Part shown: positions 1 through 64,000 of the stretch, piece after piece
Numbering within the stretch: the first letter of the stretch is position 1
Layout of the letters: each line of letters starts with the position of its first letter
Assembly (NCBI GenBank): GCA_946480825.1
Contig: CAMLLG010000006.1
Location: 15,883-79,882, forward strand
Direction of reading: 5' to 3'
DNA: 64,000 nt
DNA from: an uncultured Lysobacteraceae bacterium
GTDB lineage: Bacteria; Pseudomonadota; Gammaproteobacteria; Xanthomonadales; Xanthomonadaceae
Program-made: the position numbers and the translations under genes
The notes under the pieces: model-generated
Databases searched by the model: none
What the model was told of the DNA's origin: nothing
What the model saw: the letters and a program-made list of their open reading frames with translations, nothing else

Positions 1-1
1 T

Positions 2-262
2 CCGCTCTGCGGCGAGGTGATTCTGGCCGGTCAGTCCACTGTGGCGAGCCAGCATTTCATTCAAACCCCATCGCATCCCTTGTGGCAGTACTCGGACGCT
101 GCGATGCACTACGACTGTTTTCAGCGTTGGCCGCATCGGCAAACTTTCGTTGACGAATACAATCGAGCGATAGGCCGAATCGTTTGGGGTAACGGCACAC
201 GGCATCACATGCATGCGGACGGCACGGTGAGTACGGCGCCGGTCATCGGCGAGGCTCGTTGA
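2..262 (+). CDS. Hypothetical protein, 5' end outside window
   Basis: An open frame runs from the first complete codon to a TGA at 260-262 and begins P-L-C-G-E, so the true start lies before the window. A GTG at 17 could be called, but the in-frame C-G-E just before it looks like the second half of a zinc-knuckle-like motif, which argues for a longer protein. The visible 87 residues contain several Trp and His residues (WQYSDAAMHYDCF, RHHMHADG) and no signal or membrane segment. I do not recognise the family. The gene ends just before a degenerate repeat region that holds no intact gene until the transposase. Coding status rests on uninterrupted frame and plausible composition only. Confidence 0.55.
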   Translation, partial: PLCGEVILAGQSTVASQHFIQTPSHPLWQYSDAAMHYDCFQRWPHRQTFVDEYNRAIGRIVWGNGTRHHMHADGTVSTAPVIGEAR

Positions 263-296
263 GGCCTGGCAATCAGGGGCGGAGTATTTTTTTCGC

Positions 297-479
297 TTGC
301 CCGCCCACCTTCGCATCTCGTGGCCCGCGCAGGCCTGTGCTAGCGTTGCCCACGTCCGTGGGGAGGTGACGCGCATGCGCGAACATCGGTACGACGATCG
401 ACGAGAGAAACGGCACGAACGCAGGTGCGGGTCGGGGGGGCTTCGTGGGCTGGCGGCATGCGCCGCCGCGTTGCGGTGA
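297..479 (+). pseudogene. Decayed duplicate of the patatin lipoprotein 5' region
   Basis: This stretch aligns with 1842-1999, the leader and first codons of the patatin lipoprotein gene. Shared blocks include CTGTGCTAGCGTTGCCCACG, the GGGGAGGTG ribosome-binding site and the start ATGCGCGAA. From the ATG at 375 the frame reads M-R-E-H-R-Y-D-D-R, matching M-R-E-D-R-R-D-E-R of the intact gene, and also keeps a G-L-R-x-L-A segment. It then stops at 477-479, before any lipobox or enzyme domain. It is best read as a truncated relic of a second copy rather than a functional 34-residue protein. The repeats and transposase that follow make a mobile-element-linked rearrangement plausible. Confidence 0.6.
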
Positions 480-484
480 AGATC

Positions 485-621
485 GGGACACCCACAAATC
501 CCAGATTCCTCCAGATGAAGTAAGAAGAACCGGGACACCCACAAATCTCCGGCCTGCGATGAATCGATCCCCCGGGCCTCAATGGTAAGAACCGGAGTAA
601 GAACCGGGACACCCACAAATC
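485..621 (+). repeat. Three copies of GGGACACCCACAAATC
   Basis: Exact copies of GGGACACCCACAAATC lie at 485-500, 532-547 and 606-621. The last two share a longer 5' flank, AGAACCGGGACACCCAC. They sit between the lipoprotein relic and the 3' end of the RAYT gene. The complementary core GTGGGTGTCC recurs in opposite orientation at 1785-1794, on the other side of the transposase. Short repeats flanking a RAYT gene are typical of the REP sequences such transposases recognise; calling these the cognate repeats is inference. Confidence 0.7.
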
Positions 622-752
622 CCTGATCTCCACGGATCAAGCCATTCCATGGCGCTCAATCGTGCCGAATCAGACTTCATGACGCGTAACCGGAAAGCAT
701 TCGACCACAACCGATCCTCCCTTGCGGGCCGCGATGTTTCCCGTATCCGATC

Positions 753-1709
753 TCAGCTGAGCCGGATCGCCAGCCGAATCCCTTTCAGCCATCGCTGACC
801 GAGCCGTTCGGCGAGCGCGAACAAATCCTGGGCCGAGCCCGCCGCGCGTGCCCAGCCGCTCCCGAAGGCGGCGACGCGTGTCGTCCAACGGTTTGCATCG
901 TGATCGATGGCAATGACGATCGAAGGCGCGTTCTCCGGGATTCGGCCACGCTTGCCCCGCGCGTACGCCCGGCCGGTCCAATCCAGCAGTTGCAGGTAAT
1001 CCGCGGTGCTCAGATCGAAACTTGTACGCAGGCCGCCCGTGATCGGGCGCATCGGCCTGCTCAGCGATTCCGGGTTCGCGCGCGCCGTTTTGATGCGCGC
1101 GGCAGCGCTCGTATGCATGGAGGTCTCCAGTCGATCGGTCATCCCCGCCCGGATCGGATTCAGATCGACATAAGCCATGGCCGCGAGCACCGAGCGGGCG
1201 TCGCACAAGGCCTGGCATTTGTAGCGACCTTCCCAGAATCGCCCCTTGCAGCCATCCTCGCGATTCGCGCGGCGCGCGATCGGTTCGACGAGACATCGCA
1301 TGAGCCAAGAAAGGCTTCCCAGCCGATGGCGAACCAGATCGAGGCGCGACGGATCGGCCAGGAGACGCATGCGTTTTCCCTCCAACGCTGCCTCGGAGTC
1401 CTCCCGAGGCGGAAACAGGCGTATCCAGCGCGCCGCGACGTCCTCATCGCCCCATGCGGATACTGCCGCGGGATCGATGCCGAGCACCAGATGCAGATGA
1501 TTGCTCATGATGGCGTAAGCGTGGATCTCGACGGCGAAGCACTCGGCAACGAGCCGGATCCGCGTCTCAACCCAGGCCTTGCGGTGCTCGTAATTCCGCC
1601 CCGAGTATTCATCCCTGCCGCAGAGGAAGGCCCGGCGCACGCAGCGCTGTACGCAATGATAGGTGCCCGCGAGATCGGGCGGAACGATATGCGAACGTGG
1701 GCGGGTCAT
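753..1709 (-). CDS. REP-associated tyrosine transposase (RAYT, Y1_Tnp family)
   Basis: 318 residues. The N-terminal half has the Y1 transposase layout: G-T-Y-H-C-V-Q-R near residue 15, then an H-A-Y-A-I-M-S-N-H-L-H-L-V-L block whose H-L-H is the metal-binding HUH motif. A later A-Y-V-D-L-N-P-I-R-A-G segment is typical of RAYT proteins. Members of this IS200/IS605-related family nick single-stranded DNA at REP-type hairpins, usually as single domesticated chromosomal genes. The C-terminal third is not recognised and may be specific to the lineage. It is flanked by GGGACACCCAC repeats in opposite orientations and lies between two copies of a lipoprotein leader. The frame is intact and starts with ATG. 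Confidence 0.88.
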   Translation of the reverse strand: MTRPRSHIVPPDLAGTYHCVQRCVRRAFLCGRDEYSGRNYEHRKAWVETRIRLVAECFAVEIHAYAIMSNHLHLVLGIDPAAVSAWGDEDVAARWIRLFPPREDSEAALEGKRMRLLADPSRLDLVRHRLGSLSWLMRCLVEPIARRANREDGCKGRFWEGRYKCQALCDARSVLAAMAYVDLNPIRAGMTDRLETSMHTSAAARIKTARANPESLSRPMRPITGGLRTSFDLSTADYLQLLDWTGRAYARGKRGRIPENAPSIVIAIDHDANRWTTRVAAFGSGWARAAGSAQDLFALAERLGQRWLKGIRLAIRLS

Positions 1710-1784
1710 GGAAGAAGCGTGGCATGGATCAAGAGCGTGCGATGACGGGATTTACCGTGGATCGGTGTCGGAATAGTCTGATTG

Positions 1785-1794
1785 GTGGGTGTCC
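1785..1794 (+). repeat. GTGGGTGTCC repeat upstream of the RAYT gene
   Basis: This is the reverse complement of the core of the three repeats at 485-621. It lies about 75 bases upstream of the transposase start, so the gene is bracketed by opposed copies. It is too short to be significant by itself; the call rests on its position. Confidence 0.45.
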
Positions 1795-1841
1795 TCGTTT
1801 TATGCACTCGTTTTATGCATCATCGATTTATGCTTTCCACT

Positions 1842-1999
1842 TGCCGCCCACCTTCGTATCTCGTCGCTCGCTCAGCCCTGTGCTAGCGTTGCCCACGTCC
1901 GCGGGGAGGTGGTGCGCATGCGCGAAGATCGGCGCGACGAACGGTGCGAAAATCTGCACGGCAATGCGTGCAGGTCGGCAGGTCTGCGGACGCTGGCCG
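1842..1999 (+). repeat. Intact copy of the duplicated lipoprotein leader
   Basis: This is the partner of 297-462: leader, Shine-Dalgarno and first about 27 codons of the patatin gene. Similarity is visible across the whole stretch with scattered substitutions and small indels, so the duplication is not recent. Confidence 0.6.
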
Positions 2000-3462
2000 T
2001 CTGGTCGACAACGCTGCTGCTGTCGGCCTGCGCCAGCCTGCAACCGGCCCGCAATCCGCCCGCCGCGCCCGCCGCGGATCGCGCGGCGCAGTACCGGGTG
2101 CAGAACATGGCCCGCGGCGAGGGCAATTCCGACACGTTGTTGCTGAGCCTGACCTTCTCCGGCGGCGGCATGCGTTCGGCCGCGGCGTCGTATCACCTGC
2201 TGGATGCGCTGCGACGACAGCCGGTGCGCGTCGACGGCCGCGACACCACGTTGCTGCAGGAAGTCGATTTCATCTCCGCGATCTCAGGCGGCAGTTTCAC
2301 CGCGGCGTATTACGCGCTGCATCGCGACCGGTTTTTCGAAGATTATCCGGCCCGCGTGCTGCAGCGCGACCTGCAGGGCGAAATTCTCGGCGCGGTGCTG
2401 CGGCCGCGGCGCGCGTGGGCGTTGTCGAGCCCGTTCTACGGCCGCGGCGATCATCTGGCCGACGCGCTCGACGAGTCGCTGTTCGCCGGTGCCACGTTCG
2501 CCGACATGCCGCGCGAGCGGCCGTTCGTGCGCATCGGCGCCACCGACATGCTCGACGGTCGCCGGATCGAATTCACCCAGGAGAATTTCGACGATCTGTG
2601 CAGCGATCTGGGCCCGGTGCCGGTGGCGCGCGCGGTCGCAGCTTCGGCCGCGGTGCCCGGCATCTTCAGCCCGGTGAACGTCGCCGATTACAGCGATACC
2701 GGGCAGTGCCCCGGCGCGATCGAGCCGCGGCGTTACCGCCACCTGATCGACGGCGGCGTCGCCGACAATCTCGGCATCACCGGGCCGTTGCAGGCGATCG
2801 GCCGCTACAACGGGCTGGTGAACACGCTGCGCCGTTTCGGTTATCGCGGCATCCGCAGTTACGCGATCGTGGTGCTGAACGTCGAAAGCAATCCCGGCGA
2901 TCCGCGCGACGGCGATGCGCGGGTGCCGGGGCTGTGGCGCACGGTCAACGCCGCGATCAACGGCAACATGCGCATGGATTCGGAAGAACTGGCGGCGACG
3001 CTGCGTCAGCGCATCGCGCAGTGGCAGGACCAGATCGCGCGCGATCCCGAGGCGCAGCGCAGCGGCGTGTTCGCCACCGGCGTGCCGCGGGTGTTCCTGA
3101 TCGAGATCGGTTTCGAGCGCGTCGTCGATCCGGCGCTGCGCCAGCGGCTGCAGTCGATGCCCACCGCGCTGCGCCTGAGCCGCGAGGACGAGGCGCTGAT
3201 CGCGCGGTTCGTCCGCGATGCGCTGCGCGATTCGGTGGAATACCAGACGATGCTGCGCGTGCTGGCGGAGGAGGACGCGGCGTTCGCGGCGCGCGGCGAT
3301 ATCGCGCCGACGGTGCCGTCCGTGGACGACGACGCGCCGCGCCGCGCGCTGCGCCAGGCCTACGATGCCGCGGAGGACGCGCCGTTGGTTGCGCCGCCGG
3401 ATGCGCTGCCGGATGCGCCGGTCGCCGCGCCCGTGACGGCCGCGCCCGAACCCCGGCCCTGA
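1918..3462 (+). CDS. Patatin-like phospholipase lipoprotein
   Basis: 514 residues. I chose the ATG at 1918 because GGGGAGG at 1903-1909 sits 8 bases before it; the open frame extends further upstream without such a site. The N-terminus is basic, followed by L-A-V-W-S-T-T-L-L-L-S-A-C, a lipobox that predicts a lipid-anchored envelope protein. The patatin fold is clear: oxyanion-hole G-G-G-M-R at about 82-86, the nucleophile in A-I-S-G-G-S (Ser about 123), and the D-G-G of the Ser-Asp dyad (Asp about 278). The family hydrolyses acyl esters of phospholipids or neutral lipids. The C-terminal tail is Ala/Pro-rich and low complexity. It converges on the next gene with only 9 bases between stops. 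Substrate is unknown. Confidence 0.88.
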   Translation: MREDRRDERCENLHGNACRSAGLRTLAVWSTTLLLSACASLQPARNPPAAPAADRAAQYRVQNMARGEGNSDTLLLSLTFSGGGMRSAAASYHLLDALRRQPVRVDGRDTTLLQEVDFISAISGGSFTAAYYALHRDRFFEDYPARVLQRDLQGEILGAVLRPRRAWALSSPFYGRGDHLADALDESLFAGATFADMPRERPFVRIGATDMLDGRRIEFTQENFDDLCSDLGPVPVARAVAASAAVPGIFSPVNVADYSDTGQCPGAIEPRRYRHLIDGGVADNLGITGPLQAIGRYNGLVNTLRRFGYRGIRSYAIVVLNVESNPGDPRDGDARVPGLWRTVNAAINGNMRMDSEELAATLRQRIAQWQDQIARDPEAQRSGVFATGVPRVFLIEIGFERVVDPALRQRLQSMPTALRLSREDEALIARFVRDALRDSVEYQTMLRVLAEEDAAFAARGDIAPTVPSVDDDAPRRALRQAYDAAEDAPLVAPPDALPDAPVAAPVTAAPEPRP

Positions 3463-3471
3463 CCCGCAGAC

Positions 3472-5055
3472 CTATTCGCGCACGACCGGCGTCGCGTCGT
3501 CGTACTTCAGCCCGCTGGCGGCGCCGCCGCGTCCGGCGCTGCGGCGCACCCGCGCCCAGCTGGCGGTGCTGCCGTCGCTGCCGCGGGCGAGCACGTATTC
3601 GATCCGCAGGCGCACGCCTTCGCGGCCGATTTCCTCGTCGTGCACCCAGTCGCCGGGCGGCAGCAGCCGGGCGAGGGCGTCGTCGCCGGCGGCGCGGCGC
3701 AGGCGGCGGCCGCTGGCGTCGCTTTCCAGCACCAGCGGCGACCAGCCGGCGGGCACGTCGGTGGCCAGCCTGTAGCGGTAATCGGCGACGGTGTCTGGTT
3801 CTGTGGGTGTCCCTGTCGCTGTGGGTGTCCCCGTTGGTGCCTGGCGGCGGCCGTCGGGACCGGTGACGGTCTGCGCGATCGCCCAGACCCGGTTCGCCAT
3901 TTCGTCGCGGGCGAAGACCGCCTCTTCGACCGCTTCGCCGATCAGCGGCGTCGCCAGCGCCGGCGGCAGGAACAGCCACGGTTGCGGCACGCCGGCGGCG
4001 ATCGGCGCCCACAGCGCCCAGCCGCGGCCCGGTTCCGGGCCGGTGCGGGTCGCGGGGTCGAGCGCGGTGGCGCCGAACACGTCGCCGAAGGTGTCGGAGA
4101 CCGACATCGACACGACGCCGGAGAGGCCACCGGCCGGCAGCGTCGCCGGGGCGAGGAACATGTCGTTGCCGTAGACCATCGCCAACTGCAGCATCGCGGT
4201 GCGGCCCAGCTCCGCGGCAGGCGCGTCGACCGCGCCCAGATCGATGCTGGCGTCCTCGCATTCCCAGTAACGCGCCTGCGGCATGCCGCGGAAGCGCAGC
4301 GCGGTGGGCGTGCAGCGATGGCGCTGCACCTGCGGCGGGGCGCCGGAGGGTGCGGCGTCGAGGTCGCACGACAGCCAGCCGAGACCGCCGCCGTGGTGGT
4401 CGACGATGCGCAGCGGCGGGATGAGCCCGTCGCAGCGCAGTTCGGCTTCGTATTCCAGCCGCTGCGGACGCCACGCCCCGACCGGGTCCTGGTCGGTCTG
4501 ACGACCCAGCGTTTCCCCGATCAGGGTCCGCCAGAGGTCCACGACCGGGGCGCTGTCCCGGTCGCCCAGCCGGTCCGGCAGGTCGCCGGCGACCGCAGCC
4601 TCGTACAGCGCCTGGCCATCGCCGGCGCGATGCGCCAGCACCGCGTCGCCGGCCGCCGCCGCGACCCCGGCGGGCAGCGCGAATTCGCGGACGACGCGGC
4701 CGGCGGCGGCGTCGAGACCGGCGTCGTGGAGCATCCGCGCCAGCAGCGCGGCGGTCTCGGCGCGCTTGTGCGGGTTCCAGCCGCCCGGCGGGTCGGCCAC
4801 CGCTTCGAGATGGCGTTCCAGCGGCGCGCCACCGTCGACCGGCCGCTTGCCGTCGGCGCCGTACAGCGTCTGCAGCGGGTAGTGGGCCAGCGCGTATTCC
4901 ACGGCCACCGGCGTGCCGGCGTCCTCGCCGTCGAACTCGCCCAGCATCCACTGCCGGCCGAGCAGCCACAGCGGGTCCAGCAGGCGCGCGGCCAGGCCGG
5001 GGCGCAGATCCTCGGCGCGCTGCACCGGTTCGATCCGCAGGATCAGGTCGCTCAT
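3472..5055 (-). CDS. Conserved protein of unknown function, fifth gene of the giant-protein operon
   Basis: 527 residues. The ATG at 5055 overlaps the stop of the upstream gene by ATGA, so the longer frame starting at 5256 is not used. Near the N-terminus the protein carries L-L-D-P-L-W-L-L-G-R-Q-W followed by G-E-F-D-G-E-D-A-G-T-P-V. I recall this motif from uncharacterised proteins of actinobacteria and other bacteria, with no assigned role. No signal peptide or membrane segment is seen, so it is probably cytoplasmic. An in-frame 18-base duplication at 3794-3831 encodes G-T-P-T-A-T-G-T-P-T and matches the GGGACACCCAC repeat near the RAYT gene. It is the last gene of a five-gene operon and converges on the patatin gene. 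Confidence 0.75.
   Translation of the reverse strand: MSDLILRIEPVQRAEDLRPGLAARLLDPLWLLGRQWMLGEFDGEDAGTPVAVEYALAHYPLQTLYGADGKRPVDGGAPLERHLEAVADPPGGWNPHKRAETAALLARMLHDAGLDAAAGRVVREFALPAGVAAAAGDAVLAHRAGDGQALYEAAVAGDLPDRLGDRDSAPVVDLWRTLIGETLGRQTDQDPVGAWRPQRLEYEAELRCDGLIPPLRIVDHHGGGLGWLSCDLDAAPSGAPPQVQRHRCTPTALRFRGMPQARYWECEDASIDLGAVDAPAAELGRTAMLQLAMVYGNDMFLAPATLPAGGLSGVVSMSVSDTFGDVFGATALDPATRTGPEPGRGWALWAPIAAGVPQPWLFLPPALATPLIGEAVEEAVFARDEMANRVWAIAQTVTGPDGRRQAPTGTPTATGTPTEPDTVADYRYRLATDVPAGWSPLVLESDASGRRLRRAAGDDALARLLPPGDWVHDEEIGREGVRLRIEYVLARGSDGSTASWARVRRSAGRGGAASGLKYDDATPVVRE
3794..3831 (-). repeat. GGGACACCCAC repeat pair inside a coding region
   Basis: On the minus strand two GGGACACCCACAG units follow each other with an 18-base period (plus-strand GTGGGTGTCCC at 3803-3813 and 3821-3831). 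They keep the frame and add a Gly-Thr-Pro-Thr loop. The unit matches the repeats beside the RAYT gene. Confidence 0.6.
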
Positions 5056-8000
5056 GGTGCAGGGGCCTCCGAGGCCAGCTGGCCGAAACTGGGCTGATGG
5101 CGGCGGTCGTCGACCAGCGCGAGGGACGCGAACTGGGCCAGGCCGCCCAGCGCCTGCGGTTGCGCGGTGCGCAGTTGCGCCAGTTCGAGGGCTTCGACCA
5201 CGTGCGCGAGCACGCTGGACTCCGACCAGGTTTCCACGCCGACCCCGGGCACGCACAGCAGGATCGCGTTGGGCGCGGCCGTCGACGGCGCGTCGATGTG
5301 GAAGGCGATGGCGGCATCGGTCTGGGCTGCCGGCACCAGCTCGTTCCAGCGGTCGAGCAACAACCCGCAGACCGGATCGCGTGGGTCCTGCAGCGCCCGG
5401 CCGTCGCGCCGCCGCCAGGCGACGAATCCGGTGCGCCCGCGGCCCGGCACGCCCGGGTCGCCGACCCAGCGGTCGCCGGCGCGATACGGGGTCTGCGACA
5501 CCGTCAGCCCGTGGAGCCCGGCGGTGTCGTCGCCGCGCTGGGCGCGGGTTTCGAGTGCGGCCATCGCCGCCACCGCCGGGCGCACCCGCGCGGCGCGGGC
5601 CGCGAACGCGCGCAGCGTCGTCGCCGGCACGCCCAGTGCGCCGTGGAAACCTTTGACCCAGCCTTCGTCGACGCCGACGAGGCGCGGCAGCACCGGCTGC
5701 GCGTCGAACAGCGCGGCGAGGCGGTTGCGGACCGGGCCGGCGTCGGTCGCGAGGCCGATGCGGCGGTCGAGTTCGCGGTGCGCGTCCTGCCAGCCGGCGT
5801 CGGTGTCCACACCGGCAGGCAGGCCGAAGGCATCGGCCCAGCGTCGCGCGCCGGGCCGTGCGCCGGCGTCGGTGCGGGCCGTGTCCAGCGCCTTCAGCGC
5901 GGTGCGCGCGGCGTCGAGGGTGGCGGTCAGTCGGGCGTCGAGGTCGGCGGCGTCGACGGCGACCGCGCCGGGCAGATCGTCCGCCTGCAGCGGGCGCGCA
6001 TGGCCCAGCAGCGCCCGCGCGGCGGCGGCCACCGCCGCGGCCTCGGTCAGCGCCGAGACGTCCACGTCCCAGCCGGGATCGCGGTCCCAGCCGAAGCGTG
6101 CGGCGGGATCGCCGGTGAGCCGTTCGCCCGCCGCCCGCAGCCGGGCTTCAAGCGGGCCGCGTTCGATCCGCGCCGGTTCGGCGCCGGCGTAGGCCAGATC
6201 CAGCGGGCCCAGCGGCGGGTCGTCCGCCGGCAGCGCGTCGAGCAGTTCCTGCAATGTGAAGCTTTTGCCGGTGTCGTTGCCGTCGGCGTCGAGCAGCCGA
6301 ACCCGGATGCGGTCGGGCGCCGGCAGCAACTGGCTGAGCCAGCTGTCGAGATCGGGGTCGGCCAGCCCGCGCGGCGAGCCGGTCGGCCAGCCCGCGCGCA
6401 GCGGCCGGTCGGGGTCCAGCGCCAGCAGCAGGCGATGGTGGACCGCGATGCCGCGCTCCGGCGGCTGCAGCACGTCGAGACGGTCCGGCGGCGCCACCGC
6501 GCCGGACAGGATATCGGTGGCGCCTGCGGCGCGATCGGGATTGCCGTTGGCGAGCTGGTACACGCTTTCGGCCAGCAGCACGTCGGCGGTCGCGTCGATC
6601 GCGTCGCGGGCCTCCGTCAGCGCCGCCAGCAGCGCGCCGGCCTGCAGCGGGTCCGGCGCCTGCGGCCGCTGCAGTTCGGCGCCGAGCCGGGCGAGATCGG
6701 GCGTTTCGGTCAGTTCGGCGGTGGCCAGACGCACCAGCGCCAGCCCGTCGCAGACCGCTTCGGCGGCGGTTTCCGGCAGGGTCGCGCCGCCGGTGCCGAT
6801 CGGACGCGCCGCGGTCGAGGCGATCCGGCGCAGCCGCGCGATAAGCGCCGGCGCGGTGCCGCCGGCCTGCATCAGCGTGCGTTCGATCCGGTAGCCCAGC
6901 AGCGCCGGCATCGCCTGGCCTTCGCGCAGGCCGTCGAGCAGGGCACGGGCGGTGCGCGTGCGCCGCGAGGACAGTTCCACCGCGTAGTCGTCGGCGCGCG
7001 GCCCGCCGGGCTGGTCGATGCGCCGTGCGTGGTCGGCCGACAGCAGCACGCCGGCGGCGATCGCGTGCGGCACGCTGGGCGCGAGGACGTGACCGGCGTT
7101 GCCGCCGGCGCGCGCGCGCGGGATCGCGCCGACCCAGCCGAAGGCCCCGACCTGCACGCCGCGCACGAAGCCGTCCGGCCCGGTGCCCAGCATGTTGTCG
7201 TTGCGCAGCAGGCGCAGGCGTTCGGTGGCGCGCGCGGTGTGCAGGGCATCGAGGCGGTTGGCGTACAGCCCCAGCCCGGCGCCGAACAGCAGCGCCAGCC
7301 GCGCGTCGTCCACCGCCGCCAGCGCGCGCAGCGCGTCGTAGAGCAGATGGACCGCGCCGATGGGCGTGCGCCGGTCGGCGAGGATCTCGTCGAGCGACGC
7401 GATCTGGCCCGGCGCAACGTAACGCGGCGGCGCCTGCACCGCGAGCCGGTCGGCGAGCCGGTGGTAGCGTCCGCCCGGTTCGAAATCGCCTTCGCTGGCC
7501 AGACCTTCGTTCAACAGGATCCGGCGCGTGTCGTCCGCCGCCGCTTCCAGCAGGGCGATCCGGGCGACGTGGAAGAGCAGCGCGCGCGGGCTGGCATCCG
7601 TGAGCACCTGGCCCAGCAGATCGTTCGGCGACCCCGTATCCGCCAGCCGCCGCAGGTACTCGGACGGCCGTTCGCCGGGACCGGGATCCGGTGGCGCCAC
7701 CAGCGGCAGCGCGGCGCCGGTTTCGGCCATCAGCACGCGTTCGGTCAGCGGCGGCTGCGCGCCCGGGTCGCCGCCGAGCTGCGCATACAGGCCGCGCGCG
7801 TCCTCTCGGTGGCGTTCGAGACGCCCGCGCAGCGCGGCGTCCGCGCTGGCGAAGACATGAGCGGCGAGCGCATCGCCCAGCAGCAGGCGCAGATCGGCGG
7901 CGACGGCGACGCCTTCGGTCTGCAGTACTTCGATCATCCGTTCGACCGGGTCGGCGGGGCTGTCGCCGGCGATCCGCGGCGTCTTCGCCGCGGCCGGTGC

Positions 8001-9488
8001 GAACGCCGCCTCGCGCAGCGCCGCCGCGCCCGCCCACAGCCTTTCCCAGTCGTCGCCCGACGCCAGGTCGCGGCCCAGCGCCAGCGGCAGCACGCCGTAG
8101 GGCTGGGCGCGCACCATCAACGTCGGCAGCGGGCCGAGCGCGCTGCCGTTGAACAGCAGATCGACGCCCAGCGCCACCGCCTGCGCCGGTTCGCCCTTGG
8201 CGAATGCCGCGCGCAGCCCGGATTCGAACGCGGCGCGCAGTACGCCCAGCAGCGTGCGTTCGCGCTGCAGGGTATCGTCGCCGGCGCCCTCCAGCCAGCC
8301 GAACACCTGCGGCGACAGGCCCAGCGCTTCGGCCAGCGCCGCCGCGGGCGCGAACGGATCGTGGCGTTCGACGTCGCGGCGCAGGACCGGGTCGAACACC
8401 ATGTGCAGGTAGTGCGGCAAGCGGCGCGGGCGCGGGTCCGCGGTGGGGTCGAGCGAATCGTGAATCCTGAATCCGAGCGCCCGGTCGTACAGCGCCATCG
8501 GGTCCGGGCGCAGGCTGAAATGCGTGCGCTCGCCGGGCAGGGCATTGGTCGCGCTGCCCGGCGGCGGCAGCGACAGTCCGCCGGTCGCATCCTGGCCGCG
8601 CAGATGCGCGTCCCAGGCATCGGCGGTGGTCGCGGGGTCGTCGCTCGCGCGCACGCCCAGCACCACCAGCCGCGCGACCCGCGCGCCGGCGTCGGGAAGT
8701 TTCACCCGCAGCGCCATGCCGGCCGCTTCGGCGGCGGCGAAATCGACCATCCACAGGCTCTCGGCATCCGGCGAGCCGTCGCCGGCGGCGCCGGCCAGCG
8801 CCGGATCGGGCCCCAGCGCCAGCGTTTCGCGCACCGGCATCGCGGCTTCGGCGCGCAGCGGCGGGGCACGCGCGTCGTCCAGCCAGACATGGGCGACGAA
8901 CCGCTCCGGCAACAGCGCCGCGCGCGGCACCCGCGCATAGCCGGGCGGGCGCGACGGTACGCCGTCGAGGCTGCGCTGCGCCGCCAGCCACAGCGCGCGC
9001 GCGTGGCCGACATCGCGCGCCAGCTGCAGCCACGCCTCGTGCATCGGCGGGATGTCGAACGTCGTCTCGATCGCCTTGCGGAAACGCTGCCACGACGCGC
9101 GCTCGACATCGCTGACGCCGGGGTCGTGGGCGTCGACATGGATTTCGTCGGGGTAGATGCGCACCAGCAACGCGTCGTCGAGATAGCGCGTTTCCAGACG
9201 GACCGGCAGCAGCGCCAGCGGCAGCCGCGGGTCCAGCGCGTCGGCGCCGAGCCCATCGCCGCGGTCCGCGCTGTCCTTCAGCAGCGCCTGGCGCTGGTCC
9301 GCGATCTGCGCGCGCAGCGTGTCGCGCGCCGCCACCAGCTGCGCTTCGTCGTCGCGCAGCGCGTCGGCATCGCCCTCGCCGCGCGCGCGCGCCGCGCGCA
9401 GGTCGCCGAGTTTGGCCTCGGTGGCGGCGAGCTTGCGACGCAGGCGCGCGATCGTGGCCTGCAGGGTGCGTTGGGTGGCGTTGGGCAT
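5052..9488 (-). CDS. Giant conserved protein of unknown function (1478 aa), fourth gene of the operon
   Basis: 1478 residues with an ATG start; an AGAGGACC Shine-Dalgarno-like sequence overlaps the end of the upstream gene. Residues 1-70 are a predicted coiled coil rich in Arg, Ala, Glu and Gln. Next comes L-P-V-R-L-E-T-R-Y and L-V-R-I-Y-P-D-E-I-H-V-D-A-H, a block I recall from large uncharacterised bacterial proteins. The rest is Ala/Leu/Arg-rich with no repeat, membrane or export signal that I can see. Its size, cytoplasmic character and coupling on both sides (ATGA overlap downstream, 9-base gap upstream) suggest a structural or scaffold component of one complex. No enzymatic motif was found, and I assign no function. 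Confidence 0.72.
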   Translation of the reverse strand: MPNATQRTLQATIARLRRKLAATEAKLGDLRAARARGEGDADALRDDEAQLVAARDTLRAQIADQRQALLKDSADRGDGLGADALDPRLPLALLPVRLETRYLDDALLVRIYPDEIHVDAHDPGVSDVERASWQRFRKAIETTFDIPPMHEAWLQLARDVGHARALWLAAQRSLDGVPSRPPGYARVPRAALLPERFVAHVWLDDARAPPLRAEAAMPVRETLALGPDPALAGAAGDGSPDAESLWMVDFAAAEAAGMALRVKLPDAGARVARLVVLGVRASDDPATTADAWDAHLRGQDATGGLSLPPPGSATNALPGERTHFSLRPDPMALYDRALGFRIHDSLDPTADPRPRRLPHYLHMVFDPVLRRDVERHDPFAPAAALAEALGLSPQVFGWLEGAGDDTLQRERTLLGVLRAAFESGLRAAFAKGEPAQAVALGVDLLFNGSALGPLPTLMVRAQPYGVLPLALGRDLASGDDWERLWAGAAALREAAFAPAAAKTPRIAGDSPADPVERMIEVLQTEGVAVAADLRLLLGDALAAHVFASADAALRGRLERHREDARGLYAQLGGDPGAQPPLTERVLMAETGAALPLVAPPDPGPGERPSEYLRRLADTGSPNDLLGQVLTDASPRALLFHVARIALLEAAADDTRRILLNEGLASEGDFEPGGRYHRLADRLAVQAPPRYVAPGQIASLDEILADRRTPIGAVHLLYDALRALAAVDDARLALLFGAGLGLYANRLDALHTARATERLRLLRNDNMLGTGPDGFVRGVQVGAFGWVGAIPRARAGGNAGHVLAPSVPHAIAAGVLLSADHARRIDQPGGPRADDYAVELSSRRTRTARALLDGLREGQAMPALLGYRIERTLMQAGGTAPALIARLRRIASTAARPIGTGGATLPETAAEAVCDGLALVRLATAELTETPDLARLGAELQRPQAPDPLQAGALLAALTEARDAIDATADVLLAESVYQLANGNPDRAAGATDILSGAVAPPDRLDVLQPPERGIAVHHRLLLALDPDRPLRAGWPTGSPRGLADPDLDSWLSQLLPAPDRIRVRLLDADGNDTGKSFTLQELLDALPADDPPLGPLDLAYAGAEPARIERGPLEARLRAAGERLTGDPAARFGWDRDPGWDVDVSALTEAAAVAAAARALLGHARPLQADDLPGAVAVDAADLDARLTATLDAARTALKALDTARTDAGARPGARRWADAFGLPAGVDTDAGWQDAHRELDRRIGLATDAGPVRNRLAALFDAQPVLPRLVGVDEGWVKGFHGALGVPATTLRAFAARAARVRPAVAAMAALETRAQRGDDTAGLHGLTVSQTPYRAGDRWVGDPGVPGRGRTGFVAWRRRDGRALQDPRDPVCGLLLDRWNELVPAAQTDAAIAFHIDAPSTAAPNAILLCVPGVGVETWSESSVLAHVVEALELAQLRTAQPQALGGLAQFASLALVDDRRHQPSFGQLASEAPAP

Positions 9489-9497
9489 GAAGGTCCT

Positions 9498-12245
9498 CTA
9501 CGCCCCCAGCAGGGTCGCGGCGTGGATGTAGACGCGCTGCTGCCGACGCAGCGCGGTTTGGGCGAACAGGTCGGAGCCGCCGGTGCCGATGACCTGCTGG
9601 CCGGAAGGCGGGTTGCCGGCCGGCCCGAAGCGCAGGTCCACCGGGGGCTCCTGGAAGACCAGGAACCAGCCGGGCCCGCCGTCGTCGCCGGTCGCCTCGG
9701 CCGCGGTCAGGTCGAAACCGAAACACGCGAGGCCCCCGGGCAGGCGCAGGTCCACCAGCGGATACAGGGTGGACTGCGCGCTGCCGAGGTCGGACAGCGG
9801 TGTCGGCGGTGTGGTCGCCGAGGCTTTCTGCAGGAACACCCTGGCGCGGTCGAAGCGCTGCAGCAGCGCGCCACGCACGGCGATCACCATCCGCGGCGAG
9901 GCGCCGGGCAGGCCGTGCCCGCCGAGCCGGCCGGCCCAGGTGTGCAGGTCGGGCCATTCGGCGCAGGTCTCCGACCAGAACCGGTCGAAGACCGTGCCGC
10001 GCTGATCGGTGGGGAAGCCGCGCCACAGCATCTCGCGGCCGATTTCCTCGTTCAGGCCGGCCAGGTAGCCCTCGATGAAGGCCGGATTGACGTTCATCAG
10101 CGCGATGTAGTGCTCGGGTGCGTCGCGGGCCTGCAGCGCCGGCGCCATCCAGTCGCGGTTGAGCGCCAGCAGCGGGCGCAGCATCGGCCACGGCAGTTTC
10201 GGCGCCAGCAGGATCGCGTCGAGGGTGTCGGCGGTCGCCGTGGCCAGCGCCGGCGAGCGCGCATCGGTGCCGATCCGGGCGCGGGTCCGACGCGCGATGG
10301 TGAAGGCCGGATCGGCCGCCGCGCGCAGGCCGTCGAACAGCGCCTCGCGCTCGCCGCCACCGGCCCGGCCCAGCGGGCGGCAATTCGCGGTGCGCGGCTT
10401 GGCCCAGCGGCTGGCCAGCGCGCGCGCGGCCTCCAGCGATTCGGGGGCGGTCGCGGTGATCGTGGGCAGGCGACCCGGCGGGCGGCGGCCGGGCAGGGGA
10501 TCGATCGGGACCGGCGTGTTCCGTCGCGGATCAAGGACACGCGGATCGAGGACGCGCGGATCGAGGACGCGCGGATTGACGATCGCAGGATCGATCACGC
10601 GCGGATCGAGGATGGTCGGATCGATCCGGAACCGGTCGCCGGGCAGGCGACGTCCGGGAATGCCGCCCAGGGCTGCCAGCTCGCCGTACGTCAGAACGAC
10701 GGCCTCGGGCGCCGCGGCCGTCGGGCGGCGCCCGCCGCCGTCGGCCAGCCGCAGCAGCAGGTCGGCGCTCTGCGGTTGGCCATCCCGCTGTCGCCGCAGC
10801 CGGCGCATGATCGGCCCGTTCGGCCGCACCAGCTTGCGGAACGCGCCGCTGGTGGCCAGCCGCGGCAGGCAACTGCGCGCCACTTCGGCGGCCGCGGTCA
10901 ACCCGCGCGGCGCCAGCGGCAGATGGCCCAGCATCGGCGCCAGCCACAGCAGCGCACCGAGATCCTCGCCGTCGCGCCCGCGGGCCAGATCGGGCGCCAG
11001 GCGGCGGACGAACAGCGCGGTCGCGGCCGCGCGTGCGGTCTGGCCGATGCGCAGCCACTGGTTGGCGCGGTCGATCTCGCCGGCCTGCTCCCAGATCGCC
11101 GCCATCATCTCTTCCTGATGCCGGCGCACCACCTCGGCGCCCAGCCCGGCGGCGGTCCGGCGCACCGGGTCGAGATTCAGCGCGCGGACCCAAGCCGGTG
11201 CCTGCGCGCCCAGCGGCAGGGCGGCGCGCACGTGCCGGCCGCCGTACACCGGCGGCGCCAGCGGCGAGAGGTCGGCCAGCCGGGCCGCAAGATGGCCGAC
11301 CAGCGGCGATGGCGTGGCGGCCGCGGCGGTGGGGCCCATCACCGCGTCCATGCCGAGGACCGCATCGGCGAACAGGGGGCCGTCCGCGCCTTCGGGCGCG
11401 CCGGCGTCCAGTCGCCGGCCCGCGGCCGTCGTCGGATCGTAGGGCTTCAATTGCCCGACCAGATCGGCGAACCCGTCCGCGGCGCCGGTGCTGAAGCGCC
11501 AGTGGTCGTAGATCGGCAGATCCACGGGCTGGCCGACGGTCCATGCCGGGTCGAGCAGCGCCGGGTCGGCGAGGTCGATGGTCTCGCCCAGGCCGGCCGC
11601 GCGCCCGCCGCGGAAGGTCGGCACCAGACAGGCCAGATAATCGGTGTTCTCCAGCAGCACGATCGGGCACAGCAGCCGCGACCGGAACCGCCGCGGTGCG
11701 TCCCGTGCGCCGGCGATGACCGCGGCGCGGTCGTCGCCGGCCCTGGCGTCGCCTTCCTGCACGTGCGCCCACCGGGCGGCGTACGCCAGATCCGGCAGCC
11801 GCGCGCTGCCGGCATCGCCCAGTCGCAGCACCGCGCCATGCGGGCCCGGCACCAGCTCGGCCTCGGTCGCCGGCACCGCCACCAGACACAGCCAGGGCAT
11901 CAGCGTGTCGTCGGTGCCGGGCGCATGAGGCGTGAACAGCCACGGCAGATCCGGCCGCAGGAATTCGATCGACGCGAACTGCTCCGGCGACACCGCGGTG
12001 GCGTCGGGCGCAGGGACCCGCGCCAGGATCTGATCGGCGGCCAGCCCCACGGCATCGGCCGGGCCCAGCACCGCGAGGGTCGCGCCCGGTGCGGTCCAGA
12101 CGGTGGGCGTGCCGTCGTCGCCGGTGGTGTTCAGACGCAGCGCGGTGTCGACCGTCGCGCGGATGCGCGCCTGCGGGGCGCCCGCGGCATGGGCGATCGC
12201 CGCGGCCACGGCCGGACGGGCATAGCGCAGGAATCGCAGGCTCAC
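9498..12245 (-). CDS. Large conserved protein of unknown function (915 aa), third gene of the operon
   Basis: 915 residues starting with GTG at 12245, which overlaps the TGA of a mini-ORF by GTGA. The N-terminal part has R-P-D-L-P-W-L-F-T-P followed by M-P-W-L-C-L-V-A-V. The C-terminal part has N-E-E-I-G-R-E-M-L-W-R-G-F-P-T-D-Q-R-G-T. I recall both from uncharacterised proteins that travel with the neighbouring families. At about residues 539-573 lies a run of pentapeptides of the type V-L-D-P-R encoded by 15-base repeats. There is no signal peptide, transmembrane helix or catalytic signature. The last third (Q-Q-V-I-G-T-G-G-S-D-L-F-A-Q) may be a conserved tail. Function is not assigned. Confidence 0.72.
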   Translation of the reverse strand: MSLRFLRYARPAVAAAIAHAAGAPQARIRATVDTALRLNTTGDDGTPTVWTAPGATLAVLGPADAVGLAADQILARVPAPDATAVSPEQFASIEFLRPDLPWLFTPHAPGTDDTLMPWLCLVAVPATEAELVPGPHGAVLRLGDAGSARLPDLAYAARWAHVQEGDARAGDDRAAVIAGARDAPRRFRSRLLCPIVLLENTDYLACLVPTFRGGRAAGLGETIDLADPALLDPAWTVGQPVDLPIYDHWRFSTGAADGFADLVGQLKPYDPTTAAGRRLDAGAPEGADGPLFADAVLGMDAVMGPTAAAATPSPLVGHLAARLADLSPLAPPVYGGRHVRAALPLGAQAPAWVRALNLDPVRRTAAGLGAEVVRRHQEEMMAAIWEQAGEIDRANQWLRIGQTARAAATALFVRRLAPDLARGRDGEDLGALLWLAPMLGHLPLAPRGLTAAAEVARSCLPRLATSGAFRKLVRPNGPIMRRLRRQRDGQPQSADLLLRLADGGGRRPTAAAPEAVVLTYGELAALGGIPGRRLPGDRFRIDPTILDPRVIDPAIVNPRVLDPRVLDPRVLDPRRNTPVPIDPLPGRRPPGRLPTITATAPESLEAARALASRWAKPRTANCRPLGRAGGGEREALFDGLRAAADPAFTIARRTRARIGTDARSPALATATADTLDAILLAPKLPWPMLRPLLALNRDWMAPALQARDAPEHYIALMNVNPAFIEGYLAGLNEEIGREMLWRGFPTDQRGTVFDRFWSETCAEWPDLHTWAGRLGGHGLPGASPRMVIAVRGALLQRFDRARVFLQKASATTPPTPLSDLGSAQSTLYPLVDLRLPGGLACFGFDLTAAEATGDDGGPGWFLVFQEPPVDLRFGPAGNPPSGQQVIGTGGSDLFAQTALRRQQRVYIHAATLLGA
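10527..10630 (-). repeat. 15-base coding repeat (V-L-D-P-R pentapeptides)
   Basis: Six to seven imperfect copies of a 15-base unit (plus-strand GGATCGAGGACGCGC) encode x-x-D-P-R/T/A pentapeptides in the 915-aa protein. The central copies are nearly identical at base level, so copy number may vary between strains. Confidence 0.7.
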
Positions 12246-12303
12246 GGGTCTGGGCTCAAGGGTCGATGGCTCATGGGTCGATGGCTCATGGGTCGATGGT
12301 CAT
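12242..12303 (-). repeat. Tandem 15-mer forming a stop-restart relay between two operon genes
   Basis: Three units of GGGTCGATGGCTCAT (12260-12274, 12275-12289, 12290-12303, the last one base short) fill the gap between two large genes. On the coding strand each unit carries ATGA. The stop of the 1129-aa gene overlaps an ATG that opens M-T-I-D-P and stops at 12286. That stop overlaps an ATG opening MSHRPMSHRPLSPDP, whose TGA at 12242-12244 overlaps the GTG start of the next gene. The unit resembles the start of that gene (GTGAGCCTGCGA), so it may have arisen by duplication of the start site. Translation of the mini-peptides is inferred. Confidence 0.6.
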
Positions 12304-15300
12304 GGATCGGCCACCACGATGGCTTCGTGCGCCGGCACCAGCGTCTGCACGCCGCCCCGGCCGCGACGCCTCTCGTCCGCCAGGACGGCATGGGCGGCTT
12401 CGCCGCCGGGAAAGGTCTGCAGCGTGTCGGGGTCGGCCAGCACGTGGCGTTCCGGCCGGATCGTGATCGCGGGCGCGCCGGCATCGCCGAGCAGTCGGGT
12501 ATCGGCCCGCACGAAACCCAGCCCGGGTTTCCCGGGCGCGATGCGTGCGGCCTGCGCACCGGTCGGATGCACCACCGTCTCCTCGAACTCCGCCGTCACC
12601 GGCGCGAGCAGCGTCCGCGGCAGCCACAGCCCGGCCGGCGTCGCTTCCACGCCGGCGGGCAGGCTCTCGAACGCCGGTCGCGTCAGTTTCTCGTCGTCGC
12701 TCAGCGGTTCGAACTCGCCCGGCGCGAAATCCTCCTCCACCGCCCGCGCCGCCACCGTGGCGCCGCCCAGCGACAGCCCGTCGATGGCGAAGGCGGCGGG
12801 GTCGGACACCAGGGCGGTGCCGAACTTGCGCAGCACCTTGCCCAGCGGCAACAGGCGCTGGCGGAAGCCCAGCCCGCCCAGCGGATGCACCAGCACCGTG
12901 CCCGGCAACGGTTCGACCCGCCGCAGCGACACCACCGCCTCGGCGTCGGCCCGCGGCAGCGCGGCCCAGTTCTCCGCACGCACGATCTCCGCCGCCAACT
13001 GCCGCTGCAGATCGCTGCGCGGCAGCCCGGCGGGCGGCGTTTCGGCCGCGGGTTCGCCCAGCACCGCCTCGAACGGAATGCGCAGCGGCACGATGATCTG
13101 CACTTCGACGAAGCCGCTGATCCGCCACGGCTCCGGGCCGATGAGCGACGCTTCCAGCCGCGCCAGGAACAGGACCACGTCGTTGCACTTGATCGCGATG
13201 CCCGCGCGCAGGTCGGCCGCGAAGAACGGCGGGTCGAAGATCAGCAGCACGTCGAACTGCGCGTAGGCCTCGACGCTGAACACGCCCAGCGCCGTCTCTA
13301 CCGCCAGCCGGAAATCCGCGCCGGCGCCGAACTGCACGGCGTTGGAGGTCACCGCGAAATACGAGGTGAGCGTGAACGTCGGGTTTTCGCCCGCCGACAG
13401 CGCGATCCCCATCCGCGCCGGCGCGTGGAAATCCGGCGGCGGCAGGAAACGCGGATTGAAACCGCCCACCGACAGCACGAAGGCCTTGGTCGCGCCCCAC
13501 GAAATCAGCATCGCCATGCCGCCGGTCACCGCGAACGCGGCGATCCGCGAATCCACCAGCCGCGCTTCGATGGTCAGCCTGCCGCGGCCGAGGTCGATCA
13601 GGCCCACGACTTCCAGGCGCAGATCGACCACCGGATCGTCCTTGGTCGGCAGCGCCGCGCGCATCCGCCCCAGGATCGCGATCACGATCGGCGAAGGCAG
13701 CGCCAGCAGCAGCGCCACGTCCATCTCCAGCAGCGCGTTCGCGCCCCAGCCGATCTTCACCATCGGCCCGAACACGTGGCGGTCGCGCTGCGGCGGGAAC
13801 ACCCGGCCGATGTCGTCGACGATCCGGCGCGCGTTCGCCACCACGTCGCGCGGAAACAGGATCGACCCCAAGCGGCCCTCGCGCAGGCACTGCCCCAGCG
13901 CGTCGGTGTCCATGTTGCGGTGGATGCCCACCAGCCCGCCGATGCCGATCAGGCTGAAACCGAAACCGAGCTGGATCGGCGGAAATTCCGCGGTGATGAC
14001 CAGCAGCATGCTGAAACCGTCGCCGCCGTCCGGCAGCCGCGTGGTCACCACGCCCACCGCGTTGAACGACAGCGCCTTCATCGACAGCTGCACCGCCCCG
14101 GCGTACAGCGCCGCGTCCGGATCGAAGAACAGATAACCGCCGCCTTTCACCGGGCCTGCGTCGAGGACCAGGCCGACCCCGGCAGGCGGTTTGAAGCCGA
14201 TGCCGAAGACCAGGCCTGCGGCTCCGTCGTCCCGCGGCCCCAACTGCATCTGCAGGCCGATGCGCTCGACCGATGCCGCGAGCGGCCCGATTGCCAGCCC
14301 CGCATCGAGCATGCCGACGACCTTGAGCCCGTGTTCCGACACGGTGGCGCTGATCCTCAATTGTTCGAGGATGATCGGCCCGAGGCTTCGCTCGATCGTG
14401 AGTACGAATTCGAGCCCCAGCGCCCCTTCGAATCGCAGGCCACCCTTCCCGGACCAGGCGATCGCCAGATCGCACTCTGCCGCCAGTCCTTCGGGCGGCA
14501 AGCTCGCCTTGAGGAAGCCGTCTTCGGGGGGCACGTTGATCGCCAGCCGTATGCCCGTGGCGGCGAGTCGGAATCCGCCGTCGACGAAGGGTTCGACGGC
14601 GGACACATCGAGCGTCCCGCCGATCGCCAGTTCGCCCAGCTCTGCGTGGATACCATCGGGTTTGCCGAATCGCAGCAGCGGCCCCGCGCCCGGACGACGG
14701 CCCAGGTCCGCGCGCAGCGACAACGCTGCGGCACCGGCCTCGAAGTCGACGCCCGTGCGACGGATGGCGAGCCCGCCCGGTTGGCCGCTGGCGGCCAGCG
14801 ATGCGCGCCAATCGCCGAAATCGCGGGATACGCCCAATGCGCCCTGCGGAACGAAAACGAGTTCGTAGCCGCCGCCGGGCAGATCGAACAGCGTGAAGCA
14901 CAGCAGTGACGTCGCCTGCACGCCGGTCTGACCGGTGTCGATCGGCAGCATTACGAACAGCGAGCGCCGCTCCGCGTCCAGATGCGCCGCCGGAATGGTA
15001 TTGGGCGCGGCGCGGAGTTCGGATGCCCAGGCGATCAGACCAAGATCGCGCAGAAAGGCGGCCCATGCCGGAAAGGTTCGCTGCGCGACCTGTTCGGCCG
15101 AAAGGCCGGCGGGATCGGACAGTCCGAAAAGCGCGAAGAATGCATCGCCAGGCGAGGCGAAGAAGCGTGAGATCGCGTCGAAATCCAGCTTCGGATACGC
15201 GCGTGCGGGACGCACCGTGCCGCCCGATGGCGATGCGATGGCTGGCCGTTCGGCGTAGACCAGCACGCCCAACAATTCAAGCCCCGAACGGATCGCCGGG

Positions 15301-15689
15301 TGGAAGTTGCCGAGCGCGAGCACGATCAGAGAGCCCAGGAGATCCTCGACGAACTGTAGGCCCAGGTCCCGAGGCAGCCCCGGCGCGGGCGAGGTGCTCT
15401 CGCCGAAGGTCGAAAACCGGCCGATGCCCGTCATCAGTTCCGGAAGAATCGTCAGCAGGTCTTCGAAGCCGATCGGTTCGACGGGATCCAGGTTGCGCAG
15501 TTTCACCAGCGCCGCCGCCAGATCCGCCGCCAGACCGACGAATTGCGCGGGATCGAGCCCTGTCCCTTGCAGATCCCAACCGGTCAGATCGGTCAGTGTG
15601 CCGATGGCCTCAGGCGTATCGGCCAGCCGCTCCAACGGCTCGGCGAGCGTGGTCGCGAATAGAACGATGGCGCGTCCGGCGTCGATCAT
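12300..15689 (-). CDS. DUF6603-like giant protein (1129 aa), second gene of the operon
   Basis: 1129 residues; its ATG overlaps the stop of the upstream gene by ATGA. Residues of about 450-880 are unusually rich in alternating hydrophobic strands and Gly, with F-P-P-I-Q-L-G-F-G-F-S-L followed by I-G-G-L-V-G-I-H-R-N and a later W-G-A-T-K-A-F segment. This matches my memory of DUF6603, a domain of unknown function from diverse bacteria. The strand pattern recalls long beta-sheet proteins that bind lipids or form sheets, but that is only an impression. There is no signal peptide, although the composition would suit membrane or lipid contact. It should work with the four genes it is coupled to. 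Confidence 0.72.
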   Translation of the reverse strand: MIDAGRAIVLFATTLAEPLERLADTPEAIGTLTDLTGWDLQGTGLDPAQFVGLAADLAAALVKLRNLDPVEPIGFEDLLTILPELMTGIGRFSTFGESTSPAPGLPRDLGLQFVEDLLGSLIVLALGNFHPAIRSGLELLGVLVYAERPAIASPSGGTVRPARAYPKLDFDAISRFFASPGDAFFALFGLSDPAGLSAEQVAQRTFPAWAAFLRDLGLIAWASELRAAPNTIPAAHLDAERRSLFVMLPIDTGQTGVQATSLLCFTLFDLPGGGYELVFVPQGALGVSRDFGDWRASLAASGQPGGLAIRRTGVDFEAGAAALSLRADLGRRPGAGPLLRFGKPDGIHAELGELAIGGTLDVSAVEPFVDGGFRLAATGIRLAINVPPEDGFLKASLPPEGLAAECDLAIAWSGKGGLRFEGALGLEFVLTIERSLGPIILEQLRISATVSEHGLKVVGMLDAGLAIGPLAASVERIGLQMQLGPRDDGAAGLVFGIGFKPPAGVGLVLDAGPVKGGGYLFFDPDAALYAGAVQLSMKALSFNAVGVVTTRLPDGGDGFSMLLVITAEFPPIQLGFGFSLIGIGGLVGIHRNMDTDALGQCLREGRLGSILFPRDVVANARRIVDDIGRVFPPQRDRHVFGPMVKIGWGANALLEMDVALLLALPSPIVIAILGRMRAALPTKDDPVVDLRLEVVGLIDLGRGRLTIEARLVDSRIAAFAVTGGMAMLISWGATKAFVLSVGGFNPRFLPPPDFHAPARMGIALSAGENPTFTLTSYFAVTSNAVQFGAGADFRLAVETALGVFSVEAYAQFDVLLIFDPPFFAADLRAGIAIKCNDVVLFLARLEASLIGPEPWRISGFVEVQIIVPLRIPFEAVLGEPAAETPPAGLPRSDLQRQLAAEIVRAENWAALPRADAEAVVSLRRVEPLPGTVLVHPLGGLGFRQRLLPLGKVLRKFGTALVSDPAAFAIDGLSLGGATVAARAVEEDFAPGEFEPLSDDEKLTRPAFESLPAGVEATPAGLWLPRTLLAPVTAEFEETVVHPTGAQAARIAPGKPGLGFVRADTRLLGDAGAPAITIRPERHVLADPDTLQTFPGGEAAHAVLADERRRGRGGVQTLVPAHEAIVVADP

Positions 15690-17161
15690 CCGAGCGCCAA
15701 CCAGCCAAGCAGCGCGACAATGCGCACGGCGAGTTCCGCAAGCAGCTTGGCCGCCACCAGGATGGCACCCAGAGTCGCGGCAGCGGCGACACCGGCGGCA
15801 ACCGCGACCTCGATCTTGGCTTTGACCTGTCTATGCGCTTCCTCGCGCGCATTGGCCGTCTGGGGGAACTTGAGGGCGTACAGATCGCTCGGCACCTTGA
15901 TGTATTTGTAGACGATCGCACCCGCTATCGGTGAGGCGAAGGCGACCCAACCGCCCGGCGCGGGCGCGGTACCGAACGTGCCGATCTGTCCCGGCAGTCC
16001 CGGCAGCGCCGGAATGTTGAACACGTTGAGCACGGCGACGTACATGGAGGCTTCCGCTGCGGCCTGGGCCAGGCCCTCGCCGTTCGGCCCCGCAGGCTTG
16101 ATTTCGTAAACCCAGCCGGGCGGCTGGCCATGCGTCATCACCAGCTCGAATATGTCGGGCCGCGTCAATGCGGCGCTGCGGCCCAGATCGCTGACGTCGC
16201 CGCCCATCGAGAAATGCGAACGCAGGAAGTTGAAGATCGACTCCACCGGTGTCGTGTTGGTCCAGATGCCGTCGCTCGGCAACACCACGTGCGTTCCGTG
16301 CGCGGCGCGATAGAAGAGAGCGATCGCGGTATGCATCGCGGTGCCGATGAAGTAGCCGTAGGGCATTCTCTCGGGCTTGTTGAATTCCAGAAAATCCATT
16401 CTCGTCCGATCGAAATTCCTGGCGAGATTCTTCAATGCGTCGAACCAGCCGGGCGGTCCCACCATGCCGGCCTTCAGCGGCACGGACGCGCCGCGCCCTC
16501 CCGGTGCCGCAGGAGGTAGGTCGTCCAGATCGGCGATCATGTCCGCGGCCAGGCCTTCCGCATCTCCAGGCTGGAATCCAAGGCTGACGAACACTTCGAT
16601 CATGTCCTGCATTGGCAATTCGACGAGATGCGTGGCGAGCGTCAGCCAATGCTGCAGATCGGCGGGAGTCGTCTCGTGAATCGCACCCATGAGGCGGGCG
16701 GCCATCCATGCGGCGCGCACTGCGGTGTCGACGTTCGGCAGCGCATCGAACGCGGGCTGCAGCAACGTGAGATAGGAAACGCCGCCGAGCGTGGGCCCTC
16801 GTTTCGAGAGCGTGGCCAGAACGGTACGGCGGTCGGGCCAGTTGAGCTGCGACAGCTTGTCGACGGCCTCCAGCAGGCCCGGCCCGATGAATGCCTGTTC
16901 CAGTTCGCCGATCACGGTCTCTGGTGCGAAAGGACTGGCGCGTGGTCGGGGATAGACCTGCGCGATGGCGTCTTCGACCTGCCGTATGGCGTCAGGCGCG
17001 TAGGGAATCCGGGATTTCGGCTGCGAAAGCTGGGCCTCCTGCATCTTCCAGCTACCGAGCAGGTCGGTCAGCACCATGCCCGCGCTGGGGAACCCCTGCG
17101 CAGCGCCGATGGCTGCGATGCGCGCGCCGACCGCATCCGCAAGATCGATGTTGGCAGTCAA
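15686..17161 (-). CDS. Putative PD-(D/E)XK-fold protein with hydrophobic C-terminus, first gene of the operon
   Basis: 491 residues. The longest frame begins with TTG at 17176 directly after a TAG. GGAGG at 17170-17174 points instead to the TTG at 17161, with 8-base spacing, so I use that start. Around residues 334-375 the protein reads R-P-D-I-F-E, then W-V-Y-E-I-K-P, then an Ala/Glu-rich helix ending A-S-M-Y-V-A-V-L. Asp336, Glu353 and Lys355 fit the D...E-x-K core of restriction-endonuclease-like folds, including many toxin nucleases. A preceding helix has G-T-A-M-H-T-A-I-A. The last about 50 residues are strongly hydrophobic and could form one or two membrane helices. No similar named protein is recognised. 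Nuclease activity is inference from motif spacing. Confidence 0.6.
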   Translation of the reverse strand: MTANIDLADAVGARIAAIGAAQGFPSAGMVLTDLLGSWKMQEAQLSQPKSRIPYAPDAIRQVEDAIAQVYPRPRASPFAPETVIGELEQAFIGPGLLEAVDKLSQLNWPDRRTVLATLSKRGPTLGGVSYLTLLQPAFDALPNVDTAVRAAWMAARLMGAIHETTPADLQHWLTLATHLVELPMQDMIEVFVSLGFQPGDAEGLAADMIADLDDLPPAAPGGRGASVPLKAGMVGPPGWFDALKNLARNFDRTRMDFLEFNKPERMPYGYFIGTAMHTAIALFYRAAHGTHVVLPSDGIWTNTTPVESIFNFLRSHFSMGGDVSDLGRSAALTRPDIFELVMTHGQPPGWVYEIKPAGPNGEGLAQAAAEASMYVAVLNVFNIPALPGLPGQIGTFGTAPAPGGWVAFASPIAGAIVYKYIKVPSDLYALKFPQTANAREEAHRQVKAKIEVAVAAGVAAAATLGAILVAAKLLAELAVRIVALLGWLALG

Positions 17162-17169
17162 ACGGATCG

Positions 17170-17174
17170 CCTCC
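17170..17174 (-). promoter_or_regulatory. Ribosome-binding site that fixes a TTG start
   Basis: GGAGG on the minus strand, 8 bases before the TTG at 17161. The upstream TTG at 17176 overlaps this site and has nothing comparable before it. An unusual start codon for the first gene of a long operon may keep expression low. Confidence 0.55.
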
Positions 17175-17344
17175 AACTACGGTTGCGAAGTGCTGGCGAA
17201 ACGCCAGCGGCGACTTCCATGATCTCCCTGCGACCCATCGACACTCCTCGCGGCGAACGAATTGGACGCGGCCGGGCGGGGGGCGAAGCGGCGTGGCACG
17301 CCGCCGCGCGGTACCGTCCCGCGGCCATCCATGACCCAAACGAA

Positions 17345-17373
17345 AAACCGGCTGGCGCGAGGCCAGCCGGTTT
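17345..17373 (-). terminator. Rho-independent terminator of htpG
   Basis: A 12-bp perfect stem (17345-17356 with 17362-17373, 5-base loop) reads on the minus strand as a GC-rich hairpin followed by TTTTTCG. It lies 49 bases downstream of the htpG stop and separates it from the five-gene operon. Confidence 0.85.
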
Positions 17374-17421
17374 CGTCGGGACGGCGAACGGGTCGCAGGC
17401 GTGCGACCCGGGGATGCGCGG

Positions 17422-19347
17422 TCAGCCCGCCAGCAACCGGTTCATCCGCGCGATGAAGGCCGCCGGGTCGTCCAGGCTGCCGCCTTCGGCCAGCATCGCC
17501 TGTTCGAACAGCAGGGCGGCGTAGTCGGCGATGCGGGTCTCGTCGCCCTGTGCGGCTTCGACGCGTTTCAGCAGGGCGTGTTCCGGGTTGATCTCGAGGA
17601 TCGGCGCCGAGGCCGGCGCATCCTGGCCGAGTGATTTCATCAGCCGCTGCATCTGCAGCGACATCTCGTACTCGTCCAGCACCAGGCAGGCGGCGGAATC
17701 GACCAGGCGGTTGGAGACGCGCACGTCCTTCACGCGGTCGCCCAGCGCGGCCTTGAGCGTGTCCACCAGCGGCGCGGCGGCCTTGGCGGCCTCCTCGTGC
17801 TTCGCCTTGTCCTCGGCGCTGCCGAGCTTGTCGAGGTCGATCTCGCCCTTGGCCACGTTGCGCAGGCGCTTGCCGGCGTATTCGTGCAGGTAGCCGGACA
17901 TCCAGTCGTCGATGCGTTCGTGCATCAGGATCACTTCGACCCCGCGCGCCTTCAGCGCTTCGAGCTTGGGATGATTGCGCGCCGCGTTCCAGCCGTCGGC
18001 GGTGAGATAGTAGATCTCCTCCTGCAGCCCGGTCATGCGGCCGATGTAGTCGTCCAGGGTCGCGCGCTCGTCGGCGTCGGCGCTGCGGGTGGTGGGGAAG
18101 CGCAGCAGCTTGAGCACGCGCTCGCGGTTGGCGCTGTCCTCGACCACGCCTTCCTTCAGCGTGCCGCCGAATTCCTTCCAGAACGTGGCGTACTGCCCGG
18201 GCTCGTCGCGCGCGATCTTCTCCAGCTGATCGAGCACGCGCTTGGTCAGCGCGCCCTTGATCCGCTCGACCTGGCGGCTTTCCTGCAGCAGTTCGCGGCT
18301 CACGTTCAGCGGCAGGTCGTCGGAGTCGACCACGCCGCGAACGAAGCGCAGATACGCCGGCAGCATCTGCTCGGCGGCGTCCATGATGAAGACCCGCTTC
18401 ACGTACAGCTTCAGGCCCTTGCGTTCGTCGCGCCCGGCCTGGAAATCGAACGGCGCGTGCGCCGGCAGATACAGCAGCGAGGTGAAGTTCTGGTTGCCTT
18501 CCACCCGGTTGTGGGTCCACGCCAGCGGGTCGGAGAAGTCGTGCGAGATGTGCTTGTAGAAGGCCTTGTAATCGTCGTCGCTCAGGTCGCTCTTCGATCG
18601 TGTCCACAGGGCCGAGGCCTGGTTGACGGTTTCCAGCGTGGGCGGCGCGGCCGCTTCGCCGTCCTCGGTCTTCGCGACCGGCGCGGCCATGCGGATCGGG
18701 AACGCGACGTGGTCGGAATAGGTGCGCACCAGCGAGCGCAGCTTCCAGTCCTGCAGATAGTCGCCGGCGTCCTCGCGCAGGTGCAGGCGCAGCGCGGTGC
18801 CGCGCGGGGTGTCGGCGGGCGCGGCTTCGAGGCTGAACTGGCCGTCGCCGTTCGAACGCCAGATCCAGGCGTCGTCGTGGCCGGCGCGGCGGCTGGTCAC
18901 GTCGATGCGGTCGGCGACGATGAAGGCGGAATAGAAGCCGACGCCGAACTGGCCGATCAACTGCGCGTCGACCTTCTGTCCGGCGGCGAGGCTGTCGAGG
19001 AAACGCTTGGTGCCCGAATACGCCACCGTGCCCAGGTTGTGCATCAGCTCCTCGCGCGACATGCCGATGCCGTTGTCGCGGATCGTCAGCGTGCGCGCCT
19101 CGGCGTCGAGCAGCAGGTCGATCGCCAGCTCGCCGCCGTCGGCCAGCAGCGCCGGCTCGGCGATCGCCTCGAAGCGCAGCTTCTCGCAGGCGTCGGAGGC
19201 GTTGGACACCAGCTCGCGCAGGAAGATGTCCTTGTTGGAATACAGCGAATGGATGACCAGCTGCAGTACCTGCTGCACATCGGCCTGGAAAGCGTGGGTC
19301 TCGACCTGGGCGCCGGTCTCGGGCGCGGCGGGGGTGTCGGTGCTCAT
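17422..19347 (-). CDS. htpG: Chaperone HtpG (bacterial Hsp90)
   Basis: 641 residues, the usual length. The ATG at 19347 follows AAGGAG with 7-base spacing. The N-terminal GHKL ATPase is complete: L-R-E-L-V-S-N-A-S-D-A near residues 40-50, D-N-G-I-G-M, and Q-F-G-V-G-F-Y-S-A-F of the lid. The middle domain includes F-D-F-Q-A-G-R and the R-V-F-I-M-D segment. The C-terminal dimerisation domain ends in M-N-R-L-L-A-G. HtpG is a cytoplasmic dimer that remodels client proteins using ATP, often with DnaK. A heat-shock-type promoter lies upstream and a terminator downstream, so it is likely a single-gene transcript. The open frame continues 5' of this ATG but that part is out-of-family sequence. Confidence 0.97.
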   Translation of the reverse strand: MSTDTPAAPETGAQVETHAFQADVQQVLQLVIHSLYSNKDIFLRELVSNASDACEKLRFEAIAEPALLADGGELAIDLLLDAEARTLTIRDNGIGMSREELMHNLGTVAYSGTKRFLDSLAAGQKVDAQLIGQFGVGFYSAFIVADRIDVTSRRAGHDDAWIWRSNGDGQFSLEAAPADTPRGTALRLHLREDAGDYLQDWKLRSLVRTYSDHVAFPIRMAAPVAKTEDGEAAAPPTLETVNQASALWTRSKSDLSDDDYKAFYKHISHDFSDPLAWTHNRVEGNQNFTSLLYLPAHAPFDFQAGRDERKGLKLYVKRVFIMDAAEQMLPAYLRFVRGVVDSDDLPLNVSRELLQESRQVERIKGALTKRVLDQLEKIARDEPGQYATFWKEFGGTLKEGVVEDSANRERVLKLLRFPTTRSADADERATLDDYIGRMTGLQEEIYYLTADGWNAARNHPKLEALKARGVEVILMHERIDDWMSGYLHEYAGKRLRNVAKGEIDLDKLGSAEDKAKHEEAAKAAAPLVDTLKAALGDRVKDVRVSNRLVDSAACLVLDEYEMSLQMQRLMKSLGQDAPASAPILEINPEHALLKRVEAAQGDETRIADYAALLFEQAMLAEGGSLDDPAAFIARMNRLLAG

Positions 19348-19411
19348 CCGGTAGCTCCTTGGGATGCCTTGGAAGGTGGCGTTGGAAGGTGAAACAAGGG
19401 GATGCGGCGAG

Positions 19412-19438
19412 ATTGGGCACGATCCGCGCGGATTCAAG
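19412..19438 (-). promoter_or_regulatory. Sigma32-type heat-shock promoter of htpG
   Basis: On the minus strand CTTGAA (19433-19438) and CCCAAT (19412-19417) are separated by 15 bases, close to the sigma32 consensus CTTGAA-N13-15-CCCCAT. They lie about 65 bases before the htpG start, giving a leader of roughly 55-60 bases. Heat induction is expected for htpG. Confidence 0.7.
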
Positions 19439-19571
19439 GCGGCCGGGCTTCCGTTCGGCCACCTCGCGGCCCGCGACCGTCGCCATGCCCGTGGCGACCG
19501 GTCGCGGTGGCCCTGAATGCCCGCGACCGTGCGGACTGCCTGCATGGGGCAGTCACCGCATGCGAACGCCA

Positions 19572-20711
19572 TCACGCCCAGCGCGACACGGCCTCGGCCA
19601 CCAGGTTCCCCGGCAGGAATTCCTGCTCGATCCTGCCTTTGGCCCGATCGAGCAGATGCCGATAAAACGCCCGTTCCGAATCCGTCAGGCCCTCCGGCGG
19701 GACGGCGCCGGCGCCGATCGGCTCCGGCACGGCGAGGGTGTCGGCGAGGTGCTCGAACAGAGGCTGATCCATCAACAGCGGCACCAGGTGAGGTTGCAGC
19801 GTGCGCGCACGCGCCAGCATCCGCAGTCCCCATGTGTCCATGTCGCCCCAGTAGGCAAGACGACGCTCGCGCAACCAGTCCGCGCGCAGCCAGGCCAGAT
19901 CGAGTCCGGACCCGAGCACGGCGATGGTGTCGGGCACTGCGGGCAGCAGGTGCAGGCAGCGGTCGTTCTCGATCAGCAGGATGCGTTTCGCCGGCAGCGG
20001 CGCATCGCGCAGTTCGCGCGCCCGCACCCGCTGCTGCGCGAAGGGCAGCAAACCGGGCGACAGGGGCGCCACCAGCAGCCAATGCTCGCCTTCATCGGCC
20101 GCATCCAGAAAACTGCCGAGTCCCACCTGCGATGCCTGTCCATCGAATCGGATGTCGAGCAGAGCGGTGACGAGCGCGCGATGGCGCTCCATGAACTTGC
20201 TGTCGATGCCCGCCATGGCCAGCGCGCGCAGCGGTCGTCCGGCCGCGATGCCCGGTTCCAGCGCCAGCGCCAGCGCGGCTGCCTGCACGACCGCCTCGTC
20301 GTCGCGATCGCGCCAGAGCGCGCGCTGCCGGACCAGCAGGGCGTGGAAGCGTCCATCGACGCGTGCCAGCAGGGATCGAAGCCGTTGCAGTTCCAGTCGT
20401 ACCTCGGCATCGCCCGACGCCTGCGCCCATTCTTCCGGCGAGCGAAGCAGCCATTCGTGCGGCAGCGATACCGGTTCGGCCGCGCTGCGGAACGCGACGT
20501 CCCGCCATCGCACCTCGCCCACGTCGACGCTGCGCCAGCGCGCGATGTGCTCGCGAACCGCGGCGGTCCGCTGCGTGAACACCGATGCCGACGGAATGCC
20601 GATCGCGATCGATCGCGGCCACGCCCGCGGATCGAGCAGGGACTGTTCGCGCCGGTCGGCGCTGCGCCATTGCCGGACCCAGTGCTCGGCGAGTTCTTCA
20701 GGCGACTTCAT
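19572..20711 (-). CDS. jetD: Wadjet subunit JetD (DUF3322/DUF2220, Toprim nuclease)
   Basis: 379 residues. I take the ATG at 20711 (M-K-S-P-E-E-L), which overlaps the jetC stop by 14 bases; an ATG at 20747 in the same frame is less likely. The N-terminal half matches DUF3322. The C-terminal half has a Toprim-like arrangement: I-L-L-I-E-N with the metal-binding Glu, then Y-W-G-D-M-D-T-W-G with the paired Asp residues. In type I Wadjet, JetD is the nuclease that cuts closed circular plasmids after the JetABC motor has extruded them. It is the last gene of a complete jetABCD operon. No key residue appears to be lost. Confidence 0.9.
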   Translation of the reverse strand: MKSPEELAEHWVRQWRSADRREQSLLDPRAWPRSIAIGIPSASVFTQRTAAVREHIARWRSVDVGEVRWRDVAFRSAAEPVSLPHEWLLRSPEEWAQASGDAEVRLELQRLRSLLARVDGRFHALLVRQRALWRDRDDEAVVQAAALALALEPGIAAGRPLRALAMAGIDSKFMERHRALVTALLDIRFDGQASQVGLGSFLDAADEGEHWLLVAPLSPGLLPFAQQRVRARELRDAPLPAKRILLIENDRCLHLLPAVPDTIAVLGSGLDLAWLRADWLRERRLAYWGDMDTWGLRMLARARTLQPHLVPLLMDQPLFEHLADTLAVPEPIGAGAVPPEGLTDSERAFYRHLLDRAKGRIEQEFLPGNLVAEAVSRWA

Positions 20712-23700
20712 CGCCGCGCCCCGGTTGCGTCGATCGATGGCGCGCATGCGTCTCCAGGGCCTCCCAGCTCAGCGAGGTCATCGTCGCCTGCGTGCCCCTG
20801 CGATGCACGACGATGGCGGAACGGGTGTGCTCGCGCAGCAGCCGCAGTTCCTTGTTCGGCGTCACGAACAGCGGGTGCAGCCCGAACTCCGCCAGCGCAC
20901 GGATGATGCGGCCGGCGACGGCCTGCGAGCTTTTCGAGAACGCCTCGTCGAGCACGATCGTGGCGAACAGCGGCTGCTGACGGCCGCGCGGACACAGCGC
21001 GTAACTCAGCGACGCGGTCAGCACATAGCTGGCGATGATCTCCTTCTCGCCGCCGCTGCCGCCCTGGGAACTGGTGCGCTTCTCGATGACCTTGCCGCTG
21101 TCGCGTTCGATCACCCAGACCGCGAACTGCAGGCGATAGCGCGGGTCCAGCAGCGCCTGCGCGCCCTGGGTCTTGCGTCGTTCGACCGCATCGCGCAGCA
21201 GGTCGACGAGTTCGAACAGCGCGCGGTAATGGCTTTCGCCCTGGTCGTCCTTGAGTTGGGCCGAGCGCAGCTGCTTGCGGGCTTGCTGCAGCGTGCGCAG
21301 GCGCTCGTGCTCCACGCGTTGCGGCTCCAGGCGCAGATAACGGCCCGGCTGGAAATCGACCCGTTGCAGGGTCGCGTTGAGATCGGCGATGCGATCTTCG
21401 ATCGCGGAGACTTCGCTGTCGATCCCGCTCAGCAACTGGGTGACGCCCTGATCCGACGATTGATTGAGATAGGCGAGAAAACGGCCCAGTTTCTCCGGCA
21501 GCGCTTCTTCGTTCAGCACGCGAAGGCGCTCGCGATAAGCGGGCATATCCTGCAATTCCGTCCCCGCTTCGGCCAACGCGCCGGTGTCCGCGGCCTTCGC
21601 CCTGCTCATGTCGCGGATCAGCTGTTGCTCGATTCTGGCGCGTTGATCGGACAGTCGCTTGATCTGCTGTCGAACGCGCTCGGTCTCCCGACGCTCCAGA
21701 TCGTCGAGTTCGGAAGGATTGTCCGATTGCGAAGGCTGCAAATGATCGGCCGCCAACGACTTCCGGGCCTCGTCCAGTCCGTCGCCGATGCGTCTGCGGA
21801 TGCGGTCGATCTCGGAATTCGCCTGCTCGATGGCGTTGTCGAGCAGCGCGATCCGTGTCTTCAGCGCTACCCGCTGGTCCTGCAAGGTCTGCATCCGTTG
21901 TCTGGCGGTTTCCCATGCGTTCCGCGCATGCTCGATATCGGAAGCGGGTGCCGTCAGCTCCAGCAAATGCGCTTGCAGCCGATCGAATTCGGCCTGTGCG
22001 CCCGGAACATCGATCTTTTCGAACACGATTTCCTGCAATCTGCTCAGCAATTCGAGGCTTTTGCGCGTTTCATCGGCCAGCGCTTCGGCATCGCGCTGCT
22101 CGCGCAGACTGGCGACATGTCGTTCCGATGCGACGGCGCGCGCCTGCTCGAGGCGCGCGAGCTGATCCCGGTTGTCGAAACCGGTCATCCACTCGTCTTT
22201 CAGCGACTTCTGGTCCTGTTTGTCGAAGTAGCCGCTGCGACCGGACATCAGGCCTTCGACGGTCATGGCGTGCGGCGTGCGACGCAGCGTTTCGACATCC
22301 GCCACGCAATGTCGGTCGATACCGGCGAGCAGATGCTTCAACGCTTCGCGATGCGGATGCGGCCTGAAATTCAGCTTCCGCGTGAATCCATCGTTGAAGA
22401 ACTGTGCTTGTTCGGCGCGGGTCCCGACTTCGCGCAGGCGCACATGCAGGCGGTTGTCGCGCGCATTGATCCAGGCCAGCGCCGCGGGGGCGTGCTCGGG
22501 AGCGATGAGAAGACGCAGGCGTTCGCTGCCGATCGCACGTTCGATCGCGCCGCGCCAATGGGCCTGCTGAGCTTGCACTTCGACCAGTTCGGCGACGAAG
22601 GGCAGGGCGTCTTCATCCAGACCCAGGTGTTGCGCCAACAGCGTGCGGAATCGCTGCTGCTCGATGGGTATGTTGGAGTTCGGGCGCTTTTCGGCTTCTT
22701 CCAATTCTTGCTGGATCCGATCGCGTTCCAGAAGCAGCGCCTGTTGCCTGGCGCCTGCTTCCCATGCGGCTTTCTGTTGCTCGTTCCAGCGCCGGTTCTC
22801 TTCGCTGCGCCGCTGCTCGATGGCGTCCTGGTTCGCCTGCCATGCCGTCGGCGTCAGCGACTGATCCAGGCCGAGGCTGACAGCCCAGGTTTGATAGCGT
22901 GCCGCCTCGCGCTGGCATTCCCTGAGCTTGCCCTCCTGCAGCGAAAGGTGTCGATTCAGTTCCTCGATCCGCTGCCCGCCCACCTGCAGGTAGCGCGTTT
23001 GCAGGGACTGTTCGGTGGCGATGGCGTGCGACAACCGATCGGCCAGGATATCGGCCTGTCGCTGCTCTTCGAGCAGTTCGGTCTGCCGACTCTCCGATTT
23101 GTGCCGCCACAGGGCGATCGCCTGTTCGCCGAACCAGACCGGCAGCAGCGACAGCAAGGCATTGTGCTCGTCCAGTTTCGCGCCGACTTCCTTGAGATCG
23201 ACCCCTCCCTTTTCGATGGGCAGCAAGGTCTCGCGTTGCTTGCGGGCGGTTTCGAGCTCGTGGCGAATGCCGGCCAGCGTGTCGAACTCGTCGGCGACTT
23301 TGCGCGCATCCTCGAAGGCCGAGGCGTCATCCAGCACCAGTTCGCGGAACACCTTGTCGATGCTGTCGAGCTGCTTGAGGCCGGCGGCGCGATTGAGCAG
23401 GTCGAAGGCGTTGTCGCCGACGTCGAAGTCGCCTCTGAGTCGCGCCAGGAATGCACTCTTCCTTTCGTACATCGTCAGGCCGGGGCTCGTGCGTTCCAGC
23501 TCCTTCAGCCCGCGGGCACCGGACTCCCGATGGGTCTCCAGCCATTCATCGAGGACCGGCGTGTCGCCTTCGCAGAAGAACCAGCGACGCTTGAGATCGA
23601 CCAGCGCCGAACTCGTGCCGTCGAACCAGAACAGGCCGCCGATGCGCACCACGGCCTCGCCGTCGCTGAATCGCGCGGCGATCGCGGTCACGACCGGGCC

Positions 23701-24024
23701 CGGACGCGCGATGTGTTCGTTGCCGCCGCCGTCGTTGCCCGCCCCGGAGACGCCGCGGACATAGGACACCAGGTCGCGGTCGCTGTCGTGGCCGCCGGTG
23801 GACGCCAGGTTGTAGCGCGGGCTGGCGACCAGCAACGTCATCAGCGCATCGACCAGCGTGGTCTTGCCGCTGCCGGTCGGGCCGATGATCGCGGTGCCGG
23901 CCAGATCGATCTCGACGCCGTGCCGACCGCCGAAGGCACCCCAATCGTAGAGATCGAGATGGGTGAGGACGTAACTGCCCGAAAGGGAGCCCGAAGGCGC
24001 AGCGATGGCTGCCGCCGCAATCAT
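20698..24024 (-). CDS. jetC: Wadjet subunit JetC (SMC/MukB-like ATPase)
   Basis: 1108 residues, starting in an ATGA overlap with jetB. Walker A is G-P-T-G-S-G-K-T-T at about 48-56. The ABC signature region is Q-G-G-S-G-G-E-K-E near 988. Walker B is I-V-L-D-E-A with Asp1026 and Glu1027. Between them lie long coiled coils rich in Gln, Arg, Glu and Leu, with a hinge-like section in the middle. This is the head-coil-hinge plan of SMC proteins, and in Wadjet the JetC dimer with JetA and JetB forms a loop-extruding motor that senses small circular DNA. The protein appears intact, so an active system is expected. Confidence 0.93.
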   Translation of the reverse strand: MIAAAAIAAPSGSLSGSYVLTHLDLYDWGAFGGRHGVEIDLAGTAIIGPTGSGKTTLVDALMTLLVASPRYNLASTGGHDSDRDLVSYVRGVSGAGNDGGGNEHIARPGPVVTAIAARFSDGEAVVRIGGLFWFDGTSSALVDLKRRWFFCEGDTPVLDEWLETHRESGARGLKELERTSPGLTMYERKSAFLARLRGDFDVGDNAFDLLNRAAGLKQLDSIDKVFRELVLDDASAFEDARKVADEFDTLAGIRHELETARKQRETLLPIEKGGVDLKEVGAKLDEHNALLSLLPVWFGEQAIALWRHKSESRQTELLEEQRQADILADRLSHAIATEQSLQTRYLQVGGQRIEELNRHLSLQEGKLRECQREAARYQTWAVSLGLDQSLTPTAWQANQDAIEQRRSEENRRWNEQQKAAWEAGARQQALLLERDRIQQELEEAEKRPNSNIPIEQQRFRTLLAQHLGLDEDALPFVAELVEVQAQQAHWRGAIERAIGSERLRLLIAPEHAPAALAWINARDNRLHVRLREVGTRAEQAQFFNDGFTRKLNFRPHPHREALKHLLAGIDRHCVADVETLRRTPHAMTVEGLMSGRSGYFDKQDQKSLKDEWMTGFDNRDQLARLEQARAVASERHVASLREQRDAEALADETRKSLELLSRLQEIVFEKIDVPGAQAEFDRLQAHLLELTAPASDIEHARNAWETARQRMQTLQDQRVALKTRIALLDNAIEQANSEIDRIRRRIGDGLDEARKSLAADHLQPSQSDNPSELDDLERRETERVRQQIKRLSDQRARIEQQLIRDMSRAKAADTGALAEAGTELQDMPAYRERLRVLNEEALPEKLGRFLAYLNQSSDQGVTQLLSGIDSEVSAIEDRIADLNATLQRVDFQPGRYLRLEPQRVEHERLRTLQQARKQLRSAQLKDDQGESHYRALFELVDLLRDAVERRKTQGAQALLDPRYRLQFAVWVIERDSGKVIEKRTSSQGGSGGEKEIIASYVLTASLSYALCPRGRQQPLFATIVLDEAFSKSSQAVAGRIIRALAEFGLHPLFVTPNKELRLLREHTRSAIVVHRRGTQATMTSLSWEALETHARHRSTQPGRGDEVA

Positions 24025-24779
24025 GCGTTGGCCTCTTCGTCCGATGCCGCCTGCGTGCCGGTGCCGGCGGCGGCTTCGCGCAGTGCCCGAACCAGCGCGG
24101 TCAGATTTTCGGGGTTGGCCAGATGCGCGATGATCGGCCGGATGGTCACGCGCTCCTGTCGATCGACGTCGGACACGATGCCGTGCCCTTTGAGCTGTTC
24201 CAGCAGGGTCAACAGGCGCTTCTTCTCCTGCGCGTCGCTCCCCATATCGCCCAGATACGCCTGCAGATGCGGAATCAGATCCTCCAGCGCGACTTGGGCG
24301 TCGCTCGCGCCCACCCCGGCCTCGACTTCATGGGCGACGAACTGCTGGCGCAGAATTGCGACCAGCAGCGACTGCTCCAGGGTCAGGCGCTGCTTGCGCA
24401 CGAGAGGATGCGACCACTCGTCGCCCTCCTGATCGGGCACGGCGTTCACCACGATGAACGCCAAACCGCGGATATCGTCGATGCGCAGGCCGAGATCGAG
24501 CCAGCGCAGCACCGCATCCACCTCGTCGCGATACAGAAGGGCGTTCCGATAGAGATTCGGTTTGCTCGACTCCTCCAGCAAGCCGTACTTCATCAGTTCG
24601 AGAATGGTGGCGCGTACCGCGACTGTGATGCCGGTACGCCCGTCGGGCGTCGCATCGTCGCCCGACGAACGCGATGCGACGACGTGGCCATCGGTATCGA
24701 TCGCGTCGTCATCGAGCCCGTCCTCATCGATTCCGTCGTCGTCGATGTCGGCGCTTCCGCCTTCCACGCCAGTCGTCAT
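24021..24779 (-). CDS. jetB: Wadjet subunit JetB (DUF4194, kite-like)
   Basis: 252 residues. The ATG at 24779 lies one base after the jetA stop, and the stop overlaps jetC by ATGA. The first 45 residues are a highly acidic Asp-rich tail (D-I-D-D-D-G-I-D-E-D-G), followed by a winged-helix-rich body typical of DUF4194. JetB corresponds to MukE-type kite subunits that bridge the JetA kleisin and the JetC heads. The acidic leader may be disordered; it is longer than I would expect for the family and could be lineage specific. Confidence 0.9.
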   Translation of the reverse strand: MTTGVEGGSADIDDDGIDEDGLDDDAIDTDGHVVASRSSGDDATPDGRTGITVAVRATILELMKYGLLEESSKPNLYRNALLYRDEVDAVLRWLDLGLRIDDIRGLAFIVVNAVPDQEGDEWSHPLVRKQRLTLEQSLLVAILRQQFVAHEVEAGVGASDAQVALEDLIPHLQAYLGDMGSDAQEKKRLLTLLEQLKGHGIVSDVDRQERVTIRPIIAHLANPENLTALVRALREAAAGTGTQAASDEEANA

Positions 24780-24780
24780 G

Positions 24781-26304
24781 TCAGGGCTCCCATTCGAAAT
24801 CCGCGAAAGCGGCAGGATCGAGCGCAATCAGCGGCACCTGGAAGCGCAGGGCGCGCCCGGGATCGGATCCGTCATTTTGACGGGCGGCATCGCCGATGGC
24901 GACATCCAGCGCTTCGCGCTCCGCGCCGACGGCGGAGCCGGCCTCCCGCGCCATCCCCAGCCACAGCGCCAGCGTTTCCAGATCGTGCGTCGGCGGCAGT
25001 CGCTGCGCGAGATCGGACAAACGCAACGGCCGATCGCTGACGCGGATCACGTCCACGGTGTCGCGCACCAGCGTTTCCCGGTCGAGGCTGTCCAGCGACG
25101 ACCAGAACTCGTCCTCGATCTGATCGATGTCGCCGGCCATGCGCTGCAGATCCAGATCCCGCAGTGCCTGCTGATCGAGGGATTTGAAGCGCAACCGTTC
25201 CACCAGCGGCAGGCCGCCGCACACCACGGCCAGCGGCGGTAGACAACCGGGCTGCCGGCGGACGGAGGCCGCACGCCAGTCCACCGCCTGGGCATGCCGG
25301 AACACTTCATTGAGCAGTTGTCCGACCCGATGATGTTCCGCCGCCAGACCGGTGCGCAGAAAACTGCGGACATCGCGCTCGCTGCGCGAGCGCGCGCGGA
25401 TGACCGAGGCCGATTCCTTCACCAGCCGCATCACCAGCCAGCGCATGTCCGCCTGTTGGGCGGGAGTGAGCGCGGTTCTGGCCTGCGGATGCTGCAGGAT
25501 GACGCGCAGGCGGCGCTTCATCGCATCCAGCTCGACCTCCTGCTGCAGTTGCTGATGAAAGGCCTGGAAGACCCGGCCCTCGGCGGTTTCGAGCAGCGTG
25601 TCGTGACCGTCGAGCAACGTGTCGACGATCGCGCCGCGGTGGTAGCCGTCGTTGACGATGGTATGGCGCAGATGCAGGTCGGCATCGCGCCAGGAGTCTT
25701 CCACCCGTCGGAAGTCCGCACGCAGGCTGGTCGCCAGTGCGTACAGCTCGCGAATGCCTTCGGCCGCTTCCTGGACGCTTGCGACCTCGATGCGTCCGGC
25801 TTCGGCTTCTTCGAGCTGGCGCTGCAGGTCGGCGATCTGCCGGCGCAGATGATCGGCCCGGCTTTGCGGATCGGGGTTCAGTCGCGCCTCCAGGCGCTCG
25901 ATCTCGCGTTGAACCACCGCCAGGCGCGAAGCGGTCGAGGTCATCATCCGGTTGTCCAGTGCGTCCACGAAACGCAGCGCCGTCTCGAGCGCATCCGTGG
26001 CGTACAGCCGGCCTTCGCGCTCGACCACCAGCCCATGACGAATCCAGTTGCGCAAATCCCTGCGCGCCAGCGCGGTGGGGTCGCCCTCGATCTCGAATTC
26101 GTTCAATCCGGCGTGCCCGGCCAGCAGGTCGGCCAGCGCTTGCTGGGCGTCGTCGAAATCGACACCGTCCTGGCTGTCCTCGAACAGCGGTTTCAGACAG
26201 CCCAACACCAGAGGCGCACGGCGCGAAGCCAGCAACTGCCACGCGGGACTTTGCTGGCGGGCCACGATGTAGGCGCGGGTGCGTTCGCGGATGTTGTTGT
26301 CCAT
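24781..26304 (-). CDS. jetA: Wadjet subunit JetA (DUF3375, kleisin)
   Basis: 507 residues, first gene of the operon, with a GAGGAGG ribosome-binding site just before the ATG. It matches DUF3375, which defines type I Wadjet: an N-terminal winged-helix part (S-P-A-W-Q-L-L-A-S-R-R-A-P-L-V-L), a central coiled coil of about residues 130-200, and a helical C-terminus. It acts as the kleisin closing the JetC ring and is the MukF-like partner. All four jet genes are adjacent, in the canonical order A-B-C-D, with 1-base, 4-base and 14-base junctions. This supports one transcript and fixed stoichiometry. The promoter should lie in 26305-26591. Confidence 0.92.
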   Translation of the reverse strand: MDNNIRERTRAYIVARQQSPAWQLLASRRAPLVLGCLKPLFEDSQDGVDFDDAQQALADLLAGHAGLNEFEIEGDPTALARRDLRNWIRHGLVVEREGRLYATDALETALRFVDALDNRMMTSTASRLAVVQREIERLEARLNPDPQSRADHLRRQIADLQRQLEEAEAGRIEVASVQEAAEGIRELYALATSLRADFRRVEDSWRDADLHLRHTIVNDGYHRGAIVDTLLDGHDTLLETAEGRVFQAFHQQLQQEVELDAMKRRLRVILQHPQARTALTPAQQADMRWLVMRLVKESASVIRARSRSERDVRSFLRTGLAAEHHRVGQLLNEVFRHAQAVDWRAASVRRQPGCLPPLAVVCGGLPLVERLRFKSLDQQALRDLDLQRMAGDIDQIEDEFWSSLDSLDRETLVRDTVDVIRVSDRPLRLSDLAQRLPPTHDLETLALWLGMAREAGSAVGAEREALDVAIGDAARQNDGSDPGRALRFQVPLIALDPAAFADFEWEP

Positions 26305-26591
26305 GTCCTCCTCGACTGACGTCCCGGGTTCGGCGCCGGACCGGCCCGCGAGTCCGTGGATCTACATTACAGCGCGTCGCGCACAAAAACGCTTCGTGAC
26401 GAGGACGGACCTGCGCTTGGACGTCGAATCCGAAACCAACCGCCTCCGCACGCGCGGTGCATATGCCGTCGCGCCCCCGCATCGCACGCATCCGTCCGGT
26501 GGGTGGACGCATTCTCCGCAGCGCTCGAAACGACGGGAGGATAGGGCGCGATCACATCGGGCATAATCGAGGGAACCACCGAGGGAACCCG
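26305..26591 (+). other. Divergent intergenic region between jetA and the sigma factor gene
   Basis: These 287 bases contain no convincing gene. An open frame from 26457 continues into the sigma factor but has no family match before 26592. The region must hold both divergent promoters; I could not assign -35/-10 elements with confidence. Short repeats such as GAGGGAACC and GAGGGAACCC lie at 26569-26590, just before the sigma factor start. Confidence 0.5.
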
Positions 26592-27146
26592 ATGGCCGGA
26601 GACATCACTCTGCTGCTGCGTGCGGCCCGGGACGGCGACGAGAGCAGTCTCGCCGAAGCGCATCGCCGTTTGTACGCCGAATTGCGCGCACTGGCGCGCA
26701 GTGTGCTGCGCGGGGCCGACGGCACGCTGACGCCGACGGTGCTGGTGCACGAGGCGTTCCTGCGTCTGTGCGGCGGGGCGCAGGTGGATCTGGAAACGCG
26801 CCGGCATTTCTTCGCCACCGCGGCGCAGACCATGCGCTGGATCGTCACCGACGATGCGCGCCGTCGTCTGGCGGTGCGTCACGGCGGCGAACAGATACGG
26901 GTGGAACTCGACGAGGCGATCGTCGCGGAGATGCCGCAGCCCGACGAGATGCTGGCGCTGGATGCCGCGCTGGAACGCCTGGGTCGTCTCGATCCGGACA
27001 AGAAGACCCTGATCGAACTGCGTTTCTACGCAGGCCTGGAGTACGCCGAGTTGGCCGAACTGCTGGGTCGCTCCGAGCGCACGCTCAAGCGCGAGTGGGC
27101 GGCGGCGCGCGCCGCGTTGCAGGTGCTGATGGAGGGTGCGTCATGA
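26592..27146 (+). CDS. ECF sigma factor, ECF43-like, likely activated by phosphorylation
   Basis: 184 residues. The ATG at 26592 begins M-A-G-D-I-T-L-L-L-R-A-A, where sigma region 2 starts. Region 2 (about 15-90) and region 4 (L-I-E-L-R-F-Y-A-G-L-E-Y-A-E-L-A then G-R-S-E-R-T-L-K-R-E-W helix-turn-helix, about 140-175) are complete. In ordinary ECF factors an acidic patch (D-x-E-D-L-V-Q-E) contacts the core enzyme. Here it reads L-T-P-T-V-L-V-H-E-A-F with Thr47 and Thr49. This is the pattern of EcfP of Vibrio and EcfK of Xanthomonas, which need phosphorylation by a partner kinase. No anti-sigma gene is adjacent; a Ser/Thr kinase follows. Confidence 0.9.
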   Translation: MAGDITLLLRAARDGDESSLAEAHRRLYAELRALARSVLRGADGTLTPTVLVHEAFLRLCGGAQVDLETRRHFFATAAQTMRWIVTDDARRRLAVRHGGEQIRVELDEAIVAEMPQPDEMLALDAALERLGRLDPDKKTLIELRFYAGLEYAELAELLGRSERTLKREWAAARAALQVLMEGAS

Positions 27147-27247
27147 GCGGCGAACGGATGCGGCTGTCACTCGCGGCCGCCGCCCTGCGTATGCGCAGGA
27201 TGAAGGGTCGTCTGCCGACCACCGCGCTCCGCATCGCATCCTCATGA
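27143..27247 (+). CDS. 34-residue linker ORF between sigma factor and kinase
   Basis: The ATG overlaps the sigma factor stop by ATGA (27143-27146), and the TGA overlaps the kinase ATG by ATGA (27244-27247). The product begins M-S-G-E-R-M-R-L-S-L and is rich in Arg, Ala and Leu (net strongly basic). It has no known domain. Four-base overlaps at both ends are hard to explain by chance. The ORF probably carries ribosomes from one gene to the next, and the peptide itself may be dispensable. An alternative is that the kinase uses the GTG at 27136, which would make this ORF a shadow. Confidence 0.55.
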   Translation: MSGERMRLSLAAAALRMRRMKGRLPTTALRIASS

Positions 27248-30057
27248 CCGATTCCTCCTTCGCGTTCGATCCCGTGCCGCCTGCGGAGGAGTCTCGATGC
27301 TGGCAGGCGGCGCTGGCCTTGTTCGAAGCCCTGCAGGACCTCGCCCCGGACGCGCGCGAAGCGCGGCTGCGCGCGGAGCCGCCTCCGCCGGAAGTGCGGG
27401 CGATGCTGCAGCGGATGTTCGCGGCGATCGACCGGCCCTGCGTGCTCGACCGGCCGCTGTCCGGCGCGGTGTCGGGCGATGCCGGCGACGATTCCGGGCT
27501 GGATCTGGCCGGGCGTCGGTTCGGTCGCTGGCTGCTGCTGGAGCCGTTGGGAAGCGGCGGCATGTCGACGGTCTGGCGCGCGCGTTCGCTGGCACCGCCG
27601 CTGGGCCGGATCGCCGCGGTGAAATTGCTGCGTCCGGGCGCGGCCGGCGAGGTGGGCCGGACACGCTTCGCGCGCGAGATCGGCATTCTCGCCGCGTTGC
27701 ATCACCACGGGATCGCCGCGATCTACGATGCCGGTCATGCCGACGACGGCACGCCCTGGTTCGCGATGGCGCTGATCGAAGGCGAGACCATCGATCTGTG
27801 GTGCGAACGGCACGACGCCGATACGCGCACGCGCGTGGGGCTTCTGGTGCAGGCCGCGGAGGCTGCTGCGCACGCGCATCGGCACCTGGTCGTGCATCGC
27901 GACATCAAGCCCGCCAACGTGATGGTGGATGCCGATGGCCGGGTCACGCTGCTGGATTTCGGCATTTCGCGGCTGCTGGAGGATGCGGACACCGGCGACG
28001 AGACCGGCGGCCGCGAGCGGGCCGACGACGACCCGCTCAAACCTGATCCACTCGAACGCGATCCACTGACACAGGCCTTCACCCCGCGCTACGCCGCGCC
28101 GGAACAACTGCGCGGCGACACGCTCACCACCGCCACCGATGTCTACGGACTGGGCGCGTTGCTGCATCGGTTGCTGCTCGGAATGCCGCCGCAGTGGCCC
28201 GAGGGCGGCGATGCCTGCCGCGATCCGGCGACGCTCGGTCGTGCGATGGACGATCCCGCGCTGCGCGCGCTACTGCGCGGCGATCTGGGCGCGATCCTGC
28301 GCAAGGCGCTCGCGTCGCGCGCGGAAGATCGTTACCCCGGTGCGGCGGAACTGGCGGCGGACCTCGCGGCATGGCGGGAGGGGCGGCCGGTGCGTGCGCA
28401 TGCGGGCGGCGCGCTCTATCGGCTGCGGCGTTGGGCCGGCCGGCATCGCCTCGCCGCGGTGTTGTCCGTCGCGTTGATCGCCAGCCTGGTCGCGGGCACG
28501 GCCGGGATTTTCTGGCAGGCGCAGCAGGCGCGCGCCGAAGCCCGCGCCGCACGTGCCGCCGAAGTGGAAGCCGAACGCGCGCGCATCCACGCCGAGCGTG
28601 CGCTGGCGCGCGCCGAAAGCCTCAACGGCTTCATTCTCGATCTGTTCCGCGCCAACGCGCCGGAACGCCCGCAGTCGGAACTGCCGACCACCGCCGAGCT
28701 GCTGGCGCTGGGTGCGCAGCGCGCGCAGGACCCGAAGAGCGCAGCGCCGGACGTACGCGCGCAGATGCTGGTGGCGATCGGTCGCATCCATGCCCTGCGC
28801 GGGCGCATCGTGGAAGCCGACGGGCTGGCCGAACGCGCCGCGGCGCTGGCGCGCGAGGCGCGTGCGTCCGCGTCGGAACCGGCCGATGCGACATCCATCG
28901 ACGCCATCCTGATCGATGCGCTGCGTCTGCGCGGCGAAACCGCCGCGGCCAGATCGGAGTTCGAGACCGCCGATGCCGCGCTGCGCGAAGCCGAGGAGCA
29001 CCTGCGGACGCAGCCGGACTCCGGCATCGCGCTGCTGGAGCTGGGACGCGATCGCGGCATGCTGCTGGCGCGGCGTCATCGCTATGCGGAGGCAGGCGCG
29101 CTGTTCGAGCGTGTGCGCGATGCGGCGCGTGCGCGCAAGGAGGTGGATCCGAAGTTCTTGAGTGCGCTGGACGGCGCGCTCGCCGTGAGCTATTCGACTC
29201 TGCGCCGTCACGATCGCGCCGAACCGCTGTTCGCGCAGCGGGTGGCCGAGCGAGCGCGCGACCGCGACCGCGATGCGTTGCGCTACGCGGTTGCGCTGTC
29301 GAATCACGGCCGCAATCGCCTCTATCTGGGCGACTTCGCCGCCGCACGACGAAAACTTGATGAAGCGATCGCGATCTACGACCGCCTCTTCGACGGCCCC
29401 AACGGCTACCGCGCTGCCGCATATCTCAATCGCAGCCAGCTCTACGCACGCCAGCAGCGCTTCGACGCGGCGCTGGCGGACGCCGATGCCGCGAGCGTCG
29501 AATGGGCCGGTACCGACGGCACGCCGCTCGACCGGGATCCGTTCTTGCACGCCAACCGGTTGGAGATCCTGCTGCTGGCCGAACGTTGGCCGCTTCTGGC
29601 CGCGGAGGCCGCCGCCGCCCTCGCCAAGCTCCCGGCCGGCGACGACTACCGCGACGCCCGCCTGCGCGCCGAATCGTCGCTGGCCCTGGCGCGCTGTGCG
29701 ACCGGCGCGTCGATCGAAGGCCGACGCGCATTGCAGGCCGCGCACGCGTTCAATGCCGATGCGCCCTGGACCGACCCGGTGATCGCCGCGCGTCTGGACG
29801 AAGCGCGTGCGCGCTGCGACGCGGCGGCCGGCGATCTGCCGGCGGCGTTGCGCGCGCTGGACGAAGCCGCCGTTCGCGATCCCGATCATCCGCCCGGCGA
29901 GGTCGCCGACATCGCTCGCCGCGGACGCCTCGCGGCCGAGTGGCTGCGCCGGCTGGATCGGCCAGCCGACGCGCAGGCGCGCCTCGATGCGGCGCAGACG
30001 CGCATGCGCTCGCTCGCGCTGCCCGACGGTCGCCCGTGGCCGCAGACCGCGGACTGA
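27244..30057 (+). CDS. Transmembrane Ser/Thr protein kinase with C-terminal helical repeats (PknS-like)
   Basis: 937 residues. The kinase domain spans about 97-400: Gly-rich loop G-S-G-G-M-S-T-V (103-110), A-A-V-K with Lys127, H-R-D-I-K-P-A-N (218-225), D-F-G (238-240), and T-P-R-Y-A-A-P-E. All catalytic residues are present. A single transmembrane helix lies at about 402-424, followed by a coiled, TPR-like region of about 500 residues that should face the periplasm as a sensor. Together with the preceding sigma factor this resembles PknS/EcfK and PknT/EcfP pairs, in which the kinase phosphorylates a threonine of the sigma factor. The N-terminal about 90 residues are a helical extension. The input signal cannot be told from sequence. 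Confidence 0.92.
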   Translation: MTDSSFAFDPVPPAEESRCWQAALALFEALQDLAPDAREARLRAEPPPPEVRAMLQRMFAAIDRPCVLDRPLSGAVSGDAGDDSGLDLAGRRFGRWLLLEPLGSGGMSTVWRARSLAPPLGRIAAVKLLRPGAAGEVGRTRFAREIGILAALHHHGIAAIYDAGHADDGTPWFAMALIEGETIDLWCERHDADTRTRVGLLVQAAEAAAHAHRHLVVHRDIKPANVMVDADGRVTLLDFGISRLLEDADTGDETGGRERADDDPLKPDPLERDPLTQAFTPRYAAPEQLRGDTLTTATDVYGLGALLHRLLLGMPPQWPEGGDACRDPATLGRAMDDPALRALLRGDLGAILRKALASRAEDRYPGAAELAADLAAWREGRPVRAHAGGALYRLRRWAGRHRLAAVLSVALIASLVAGTAGIFWQAQQARAEARAARAAEVEAERARIHAERALARAESLNGFILDLFRANAPERPQSELPTTAELLALGAQRAQDPKSAAPDVRAQMLVAIGRIHALRGRIVEADGLAERAAALAREARASASEPADATSIDAILIDALRLRGETAAARSEFETADAALREAEEHLRTQPDSGIALLELGRDRGMLLARRHRYAEAGALFERVRDAARARKEVDPKFLSALDGALAVSYSTLRRHDRAEPLFAQRVAERARDRDRDALRYAVALSNHGRNRLYLGDFAAARRKLDEAIAIYDRLFDGPNGYRAAAYLNRSQLYARQQRFDAALADADAASVEWAGTDGTPLDRDPFLHANRLEILLLAERWPLLAAEAAAALAKLPAGDDYRDARLRAESSLALARCATGASIEGRRALQAAHAFNADAPWTDPVIAARLDEARARCDAAAGDLPAALRALDEAAVRDPDHPPGEVADIARRGRLAAEWLRRLDRPADAQARLDAAQTRMRSLALPDGRPWPQTAD

Positions 30058-30162
30058 CCGACGCGACGTCGTGCGCCGGCGCGCGGCGTTGGCACTTTTC
30101 CGACGGCACTTCGTATGTATCGGTAGCCGCATCCGCGGCAGGCCGTCCACGAGGAGTCGTTC

Positions 30163-31317
30163 ATGTCCCGCCGCCGTCACCCGCATCCGTGCTCGCGTTG
30201 CGTGCATGCCTTCGTCTTCATGCTGCTGTGCTTCGCCTTCGCGCCTGCCTTCGCACAGGATTTCGGCGACCGCCTCAAGCGCAGCGCCACGCGCGCCGCG
30301 CAGAGCGAGGTCGAGCGCAAAGTGGATCAGGAAGCCCGCCGCATCACCCGTTGCGCGCTGGGCGACGAACGCTGCCGGCGCGAGGCCGAGCGCCGCGGCG
30401 AGATGGTGGAGATGGTCGACGCGGGCGCGGTCGATGCCGGCGGTCGCGCCGGCGGCACCGCGTCCGCCAATGCCGGCGGCGATCATCCCCTGATCGCGCG
30501 CTATGCCGGCTCGACCCTGCGCGAGCGCAACGATGAAGCATTCACCGACTACCTGCGCATCATCGGTTTCGAGCGCGGGCAAGTGCGCACCGAAACCCTG
30601 GAAGGCCGGCTCACCCGCATCCGCTACGGCAACCCGCAGGGCCGGGCCACGCTGGAGATCCTGCGCAACTATCGCGACGCACTGACCGCCCGCGGACTGC
30701 GCGTGGATTGGGAATGCAGCGGCCGCGACCGCTGCGGCAGCACCGCGCGCCATGGCGACGGTCGCGGCTGGAACGGCATCAACGGCCTCAATCCCGGCAT
30801 CTCCGGCGACGTGCGTTATTTCACCGGACAGATGAGCGCGCAGCGCGGCGGCAAAATCTATGTCGCCATCGCCGCGAGCCCGGCCTACACCGATCTGCAC
30901 GTGCTGGAAACCGCCGGAATGGACGGCGGCATGGTCGAGGTGAACTCGGAAGCGCTGGCAGCGGGCCTGGAGAGCGACGGCAAGGTCACGCTGCAGGGCA
31001 TCCATTTCGATACCGGCAAGGACACGCTCAAGTCCGAGTCCGACGCTGCATTGGCGCAGGTCGCGGCGCTGCTGCGCGCGCAGCCGAATCTCAAACTGCG
31101 GGTGGTGGGTCACACCGACGATCAGGGCAATGCCGCAAGCAACATGATGTTGTCGCAACGCCGCGCCCAGCGCGTGCGCGATACGCTGGTGCAGCGTTAC
31201 GGGATCGACGCCGCGCGGCTGACCGCGCAGGGCGCCGGCAGCCTGTCGCCGGTGTCCAGCAACGCCACCGAAGCGGGCCGCGCGCAGAACCGCCGCGTCG
31301 AGCTGGTGAAGCGATGA
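30163..31317 (+). CDS. OmpA-family envelope protein
   Basis: 384 residues. A basic N-terminus and hydrophobic stretch ending A-F-A-Q-D-F predict cleavage near residue 31. The C-terminal OmpA-like domain (about 268-384) contains I-H-F-D-T-G, V-V-G-H-T-D-D-Q-G and the Asn-Arg-Arg-V-E-L end typical of peptidoglycan-binding proteins. The middle part (R-Y-G-N-P-Q-G-R-A and later Y-V-A-I-A-A-S) resembles DUF4892-type domains that precede OmpA domains in some outer-membrane-associated proteins. Four cysteines lie in the mature part. It follows the kinase by 105 bases and is coupled by ATGA to the next gene, so it may be part of the sigma/kinase locus or its target. Confidence 0.85.
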   Translation: MSRRRHPHPCSRCVHAFVFMLLCFAFAPAFAQDFGDRLKRSATRAAQSEVERKVDQEARRITRCALGDERCRREAERRGEMVEMVDAGAVDAGGRAGGTASANAGGDHPLIARYAGSTLRERNDEAFTDYLRIIGFERGQVRTETLEGRLTRIRYGNPQGRATLEILRNYRDALTARGLRVDWECSGRDRCGSTARHGDGRGWNGINGLNPGISGDVRYFTGQMSAQRGGKIYVAIAASPAYTDLHVLETAGMDGGMVEVNSEALAAGLESDGKVTLQGIHFDTGKDTLKSESDAALAQVAALLRAQPNLKLRVVGHTDDQGNAASNMMLSQRRAQRVRDTLVQRYGIDAARLTAQGAGSLSPVSSNATEAGRAQNRRVELVKR

Positions 31318-32630
31318 TCGCATCGCGCCTGCGCAAACGCGGCACGATGATCGCGATCGGCGCCGGTGCATTGGCGCTCGGTGTCGTCGTCCTCGCCGCG
31401 ACCGGGGCGATCCCGAACCCGTTCAAGTTCGGCGATGTCGATGTGGTCGCCTCCGGCAGCGACGCCGCACGCGCGCTCGGCGAAACCTTCGAGTCCGCGC
31501 CGAGTCCCTTCGACACCGTGCCGGTGATCGAATCCGGCAGTGCGGCTGCACGCGCTGCGGGCGAAGAGATCCGCGTCGACGGTCGGCCTGCACACGATCC
31601 GTTCGAGATGCCGATCGACATCGTCGAATCCGGCAGCGACAAGGCGCGCGCCGCCGGCGAGATGCTGCCGCTGGATCCGATTCCCGACCCGTTCGACGAG
31701 ATCGACGCCCGCGCCCGTCGCGATGCCGCCTTCGCCGCCGACAGCCGCTTCCCGCGCAATCCCGAAGCCGACAGCGGCGAATTCCGCTTCGACATCAGGA
31801 TCCATCACCGCATCGACAGCCGCGATGCGCTGGCCGATTTCGCGTATCACCTCAACAGCGCCGACGGCAGTTGGCTGGTGCAGGGCGACCACGTTCGTCA
31901 CCTGCTGCCCGATGCGCAGATTCCGGGCGCGCAGCTGGAATTCCTGATCCGCAAGGGCAACGGCGACATGCTCGTGTGCGGACAGCATCGCGACCTCGGC
32001 CCGGCCTGCACGAAGCTCGGCATCGAATTGCCCTATGCCTTCGCCTGGCTCTCCGACGCCACGCGCCTGCGTGCCTTCCTCGACAGCGTGTCCGGCACGC
32101 CGCAGACGCTCGGCCCGGGCCCCGGCGGCGACACCCGCGGCGTGCGCGGGCGCATGAATGCCGAGGGCCGCGACCAGCATCTGCAGGTCTGGGTCGATCG
32201 CGGCACGAGCCCGGTCGCTACCCAGGTGCCGTGGCTGGGCATGGGCGCCGGCGTGCTCAAGGATCACCGCGCGAAGCGCAACCGGCAGGTGCGTCGCGTG
32301 CGTTTCGAAGGCGCGGACCTCGATGGCGGCGACGTGACCATGGATCTGCTGTCGATGCGCGCCGAACGCGCTGCGCGCAGCACCGCGGGTTTCCGGATCG
32401 TCACCGCCTTCACCGCGCCGGCACTGGACGACGCCAACGCGCTCGGCGCCTCGCTCTCCGCGCTCCAGCACGAAGCGCGCCAAATCCGGGAAGCGCTCGA
32501 TGCCTGCCCCGACGGTGCGGTCGGGCGCGATTGCCGCACACACCACCGTGCGCGGATGAAACGACTGAACGAGGACGCGAAACGTCGTGCGCTCGAATTC
32601 GGCCGCGAGAAAGGCCTGCCCGTCGACTGA
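31314..32630 (+). CDS. Membrane-anchored protein with three S-G-S-x-x-A-R-A-x-G-E repeats
   Basis: 438 residues, starting in an ATGA overlap with the OmpA-like gene. A membrane helix at about 11-32 has a basic N-flank, so it is probably an uncleaved anchor with the rest periplasmic. Residues 35-130 contain three repeats of the form P-F-x(n)-V/I-x-S-G-S-x-x-A-R-A-x-G-E (at about 44-57, 71-84 and 103-116), separated by Pro-Phe-Asp/Glu. The remaining 300 residues are a globular part with three to four cysteines and no family I recognise. It probably works with the OmpA-like protein, given the coupling. Function unknown. Confidence 0.8.
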   Translation: MIASRLRKRGTMIAIGAGALALGVVVLAATGAIPNPFKFGDVDVVASGSDAARALGETFESAPSPFDTVPVIESGSAAARAAGEEIRVDGRPAHDPFEMPIDIVESGSDKARAAGEMLPLDPIPDPFDEIDARARRDAAFAADSRFPRNPEADSGEFRFDIRIHHRIDSRDALADFAYHLNSADGSWLVQGDHVRHLLPDAQIPGAQLEFLIRKGNGDMLVCGQHRDLGPACTKLGIELPYAFAWLSDATRLRAFLDSVSGTPQTLGPGPGGDTRGVRGRMNAEGRDQHLQVWVDRGTSPVATQVPWLGMGAGVLKDHRAKRNRQVRRVRFEGADLDGGDVTMDLLSMRAERAARSTAGFRIVTAFTAPALDDANALGASLSALQHEARQIREALDACPDGAVGRDCRTHHRARMKRLNEDAKRRALEFGREKGLPVD

Positions 32631-32740
32631 AGACCACGCCGCGCGCGGCATCGACATGCCCCGTCGCCGGCACCCATCCACTGCGCCGATCCTCGGCGAT
32701 CCCTCAGCGATTCCTCCGCTACACACAAGCGAGACATTCC

Positions 32741-33226
32741 ATGACATACATCGACCGCGTTCGTGCCGTCTCCGTGCTCGCCCTGATCGCCTGCGCGTCT
32801 CCGGCGCTCGCACAGGACACCCCGCCGCCGCTGGATTGCCGCGTGGTGCAGGCCGTCGGCAACGATCACAAGACCCGGATCCTCGCCGGTCTCAACGACA
32901 CCGTGGCCGGCATCGAACAGGACATCAACCGACGCAAGACCCTGCGCATCGTCTCGGTCGAAGACATCGCCTTCGACGGCTGCAAGGTGACCACCACCGC
33001 GCGCATCGAACTCGGCCGAAAGATCCGCCGCGACGCCGAAGGCACCGCCGTCGTGACCGGCCGCGTCGCCTCCCTTTCGCTGCGCGACCGCGTGCTGTGC
33101 TTCGACAAACACCCGAAGGTCGCGCGCATGAACCTCAGCCGCACCACCGAACTGGGCGAACGCATGTACGAATGGGTCGCCAACAAGGTCCATCCGGTGG
33201 ACAAGTGCGTTCCGATCGCGCTTTGA
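32741..33226 (+). CDS. Small exported protein, unknown function
   Basis: 161 residues with a clear signal peptide (V-S-V-L-A-L-I-A-C-A-S-P-A-L-A then Q-D). The mature protein has four Cys (C-R-V, G-C-K, L-C-F, K-C-V), likely two disulfides in the periplasm. Other features are K-T-L-R-I-V-S-V-E-D-I-A and A-R-I-E-L-G-R-K. The start at 32741 is the only one that yields a signal peptide. It lies 110 bases after the previous gene in the same direction and may share its transcript. I do not recognise the family. Confidence 0.78.
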   Translation: MTYIDRVRAVSVLALIACASPALAQDTPPPLDCRVVQAVGNDHKTRILAGLNDTVAGIEQDINRRKTLRIVSVEDIAFDGCKVTTTARIELGRKIRRDAEGTAVVTGRVASLSLRDRVLCFDKHPKVARMNLSRTTELGERMYEWVANKVHPVDKCVPIAL

Positions 33227-33289
33227 GCGCGCGCAGCGAAGATCGCTCCAGGCCCGCAGACGGCCTTCGCGGCCTATCAAAAAGTGCAT

Positions 33290-33309
33290 AACACGCTCCA
33301 GAGCGTGTT
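33290..33309. terminator. Hairpin between convergent genes
   Basis: AACACGCTC and GAGCGTGTT form a 9-bp inverted repeat with a minimal loop. On the minus strand a TTTTTG tract follows after 5 bases, so it may terminate the LysR gene. It could also end the plus-strand run of exported-protein genes. Confidence 0.5.
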
Positions 33310-33490
33310 GCGTCTCATCGGGCCGGCGCGCGCGACGCCACTGCGGAGGCCTGACGACAACGCGGATGGCTACGCGACCGATGTGTGCAACGACTTGCCC
33401 GACGCATCGCTGCAGAGCCGTCGCGATCTCGATGTCCGGCCCGGCATGCCGAGGGGCGCGTCCGCGCCGATCGGCGTGCCCGGGCTCGCG

Positions 33491-34417
33491 TCAATTGTTC
33501 GCCGAAAACCGTCGCGCCAGATCCTGTTCGCGGAACGCCCCGGTGACATGGTCGATGAAGACGCGGGTTTTGGCCGGCAACAGTTTCTGACTGCTGAAGT
33601 AGAGCGAGATCGCGCCCAGGTCCGAATGCCAGTCGGGCAGCACGCGCTGCAGTCTGCCGCTTTGCAGGTGCGGCAGCACGAACGGCACGGCGATCAGGGC
33701 CACGCCCAGGCCCATCAAGGCGACGCGGCACAGCGCTTCGGGATCGTTGGCCAGGATGCGCGCCTTCTGTTCCAGCACCGCTTCGGCACCGTCACGATGC
33801 CGCATCTTCCAGACCCGCACGCGACCACTGTGGGCCGAACGCATGGCGATGCCATCCAGCGCCGCGAGATCATCGGGATCTTGCGGCGATGGCCGGTCCT
33901 GCAGATAGTGCGGTGACGCGACGGCGATGATGTGCAGCGGCGCCAGTTCCCGCGCCACCACGCCTGCCGCCAGTTCCATGCCGCCGCCGATGGCGGCGTC
34001 GAAGCCTTCGGCGATCAGATCGACCTGCCGATTCTCGAAACTCCAGTCCGGCACCACTTCGGGATAGCGCTGCAGGAAGGACGGCAGCAGCGGCAATACG
34101 TAGTCCAGACCGAACCCGAACGCCATGCTGACCTTGAGCGTGCCCGCAGGCTTCCCCGCATGTGTGGCCATGCCGGCGATGGCCGACCGGATGGATTCCA
34201 CCTCGCCCGCCACCGAAGCCAGCAGGCGCTCGCCGTCCTCGGTCAGGGTCAGGTTGCGGGTGCTGCGCTGGAACAGGCGCACGCCCAGGTTGCGTTCGAG
34301 CATGGCCACGTTGCGGCTGACCGCGGCCGGGCTCAACCCCATCCGTCGCGCCGCCGCGGAGAAGCCGCCGCATTCGGCGCTGCGGATGAAGGACTCCAGA
34401 TTGGCGAGGGTCTCCAT
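33491..34417 (-). CDS. LysR-family transcriptional regulator
   Basis: 308 residues. The N-terminal winged helix-turn-helix is standard: F-S-A-A-A-R-R-M-G-L-S-P-A-A-V-S-R then L-E-R-N-L-G-V-R-L-F-Q-R-S-T-R. The effector domain (about 90-300) has the periplasmic-binding-like pattern, with V-S-M-A-F-G-F-G near its start. It belongs to the CrgA/DsdC-like group that usually controls a divergent gene. It is divergent from a run of small enzyme genes beginning 104 bases away, with a candidate operator between. The inducer is unknown; the regulated genes suggest a small carbonyl or aromatic compound. Confidence 0.93.
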   Translation of the reverse strand: METLANLESFIRSAECGGFSAAARRMGLSPAAVSRNVAMLERNLGVRLFQRSTRNLTLTEDGERLLASVAGEVESIRSAIAGMATHAGKPAGTLKVSMAFGFGLDYVLPLLPSFLQRYPEVVPDWSFENRQVDLIAEGFDAAIGGGMELAAGVVARELAPLHIIAVASPHYLQDRPSPQDPDDLAALDGIAMRSAHSGRVRVWKMRHRDGAEAVLEQKARILANDPEALCRVALMGLGVALIAVPFVLPHLQSGRLQRVLPDWHSDLGAISLYFSSQKLLPAKTRVFIDHVTGAFREQDLARRFSANN

Positions 34418-34432
34418 GCGCCGATCTTAAAT

Positions 34433-34451
34433 GAATCATTGAAGCTGATTC
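34433..34451. promoter_or_regulatory. Candidate LysR operator
   Basis: GAATC-N9-GATTC is a perfect interrupted palindrome between the divergent LysR gene (start 34417) and the SnoaL-like gene (start 34521). Its position close to the regulator start suits autorepression. The local sequence is AT-richer than its surroundings. Confidence 0.5.
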
Positions 34452-34520
34452 CAACGATGACCGGCTTATCGCGCGTCGATTCGGGTGCGAAGGTGCCGTC
34501 CTCGCCCGCAGAGCCACCGC

Positions 34521-34907
34521 ATGTCCATCTCATCCGACACCACCATCGACTACGACGGACCGATGCAGGCAAACCTCGCGCGCGTGTTCGGCGAGCGCGA
34601 CGCGGCGCGACGTCTCGAAGCCATCCGCAAGCTTTACGCCGAAGACGCCATGCTGCACGAGCCCCATGCCACCGCCGCAGGCCACATCGCGATTTGCGAT
34701 GCCGTCACCGCGCTGCGCGCAGGTCTGCCGTCCGACGTCGTTTTCACCGCGATTGGTCCTGCCACCGGCTGCCACGGCATCGGCCGTCTGCAGTGGCGCT
34801 CAGGTCCGGCCGATGGCCCCGCCGTCGTCACCGGCATGGATGTCGCGCATTTGAAGGACGGCCGGATTCATTCCCTCACCGTCTTCCTCGATCCCCCCGC
34901 GGCCTGA
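34521..34907 (+). CDS. SnoaL-like (NTF2-fold) small protein
   Basis: 128 residues; the ATG at 34521 begins M-S-I-S-S-D-T-T. The pattern A-R-R-L-E-A-I-R-K-L-Y-A-E-D-A-M-L-H-E-P followed by G-H-I-A-I-C-D-A-V is that of SnoaL-like polyketide-cyclase or ketosteroid-isomerase fold proteins, which form a cone-shaped pocket for small ligands. No signal peptide. First gene of a plus-strand run divergent from the LysR regulator. It ends 26 bases before the isochorismatase-like gene. The specific ligand or reaction cannot be told. Confidence 0.8.
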   Translation: MSISSDTTIDYDGPMQANLARVFGERDAARRLEAIRKLYAEDAMLHEPHATAAGHIAICDAVTALRAGLPSDVVFTAIGPATGCHGIGRLQWRSGPADGPAVVTGMDVAHLKDGRIHSLTVFLDPPAA

Positions 34908-34933
34908 GCCGCACTCACTCAAGGATTTTTTCC

Positions 34934-35593
34934 ATGTCCAAGCCAGCCAGAAACGGCCTCGATGCCCTGCTCCGTCCCGAAGACAGCGTACTGGTGCTGA
35001 TCGACCACCAGCCTTACCAGCTCGCGAACCTCAACAGTCACGATCCGCACATGGCGGTCAACAATGCGACCGGGCTCGCGAAAGCGGCCAAGGTGTTCAA
35101 CGTGCCCACCATCCTGACCAGCGTGGTCCAGGAGCGGGGCGGCGTCATCTTTCCGCAGATCACCGGAGTGTTTCCGGGCCAGGACGTGATCGACCGGACG
35201 TTCATCAATACCTGGGAAGACAAGCGGGTGGTGGACGCGGTCAAGGCGACCGGCCGCAAGCAGCTGATCATCGCCGGCCTGTGGACCGAGATCTGCGTGG
35301 CGATGCCGGTGATCCAGGCCCTCGGCGAAGGCTGGGACGTGACGGTCATCACCGATGCGTCCGGCGCCGTGTCGGTCGAAGCCCATCAGGTGGCCATCCA
35401 GCGCATGATCGCGGCGGGCGCGAACATGATGACCTGGATGGCGCTCGCGGCCGAATGGCAGCGCGACTGGGCGCGGATGGACACCGCGCTCGCGCTCAAC
35501 AACGTGATCATGCAGCACGCCGCCGGCAGCGGCATCGCCTTCCTGTGGGAGCAGCAGCTGCTCAACACGCCGGTGCCGAAGATCGCAGCCTGA
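34934..35593 (+). CDS. Isochorismatase-family hydrolase (YcaC-like)
   Basis: 219 residues. V-L-V-L-I-D-H-Q-P-Y-Q-L gives the catalytic Asp. G-R-K-Q-L-I-I-A-G-L-W-T-E-I-C-V-A gives the nucleophilic Cys, and the basic residue of the triad is probably Lys in D-A-V-K-A-T-G. Length and motifs fit YcaC-type hydrolases, a cysteine-hydrolase group related to nicotinamidase and isochorismatase. The ATG at 34934 is preceded by an AAGGA sequence 8-13 bases upstream. It is in a row with two SnoaL-fold proteins and RidA, suggesting handling of reactive amides, imines or small carbonyls under LysR control. Exact substrate unknown. Confidence 0.88.
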   Translation: MSKPARNGLDALLRPEDSVLVLIDHQPYQLANLNSHDPHMAVNNATGLAKAAKVFNVPTILTSVVQERGGVIFPQITGVFPGQDVIDRTFINTWEDKRVVDAVKATGRKQLIIAGLWTEICVAMPVIQALGEGWDVTVITDASGAVSVEAHQVAIQRMIAAGANMMTWMALAAEWQRDWARMDTALALNNVIMQHAAGSGIAFLWEQQLLNTPVPKIAA

Positions 35594-35696
35594 TCCGGGC
35601 GGCGATGAGGCGTCGTTCGAACGCGGGGCGTCCAGACCCGCGTCGTCGGCAGGCGCGGTCATCCATGACCGCACAGAGAGACGAAGGGGCATGACG

Positions 35697-36431
35697 ATGT
35701 CGATGGAGCGCTTTCCCGTCGGAATGGAAATGGAGGTGTCATATCCGGAATTCCGCGTCAATCTGACGCTGCTGTCGACCACGCAGCTGAAGTTCCGGAT
35801 CGAGAGCGGGCCGTTCGCGCGCACCGAGGTCGTCGACATCCAGGTCGTGCCGCTCGGCAACAGCCTGTTCGCGGTGAGTTGGCAGGAACGGGACGGTGCG
35901 ACCGTCACCCAGGTCCAGGACTACGATCGCGACCGGATCTATTCGTGCGCAACGCTGCCTGGCGGGAAGTTTCTCCGCATGACCGGAAGAATTGCGATCA
36001 CGCGGCCCGCGGCTGCCGTCTTCGACGACTGTCCGCAGCGCAACAAGGCGCTGGTGCTGGAGGCGATGACCTCGCTGTTCCAGCGCCATGATGCATCGGC
36101 CGTGGCGCGGCTCTATGCGCCCGGTTATATCCAGCACAACCCCGACATTCCCCAAGGGCGCGATGCGTTGCAGGCGCTCGTCGCCGGTCTGTCGCCGGAC
36201 GTGCACTACGAGCCCGGCCTGATGGTCGCCGAAGGCGATTTCGTCGCCATCCATGGTCGCATCCGTGGTTGGGCAAATGTCCCGCAGGTCGTCGTCGATC
36301 TCTTCCGGATCGAGGACGGCAGGTTGGCCGAGCATTGGGACGTGCTGCAGGACGAGGTACCGGTGACGGCCGTCGCCCGTGGCATCGCGATGTTCGACGC
36401 CGAGGAACGCGTGGATCTGGCCAGACCGTGA
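35697..36431 (+). CDS. MoaF-like plus SnoaL-like two-domain protein
   Basis: 244 residues. Two in-frame ATGs lie 6 bases apart. I take the second (35697), because AAGGGG at 35684-35689 is 7 bases from it and only 1 base from the first. Residues 1-110 look like a MoaF-type lipocalin-like barrel (E-V-S-Y-P-E-F-R-V-N-L-T, then V-S-W-Q-E-R-D-G and V-Q-D-Y-D). Residues 115-240 are a SnoaL-like domain: Y-A-P-G-Y-I-Q-H-N-P, then V-A-I-H-G-R and D-L-F-R-I-E-D-G-R-L-A-E-H-W-D-V. This fusion is unusual in my experience. No export signal. Probably in the LysR-controlled group. Confidence 0.78.
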   Translation: MSMERFPVGMEMEVSYPEFRVNLTLLSTTQLKFRIESGPFARTEVVDIQVVPLGNSLFAVSWQERDGATVTQVQDYDRDRIYSCATLPGGKFLRMTGRIAITRPAAAVFDDCPQRNKALVLEAMTSLFQRHDASAVARLYAPGYIQHNPDIPQGRDALQALVAGLSPDVHYEPGLMVAEGDFVAIHGRIRGWANVPQVVVDLFRIEDGRLAEHWDVLQDEVPVTAVARGIAMFDAEERVDLARP

Positions 36432-36444
36432 ACGGCATGCGGGG

Positions 36445-36522
36445 CTCAGCGACGTGCGCTCCATGCATGAGGACAAGCTCAACGCCGACTCGCCGGACTT
36501 CGTCACGCGCATCGGCGCCTGA
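36445..36522 (+). pseudogene. Possible 3' remnant of a lost gene
   Basis: Between the MoaF/SnoaL gene and RidA an in-frame stretch reads L-S-D-V-R-S-M-H-E-D-K-L-N-A-D-S and ends I-G-A-stop. It looks like natural protein rather than antisense noise and has no start codon with a ribosome-binding site. It may be the tail of a deleted gene. I cannot name the family. Confidence 0.3.
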
Positions 36523-36570
36523 CCTCACCACCCAGTAGTGCCCCGCATGCCCTCACCCAAGGAAACTGCC

Positions 36571-36972
36571 ATGACCGTGCGCGATGTCGTGTTCCCCATG
36601 GGCCGCCAGGCCCTGTACGAGAAGAACCGCTACTCACCAGCGATCCGCTCCAACGGCCTGTTGTTCGTGTCCGGCCAGGTCGGCAGCCGCGAAGACGGCT
36701 CGCCGGAGCCGACACTCGAAGGCCAGGTACGCCGCGCCTTCGACAACCTCAACGCCATTCTCGCGGCAGCCGGTTGCAGCTTCGACGACGTGATCGACGT
36801 GACCATCTTTGTCGTCAACCCTGAGCAGACCTTCGAGAAAGTCTGGCCCATCGTCATCGACGAGTACTGGGGCTCGGCGCCGCATCCCACGTTGACCGGC
36901 ATCGGCGTGGCCTGGCTGTACGGCTTCGACTTCGAGATCAAAGTCGTCGCGAAGCTGCCGTCAGGCACCTGA
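36571..36972 (+). CDS. RidA-family protein
   Basis: 133 residues; the ATG at 36571 follows AAGGAAA with normal spacing. The pattern Y-S-P-A-I-R-S-N-G-L-L-F-V-S-G-Q-V-G, then A-F-D-N-L-N-A-I-L-A-A-A-G and D-V-I-D-V-T-I-F-V is the RidA (YjgF/YER057c) fold. The classical RidA Arg that binds the imine carboxylate (in the R-x-C-V-E-V-A-x-L region) is not evident: the end reads F-E-I-K-V-V-A-K-L. It may therefore be a paralogue without imine deaminase activity. The gene lies in the LysR-divergent run and suits detoxification of reactive intermediates. Confidence 0.85.
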   Translation: MTVRDVVFPMGRQALYEKNRYSPAIRSNGLLFVSGQVGSREDGSPEPTLEGQVRRAFDNLNAILAAAGCSFDDVIDVTIFVVNPEQTFEKVWPIVIDEYWGSAPHPTLTGIGVAWLYGFDFEIKVVAKLPSGT

Positions 36973-37059
36973 AGCCGCAGGCACGACCGCGAAACCGGAA
37001 GACCGCATCGTGCCCGCGCATTCGTCCCTGTTTCCCCAATCATCGAAGAGATCATCGCC

Positions 37060-38021
37060 ATGACCCTGATCACACGCACGCTCGCCGCCACGCTGCTGGC
37101 GGCCGCGACGCACGCCGGCTCCGACGTTCGCGCCGCGTCGCCGCCGCCATCGTCCCCCGCGTCCTCCGTCACTCGCGTCGCCGTCGCCGAAGGCAGTCAT
37201 GTCATCACGCCGGACGGCGTGCGGCTCTATTACAAGGATTGGGGGCCGAGGAACGGCGAGGTCGTCGCCTTCAGCCACGGCTGGCCGTTGAATTCGGACA
37301 GTTGGGAATCGCAGATGCTGTTCCTCGCCGAGCGCGGCTATCGCGTGATCGCGCACGACCGCCGAGGTCATGGCCGCTCCAGCCAGCCGTGGGGCGGCAA
37401 CGATATGGACCACTACGCCGATGACCTGGCGGCCGTGATCGATGCGCTGAAACTGACCGACGTCACTCTGGGGGTTTCTCCACCGGCGGCGGCGAAGTGG
37501 CGCGCTATATCGGCCGTCACGGCACCGCGAAGGTCAAGAAGGCCGTGCTTGTCAGTGCCGTGCCGCCGCTGATGCTGAAGACCGCCCACAATCCCGAGGG
37601 CGTGCCGATGGACGTGTTCGACGGGATGCGCAAGGCCTCGATCGACAACCGTTCGCAGCTCTACCTGGACATCGCCTCGGGCCCGTTCTTCGGCTTCAAT
37701 CGTCCCGGCGCCAAGCCCAGCCAGGGTCTGATCCTGTCGTTCTGGGCGCAGGGAATGCAGGCCGGCCACAAGAACACCCACGATTCGATCGCCGCGTTCT
37801 CGGCCACCGACTTCCGCGGCGATCTCGCGAAGTTCGACATACCCACCCTCGTCATCCACGGCGACGACGACCAGATCGTGCCGATCGATGCGTCCGGTCG
37901 AAGTTCGGCCGCGCTCGTGAAGGGAGCGAAACTGATCGTCTACCCGGGCGCCCCGCACGGGCTTGCCGAGACCCACAAGGATCGACTCAACGAGGATCTG
38001 CTGGAATTCCTTCGCCGCTAG
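37060..38021 (+). pseudogene. Alpha/beta hydrolase (chloroperoxidase-like), frameshifted
   Basis: The first frame (37060 on) gives a signal peptide-like N-terminus and then [16 protein letters not shown] and [10 protein letters not shown] of a non-haem chloroperoxidase-type hydrolase. The frame is lost at the G5 run 37470-37474, where L-T-D-V-T-L should continue G-F-S-T-G-G-G. From 37473 the other frame supplies exactly [11 protein letters not shown], then H-G-D-D-D-Q-I-V-P and P-H-G-L, to a stop at 38019-38021. One missing base, just before the nucleophile elbow, explains it. Either the gene is dead or the homopolymer was misread. No internal start restores an active enzyme. Confidence 0.85.
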
Positions 38022-38271
38022 GACGATGGCCATGGCGACGTGAAGGAAGGCGGCCGTCGTGTAGTGCATGGCGGTTCGCCGTGGCCGAATTCGACCTCAG
38101 TCGCAACGACCCGGCGGTTCGCCCACCTCGCGGTGTCGTGCGCGGTGCGATCCCGATATTCCGCCCGGTGGGTATCGAGTCCGGCCCGTGGCCGCGATCA
38201 GACCGGAACGACCACATCGGAACGATCGCGGCGCGCGCGTCGAATCCGGTGGATGCTGTCGAGAGGAAAGA

Positions 38272-38348
38272 TGGCGCGCCTGGAGGGATTCGAACCCCCG
38301 ACCAACGGCTTCGGAAGCCGCTACTCTATCCGGCTGAGCTACAGGCGC
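38272..38348 (-). tRNA. tRNA-Arg (anticodon CCG)
   Basis: 77 bases including an encoded 3' CCA (TGG at 38272-38274 on the plus strand). Acceptor stem GCGCCTG pairs with CAGGCGC. The T-loop region GGTTCGAATCC and a D-arm starting TAGCTCAGCC are present. The anticodon loop TTCCGAA has CCG at 38312-38314, reading CGG codons. It stands alone between the frameshifted hydrolase and ubiA. Confidence 0.96.
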
Positions 38349-38424
38349 GTGCCGCCTATTCTCCCCGATTCGGGCGGGCGGCGCGAGCTTTCCGCGCGGC
38401 GACCCCGGAGAGACGACCGGACCG

Positions 38425-39324
38425 ATGAGCGAAACCCCCGACATTTCCGCTGAAATTCCCGCGTGGCGCGCGCGCCTTGGCCTCTATTGGGCGCTGGTGC
38501 GCGGCGACCGGCCGATCGGCTGGCTGCTGTTGCTGTGGCCGACGTGGTGGGGGCTGTGGCTGGCCGCCGAGGGGGTGCCGCCGTGGTGGACGCTGGTGGT
38601 GTTCTCGCTGGGCGTCTGGCTGACGCGTTCGGCCGGCTGCGTGATCAACGACTACGCCGACCGTTGGCTGGACCCGCTGGTCGAGCGCACGAAGGGCCGG
38701 CCGTTGGCCACCGGCGCGGTGCGCGGGCGTGAGGCGCTGGCGGTGTTCGCGGTGCTGATGCTGGTCGCGTTCGCGCTGGTGTCGACGATGAACCGGCTGA
38801 CGATCCTGATGAGCGTGGTCGGCGTGTTCCTGGCCGCCAGCTATCCCTACCTCAAGCGCTACACCTATCTGCCGCAGGTCTATCTCGGGCTGGCGTTCGG
38901 CTGGGGCATTCCGATGGGCTTCGCGGCGATCCGCGGCGAGGTGCCGCCGGTCGCGTGGGTGCTGTACGTCGCCAACATCTTCTGGACCACCGGTTACGAC
39001 ACCTGGTATGCGATGGTCGACCGCGAGGACGATCTCCGCGCGGGTTCGAAATCGACGGCGATCCTGTTCGGCGATCTGGACCTCGTGGCGCTGGGCATTC
39101 TGTATGCGCTGTTCTTCGCCGGTCTCGCGCTGATCGCCCGGCAGATGGCGCTGGGTGCGGCGTACTGGGCGGGGCTCGGCGTCGCCGGTCTGTTGGTCGG
39201 TTACCAGTTCGCCACCGGCCGCAGCCGCGCGCGCGACGCCTGCTTCCGCGCCTTCCTCAACAACCATTGGGTGGGGATGGCGGTGTTCGTCGGCCTGGCG
39301 GTGGCGCTGTGGATGAAGGGTTGA
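38425..39324 (+). CDS. ubiA: 4-hydroxybenzoate polyprenyltransferase UbiA
   Basis: 299 residues, the usual length. It transfers the polyprenyl tail to 4-hydroxybenzoate in ubiquinone synthesis at the inner membrane. Both Asp-rich motifs are present: N-D-Y-A-D-R-W-L-D near residues 74-82 and [10 protein letters not shown] near 198-207. Seven to nine hydrophobic helices fill the rest, and [14 protein letters not shown] marks the first. The start ATG lies 76 bases after the oppositely oriented tRNA. A REP-like double hairpin follows the stop. No neighbouring ubi gene is visible. Confidence 0.95.
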
Positions 39325-39343
39325 GAGCGGCAATGTCGATTGC

Positions 39344-39405
39344 GGTAGAGCGGGCTTCAGCCCGCTGTACGTGGCCTCCGGCAGCGGGCTGAAGCCCGCG
39401 CTACC
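39344..39405. repeat. Paired REP-like palindromes forming a long inverted repeat
   Basis: GCGGGCTTCAGCCCGC (39350-39365) and GCGGGCTGAAGCCCGC (39384-39399) are each palindromic and also inverse copies of one another. Outer GGTAG and CTACC extend the arms, so the whole 62 bases can fold into one long hairpin. It lies between the convergent ubiA and amylase stops. Such paired units are typical REP/BIME elements of Xanthomonadales and can act as terminators. They differ in sequence from the GGGACACCCAC repeats beside the RAYT gene. Confidence 0.85.
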
Positions 39406-39428
39406 GGTCGTGAGTTTGCGGTCGGCGA

Positions 39429-42044
39429 CTACGGCACCCGGATCAGCAGGTCGTCCATCACTTTCGGGCCGTCCGCATCGCCGCCGCCGAAGGTGTTGCC
39501 GGTGGCGTCGGGGGCCAGCGGCCGGTAGCCGCCGTCGTAGTCCCAGGTCGAGACGTGAATGCGGGCGCCCGACAACCCGCCCTCGCCGAGCGCGCGCGCC
39601 GGCAGGGTCCAGGTGACGGTGTTCGTCGCCCGGTCCACGTCCAGCCGCGCGGGCTGTCCGGCCACGGTGCCGTCGGCGGTGGCCGAGGCGCCGTCCACCG
39701 TGAACAGCGCGTTGGTCCAGCCGTGGGCGCGCAGGCGCAGATGCCAGCGCATGCCGTCGGGCAGGGTGGCGTTCTGCAGCGGCATCGCCGTCGCGCCGCC
39801 GGCCCGGCCGGGCAGTTCGATGAAGACGCTGAAGGCGACGTGGTCGAAGCCCAGCAGCGGGTTCCATTCCGACACCAGCGTGGGCAGCCGCAACCGCAGC
39901 CGCAGCGCGTCGCCGGAAAGCCAGACCTCGGCGCCGCGCAGATCGCCCGGCCGATGGCTCCGCCAGCCGTCGCCGTCGGGATAGACGTAACGGCCGTTCG
40001 GGCCGGTGTCGTCGCCGGCCGGGTCGTCCACCGCGGCGATCCGGGTCCAGGCGCGGTCGACCTTGAACGTGTGCGCGGCCGAGGCCGTGCCGGTGGCGGG
40101 ATCCCAGGCCACGACCCGATGCGTCAGCGTCGGATCGATCATGCTGTCGGTGCGCACCGTGGCGCGCCAGCGGCCGTCGCGGCCGACGGCGGCGGTCTGC
40201 GCCGCGTCGAGATCGCCATCGACCACCACGCGCACCGATGTCAGTCCCGGCGCCCGCCCGGACAGCGACAGATCGCCGGTCGTCGCCTCCGGCGCGGGAT
40301 CGAGCGCGAGCGCGGACCGCGTCGCACGCGGCGTCGCGGTGACGCCGTCGTTCGCGGCATGCGTCCACACCATCGCACTGCGCGGCGGCAGCACCAGCGC
40401 GATCGGCGTGCCGTCGAGGGACAGCGTCGGCGTTTCCGCCGCCAGACCGTAAAGCGGGCGCAGCGTTCCCGCCGGCAATCCCGTGTCGAGACCATCCAGC
40501 AGGGTCGGATGATCGGCGGTGTTGAACACCACCAGCGCGTTCTCGCCCTCCCACGCCGTCCGCCAGGCGATGGCGCCCGGGGCGGCGGCGTTCGCGGCCA
40601 GCACGGTCGGGGTGCCGCGCGAGAACACCTTGTGTTCGCGTCGAAGCGCGGCGATCGCGGCGATGTGGCGATACAGCGGCGCCGCGGCGTCGAAGCGGTC
40701 GCGCCCGCCCGAGCCGTGGCCCGCGGCGAACATCGACGGGCGCTGTTCGCGGAAGCCCTGTTCGGTGCCGTAATAGATCGTCGGAATGCCCGGCAGGGTC
40801 ATGATCGCCAGCAGTGCCTGCTTCAGCCCGGCTTCGTCGCCGCTGGCGAGGAAACGGTCGACATCGTGGTTGTCGACGAAGGTCGACATCCGCCACGGGT
40901 CGGTGTGGACCCGCATCATGTTGTCGATGCGATGACCCAGTTCGCCGGGCGGGTGGCGGCGCGCGAACACGTCGCCCAGCGCGCCGTACAGTGGATAGTT
41001 GATCATCCCCGGCAGCAGCGGCCGGCCGTCGGCGCCGCGCGCGTAGGACTCGATCTTCCGCGCGATCATGTCCTCGTAGGGCCGGTCCACGCCGAAGCCC
41101 TCGCCGAGCAGATGGAAATCCGGCTTGCCCGCCGCGGCCGCGACCTTCAGCACGCCCGGCGCCTGCGGATCGTCGGCGTGCAGGAAGTCGTCGAAGAATT
41201 CGGGAGGCACGTGGAAGACCGTGTCCACCCGGAATGCGTCGACGCCGACTTCGCGGATCCAGTAGCCGTAACTGTCGCGCAGCGCGGCCTGCACCACCGG
41301 GTTTTCGGTGTTCAGATCGTCGAGATCGGCCAACTGCCAGTCCAGTTGCTGGCGGCGGTCGGCGTGGTCGCGGATCGGCGGGTTCCAGTGATAGATCGCG
41401 GCCCGACGGTCGCCTGGCTTGCGTGCATCGTTGCGGTCGAAGGGCGGCTGCGTCGGGGCGGTGGTGCCGTCGGCCTCGGGTCGCAGGGCGAAACCGCGCG
41501 CAGGATCCGCCGGGTCCCAGTCGCTGCTCCAACCGTGATAATCCGCGACGTGGTTCACCACCACGTCCTGCACCAGGCGCATGCCGCGGCCGTGCAGCGC
41601 GTCGGCCAGCCGCCGGTATTCCGCCAGCGTGCCGACATGCGCATCCAGCGCCTTGAAATCGCGTGCCCAGTAGCCGTGATAGCCGCCGAACTGCGCGGTT
41701 TCGCTCCACCAGCGGTTGGCGACCGGCGGCGTGATCCAGACCGCGGTCGCGCCCAGGCCCCGGATGTAGTCCAGCCGCCGTTCCACGCCGGCCAGATCGC
41801 CGCCCGAGTATTTGCGGGGGTCGGCGGGGTCGTACTCGCCCTGGCCCTGATCGTTGTTGCCCGGGTCGCCATCCTCGAAGCGGTCGATCATCAGGAAATA
41901 GACGACCTGATCCCGCCAGTCCGTGGCATCGGTCGGCGTCGTGGCCGCGACTGGACCGGTCACCGCGACGGTCATCGCGACGGCCACCGCAGCGACCAGC
42001 GCCAGGGGCAGGCAGGGAGCGGGCTGAGCGCGGCGGTCGGGCAT
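39429..42044 (-). CDS. Exported GH13 alpha-amylase with C-terminal DOMON-like domain
   Basis: 871 residues with an N-terminal signal (L-P-L-A-L-V-A-A-V-A-V-A-M-T-V-A). An in-frame ATG at 42092 is possible; neither has a strong ribosome-binding site. The GH13 barrel is complete: V-V-N-H-V-A-D, nucleophile in D-A-F-R-V-D-T, general acid in L-L-G-E-G-F-G, and F-V-D-N-H-D-V-D-R-F. A beta-sandwich follows. The last about 220 residues (D-D-P-A-G-D-D then S-T-W-D-Y-D-G-G-Y-R-P-L) resemble the glucodextranase/DOMON-type C-terminal domain. It should cleave alpha-glucans in the periplasm or outside. It is divergent from a TonB-dependent receptor with a shared operator candidate. Frames further upstream are shadow. 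Confidence 0.9.
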   Translation of the reverse strand: MPDRRAQPAPCLPLALVAAVAVAMTVAVTGPVAATTPTDATDWRDQVVYFLMIDRFEDGDPGNNDQGQGEYDPADPRKYSGGDLAGVERRLDYIRGLGATAVWITPPVANRWWSETAQFGGYHGYWARDFKALDAHVGTLAEYRRLADALHGRGMRLVQDVVVNHVADYHGWSSDWDPADPARGFALRPEADGTTAPTQPPFDRNDARKPGDRRAAIYHWNPPIRDHADRRQQLDWQLADLDDLNTENPVVQAALRDSYGYWIREVGVDAFRVDTVFHVPPEFFDDFLHADDPQAPGVLKVAAAAGKPDFHLLGEGFGVDRPYEDMIARKIESYARGADGRPLLPGMINYPLYGALGDVFARRHPPGELGHRIDNMMRVHTDPWRMSTFVDNHDVDRFLASGDEAGLKQALLAIMTLPGIPTIYYGTEQGFREQRPSMFAAGHGSGGRDRFDAAAPLYRHIAAIAALRREHKVFSRGTPTVLAANAAAPGAIAWRTAWEGENALVVFNTADHPTLLDGLDTGLPAGTLRPLYGLAAETPTLSLDGTPIALVLPPRSAMVWTHAANDGVTATPRATRSALALDPAPEATTGDLSLSGRAPGLTSVRVVVDGDLDAAQTAAVGRDGRWRATVRTDSMIDPTLTHRVVAWDPATGTASAAHTFKVDRAWTRIAAVDDPAGDDTGPNGRYVYPDGDGWRSHRPGDLRGAEVWLSGDALRLRLRLPTLVSEWNPLLGFDHVAFSVFIELPGRAGGATAMPLQNATLPDGMRWHLRLRAHGWTNALFTVDGASATADGTVAGQPARLDVDRATNTVTWTLPARALGEGGLSGARIHVSTWDYDGGYRPLAPDATGNTFGGGDADGPKVMDDLLIRVP

Positions 42045-42140
42045 CGGCGGGGTCCGTTGGGGGCGGACGGGGCGGCCGCCGGGAACGCGCATTTCAACCC
42101 GATTACGCGTCCATGACGCTGATTTGAACGGGTTTTTGCA

Positions 42141-42156
42141 TGAATACGTATGCAGG
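42141..42156. promoter_or_regulatory. Candidate sugar-regulator operator, site 1
   Basis: TGAATACGTATGCAGG has a palindromic ATACGTAT core, as in LacI/GalR-type operators with a central CG. It lies 97 bases upstream of the amylase start and 153 bases upstream of the receptor start. It matches site 2 at 57190-57205 at 14 of 16 positions, and site 3 at 59005-59019 at 13 of 15. Confidence 0.6.
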
Positions 42157-42308
42157 CACCTTCCCCCCGTGCGGGCACCGACTACCATCGCGGCTGCATG
42201 CCGGGGATAGGCTGGACTCCGGACATGCCGGGAACTGCGGAACGCTCGCGTCAGACGGGAATCGCGCATGGACCTGCCAACGAATTCCAGTTGCTGTGGA
42301 GGGGATCC

Positions 42309-45029
42309 ATGCAGCCTTTGAAGCGAAACCTGTTGAGCGTCGCGCTGGCTTCGGCCACGCTGATGTCGGCCAACGGCGCCTACGCGCAGTCGGCCGACCA
42401 GAACCAAGCACAAGCCGAAGACATCGACGAGATCAAGGTCGTCGGCATCCGTCGCAGCATCGAAGAGTCGACCGACACCAAGCGCGAATCGACGTCGATC
42501 GTCGAAGCGATCTCGTCCGAAGACATCGGCAAGCTGCCCGACACCTCGATCGCCGATTCGCTCGCGCGCCTGCCGGGTCTCACCGCGCAGCGCTTCGGCG
42601 GCCGGCCGCAGGAAGTCAACATCCGCGGCTTCGCCGGCGATTTCTCGACCACCACGCTCAACGGCCGCGAACAGGTCAGCCTCGGCAACAACCGCGGCGT
42701 CGAATTCGACCAGTACCCGTCGGAACTCGTCAGCCAGGTGCTCGTCTACAAGACCGTCGACGCGCAGCTGGTCGGCCAGGGCCTGTCCGGCACCGTCGAC
42801 CTGAAGACCGTGCGTCCGCTGGCCTTCGGCAAGCGCGCCTTCGCCGCCAATGTCCGCGGCGACATGAACAAGGTCGGCGACGAGAAGGAGAACGGCTACC
42901 GTTACAGCTTCTCCTACATCGACCAGTTCGCCGACAACACCGTGGGCATCGCTCTCGGTTACGCCCATCTCAACAACCCCGGTCAGGCCAAGCAGTTCGG
43001 CGACGCCTGGGGTTACGACGGCGCCGGCCTGTTCGGTGGCGGCAAGCTCTACGATCTGGCCGACGACAACGAGCGCGACGGCCTGATGGGCGTGCTCGAA
43101 TTCCGCCCGAACGAGAATTACCACACCGTCCTCGACATCTTTTATTCGCAGTTCGATCGCGAACAGCAGAAGCGCGGCATGGAGTTCGCCGGTGCGTTCG
43201 GCGGCACGGTCGTGCCCGGCAGCACGCCGACCAACGCCTCGTTCACCGGCATCAATCCGGTGATCCGCAACGATTTCAACGCCACCTACGACGATCTCTT
43301 CGCGATCGGCTGGAAGCACGAACTCAGCCTCGGCGAACGCTGGACCGCCACCGCCGACATCGGTTACTCCGATGCGAAGCGCAAGGAGCGGATTCTCGAG
43401 ACCTATGCCGGTATCGACCCGGCGCTCGCTCGCGACACGCTCAACGTGGTGTTCGATCCGGAGGGCTTTTTCCGTCACGACTTCGGTTACGACTACGGCG
43501 ACGCCAACATCCTCCGCCTCGGCGATGCCGGCGGTTGGGGCCAGGACGGTTACATCAAGGACTTCGAGGTCAACGACAGCCTGACGTCGTTCCGCCTCGA
43601 CTTCGAGCGCACCTTCGACGACGGCTGGTTCAGCAGCATCGAATTCGGCGCCAACCTGACCGACCGCACCAAGAGCCGCGCCTCGAATGAAGCGTTCCTG
43701 GATCTCACCGGATGCCTCGCTGGCGTTTCGCCGTCGTGCCCGGACGGCGTGTCGCAGCCGATTCCGACCGATCTGCGCACGAGCTCCGCCTTCAACGCCT
43801 ATGGCGTCGGTTCGATCTTCGGCTACGACGCGATGCGCGCCTACCAGACGCTGTACACGCGTCGCGGCAACGTCAACGGCGACATCTCGAACAAGAACTG
43901 GGAAGTCAACGAGCAGGTCACCACCGCCTACGTCCAGGCCAACATCAACACCGAGATCGGTTCGATCCCGGTCAAGGGCAACATCGGCTTCCAGGCGGTC
44001 GGTGTCGACCAGAGTTCCACCGGCCAGGAAACCTTCCCGGGCAACGGCGCCGGCAACACCATCGAAGACGGCATCTCGTACACCGACTTCCTGCCCAGCC
44101 TGAACCTGTCCTTCGATCTGCCGTGGGATCAGATCGTGCGCGTCGGCGCCGGCCGCCAGGTGGCCCGTCCGCGCATGGACGATCTGCGCGCCAACAACAA
44201 CATCGGCGTGGATCGCAGTCGTGCCTTCAACCCGATCACGGGTGCGCCGAACACCATCGATCCGGTGACCGGACTGCTGGTCCCGTGGTGGACCCGCGAC
44301 GGCGGCAATCCCAAGCTCAAGCCGTGGGAAGCGAATGCGTACGACGTGTCGTACGAGAAGTATTTCGGCGGCAACAAGGGCTATGTCAGCGTCGCCTACT
44401 TCTACAAGGACCTGCGCACCTACATCTACAACCAGGCTACCTTGTTCGACATCAACGACACGTCGCTGAATCCCGCCGACTATCCGGCCAATCCGCCGCC
44501 GAACTCGGTGGGTGTCTTCAACCGCCCCGCCAATGGCGAAGGCGGCACCATCAAGGGTTACGAACTGGCCGTGTCGGTCCCGCTGGACGTGCTGTGGGAA
44601 CCGCTGCTGGGCTTCGGTATCCAGGCCAACTATTCGGATACCAGGAGCAGCGTGCAGCCGCTCGGTCCGAACTCGCCGAGCGAACCGATGCCGGGTCTGT
44701 CGAAGTACATCTCGAACATCACCGCCTACTACGAGCGCTTCGGCTTCTCGGCCCGCGTCAGCCAGCGTCACCGCTCGGCGTTCGTGGGTGAAGTGCAGGG
44801 CTTCGGCGGCGACCGCACCCGTCGCACGTTCGAAGGCGAGACCGTCACCGACGTCCAGCTGGGCTACACCTTCCAGTCGGGCCCGCTGGAGAATCTCGCC
44901 ATCCTGTTGCAGGTCAACAACCTGGAGAACGAACCCTTCCGTTCGTCCTTTGGCGGCAACAACGCGCAGCCGCGCGAGTACTTCGAGTACGGCCGCACCT
45001 ACCTGTTCGGCGTGAACTACCGCTTCTAA
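42309..45029 (+). CDS. TonB-dependent receptor, probable maltodextrin/oligosaccharide uptake
   Basis: 906 residues with a signal peptide ending A-N-G-A-Y-A-Q. The ATG at 42309 follows GGAGGGG. D-E-I-K-V-V-G-I-R near residues 40-48 is a TonB box region. The plug domain has I-A-D-S-L-A-R-L-P-G-L and V-N-I-R-G-F-A-G-D. The rest is beta-barrel, ending Y-L-F-G-V-N-Y-R-F with the terminal Phe needed for outer-membrane assembly. It would import the products or substrates of the divergent amylase across the outer membrane. The protein is of the type found in carbohydrate-utilisation loci of Xanthomonas and Caulobacter. A strong terminator follows. Confidence 0.92.
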   Translation: MQPLKRNLLSVALASATLMSANGAYAQSADQNQAQAEDIDEIKVVGIRRSIEESTDTKRESTSIVEAISSEDIGKLPDTSIADSLARLPGLTAQRFGGRPQEVNIRGFAGDFSTTTLNGREQVSLGNNRGVEFDQYPSELVSQVLVYKTVDAQLVGQGLSGTVDLKTVRPLAFGKRAFAANVRGDMNKVGDEKENGYRYSFSYIDQFADNTVGIALGYAHLNNPGQAKQFGDAWGYDGAGLFGGGKLYDLADDNERDGLMGVLEFRPNENYHTVLDIFYSQFDREQQKRGMEFAGAFGGTVVPGSTPTNASFTGINPVIRNDFNATYDDLFAIGWKHELSLGERWTATADIGYSDAKRKERILETYAGIDPALARDTLNVVFDPEGFFRHDFGYDYGDANILRLGDAGGWGQDGYIKDFEVNDSLTSFRLDFERTFDDGWFSSIEFGANLTDRTKSRASNEAFLDLTGCLAGVSPSCPDGVSQPIPTDLRTSSAFNAYGVGSIFGYDAMRAYQTLYTRRGNVNGDISNKNWEVNEQVTTAYVQANINTEIGSIPVKGNIGFQAVGVDQSSTGQETFPGNGAGNTIEDGISYTDFLPSLNLSFDLPWDQIVRVGAGRQVARPRMDDLRANNNIGVDRSRAFNPITGAPNTIDPVTGLLVPWWTRDGGNPKLKPWEANAYDVSYEKYFGGNKGYVSVAYFYKDLRTYIYNQATLFDINDTSLNPADYPANPPPNSVGVFNRPANGEGGTIKGYELAVSVPLDVLWEPLLGFGIQANYSDTRSSVQPLGPNSPSEPMPGLSKYISNITAYYERFGFSARVSQRHRSAFVGEVQGFGGDRTRRTFEGETVTDVQLGYTFQSGPLENLAILLQVNNLENEPFRSSFGGNNAQPREYFEYGRTYLFGVNYRF

Positions 45030-45053
45030 GCAACACTCTCGACAGGCGAGCTT

Positions 45054-45094
45054 GGCCCTTGTCCGGTTTCCCCCCGGGCAAGGGCCTTTTCTTT
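45054..45094 (+). terminator. Rho-independent terminator of the TonB-receptor gene
   Basis: Arms 45054-45066 and 45074-45086 pair over 13 positions (one G-U), followed by TTTTCTTT. It begins 25 bases after the stop codon of the receptor gene. Confidence 0.9.
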
Positions 45095-45244
45095 CGAATC
45101 CGCCCGACCCCGCGAACAGCCCGAACGCTTCGCGTTTCTCGACAAGCTCCCGACGCAGCCGTCGAAGACCGATTGCGGTGACGACCTGTTTGAAGGGACG
45201 GGCCGGGTGCGGGGTTCGGGTGCATGATGCCGTGTCGGGGTATG

Positions 45245-45418
45245 GAGACCGGTATTCACCCTGCGCCCTCCCGCTGGCGGATGCGCGAAAGCGGTTGACA
45301 GGCGGCAGCGCCGAAAACAGACTCCGATCACGCTTCGGATCGAAGCGCGGCCGTTCCACAGGGGGAATGCCGCATGGCCAGGGCAGGCGCGGACGTGTTG
45401 GCGCGCAATGCATCGAGG
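45245..45418 (+). repeat. Duplicated promoter/leader module, copy 1
   Basis: This region matches 48414-48588, with blocks such as ATTCACCCTGCGCCCT, GGATGCGCGAAAGCG and TTCCACAGGGGGAATGCC. It contains TTGACA (45295-45300), a -35 candidate, with CAGACT 17 bases on as a weak -10. It ends at the ribosome-binding site and start of the YHYH/excalibur gene. Confidence 0.65.
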
Positions 45419-45784
45419 GAACGCGTAACGGCCTCCCGGATCGCGCTCGTCGCCATCTTCGGACTGTGCCTCACCGGTCCTGTCGCCGGGCACGGCGGCG
45501 GTCTCGACAAACACGGTTGTCACAACGACCGCAAACGCGGCGGCTATCACTGCCATCGCGGCGGCGCCGCGCCGACAGCGCGCGACGCGTCATCCGCTTA
45601 CGACTTCTCCGCCTTGCCCTTGCGCGTGACGCCCACACGCGCCGCGCCCGCGTCGGGCGCATTCGCGAACTGCAGCGAAGCCCGCGCGGCCGGAGCGGCG
45701 CCGGTACGGCGCGGCGAGCCCGGCTACGGCCCGCATCTCGATCGCGATGGCGACGGCGTGGGCTGCGAGCCCAGAAGGAGGTGA
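45374..45784 (+). CDS. Exported YHYH/excalibur-domain protein
   Basis: 136 residues; the ATG at 45374 follows GGGGGA. A hydrophobic stretch (I-A-L-V-A-I-F-G-L-C-L-T-G-P-V-A-G) predicts export. Next is H-G-G-G-L-D-K-H-G-C-H-N-D, then G-G-Y-H-C-H-R-G, a YHYH-type metal-binding motif. The C-terminal 35 residues (F-A-N-C-S-E-A-R-A-A-G then D-R-D-G-D-G-V-G-C-E) are an excalibur domain, a small calcium-binding module with two Cys. Such proteins are cell-surface or secreted, sometimes nuclease-associated. A decayed second copy of its promoter and start is found at 48.4 kb. Confidence 0.85.
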   Translation: MARAGADVLARNASRERVTASRIALVAIFGLCLTGPVAGHGGGLDKHGCHNDRKRGGYHCHRGGAAPTARDASSAYDFSALPLRVTPTRAAPASGAFANCSEARAAGAAPVRRGEPGYGPHLDRDGDGVGCEPRRR

Positions 45785-45934
45785 CGCCGGAAAGACTTCG
45801 AAAAGACACCGCCTCGCGAACCGCGCGGCATGAGCATGAGCCACGCAGGCGTCGATCGCGGTCCGACGATGCCCAGCCGCCGCAGCGCGTCCGTCGCCGG
45901 AACGCATTCCAACCCACATCGAACAGGGAACATC

Positions 45935-47485
45935 ATGGCCACCTACACGCGATCGAACGCATGGAACAACGGCGGGACTTTCGACAATCCGGATCTGCTC
46001 TGGTACGCCAAGGGCGTGGGCGCGATGATGTCGCGCGGCCTAGACGCGCGGAACAGCTGGTGGTTCTTCGCCGCGATCCACGGCCAATATCTGCCCGGAA
46101 CGCCCAATGCAGAACCCGCGTTCCCCGGTTGGCAGGCCATCCCGCCGGTCCCGGCCGTGCCGACGACACCCTTGCCGAGTTCGGCGGACATGGACACGTT
46201 CTGGGATCAGTGCCAGCACCAGAGCTGGTATTTCCCGCCCTGGCATCGCGGCTATCTGATCGCGCTGGAATCGCAGATCCGCCAGGCGGTGATCGCGCTC
46301 GGCGGGCCCGCGAGCTGGGCGTTGCCGTACTGGAATTATCTGGGCCCGGACAATCAGTACGAGATTCCGCCCGCCTTCACCCAGGCGACCCTGCCCGACG
46401 GCACCACGCCGAATCCGCTGTTCGTGACCGCGCGCTACGGCCCGAACAACGACGGCGACATCTTCATTCCGATTCCGCCGGTGTCCTCGGCGTGCATGGG
46501 CAACACGCTCTACACCGGCAGCAACGCGGCGACGCCGCGTCCCGGTTTCGGCGGGCCGCAGACCGGCTTCTCGCACAACGGCTTCGTCAGCGGCAATCTC
46601 GAAAGCAATCCGCACAATCAGGTCCACGTCGATGTCGGCGGCAATGCGCCGGATGGCCAGACCTGGGGCCTGATGAGTGACCCGGGCATCGCCGCCCTCG
46701 ATCCGGTGTTCTATCTGCATCACGCCAACATCGACCGGATGTGGGCGCAGTGGAATGCGGACGGCAACGCCAACCCGACCACCAGCGCCTGGCTGAACGG
46801 CCCGGCCGCGTCCGGCGAGCGCGCGTTCGTCGTGCCGATGGCGGACGGCAGCAGCTGGGTGTATACACCGGCAGATGTCGACGATCTGAACAAGCTCGAC
46901 TACACCTACGACGACCTGCCCACGGTCGCCAAGGCGACGGTCGCGAGCAACGCGCTCGCGGTCAGACTGCAAACGCTGGGAGCACGGCCGATGATCGAAT
47001 CCTCGCAGGAATCGAACCGCGATACCGGCGCCGAATCCGAACTGCTCGGCGCCCACGACGGCGCGCTGCAGATCAAGAGCTCGGGTGCGCGCGCGCAGGT
47101 GCGGCTCGATACGGGCGTCCGCCGGCAACTGTCGAAAAGCCTCGAATCGGCGTCGGTGGAATCGCTGCCCGACCGCGCGTATCTGCAGCTCGAGAACGTG
47201 CGCGGCACGCGCGACGCGCAAAGCTTGGAGGTCTCGGTCAACGGCCACCCGGCCGGCACTGTCGCGCTGTTCGGGCTTCGCCGCGCCACCGTGAAGGACC
47301 AGCGCCACGGCGGCTCGGGACTCACGTTCGAATTGGATATCACGAGCATCATCGACACCCTGTACCTGGAGAGCGGCTTCGATGCCGATGCGCTCGACGT
47401 GAAGATCCTGCCGAGTCAGGCGGTCGATGCCGATGCGCCGATCACCGTCGGTCGCGTCAGCGTGTATCGCGAGCGCCACAAATGA
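45935..47485 (+). CDS. Tyrosinase-family copper oxidase
   Basis: 516 residues; the ATG at 45935 follows AGGGAA. The dinuclear copper site is complete. CuA ligands are in F-A-A-I-H-G-Q and Q-H-Q-S-W-Y-F-P-P-W-H-R-G-Y. CuB ligands are in N-P-H-N-Q-V-H-V and F-Y-L-H-H-A-N-I-D-R-M-W. After the oxidase domain (to about 330), a linker and a beta-rich C-terminal domain of about 140 residues follow, as in plant-type polyphenol oxidases, where that domain shields the active site. No signal peptide is visible, so it is cytoplasmic or uses another exit route. It oxidises phenols to quinones. It is coupled by ATGA to a DUF2182 membrane protein, possibly its copper supplier. Confidence 0.92.
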   Translation: MATYTRSNAWNNGGTFDNPDLLWYAKGVGAMMSRGLDARNSWWFFAAIHGQYLPGTPNAEPAFPGWQAIPPVPAVPTTPLPSSADMDTFWDQCQHQSWYFPPWHRGYLIALESQIRQAVIALGGPASWALPYWNYLGPDNQYEIPPAFTQATLPDGTTPNPLFVTARYGPNNDGDIFIPIPPVSSACMGNTLYTGSNAATPRPGFGGPQTGFSHNGFVSGNLESNPHNQVHVDVGGNAPDGQTWGLMSDPGIAALDPVFYLHHANIDRMWAQWNADGNANPTTSAWLNGPAASGERAFVVPMADGSSWVYTPADVDDLNKLDYTYDDLPTVAKATVASNALAVRLQTLGARPMIESSQESNRDTGAESELLGAHDGALQIKSSGARAQVRLDTGVRRQLSKSLESASVESLPDRAYLQLENVRGTRDAQSLEVSVNGHPAGTVALFGLRRATVKDQRHGGSGLTFELDITSIIDTLYLESGFDADALDVKILPSQAVDADAPITVGRVSVYRERHK

Positions 47486-48285
47486 CGGCGGATCAGCGGG
47501 AGCGCCGGCGCATCGCCGGCGCCCTGCTGTTGGCGAGCGCCGTCGGTTGGGCGGCGCTGTTGTCCGGCCCCTGGGGCGAGGCCGGTCTGGCGTATTGCCG
47601 GTCGATGGGCATGGCCTGGACTTGGCCCTCCTTCCGCGCGCTGCTCGCGATCTCGCCGCTCTCCGCGCTGGCGATGGACTGGACGCTGATGCTGGTCGCG
47701 ATGATGACGCCGACGCTGATCGCGCCGGTGCTGCACGTGCATCAACGCAGCTTCAAGTCGCGACGCATGCGATCGATCGCCCTGTTCGCGCTCGGCTACG
47801 CCGCGATCTGGATGAGCGCGGGCGTGGTGCTGGTGACGGTGCAGCTGATGGCGAACGCATCGGCGCCGGATGCCGTCTGGCCGGCTGCGACCGCGGCGCT
47901 GCTCGCGCTCGTGTGGCAATGCTCGCCGCTCAAGCAGCGCTGCCTCAACCGCAGCCACAATCATTCCGAACTCGCCGCCTTCGGCCTCGCCGCCGACCGC
48001 GACGCGCTCGGATTCGGACTCACCCACGGCGCCTGGTGCGTCGGCTCCTGCTGGGCGCTGATGCTGCTGCCGATGCTGTTGATTCATGGCCACACCGCCG
48101 CGATGATCGTCGTCGCGATCGTGATGATCGGCGAACGCCTCGAAGCCCCCGCGCCCCTACGCTGGCGCCTGCGCGGCCCCGGCAAGCTGTTGCGCATCGT
48201 GATTGCGCAGATGTGGCAGCTGCATCCATTGGTTCGACGCAAACTTGATACCGCCTTGTCACCCGTGGTGTCCAACAAAGGGTAG
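47482..48285 (+). CDS. DUF2182 integral membrane protein, possible copper partner of tyrosinase
   Basis: 267 residues, starting in an ATGA overlap with the tyrosinase stop. Six or so membrane helices; D-W-T-L-M-L-V-A-M-M-T-P-T, W-Q-C-S-P-L-K-Q-R-C-L and G-A-W-C-V-G-S-C-W-A-L-M are the typical DUF2182 motifs with Met and Cys residues that could bind metal. The family is described only as a predicted metal-binding membrane protein. Strict coupling to a copper enzyme suggests copper delivery or quality control, which is inference. Confidence 0.87.
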   Translation: MTADQRERRRIAGALLLASAVGWAALLSGPWGEAGLAYCRSMGMAWTWPSFRALLAISPLSALAMDWTLMLVAMMTPTLIAPVLHVHQRSFKSRRMRSIALFALGYAAIWMSAGVVLVTVQLMANASAPDAVWPAATAALLALVWQCSPLKQRCLNRSHNHSELAAFGLAADRDALGFGLTHGAWCVGSCWALMLLPMLLIHGHTAAMIVVAIVMIGERLEAPAPLRWRLRGPGKLLRIVIAQMWQLHPLVRRKLDTALSPVVSNKG

Positions 48286-48787
48286 TCAGCACGCCGGAAC
48301 GCGATTGCTGCATTGCGGCAGTGTTCTGCAATCTCGCGCGCATGCCGTTGCCGCACCAGATCGATTTTTTTGCTCGATCGATATCCGGATCGGGACAGCC
48401 GCCTCATGGCGCAGAGACCGGGATTCACCCTGCGCCCTGCCGATAGCGGATGCGCGAAAGCGATTGACAACGGCTGTGCGACGAAATCAGACTCGAATCA
48501 CGTTTCGGGCCGAAACGAAGTCATTCCACAGGGGGAATGCCGGATGGCCATGGCAGGCGCGTGCGAGTCCGCACGAGGCATCGACGGAAAACTCTCCAGC
48601 GCACAGGCGTCTTGTGCGGGCGCGCTACTCCCAATCACTTTTCGCTTCACGGACTTCATCCGTGCGGACTGCGCTCGCGCGGCATCGAAATCGGCTGCGA
48701 TGGGCTGCCGTCAGGACTGGGTCGTGCGTGATGTGGGAGTGATGCCGAATCGGGCATTCGAAGAGAGCAGACTCATCGGCAAAGAAC
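48286..48787 (+). other. Accessory intergenic region with decayed promoter/gene copy
   Basis: These 502 bases hold no convincing intact gene. The middle (48414-48588) is the second copy of the promoter/leader module. After its ATG at 48544 the frame resembles the first copy only for about five codons (M-A-M-A-G-A) and then diverges. It stays open to 48801, but I see no domain, so I treat it as a relic. Confidence 0.5.
48414..48588 (+). repeat. Duplicated promoter/leader module, copy 2
   Basis: Partner of 45245-45418, with TTGACA at 48464-48469 and the conserved TTCCACAGGGGGAATGCC at 48523-48540. The two modules are about 3.2 kb apart and flank the YHYH protein, tyrosinase and DUF2182 genes in direct orientation. 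Confidence 0.65.
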
Positions 48788-48895
48788 ATGCAGGAAGGTA
48801 AGTCCGCCTTTCGTCGACCGATCTGGAAAAACCTACTCATCGCGAGCGCGGCCGCAATCGTCGCGATATTTCATCCGTTCGATCATCGTGCCTGA
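48788..48895 (+). CDS. Possible 35-residue membrane peptide
   Basis: A short frame begins M-Q-E-G-K-S-A-F-R-R-P-I-W-K and continues N-L-L-I-A-S-A-A-A-I-V-A-I-F, a single membrane helix after a basic segment, then H-P-F-D-H-R-A. The positive-inside pattern is that of small bacterial membrane proteins. No strong ribosome-binding site is seen. It ends 24 bases before the next gene. Translation is uncertain. Confidence 0.35.
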   Translation: MQEGKSAFRRPIWKNLLIASAAAIVAIFHPFDHRA

Positions 48896-48919
48896 TGTCC
48901 ATCGAATAGGGAGAGAAGA

Positions 48920-49240
48920 ATGAACACGAGGAACTGGTATGCCTGGCTCAATCTGATGCCGCCGAAGCCTGACGATTTCCATGTCGTGGGCGAGGTCGAA
49001 GTGGGCAATCCCGGCGTGCAGGCCGAACTGCACGAGCGCGTTCCGCAGGGCACCAACCCGGACATCCTGCAGCTGGATCTGCATCTGGTGCAGCGTCCCG
49101 GTCCGTGGCCTCAAGTGATGACCTGGGCGCAGTGTCGCTACGATCGGGTCATCGGTCCCGGCATGACTGCCTACCGCCAGGTGGAGATTTTCCATGCAGG
49201 CGAGCAGGTCGCGCTGATCGATGTGGAGATCGCGCAGTGA
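48920..49240 (+). CDS. Conserved small protein of unknown function
   Basis: 106 residues; the ATG follows AGGGAGAG. It reads M-N-T-R-N-W-Y-A-W-L-N-L-M-P-P-K-P then F-H-V-V-G-E-V-E-V-G-N-P-G-V, and later P-W-P-Q-V-M-T-W-A-Q. I recall similar short proteins annotated only as hypothetical, so it seems a real family. There is no signal or membrane segment and a beta-rich fold is likely. Its genomic neighbours here do not indicate a role. Confidence 0.72.
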   Translation: MNTRNWYAWLNLMPPKPDDFHVVGEVEVGNPGVQAELHERVPQGTNPDILQLDLHLVQRPGPWPQVMTWAQCRYDRVIGPGMTAYRQVEIFHAGEQVALIDVEIAQ

Positions 49241-49631
49241 GGCCGGAATGTGGCGGAACCGATTCGGACGCTGCTTGATCGTTAACCAGTCTTCCGAAAC
49301 ATTCCTGTGATGGAGGCGTTGGATACGCATTCGATCTTCAAATTTCCAGTCACGCAGCCGTGCAAGGATGTTGAGATCGGCAAGAAGGGCCGTCACAACG
49401 ACATTGGACGCGATTGTCATCGGTATGCTCTGAAGCGTGCATTCCTTCATGTGACCAGAAAATACGAGTTCTGATCACTTGATTCGCACCCGCGGTCGTC
49501 GCATTGGGGTCGCGGTAGCGATGGATAGAGGTGTAAGCCGAAGATGCGCTGCCTGTCGCGATGTTGGCCCGCATCATGTCGATCAATAAGCAAACACAGT
49601 CCCTTATGAGGTATGTCTTAGGAGCATTCTC
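49241..49631 (+). other. AT-richer gene-free stretch
   Basis: No gene or RNA is supported in these 391 bases. Base composition is lower in G+C than the window as a whole, as in the two genes that follow. A minus-strand frame covering 49350-49916 is antisense to the next gene and unconvincing. A promoter for the following two-gene unit must lie here; no clear -35/-10 was identified. Confidence 0.5.
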
Positions 49632-49874
49632 ATGGCCAAAAAGTACGACGGAAAGTACATGCTGAAGAAGCCGAAAGACAAGGACGATTACTATCGGGCA
49701 TACGCGATCGCAGACACCGCCGATGAGCTTTCCGCAACGAATGCAAGCAATACGGAGCCAGTCAAGATCAAGAAGGGCGATTACGGCGCGCAACTCGTGG
49801 AGGGAAGTTCGAGAGCCGTCATCACGCCGACGGGTAATTTTCAGATGTGCGTTTATGAACTCAAGGCGAGTTGA
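49632..49874 (+). CDS. Small hypothetical protein preceding a lipoprotein
   Basis: 80 residues; the ATG follows TAGGAGC. The protein is rich in Lys, Asp and Tyr (K-K-Y-D-G-K-Y-M-L-K-K-P-K-D-K-D-D-Y-Y), unlike the Arg/Ala-rich proteins around it. This suggests different codon use and acquisition from elsewhere. No signal peptide. The gene ends 4 bases before the lipoprotein start, so the two form a unit. I do not recognise the family. Confidence 0.62.
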   Translation: MAKKYDGKYMLKKPKDKDDYYRAYAIADTADELSATNASNTEPVKIKKGDYGAQLVEGSSRAVITPTGNFQMCVYELKAS

Positions 49875-49878
49875 AAAA

Positions 49879-51219
49879 ATGAATCCGAAAATAGTTGCGG
49901 TCGCCGCCATCATCACACTGATCTCCGGATGCGGTCACAAGCCGAAGCTGCTCAAGCATTACAAAGAAGCGGATGCGAGTTCTGCTTACCCGAGCGATCT
50001 GCAGCTGACGGGTTTTTCGGTGGATCCGGGCCAGAACCCTGGTTCTTTACCCATTTCTCTGCTATCGGATCGTGCTCAGGCAGAATTGATGAAGGCGATG
50101 ACGAGCGGAGCGGCCCCGATGCCGGCATCGTCCGTATTGGCCGCTATCTCGAAACCACCGGAATCCAGGCGGCCATGTGCATGGGCGGATAGGACTTCGA
50201 TCAGGCGTCGGGTGTATTTCACAACATCCGGCGGGATGAAGAGCGTCGCGGACAGAATCGACAGAAGCGAAATCACGATGGATATCGAGTCGGTCTTGCT
50301 TCCAGACAATACGACGCTGATTCCCGCGAAGTTCGTCGGCTGGGATAGGTTTGACACCCAGTACGCCACGTACAACGTCGGGAATGCGACTTTCGTGCAA
50401 ACCGACAAGATGACCATCGGAAGAGACGCCACAACCACGCGAAACGTACCTGCACCTGGCGGTTCTGACGTGACGCTTTTCAAGTTCGGTGCCGAGACGA
50501 CGGATCAACTTACCGAAGCCGTCAATTTCGCGATGCGAAGGATATCGATCAGCGGTACGCTGCAGGAGGCCAAGGCTTCCATCATTCAGGAAGGCGCCCC
50601 CAACTTCAATCTCATGGGTTCGGTTTCCGCCCTCGTCAACATCCGGATCGAGTCGCAGAAAGATACGGTCATCGCTTACGACATGACGCTGGGCTCCGCT
50701 GCGGAGCCGAAAGAACCTGATGCTGTGAATATAGAGAGATGTATTGCATCTCTTCCTGCAGTGGGCGAAGCAGTCAAAGCCCGTATTTCGGGGGCCTATT
50801 ACATTCGGGAGGTAAAAGCCGGTCAGCAAACAATACCGGAAGGCGACGATGTCGTTGTTTACAGAAAGGCGTCGGCTTCGGGTGGAGTAGTCGAAATCGT
50901 TCCGACCGAGCTTATGGGCAAAGACACATTCGTTCTCGCTGCATGCAAGCCAGGAGAAATGCCGCATGAATGCGACCGGCTCTTGATCGACGCGCCGGAA
51001 GCGACGTCAAGGTCGGGACGGGAGTCGGTCAGGCTGATCTCACTGGATAAAGCTGCAGAACTCAAATTATGGATAGACCGGATGACGAAAAAGCACGGGA
51101 AGATTTCGGCGATCGGGGGGCGCGAGATCGGAATCGGGCACCCCGGCGGCACCACGCCGCTCGACGGAATCGACCGGAAGGGATATGCAAGACTCATTGT
51201 TCTGGCCGAAAGCCCATGA
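49879..51219 (+). CDS. Putative lipoprotein of unknown function
   Basis: 446 residues. The ATG at 49879 gives a signal ending L-I-S-G-C, a lipobox with lipidated Cys near residue 18. The mature chain carries T-S-G-G-M-K-S-V-A-D-R-I-D-R-S, a G-R-D-A-T-T-T-R segment and a C-terminal part with E-L-K-L-W-I-D-R-M-T-K-K-H-G-K. I recognise no domain. Codon use is AT-richer than the neighbours. With the 80-residue gene it forms a small accessory operon. An upstream extension of the frame has no ribosome-binding site. Confidence 0.7.
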   Translation: MNPKIVAVAAIITLISGCGHKPKLLKHYKEADASSAYPSDLQLTGFSVDPGQNPGSLPISLLSDRAQAELMKAMTSGAAPMPASSVLAAISKPPESRRPCAWADRTSIRRRVYFTTSGGMKSVADRIDRSEITMDIESVLLPDNTTLIPAKFVGWDRFDTQYATYNVGNATFVQTDKMTIGRDATTTRNVPAPGGSDVTLFKFGAETTDQLTEAVNFAMRRISISGTLQEAKASIIQEGAPNFNLMGSVSALVNIRIESQKDTVIAYDMTLGSAAEPKEPDAVNIERCIASLPAVGEAVKARISGAYYIREVKAGQQTIPEGDDVVVYRKASASGGVVEIVPTELMGKDTFVLAACKPGEMPHECDRLLIDAPEATSRSGRESVRLISLDKAAELKLWIDRMTKKHGKISAIGGREIGIGHPGGTTPLDGIDRKGYARLIVLAESP

Positions 51220-51402
51220 AGGGTAAGAATCCGTACGCGCAAGCGTGAAACAACGCTTCTTTTCTGAAGCTGCCGTTATTTCATGGGGATATCCGTCACG
51301 GTGTTGATATCGACCCATTGAAAGGTCGAATCGCCTTCGCTGCTTCTGCCCTGCAGTGACTTAGTCGCTGTGCTCGAGGCGATCGATCGTTCCGCTTCCG
51401 CG

Positions 51403-52044
51403 TCAGGCGGTGCGCAGCGCAGCCGCACCCTTGGCGAGTTCGCCGATCGCCCGCCAATCCTTCGCCTTCAACGCATCCGCAGGCACCATCCACGACCCAC
51501 CGACGGTGATCACGTTCGGCAGTGCGAGATAGGCCGGGGCTTTCGCGGCGTCGATCCCGCCGGTGGGGCAGAACTTCACCTGCGCGAACGGGCCGGCGAA
51601 GCCTTTGAGTGCGGGGATGCCGCCGCTGGATTCGGCGGGGAAGAACTTGAAGCGGGTCCAGCCGTGTTCGAGGCCGCGCATCAGTTCGCTGGCGGTGGCG
51701 ATGCCGGGCAGCAGCGGAATGCCGGCCTGTTTCGCCGCGTTGTAGAGCGCATCGGTGCCGCCGGGAGAAATCGCGAAGGCGGCGCCCGCGGCTTCGACCG
51801 CGGCGAGGTCCGCGGCGGTCAACACGGTGCCGGCGCCGACGATCGCGCCGGGCACGCTGCGCATGCGCCGGATGACGTCGAGCGCGATCGGTGTGCGCAG
51901 GGTGATTTCGAGCACCGGCAGGCCGGCGGCGACGAGGGTTTCGGCGAGCGGAATCGCGTCGTCGACATCGGACACCGCGAGCACCGGCACCACCGGGGCC
52001 TGGCGCAGGATGTCGTCGATGCGTTGGAGGGTCTCGGGCGTCAT
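51403..52044 (-). CDS. eda: KDPG aldolase
   Basis: 213 residues. It cleaves 2-keto-3-deoxy-6-phosphogluconate to pyruvate and glyceraldehyde-3-phosphate, the last step of the Entner-Doudoroff pathway. Motifs: V-L-E-I-T-L-R-T with the catalytic Glu, then G-A-G-T-V-L-T and F-K-F-F-P-A-E with the Schiff-base Lys, and C-P-T-G-G-I. The ATG at 52044 (M-T-P-E-T-L-Q) is preferred over upstream in-frame codons. It is the last gene of the zwf-pgl-edd-glk-eda operon, 10 bases after glk. Confidence 0.96.
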   Translation of the reverse strand: MTPETLQRIDDILRQAPVVPVLAVSDVDDAIPLAETLVAAGLPVLEITLRTPIALDVIRRMRSVPGAIVGAGTVLTAADLAAVEAAGAAFAISPGGTDALYNAAKQAGIPLLPGIATASELMRGLEHGWTRFKFFPAESSGGIPALKGFAGPFAQVKFCPTGGIDAAKAPAYLALPNVITVGGSWMVPADALKAKDWRAIGELAKGAAALRTA

Positions 52045-52054
52045 CGTGAGGCCT

Positions 52055-53062
52055 TCATCGTGATGTCTCGGTGGCAAGGTCGGCGCGCAGCGCCATGGCG
52101 GCGCCGAGCAGGCCGGGACCGGTGTGGGTGATGACGCGGATGCTCACCGATTCGAGATACGCGGCGAAGCGGCCCTTGGCGAGGAAGCGTTCGCGGAAAG
52201 CGCTGCTGCGCAGGAACGGGACGAAGCGCGGGACGATGCCGCCGGCGATCATCACCGTGCGCGCGCCGTGGATCAGCGCGGCGTCGCCGGCGACGCTGCC
52301 GAGCACTGCGCAGAAGCGCGCGAGCGTGCGGCGCGCGGCGAGGTCGTGGCCTTCGAGCGCCGCGGTCACGATATCGGCCGGTTCGCGCAGTTCCTCGTGC
52401 TGTCCGGTGGCGTGATCGACCGCGCCGCGCAGCACCGCGTCGATGTGCGACAGGCCGCTGCCGCAGAGCAGGCGTTCGTTGGAGACGCGGCCGAAGCGCG
52501 CGGTGAACCAGCGTGCGATGTTGAGTTCCTCGTCGCCCAGCGGCGCGAAACTGACGTGGCCGCCTTCGGTCTCGACCACCTGCCAGCGGCCGGCGCCACC
52601 GACCAGCATGGCGACACCGAGACCGGTGCCGGGGCCGAGCACGGTGATCGGGCCCTGCAGCGCCGGTTCGTCGCCGCCGTGGATCGCGATCTGTTCGTTC
52701 GCGTGCAGTGCGGGCACCGACCATGCCACCGCGCCGAAATCGTTGAGCACGTGCAGCGTGTCCAGCGCGAGCGCGCGCTGCAGTTCGCGGCGCGTGAACG
52801 ACCAGGCGCGATTGGTGAGCCGGATCTCCTCGCCGTTGACCGGGCTGGCGACCGCGATCGCCGCGTGGCGCGGTTTGGCGCCGACGCCGTCGAGATAATG
52901 CTCGGCCGCGTGCTGCAGACTGGCGAAGCGCGAAGCGTCGAGGCTGCGCGGCTCCAGCACCTGCGCGGTGGCCGCGGACAGATCGGTCAGCGCGAAGCGT
53001 GCGTTGGTGCCGCCGATGTCGGCGATCAGCGCGAGCGGGGAGGCATTCACGGTGTCTTTCAT
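52055..53062 (-). CDS. glk: Glucokinase
   Basis: 335 residues, proteobacterial Glk type. It phosphorylates glucose to glucose-6-phosphate in the cytoplasm with [13 protein letters not shown] is the ATP/phosphate motif, L-N-D-F-G-A-V-A holds the catalytic Asp, and G-P-G-T-G-L-G-V-A plus E-G-G-H-V-S-F are glucose-binding segments. It lies in the Entner-Doudoroff operon (12 bases after edd), which fits glucose arriving through the upstream symporter as free sugar. Confidence 0.95.
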
Positions 53063-53074
53063 CGCGTGGCGTCC

Positions 53075-54913
53075 TCAGCGGTGCGCGTGCAGCGTGTCGT
53101 CAATGAACAGACTGCAGGCGCCTTCCTCGGCGGTGCCGACGTTCGCGCGCATCAGGCCGAACAGCTCGCGGCCGAGGCCGTGCGCATTCGCGGACAGATC
53201 GGACTGCGCGAACGCGCGCGCGTTCCATTCCGCTTCGGCCGCATCGGCCTGCATCACGCCGGCTTCGGCGTCGATGCGGATCATGTCGCCGTCGCGCACC
53301 TTCGCCAGTGCGCCGCCGCAGGCCGCTTCCGGGCTGACGTGGATCGCGGCCAGCACCTTGCCCGACGCGCCCGACATGCGGCCGTCGGTCAGCAGCGCGA
53401 CGCGCTGGCCGCGATCCTGCAGCACCGACAGCGTCGGCGTGAGTTTGTGCAGTTCGGGCATGCCGTTCGCGCGCGGGCCCTGGCCGCGGATCACCGCGAC
53501 GAAGTCCCCGATCAGCGCGCCGGCCTTGAACGCATCGAGCAATGCGTCCTGCGATTCGAACACCTTCGCGGGTGCGGCGATCGCGCGATGCTCGGGCGCG
53601 ACCGCGGAGATCTTCACCACCGCGCGGCCGAGATTGCCCTGCAGACGACGCAGTCCGCCTTCGCGGTCGAACGGCTCGGCGACGCCGCGCACGATCGCGG
53701 TGTCGCCCGACTGCGTCGGCGCTGCGTGCCAGACCAGCGAGGTGCCATCGAGCGCGGGCGCCTGCGCCTGCTGGCGCAGGTCGCCGCCGTGCACGCAGCG
53801 GATGTCGGCGTGCATCAGCCCGGCGTCGATGAGTTCGCGGATGACGAAGCCCAGCCCGCCCGCGGCGTGGAAATGATTCACGTCGGCGCTGCCGTTGGGA
53901 TAGACCCGCGCCAGCAGCGGGGTGGCCTGCGACAGTTCGTCGAGATCGTCCCAGTCGATGATCAGGCCCGCGGCGCGTGCGATCGCGACCAGATGCAGCG
54001 CGTGATTGGTCGAACCGCCGGTCGCGGCGAGCCCGACCATCGCGTTGACGATGGCCTTCTCGTCCACGGTTCTTCCGATCGGCCGATAGTCGTCGCCGAG
54101 ATGGGTGATGCGCAGCGCCTGTTCGGTCGCGGCCACCGTGAGCGCGTCGCGCAGCGGCGTGTTCGGATTGACGAAGGCGCTGCCCGGCATGTGAAGGCCC
54201 ATCACTTCCATCAGCATCTGGTTGGAGTTCGCGGTGCCGTAGAACGTGCAGGTGCCGGCGCCGTGATACGACGCGGATTCGGCCTCCAGCAGTTCGTCGC
54301 GGCTGGCCTTGCCTTCGGCGAACCGCTGGCGCACCGCGGCCTTTTCCTTGTTCGGCAGGCCCGAGGGCATCGGCCCGGCGGGCACGAAGATCGTCGGCAG
54401 ATGCCCGAAGCTCAGTGCGCCGATCAGCAGGCCGGGCACGATCTTGTCGCACACGCCGAGCATCAGCGCGGCGTCGAACATCTCGTGCGACAGCGCCACC
54501 GCGGTCGACAGCGCCACGGTGTCGCGCGAGAACAGCGACAGCTCCATGCCGGTGCGTCCCTGGGTCACGCCGTCGCACATCGCCGGCACGCCGCCGGCCA
54601 CCTGCGCGCTGCCGCCGGCGTTGCGCGCGGCCATCCGGATCAGCGTGGGGTACTGCTCCATCGGCTGGTGCGCCGAGAGCATGTCGTTGTAGGCGGTGAC
54701 GATGCCGATGTTGCCGCCGCCGCCGGTCTTGAGCATCGGCTTGTCGCTGCCGGACGCGGCGAAACCGTGGGCGAGATTGCCGCAGCCCAGATGGCGACGC
54801 GCGGGGCCGTCCGGCCGTGCGGCGTCGATGCGCGCGAGATACGCATCGCGCGTGCGCCGGCTCTTCTCGGCGATGCGTGCGGTGACGCGTTCGACGACGG
54901 GATGGAGACTCAT
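53075..54913 (-). CDS. edd: 6-phosphogluconate dehydratase
   Basis: 612 residues, normal length. It converts 6-phosphogluconate to KDPG using a [4Fe-4S] cluster. Cluster cysteines are seen in [18 protein letters not shown] and [13 protein letters not shown]. Further motifs are G-G-S-T-N-H-A and [10 protein letters not shown]. It is the central gene of the Entner-Doudoroff operon, 40 bases after pgl. That gap contains a duplicated ATGGCAGCGG element (plus strand). Confidence 0.97.
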
Positions 54914-54953
54914 GGCAGCGGACTCATGACGACAGATCGATGGCAGCGGCTCA

Positions 54954-55658
54954 TCAGGGACTCCAGTGGATGCGCACCGTGGTGTCCGGTGCGTGCAGCA
55001 GCGCGGAGATCGGCATCCGCAGCGGGTCGTGCGTCGCCTGCGCGGCGCGCAGCACGTCGCGCTTGCGCGCGCCGGTGACGATCAGATGCAGGCTGCGCGC
55101 GCGCAAGAGCCGCGCGAGGCCGAGGGTGATGCGCGGGAACGGCGCTTCCGGCGGCAGCGGGTCGGGCACGACGAGGAACGCATCCTCGCGCGCGGCCATC
55201 GCCATCGCCGCGGGCAGCGCTTCGGCGCCCGGGAACAGCGATGCGGTGTGCGCGTCTTCGCCCATGCCCAGCACCACGGCGTCGAAGGCGTCGCGATACC
55301 GCGCGAGCATGTCGCGCGCATGCCGCAGCGACGCTTGCGGGTCGCCATCGGCGACGGTCAGCGCTTCGATCCGCAGGCCGTCGGCGGCGGCGAACGCATC
55401 GCGCAGCGCGGCGACGTTGCTGGCGGCATGCGCATGCGCGACGCAGCGGTCGTCACCAGGCATCGCGATGATGTTCGACCAGGACATCGGCTCGGCGGCG
55501 AGCGCGCGATAGATCGGGAACGGCGTCCTGCCGCCCGCGAGCGCCAGCGACGCATGGCCGCGCGCGTGCAGCGCATCGGCGCAGGCCGCATGCAGATGGC
55601 CGGCGACCGCCGCGGTCAGCGCGTCGGCGTCGGCGTAGTCGTGTTCGATCCAGGCCAT
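54954..55658 (-). CDS. pgl: 6-phosphogluconolactonase
   Basis: 234 residues, DevB/SOL type. It hydrolyses 6-phosphogluconolactone made by Zwf. Features are L-A-L-A-G-G-R-T-P near residue 40, G-D-D-R-C-V in place of the usual G-D-E-R-x-V, and [17 protein letters not shown]. It starts 10 bases after the zwf stop and is second in the operon. No oddities apart from the conservative Glu-to-Asp change. Confidence 0.95.
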
Positions 55659-55668
55659 CGCCGTCGTC

Positions 55669-57177
55669 TCACTCGCGCCAGCTGTGGCCGTGGCGTTCGG
55701 TCATCGCCACCGCCGCGTTCGGGCCCCAGGTACCGGCGGCGTAGGTCTTCGGTGCGGCGCCGGCATGATGCCAGCCGTCGAGGATCGCATCGACCCACTG
55801 CCACGCGGCTTCGGTTTCGTCGCGGCGCACGAACAGCGTGCCGTTGCCTTCGATCGCATCGAGATACAGGCGCTCGTAGGCGAGCCGGCGGCGCTCGTGC
55901 GCGAAGCGCTCGTCGAGATCCAGATCCAGCGACACCTGCGACAAACGCAGGCCGCTGCGGTCGAGGCCGGGCGTCTTGTGCATCAACTGCAGTTCGATGC
56001 GCTCTTCCGGCTGCAGCTTGATGATCAACGCATTCGGCTGGCTGGCGGCGCCGCCGCGGGCGAAGATCGAATGCGGCACTTCGCGGAACTGCAGGTAGAT
56101 TTCGGTGCAGCGGCTCGGCATGCGCTTGCCGGTGCGCAGGTAGAACGGCACGCCGGACCAGCGCCAGTTGTCGATGTGCGCGCGCATCGCGACGAAGGTT
56201 TCGGTGCGGCTGGCGCGGCCCAGCTCGTCGAGATAGCCGGGCACCGCCTTGCCGCCGATCGCGCCCGCGGTGTATTGGCCGGCGACGGTTTCCATCGCGA
56301 CCTCGCCGCGGCCGATCGGACGCAGCGAACGCAGCACCTTGATCTTCTCGTTGCGCACCGCGGTCGGCTCGAACTGCGACGGCGGCTCCATCGCGGTCAG
56401 GCACACGAGTTGCAGCAGGTGGTTCTGCAGCATGTCGCGGATCGCGCCGGAGTGGTCGTAGTAATCGCCGCGGCCTTCGACGCCCACGGTCTCGGCCACG
56501 GTGATCTGCACCTGTTCGATGTGGCGCGCGTTCCACAGCGGCTCGAACAGCGCGTTGCCGAAGCGCAGGGCCAGCAGGTTCTGCACGCCTTCCTTGCCGA
56601 GGTAATGATCGACGCGGTAGACGCGGTCTTCGTCGAAACTGCGGGTCACGCCGTCGTTGATCGCGATGGCTTCGGCGAGGTCGTGGCCGATGGGCTTTTC
56701 CAGCATCACCCGCGTGCCGGGGCCGGCGAGGCCGTGGCGGGCCAAGGCGGCGCAGGCCTGTTCGTAGAATTTCGGCGAGGTGCTGAGGTGATAGACGATG
56801 TCGCCGCTGCGCAGGCCCTGGATGCGTTCGGCCAGCGCGGCCACGGAGGCGTCGTCGTCCAGCGACGCCGGCTGGTAGTGCACCCGCGCCAGCAGCGCCT
56901 GCAGGGTCGCGTCGTTGCGCTGTTCCGCCGGCACGAAGCGGGCGATGGCGTCGGCGACGAACGTACGGAACGCATCGTCGTCGAGCGCGCTGCGCGCGGT
57001 GCCGAGAATCCGCATCGAAGGCGGCAGCAGCCCGTCGCCCTGCAGGCCGTACAGCGAAGGCAGCAACATCCGCTGCGAGAGGTCGCCGGTGGCGCCGAAG
57101 ATGGTCAGCAGCGAGGCGGGGGAAGTGGTCAAGGCCGGGTCCGTCGTGGAGAACCTGCAAGCGTAATCCGGATGCAT
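55669..57177 (-). CDS. zwf: Glucose-6-phosphate dehydrogenase
   Basis: 502 residues from the ATG at 57177. A TTG at 57132 would give an N-terminus of the E. coli length, and neither start has a clear ribosome-binding site. Motifs: I-F-G-A-T-G-D-L-S for NADP, E-K-P-I-G-H-D-L, and the active site R-V-D-H-Y-L-G-K-E. It makes 6-phosphogluconolactone and is first gene of the five-gene Entner-Doudoroff operon. A candidate operator (site 2) lies 13 bases upstream of the ATG, where a bound repressor would block transcription. Confidence 0.94.
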   Translation of the reverse strand: MHPDYACRFSTTDPALTTSPASLLTIFGATGDLSQRMLLPSLYGLQGDGLLPPSMRILGTARSALDDDAFRTFVADAIARFVPAEQRNDATLQALLARVHYQPASLDDDASVAALAERIQGLRSGDIVYHLSTSPKFYEQACAALARHGLAGPGTRVMLEKPIGHDLAEAIAINDGVTRSFDEDRVYRVDHYLGKEGVQNLLALRFGNALFEPLWNARHIEQVQITVAETVGVEGRGDYYDHSGAIRDMLQNHLLQLVCLTAMEPPSQFEPTAVRNEKIKVLRSLRPIGRGEVAMETVAGQYTAGAIGGKAVPGYLDELGRASRTETFVAMRAHIDNWRWSGVPFYLRTGKRMPSRCTEIYLQFREVPHSIFARGGAASQPNALIIKLQPEERIELQLMHKTPGLDRSGLRLSQVSLDLDLDERFAHERRRLAYERLYLDAIEGNGTLFVRRDETEAAWQWVDAILDGWHHAGAAPKTYAAGTWGPNAAVAMTERHGHSWRE

Positions 57178-57189
57178 CACATCGCGAAA

Positions 57190-57205
57190 TGCATACGTTT
57201 GCAGG
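57190..57205. promoter_or_regulatory. Candidate sugar-regulator operator, site 2
   Basis: TGCATACGTTTGCAGG in front of zwf. It fits TGnATnCGTnTGCAG, shared with sites at 42141 and 59005, and differs from the perfect palindrome TGCATACGTATGCA at one position. Confidence 0.6.
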
Positions 57206-57325
57206 ATGCGGGATGCCGTCGCCCCGATGGGCGGTCGCGCCGCCCATCGGACATGCATGCATCGGAGATGCATCGATCGGACATCCGCTGCTCCCGCATC
57301 CGCCGGCGTACGGTGCCGGGACCGA

Positions 57326-58888
57326 TCACCAGAACGCGGCGTACAGCGCGATCAGGATGCCGATCACGCCGACCGCGCCGGCGTTGAACGACGCGTTGGT
57401 GGCGTAGCTCACGTCGTCGGTGCGGATGCGGTTGGCGTCGCCGCGCGCGCGCGTCGCCAGCGATACCGTCACCGCCAGCACCAGCGCCAGCAGAAAGACC
57501 AGACCGACCCGATCCATGAACGGCAGCGACGGCCACGCCAGTTTCAGCGCGATCGACAGCGCGAACGAACCGACCGCAGCAGCAATGGCGCCGGCTTCGT
57601 TCGCGCGTTTCCAGAACAACCCGAGCACGAAGATCGCCACGATGCCCGGGGTGAAGAAACCGGTGTATTCCTGAATGTACTGGAAGCCCTGATCGAAGCT
57701 GCCGAGCAGCGGTTTGGCGGTCAGTACCGCGAGCACGATCGCGACCGTCGCCGCGATCCGGCCGACCTTCACCAGATGCGCCTGTTCGCGGCCCGGCCGG
57801 CGCTTGGCGTAGAAGTCGAGGGTGAAGATGGTCGAGACCGAATTGATCTTCGACGCCAGCGAGGCCACGATCGCCGCGATCAGCGCCGCGAACACCAGCC
57901 CGAGCACGCCGGTGGGCAGCAGCGCCATCATTTTCGGATAAGCCTGATCGGGCTTCTCCAGGCCGGGCACCAGCATCAGCGCGGCGATGCCCGGCAGCAC
58001 CACGATCACCGGCATCAGCAGTTTCAGGAACGCCGCGAACACCACGCCCTTCTGCGCTTCGGCGATGTCCTTCGCCGCCAGCGCGCGCTGGATGATGTAC
58101 TGATTGAAGCCCCAGTAACTGACGTTCATGATCCACATGCCGCCGATGAGCACGCTCAGCCCCGGCAGATCCTTGTAGAACGGATTGTCGGGCGAGAGGA
58201 TCATCTCGAAGTGGCCGGGATGCGCCGCCAGCAGGGTCCTGAAGCCGCCGATCACGCCGGCGTCGCCGCCGATGCGGTCCAGCGAGATGCCGGCGATCAA
58301 CAGCCCGCCCAGCACCAGCAGCGCGACCTGCACGATGTCGGTCAGCGCCACCGCCTTCAGCCCGCCGTACAGCTGGTACAGCAGCGCGAATCCGCCGAGC
58401 AGCGCCAGCGCCACGAACTGGTCGATGCCGGTGACCTGGGTCACCGCGATCGAACCCAGCCACAGGATTGAGGTCAGGTTCACGAAGACGTACAGGCCCA
58501 GCCAGAACACCGCCATGATCGTGCGGATGGTCGGGCCGTAACGTTCTTCCAGGAACTGGGGCATGGTGTAGATGCCGTTGCGCAGGAAGATCGGCAGGAA
58601 ATATTTGCCCACGATCAGCAGCGTCAGCGCCGCCATCCATTCGTACGAGGCGATGGCGAGGCCGAGCGCGTAGCCCGAGCCGGACATGCCGATGATCTGT
58701 TCCGCGGAGATGTTCGCCGCGATCAGCGACGCGCCGATCGCCCACCACGGCAGCGATTTTCCGGCGAGGAAATAATCCTGCGCGTCCTTGCGATGCCCGG
58801 CTTTTTCGCGGGACACCCACTGCGCCAGCGCGAAGATGCCGACCAGATAGGTCAGCACGATCACGATATCGATCGTCGAAAGATTCAC
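57326..58888 (-). CDS. SSS-family sodium/sugar symporter
   Basis: 520 residues, about 14 helices. The GTG at 58888 follows GGGAGGG closely and is preferred to ORF starts further up. A-Q-D-Y-F-L-A-G-K-S-L-P-W-W, S-L-I-A-A-N-I-S-A-E-Q and M-N-V-S-Y-W-G-F-N-Q-Y-I-I-Q-R match the vSGLT-like sugar branch of the sodium:solute symporters. It lies directly upstream of the Entner-Doudoroff operon on the same strand and has its own operator candidate (site 3). Import of glucose or galactose across the inner membrane is likely; exact sugar is inferred. Confidence 0.92.
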   Translation of the reverse strand: MNLSTIDIVIVLTYLVGIFALAQWVSREKAGHRKDAQDYFLAGKSLPWWAIGASLIAANISAEQIIGMSGSGYALGLAIASYEWMAALTLLIVGKYFLPIFLRNGIYTMPQFLEERYGPTIRTIMAVFWLGLYVFVNLTSILWLGSIAVTQVTGIDQFVALALLGGFALLYQLYGGLKAVALTDIVQVALLVLGGLLIAGISLDRIGGDAGVIGGFRTLLAAHPGHFEMILSPDNPFYKDLPGLSVLIGGMWIMNVSYWGFNQYIIQRALAAKDIAEAQKGVVFAAFLKLLMPVIVVLPGIAALMLVPGLEKPDQAYPKMMALLPTGVLGLVFAALIAAIVASLASKINSVSTIFTLDFYAKRRPGREQAHLVKVGRIAATVAIVLAVLTAKPLLGSFDQGFQYIQEYTGFFTPGIVAIFVLGLFWKRANEAGAIAAAVGSFALSIALKLAWPSLPFMDRVGLVFLLALVLAVTVSLATRARGDANRIRTDDVSYATNASFNAGAVGVIGILIALYAAFW

Positions 58889-59004
58889 GCGCCCTCCCGG
58901 GATGGCCGCCGTCTGCGCGGCGTATCGGATGCGACGCGGCGATCCGGTCGATCCATGCGCTAGGAATAGCACGTCGCCGTGCGGGTGGCCGGCGGTGGTG
59001 GCGT

Positions 59005-59019
59005 CTGCAAACGAATTCA
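59005..59019. promoter_or_regulatory. Candidate sugar-regulator operator, site 3
   Basis: On the minus strand TGAATTCGTTTGCAG, about 117 bases before the symporter start. It matches site 1 at 13 of 15 positions. Confidence 0.5.
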
Positions 59020-59047
59020 GCCGGCCGCGACGCCGGCCTTCGCGCGA

Positions 59048-59764
59048 TCAGCCCGGGCGGGACACCAGCGCCGCGCGCGGCGGCAGCGACCAGTCGATCG
59101 GCGTCTGCCCGTGACGTCCCAGATATTCGTTGGTCGCGGAGAAATGTCCGCAGCCGAGGAAGCCGCGATGCGCGGACAGCGGCGAGGGATGCGGCGCTTT
59201 CAGCACGCGGTGGCGGCGCGGGTCGATGACCTTGCCCTTGGCCTGTGCGTAGCTGCCCCAGAGCAGAAAGACCAGACCTTCGCGCTCGCGGCCGAGCGTT
59301 TCGACGACGTGGTCGGTGAAGCCTTCCCAGCCCTTGCCCTGATGCGCGCCGGCGCGGCCATCCTCCACCGTCAGCACCGCGTTGAGCAGCAGCACGCCGC
59401 GTTCCGCCCAGGGCGTGAGGCAGCCGTGATCGGGCCGGGCGATGCCCAGATCGCGCTGGATTTCCTTGAAGATATTGTCCAGCGACGGCGGCACCGCCAC
59501 GCCGGGCCGCACCGAGAAACACAGCCCGTGCGCTTGGCCCGCGCCGTGGTACGGGTCCTGGCCGAGGATCACGACCTTCACCGCGTCGAACGGGGTCGCG
59601 TCGAACGCGGCGAAGATCTGCGGCCCGGGCGGGTAGATGCGCGCGCCCTGCGCACGGCGTTCGCGCAGAAAGGCGGACAGCGTCCGCATCTCGTCGCGCT
59701 GCAGATACTCGCCGATGCGCGCCTTCCACGAAGGTTCGAGTTTGATGCGGTCGTCGTCGGTCAC
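59048..59764 (-). CDS. ung: Uracil-DNA glycosylase
   Basis: 238 residues. It removes uracil from DNA in base-excision repair. The catalytic G-Q-D-P-Y-H (Asp activates water), the [16 protein letters not shown] and [10 protein letters not shown] motifs are all present. The GTG start at 59764 overlaps the stop of the upstream gene by GTGA, so the two are co-translated. The longer frame upstream is shadow sequence. Confidence 0.95.
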
Positions 59765-60207
59765 GGAACTTCGGTGACCTTCGATTCGTACTGGTTGGTG
59801 TTGCGGCTTTCGCAATGGATGTAATACCTGCGGCCTGCGGTCAGGGTGACGTCGTGGAAGCTCTCCATCTGGCTCGTTCCGAGGCCGCAGGCGTATTCGA
59901 TGCGATACGCGCCGGGTTTTAGCCGGACATGCTGCGACGGCAGTGCGGGCAGGCGCCCCTGTGCGGATGCGTGCCGCAGCGAGAAGATCCGGATGCCCGG
60001 CACCCGTCGTACCGGTTTGCCTTCCGCGTCGAGGGTCTTCTGCATGGTGCGCAGGATCGCGACATCCTCCGGCCGGTCCTCCGCAGCGACGTTGTAGTCG
60101 GTCAGGGTGTCGTTGGGCACGAAGCGGGACCGCGCCCATCCCGGTGCGACGACGACGACGGCCACCAGCGATATCGCGATCAGTGCGCGACGGGCGGAAC
60201 GATCCAC
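59761..60207 (-). CDS. Small exported protein of unknown function
   Basis: 148 residues with a signal-type N-terminus ([20 protein letters not shown]). The mature part has Y-R-I-E-Y-A-C-G and [10 protein letters not shown] near the end, with two Cys that may pair, suggesting a small beta domain. No family recognised. Its stop overlaps the ung GTG, so it shares the transcript, though a functional link with DNA repair is not obvious. Confidence 0.78.
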
Positions 60208-60238
60208 GCGGGTAACTCCGGGACTCTGGGAAAAGTGC

Positions 60239-61075
60239 TCAGGGCGTCGCCCGCTCCCGCAACTGCGCCATCCGCAGCTGGAACAGGGTCTTGGTGATCA
60301 GCATGCGTTCCTCGATCGGCTTGAGCACCAGATCGTTGGCGCCCTCGCGCAGCAGGTTCGACTGCTTGTCGCGGTTGCCGTCGCCGGTCATCACCAGCAC
60401 CGGCAGCCGGCGCTTGCCGTAACCCAGCTCGTTGCGCACCGCGCGCAGCAGGTCCAGACCGCTGACTTCGCCGTCCAGGGTCACGTCGGTCAGCAGCAGA
60501 TCGGCGCCGACGTCCTCCTGGCCGATGTGTTCGCGCAGATAGGCCAGGGCGTCGTCGCCGCGGGTCATGTGCAGCACGGTGATGTCGTGGCCCTGCAGCA
60601 TGCGTTTGGTGGCGATGGCCACCGTCCGGCTGTCCTCGACGTAGAGCACGCGGGCGTCCGGCATCGGCGCGGGGTTCACGTAGCCGCGGATGAAGGCGGC
60701 GAGGGCCGGATAGCCTTCGGCCTTGTCGAAATAGTCGGTGACGTCCTCGGTGAAGCGGCGGGCTTCGAGGTGGGCCTGCGCGTCGCCGGAGACCACGATC
60801 ACCGGCACGTAGCGCTGGCCGGCGGCGCTGCGCACCTGGCGCGCGATCTGCAGGCCGTCGCCGTCCATCAGCACCAGCGAGGTGGTGACGAGGTCCATCG
60901 GGCCTTCGGCGAGCGCGGCCTTGGCCTCGGCCAGGCCGCCGCAGCCGATGACTTCCACGCCCGGCAGATCGCGCTGGAGCATGTCGCCGATCAGTCTGCG
61001 GACCATTTTCGAGCCGTCGACCACCATCACCCGGGGGTGGTCGGTGGTGAGATGGCGGACATCGTGGGCGGCCAT
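60239..61075 (-). CDS. Double receiver-domain protein, first receiver degenerate
   Basis: 278 residues made of two REC domains and no output domain. REC1 (about 14-130) starts V-M-V-V-D-G-S-K but has D-L-V-T-T-S-L-V-L where the phospho-acceptor Asp is expected; Ser stands in its place. REC2 (about 140-270) has V-L-Y-V-E-D-S, L-L-T-D-V-T-L with the acceptor Asp, V-M-T-G and L-K-P. REC1 probably serves as a structural or sensor domain while REC2 is phosphorylated by an unlinked kinase. Such proteins act through protein contact, for example in motility or cyclic-di-GMP control. Confidence 0.88.
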   Translation of the reverse strand: MAAHDVRHLTTDHPRVMVVDGSKMVRRLIGDMLQRDLPGVEVIGCGGLAEAKAALAEGPMDLVTTSLVLMDGDGLQIARQVRSAAGQRYVPVIVVSGDAQAHLEARRFTEDVTDYFDKAEGYPALAAFIRGYVNPAPMPDARVLYVEDSRTVAIATKRMLQGHDITVLHMTRGDDALAYLREHIGQEDVGADLLLTDVTLDGEVSGLDLLRAVRNELGYGKRRLPVLVMTGDGNRDKQSNLLREGANDLVLKPIEERMLITKTLFQLRMAQLRERATP

Positions 61076-61196
61076 GCGGTGTTTCGCTCAGGTTGCGGTG
61101 GGGGTCGGTGTCGGTGGCGCCACCCTGCGCCAGAGTGTCTCTGGCGTCCACGCCGGGGCGGCCGAATCGCTCGACGCGCCCCTGTCGATCACGTCG

Positions 61197-62144
61197 TCAG
61201 ATTCTAGTTTGACGCAGAAAATGGCCGGTGACCACGCCGGCACCCAGCCAGCCCAGCGCCGCGGCCGCGGCCAGCACCGCCAGCGCCGGCAGCGGATCGA
61301 CGCCGGCGAAGGCGAACCGGCTGCCGTAGCTGTCGGCCAATGCGCGCAGCGGCGCGCGCAGCGCCAGCTCGGCCGCGGTCAGCAGCGCCAGCGCCAGCGC
61401 GCCGGCCACCAAGCCGTAGGCGGCGCCGAGATACAGGAACGGCCGGCGGATGAAACCATCGGTCGCGCCCAGCGACTGCAGCACCGCGATTTCCTCCCGC
61501 CGCGACTGGATGTCCAGGCGTACGGTGTTGCCGACCACCAGCAGTGCGCCGAGACCCAGCAGCGCCGCCAGCACCCAGACCGCGCGTTCGCCGAAGCCCA
61601 GCCAGCGGTCCAGGCGCTCGCGCCAGACGGCATCGTGCTGCACGACATCGGCCTCGGGCAGGGCCTGCAGGGCGGCGAGCAGGGCGCGCTCGTCGCCGCG
61701 CGGGCGCACGATCAGCACGCTCGGCAGCGGGTTGCCGCCGACCGCGTCGATCGCCTCGGCATACGGCCGCGCGCCGTCGCCCTGTTGCAGGCTGGCGAGG
61801 CCTTCGTCCGGGCTGCGGACCGCCACCTCGGCCACGTCGCCGCGCGCGCGCAGCGTCGCCGCCAGCGCGCGGGCGCGTTCGACCGGAATCTCGGGCTTGA
61901 GGAACAGCGACGCCTCGCGCGCCCGCTCCACCGTGCCGCCCAGCCGGGCGACGTTGTCCAGCACCAGCGCCAGGCCCAGCGGCAGCGACAGCGCCACCGC
62001 CATCACCCCGACGGTCAGCAGCGTGGCCCACGGTTTGCGCAGCATGCGGCCGAGGCTGGCGACGAGGCTGTGCAGGTGATGATCGAACCACGCGGCGATG
62101 CGCGAGCGCGGTTTTGCGGCGGATGCGGCGGCGGGCTTAGCCAT
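61197..62144 (-). CDS. ftsX: Cell-division protein FtsX
   Basis: 315 residues. Four transmembrane helices (about 40-62, 190-215, 240-262, 285-305) with an extracytoplasmic loop after the first, as in FtsX. V-R-L-D-I-Q-S-R-R-E-E-I-A-V-L-Q-S-L-G-A-T is the conserved cytoplasmic loop that contacts FtsE. It pairs with FtsE in an ABC-type complex that controls septal peptidoglycan hydrolases. The start overlaps ftsE by 8 bases. Confidence 0.95.
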   Translation of the reverse strand: MAKPAAASAAKPRSRIAAWFDHHLHSLVASLGRMLRKPWATLLTVGVMAVALSLPLGLALVLDNVARLGGTVERAREASLFLKPEIPVERARALAATLRARGDVAEVAVRSPDEGLASLQQGDGARPYAEAIDAVGGNPLPSVLIVRPRGDERALLAALQALPEADVVQHDAVWRERLDRWLGFGERAVWVLAALLGLGALLVVGNTVRLDIQSRREEIAVLQSLGATDGFIRRPFLYLGAAYGLVAGALALALLTAAELALRAPLRALADSYGSRFAFAGVDPLPALAVLAAAAALGWLGAGVVTGHFLRQTRI

Positions 62145-62826
62145 CGGCCAGTTCCTCCGGCGAGATGTCGTCGACGAGCCGGCCGTGATCCAGCACCAGC
62201 ACCCGCTTCTTCATGCGCTTGACCAGGCCGAGGTCGTGACTGGCGACCAGCACGCTGGTGCCGCGCTCGTGGAGGCCCGCGAACAGGGCCATGATCTCGG
62301 CCGACAGGGTGGGATCGAGATTGCCGGTGGGCTCGTCCGCCACCAGCAGTTGCGGCTCGCCCACGAGCGCGCGGGCGATGCCCACCCGCTGCTGCTCGCC
62401 GGCCGACAACTGGGTCGGCAGGGCCTCGGCGCGTGCGCCCAGGCTCACCCGGTCCAGCACGCTGCGCACGCGTTTGCGGATGTCGTCGCGACGCAACCCG
62501 CGCAGCTGCAGCGGCAGCGCCACGTTCTCGGCCACGCTGCGGTCGGTCAGCAGGCGGTGATCCTGATAGACCACGCCGACCTCGCGCCGGTGCATCGCGA
62601 CGCCGCGCCCGGCGACGTTGCGCAGATTGCGCTCGCCGAACAGCACCGCGCCGCGCGTCGGGCGCTCGGAGAGATGGATCAGCCTGAGCAGCGTGCTCTT
62701 GCCGGCGCCGGAGTGCCCGGTGACGAACAGCATCTCGCCGCGATTCACCGCGAAGCTCAGATCGGTCAGGGCCACGTGCCCGCCGGGATATTGCTTGCTG
62801 ACGTTGTCGAAGCGGAGGACGGTCAT
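62137..62826 (-). CDS. ftsE: Cell-division ATP-binding protein FtsE
   Basis: 229 residues. Walker A G-H-S-G-A-G-K-S-T, signature L-S-A-G-E-Q-Q-R-V-G, Walker B L-L-V-A-D-E-P-T-G-N-L-D, all intact. It is the cytoplasmic ATPase of the FtsEX complex. Its V-I-Y/V-V-Y-Q-D-H-R-L-L segment is typical of FtsE. ftsE then ftsX is the standard gene order. Confidence 0.97.
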   Translation of the reverse strand: MTVLRFDNVSKQYPGGHVALTDLSFAVNRGEMLFVTGHSGAGKSTLLRLIHLSERPTRGAVLFGERNLRNVAGRGVAMHRREVGVVYQDHRLLTDRSVAENVALPLQLRGLRRDDIRKRVRSVLDRVSLGARAEALPTQLSAGEQQRVGIARALVGEPQLLVADEPTGNLDPTLSAEIMALFAGLHERGTSVLVASHDLGLVKRMKKRVLVLDHGRLVDDISPEELADG

Positions 62827-62866
62827 GGGGCAAGTATCGCAGAAGCCCCATCGCGTACGGATGCTT

Positions 62867-63175
62867 TCAGCGCAGTAAGAAATACGCCGCGACGCCCACC
62901 GCGACCCAGAAGAGGAAGCCGAGGAACATCGTCATCTCGTCGTCGATGACGATGCCGCCGTGCGTTCCGCGATGGAAGCCGTGCCAGCGCGGGCGCGTGC
63001 GCCGGGCGCGGCTCATGCCCTTGATGCGCGTGCCCTCGATGCGGACGTCTTCGATACGGATCAGGCCGAACGACAAGATCGGCACCACGATCCGCCCGGT
63101 CCAATAACCGAAGATCTGCAGCAGCAATTCGAGCAGCGGCTGCAGGATCCATTCGGAGAGGATGGACCCGGGCAT
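62867..63175 (-). CDS. Small membrane protein of unknown function
   Basis: 102 residues. A hydrophobic N-terminal part (W-I-L-Q-P-L-L-E-L-L-L-Q-I-F then R-I-V-V-P-I-L-S-F-G) and a C-terminal helix (M-F-L-G-F-L-F-W-V-A-V-G-V-A-A-Y-F-L-L) flank a basic cytoplasmic loop with R-I-E-D-V-R-I-E-G-T-R-I-K-G and several His. It lies between rhlB and ftsE on the same strand. Not recognised. Confidence 0.72.
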   Translation of the reverse strand: MPGSILSEWILQPLLELLLQIFGYWTGRIVVPILSFGLIRIEDVRIEGTRIKGMSRARRTRPRWHGFHRGTHGGIVIDDEMTMFLGFLFWVAVGVAAYFLLR

Positions 63176-63185
63176 CGCCGCGCTC

Positions 63186-64000
63186 TCAGTGCTGCGAACG
63201 CGGCGGCTTGGTGACCAGCGACCTGAGCTTGTTGCCGATCCGCGAGAACAGCGAAGGCTTGCCGTCGCCGCCCGCCTTCACCGCGACCGGCGCGGGCGTT
63301 TCCAGCGCGCGCACGGCCTGGCTGACCGGGTTGACGCCTGCGCCCTCGGCGCCGCCGTCGATGCGCTTACCGCCGCGACGGCGACGACGCTTGCGCTGGC
63401 TGCGTTCGCCTTCGACCGCCGCCGTTGCGGCGACGGCCGGAATCGCGTCGGGCGCGATGGCAGGCGTCGGTGCCTCGCGCGGCGGACGCGGTGTCCGTTC
63501 GCGACGCTCGCCGCCGCCGGCACTGCCGCCGCTGCGCGGGCCGGAACGCTCGCTGCTGCGGCCGCGGCCGCCGGGGCCACCGCTGCCGCTACGACTGCCG
63601 CCGCCGCGTCCGCCGCCGCGCTTGGCGTCGTCGGCCGCGCGGGCTTCGCGCGCTTCGCGGAAGATGGTGGTCAGACTGTCGTCGCTGTCGCCGTCCTCGC
63701 CTTCGACCGCGGCCGGACGCGCGCGCTCGGGGCGCGGCAGCGCGGTCATCAGTTCGCGGGTCACCGGCTCGGACGGGATTTTCTGTTCGATGTAGGCCTC
63801 GATGTCGGGCAGCGACATCGCGTAGCGCTCGCAGGCGAAGCTGATGGCGTCGCCTTCCGCGCCCAGTCGCGCGGTGCGGCCGATGCGGTGGACATAGTCC
63901 TCGGCGTCGAACGGCAGGTCGTAGTTGTAGACGTGGCTGACGCCATCGATGTGCAGGCCGCGCGCGGCCACGTCGGTGGCCACCAGCAGTTCCAGCTGGC
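63186..64000 (-). CDS. rhlB: ATP-dependent RNA helicase RhlB, 3' part
   Basis: The frame enters from beyond the window end (…[14 protein letters not shown]) and gives about 270 C-terminal residues. A-T-D-V-A-A-R-G-L and H-R-I-G-R-T-A-R are helicase motifs V and VI. The following [10 protein letters not shown] and [10 protein letters not shown] are typical of RhlB in Xanthomonadales. A long tail rich in Gly, Arg and Ser follows, with an [10 protein letters not shown] stretch likely to bind RNA. RhlB unwinds RNA for the degradosome. Confidence 0.92.

Follow-up and report, generated by a model that had tools for sequence, protein, structure and literature searches.

In polymorphic toxin systems, a constant carrier part is joined to an exchangeable enzymatic part, and recombination takes place at a fixed position between the two. 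Interchangeable cargo on a multi-protein carrier is likewise a feature of Tc toxin complexes, contractile injection systems and type VI adaptors, and in CBASS, Avs and other conflict systems effectors are exchanged between related systems. The operon described here lies in a window of 64,000 nucleotides (the whole stretch of DNA analysed) from an uncultured Lysobacteraceae bacterium. Operons of this type resemble polymorphic toxin systems in that they also appear to pair a constant carrier with an enzyme exchanged at a fixed joint. However, polymorphic toxins carry the toxin domain at the C-terminus of the carrier, whereas here the enzyme (hereafter, the payload) is encoded by a separate gene located before that of protein A; in the one payload-A fusion (locus L055, see below), the enzyme is N-terminal, unlike the C-terminal tip of polymorphic toxins. 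Moreover, polymorphic toxins come with an adjacent immunity gene, while none is present here between the payload gene and A.

With Tc toxins, contractile injection systems and type VI adaptors, the likeness lies in the interchangeable cargo, but proteins A to D have no Pfam, NCBIfam or PHROGs match to their components: TcA, TcB and TcC gave no Pfam match in A-D, and genes for a sheath, tube, baseplate or ATPase were seen neither in A-D nor among the 25 families listed, of 117, for 88 flank proteins. Effector exchange is shared with CBASS- and Avs-type conflict systems; in contrast to these, A-D match no P-loop or nucleotide-binding family in a Pfam search and have no convincing match in PADLOC, where only Cas10_Id was hit, by B (E = 0.026). 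Resemblance to large outer-membrane beta-barrels is weak: the Foldseek TM-scores of A are about 0.15-0.17 in the best rows, the hosts here include archaea and Gram-positive bacteria, and signal-peptide-like starts are rare. As for DUF6603 (PF20248), of which A is a full member, the family has no assigned function; no paper on DUF6603, PF20248 or IPR046538 was found in the literature searched, which also gives no description of the operon, of the joint or of the link to the payload. The window operon is one example of an undescribed system that is widespread.

The operon and its surroundings

Five minus-strand ORFs occupy positions 3472-17176 of the window, in the order gene 1 (payload), A, B, C and D. 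Gene 1 (15686-17176) encodes a PD-(D/E)XK-like protein of 496 aa if read from a TTG codon, or 491 aa from the start chosen in the original prediction. It is followed by A (12300-15689, 1129 aa), a DUF6603 protein, and by B (9498-12245, 915 aa), C (5052-9488, 1478 aa) and D (3472-5055, 527 aa), none of the last three belonging to a known family. GC content by codon position (0.67-0.82, 0.48-0.57 and 0.79-0.91 for the window ORFs) fits minus-strand coding; the five genes lie where the original prediction placed them. The junctions read from the sequence also match those announced, i.e., ATGA overlaps, a stop-restart relay and a 9-base gap: gene 1 and A overlap by 4 nt, as do C and D, and B and C are 9 nt apart. 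Between A and B, which are separated by 54 nt, a short tandem repeat (12243-12303, minus strand) brings stop and start codons into overlap several times in a row, and this series of ATGA, ATGA, ATGA, TTGA and GTGA makes the label of stop-restart relay correct. The genes are closely spaced in other genomes as well: with gene starts called by our own simple gene caller, the median gaps are -4 nt for payload-A (n = 63), 1 nt for A-B (n = 82), 4 nt for B-C (n = 79) and 3 nt for C-D (n = 84).

The operon had been proposed to be isolated by the terminator of htpG. The htpG gene does lie upstream and an inverted repeat can be seen by eye at about 17344-17372, but this repeat is absent from the terminator scan, which returned a single site, elsewhere than the inverted repeat after htpG, with 5.6 expected by chance. 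On the far side of htpG, some 2 kb from the 5' end of the payload gene, is a Wadjet operon (19572-26304, minus strand) encoding JetD (PF09983/DUF3322), the SMC-like JetC, JetB (DUF4194) and JetA (DUF3375). At the other end, a patatin-like phospholipase gene (1789-3462, plus strand) is convergent with D, at a distance of 9 nt.

A four-gene core found across distant phyla

Scanning the B alignment against one genome per species (84,980 species) matched at least 591 stretches, at least 556 of them encoding a relative. The best 80 of these loci were combined with the window itself and 10 loci taken from plasmid or phage records, which gives a set of 91. By NCBI names, the best 80 cover 12 bacterial and 2 archaeal phyla, 14 in all, and one locus has no assignment; the hosts range from soil bacteria to salt-loving archaea. 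Profile searches of the 91 loci recovered A in 85, B and C in all 91, and D in 86. In the six loci without A, the contig ends within 200 bp of B, and in the five without D it stops inside C; every missing A or D therefore falls beyond a contig end, and no true absence was seen. The core genes of each locus are on one strand and in the order A-B-C-D, with the exception of a Leptolyngbya locus (L018) in which B-C-D come ahead of A.

Further variants are the arrangement B-C-D-PhoD-A in Leptolyngbya, a second Propionivibrio locus, rearranged as C-D-520 aa gene-A-B, a metagenome-assembled genome in which C and D form one frame (L075), and Rhizobium, where B and C are each split in two. A gene for a NACHT-type ATPase is found upstream of the rearranged Propionivibrio locus (L157, 701-4645). 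In one Nitrospira locus (L063, 12623-13432) and nine similar Nitrospira-type loci, a gene of 270-310 aa, coiled-coil-like by weak Pfam matches, is located between B and C. On plasmids, tblastn detected B in 13 records and D in 14, namely the same 13 and a Streptomyces anthocyanicus plasmid (L161, 14296-16101), where D stands alone according to the annotation table, with IS5 transposases about 4 kb upstream; this lone D is possibly a remnant.

Because the 80 loci were picked by B, genomes were sampled by DUF6603 alone as well. The domain was found in 9 of 299 genomes from the Caulobacter phylum, 9 of 296 from the Humibacillus phylum, 11 of 198 from the Spirosoma phylum (10 of the 11 over the cut-off) and 3 of 196 from the Halosimplex phylum, and in none of the 14 control genomes of each of the four samples. 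In the first sample, eight genomes besides Caulobacter carry a sister form, in which DUF6603 is included in a protein of 1.5-3.5 kaa; this form was noted in L124-L130, from Pseudomonadota genomes, and also in L131 and L132. A weak B-like neighbour is present in seven of these eight genomes, and no such neighbour was seen at E<=1 in the eighth (G112). For the long sister forms L125, L126, L128 and, less clearly, L127, the B-like gene is followed by genes of about 340 and 1270 aa, which have no Pfam match in the one locus scanned (L125). The other three samples yielded 20 new A loci over the cut-off, with an adjoining B match in 16, so that A and B, for which this was checked, are not mostly found apart, a pattern that would have refuted the original prediction. 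Among the four loci without a B match, the sequence piece stops inside A in two (L135 and L144), and in the others (L133 and L140) no B was detected at E<=0.01 in the 0.75-0.87 kb visible beyond A. Conversely, every genome matched in a profile search for B alone in the Caulobacter-phylum sample (5 of 299) has A as well.

Searches with the four proteins matched A to DUF6603, in line with the initial description of the second gene as DUF6603-like. For B, C and D, neither Pfam nor NCBIfam gave a match over the cut-off, and PADLOC and PHROGs gave no convincing one. At E<=0.001, B has 417 relatives and D has 48; where annotated, A is described as 'DUF6603 domain-containing', and B, C and D mostly as 'hypothetical'. 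B shows weak Ig-like segments at residues 70-255 and 711-912, and neither PDB nor viral folds matched its predicted model (pLDDT 85.9) at E<=0.001. In several actinobacteria, B is much longer than in the window, one of these proteins being annotated with VCBS repeats. In the window, residues 546-576 or so of B consist of a short LDPRV-type repeat within a variable linker.

The sequence comparisons give good support for A, B, C and D, which are kept together, as a so far undescribed system of four genes, in which the payload is interchangeable and the adaptor bipartite. The idea of a candidate undescribed multi-gene system is borne out, as the families are found together in distantly related phyla and none of the results pointed to a known pathway. 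That the system is the five-gene operon as a whole holds for the A-B-C-D core but not for the nuclease-like gene, which is one of many interchangeable payloads.

Payload genes

In the PD-(D/E)XK motif, P-D is followed by (D/E)-x-K. P340-D341 and E358-x-K360 of gene 1 are invariant in 15 of 15 aligned homologues, an alignment that also reveals a conserved C-terminal hydrophobic tail. This tail is the basis for the suggestion that the protein may be membrane-active. There is no Pfam nuclease match and no PDB sequence match, but the suggestion that gene 1 encodes a PD-(D/E)XK-like protein, and hence a putative nuclease, is supported by the invariant motif.

Clustering of flank genes places the genes before A in unrelated families, which identifies the gene at this position as an interchangeable payload rather than a core component. 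The main clusters are PhoD-like (28 loci in 8 phylum-level groups, with PhoD-type segments conserved across the 28-member alignment), trypsin-like (20 proteins from 11 loci), M64 (12 proteins from 8 loci) and PLD-like (5 loci). GDSG[SA] is found in 15 of the 20 trypsin-like proteins and HExxHxxG in 7 of the 12 M64 proteins, counts that include cluster members cut by locus ends; five trypsin-like members have no GDSG, and the trypsin-like assignments are under the Pfam Trypsin cut-offs (26.0 versus 27.6 bits in L030). Single galactose-oxidase-like and beta-lactamase-like payloads and one DUF2515 pair were also observed, and many payload genes have no recognisable domain, with no family over the cut-off in at least six of the 20 proteins scanned. 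An enzyme gene can additionally follow D, such as a subtilase in L009 or a phage-type lysozyme with LGFP repeats in L053. In a Micromonospora locus (L055, 1671-9860), an alpha/beta-hydrolase domain is N-terminal in the uninterrupted frame of A, with even codon-position GC over 2729 codons.

Mapped on a quickly built tree of B, the 64 labelled rows require at least 28 changes of payload class, and the 48 rows of the five main classes require 14. The payload-A gap does not exceed 20 nt in 49 of 63 loci, and this usual spacing of 1-20 nt leaves no room for an immunity gene; no recurrent small partner or immunity candidate was found among the flank clusters.

Protein A is bipartite

A matches PF20248 over residues 433-999 with E = 3.8e-119 and 399 bits, for a curated cut-off of 27. 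Sequence comparison shows its N-terminal half (about residues 1-495; 14205-15689, minus strand) to be payload-specific and its C-terminal half (about residues 496-1129; 12300-14204, minus strand), which contains most of the DUF6603 beta-meander, to be constant. The first boundary comes from DNA comparison with a Lysobacter metagenome-assembled genome (L011), and the second half is further supported by PF20248 and the AlphaFold model. L011 is the closest relative, with the operon at the same site by htpG (93% DNA identity), but its payload is PhoD-like, in place of gene 1. Protein identity is 85% for D, 83% for C, 79% for B and 75% for A from residue 294, while tblastn found no match for gene 1 or for residues 1-293 of A, the latter being only 22% identical. 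At the DNA level, the two A genes match from nt 1486 to the end, with 89% identity.

Three Nitrospira operons (L063, L072 and L074) have two payload-A pairs ahead of a single B-C-D, the order in N. defluvii being PLD, A1, M64, A2, B, 270-aa gene, C, D. From nt 1555-1556 of A1 onwards, A1 and A2 are 99.6% identical in L063 (1767 bp), 99.94% in L072 (1747 bp) and 86.4% in L074 (1737 bp); before this joint, where they follow different payloads, they share about 20-30% protein identity. In the A tree, PLD-linked copies from four loci group together (SH-aLRT 99), to the exclusion of the second A of their own operons. More generally, among 1953 pairs of A proteins (which share rows and are not independent), those with the same payload class have higher N-terminal identity at equal core identity: for a core identity of at least 0.7, N-terminal identity is 0.72 in 18 same-class pairs versus 0.26 in 13 different-class pairs, and none of 2000 permutations of the payload labels reached the observed excess. 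The PhoD-like loci of an Acidobacteriota (L084) and of Variovorax (L013) even have a more similar N-terminal part (0.64) than core (0.54); an exception among same-class pairs is that of the A2 proteins of L074 and L072, whose N-terminal identity is only 0.30. These data show that the payload gene and the 5' half of A are swapped together at a fixed joint. The whole-length A tree nonetheless tracks the payload no better than B does, with 12 changes each over 44 loci.

Confidence in the AlphaFold model of A is best for residues 460-880 or so. Hydrophobicity is one-sided over 24 strands, with mean Kyte-Doolittle values of 2.21 versus -0.74, a contrast that is inflated by the choice of the more hydrophobic face, and Foldseek gave weak matches to ushers, LptD, SlpA and ApoB (TM-scores of 0.15-0.17 in the best rows).

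A possible enzyme carrier acting outside the cell

Using a simple threshold to score N-terminal hydrophobic segments, signal-peptide-like starts were found in 5 of 91 A, 0 of 93 B, 3 of 92 C and 0 of 87 D proteins, as compared with 47 of 225 flank genes; their rarity across the core families is consistent with the absence of signal peptides noted from the outset. At the payload position the figure is 5 of 60, four of these being from the PhoD-like cluster, and the fifth, in L081, resembles a genuine signal peptide. The 25 families listed, of 117, for 88 of the 191 flank proteins include no recurrent secretion or phage-tail family. C and D of haloarchaea bear surface-type annotations (BGTF and lamin-tail), as does a Streptomyces B (VCBS), and lysozymes with LGFP repeats, galactose-oxidase-like proteins and M64 peptidases are usually extracellular.

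The operon may well encode a modular enzyme-carrying complex working outside the cell, a reading to which we give about as much credence as doubt. The N-terminal half of A would bind its own payload, while the constant, amphipathic beta half would dock onto a carrier made of B, C and D. The loaded carrier would then act outside the producing cell, most likely by taking to other cells an enzyme that would be a nuclease in the window and, elsewhere, a phosphodiesterase-like protein, a peptidase or a lysozyme. The carrier is supported by the co-occurrence and order of the core genes, payload exchange, the cassette joint, the payload-A and C-D fusions, and the lack of P-loop family matches in A-D, and action outside the cell by the usually extracellular kinds of payload and the surface-type annotations; such activity would take a route without signal peptides. 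Counting against the carrier are the rare signal-peptide-like starts, the lack of room for an immunity gene, the payloads without a recognisable domain, the weak trypsin assignments, the merely weak structural matches of the beta part of A to barrels, and the whole-length A tree, which does not follow the payload better than B.

An alternative is extracellular enzyme display without delivery, A mounting an exoenzyme on a released or surface-bound B-C-D scaffold for nutrition, wall work or matrix remodelling. This is rather unlikely, as the scarcity of signal-peptide-like starts applies here too, a nuclease payload fits poorly, and the matches of B are too weak to count. Nor is it probable, with a little less to be said for it, that the operon is an intracellular defence system, in which B, C and D would sense infection and an exchangeable enzyme that kills the cell or invader would be released or activated by A. 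Defence systems commonly use effectors of the PD-(D/E)XK, PLD-like and peptidase types, and these types are found among the payloads; the Wadjet operon is close by, across htpG; the distribution is sparse in all four DUF6603 samples; and the operon is present on plasmids. However, the lack of a convincing PADLOC match and of a P-loop family in A-D, together with a lysozyme payload that has wall-binding repeats, argues against such a role, and the 25 families listed, of 117, for 88 of the 191 flank proteins include no recurrent defence family (AAA_21 occurs in two). Finally, a lipid groove or barrel formed by the amphipathic half of A and served by lipid-active enzymes is highly improbable, for despite the one-sided strands, the weak Foldseek matches, and the PhoD-like, PLD-like and alpha/beta-hydrolase payloads, peptidases, nucleases and lysozymes do not act on lipid, the TM-scores are very low and the hydrophobic contrast is inflated.

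Among defence, toxin and protein assembly, the options named in the original prediction, the evidence leans towards a carrier acting outside the cell. More tentatively, such carriers could represent an unrecognised class of enzyme-delivery particles, found in bacteria and archaea and built from families without known relatives, which would be re-armed by recombination, the enzyme gene and the docking half of its adaptor being replaced jointly. If the carrier reading is right, standard annotation has passed over a machine for carrying enzymes that occurs in 14 phyla or more. The cassette joint would show which adaptor belongs to which enzyme, which makes the docking idea testable, and even if the function turns out to be different, the A1/A2 pairs within one operon offer a clear example from nature of cassettes being exchanged within a multi-protein system.
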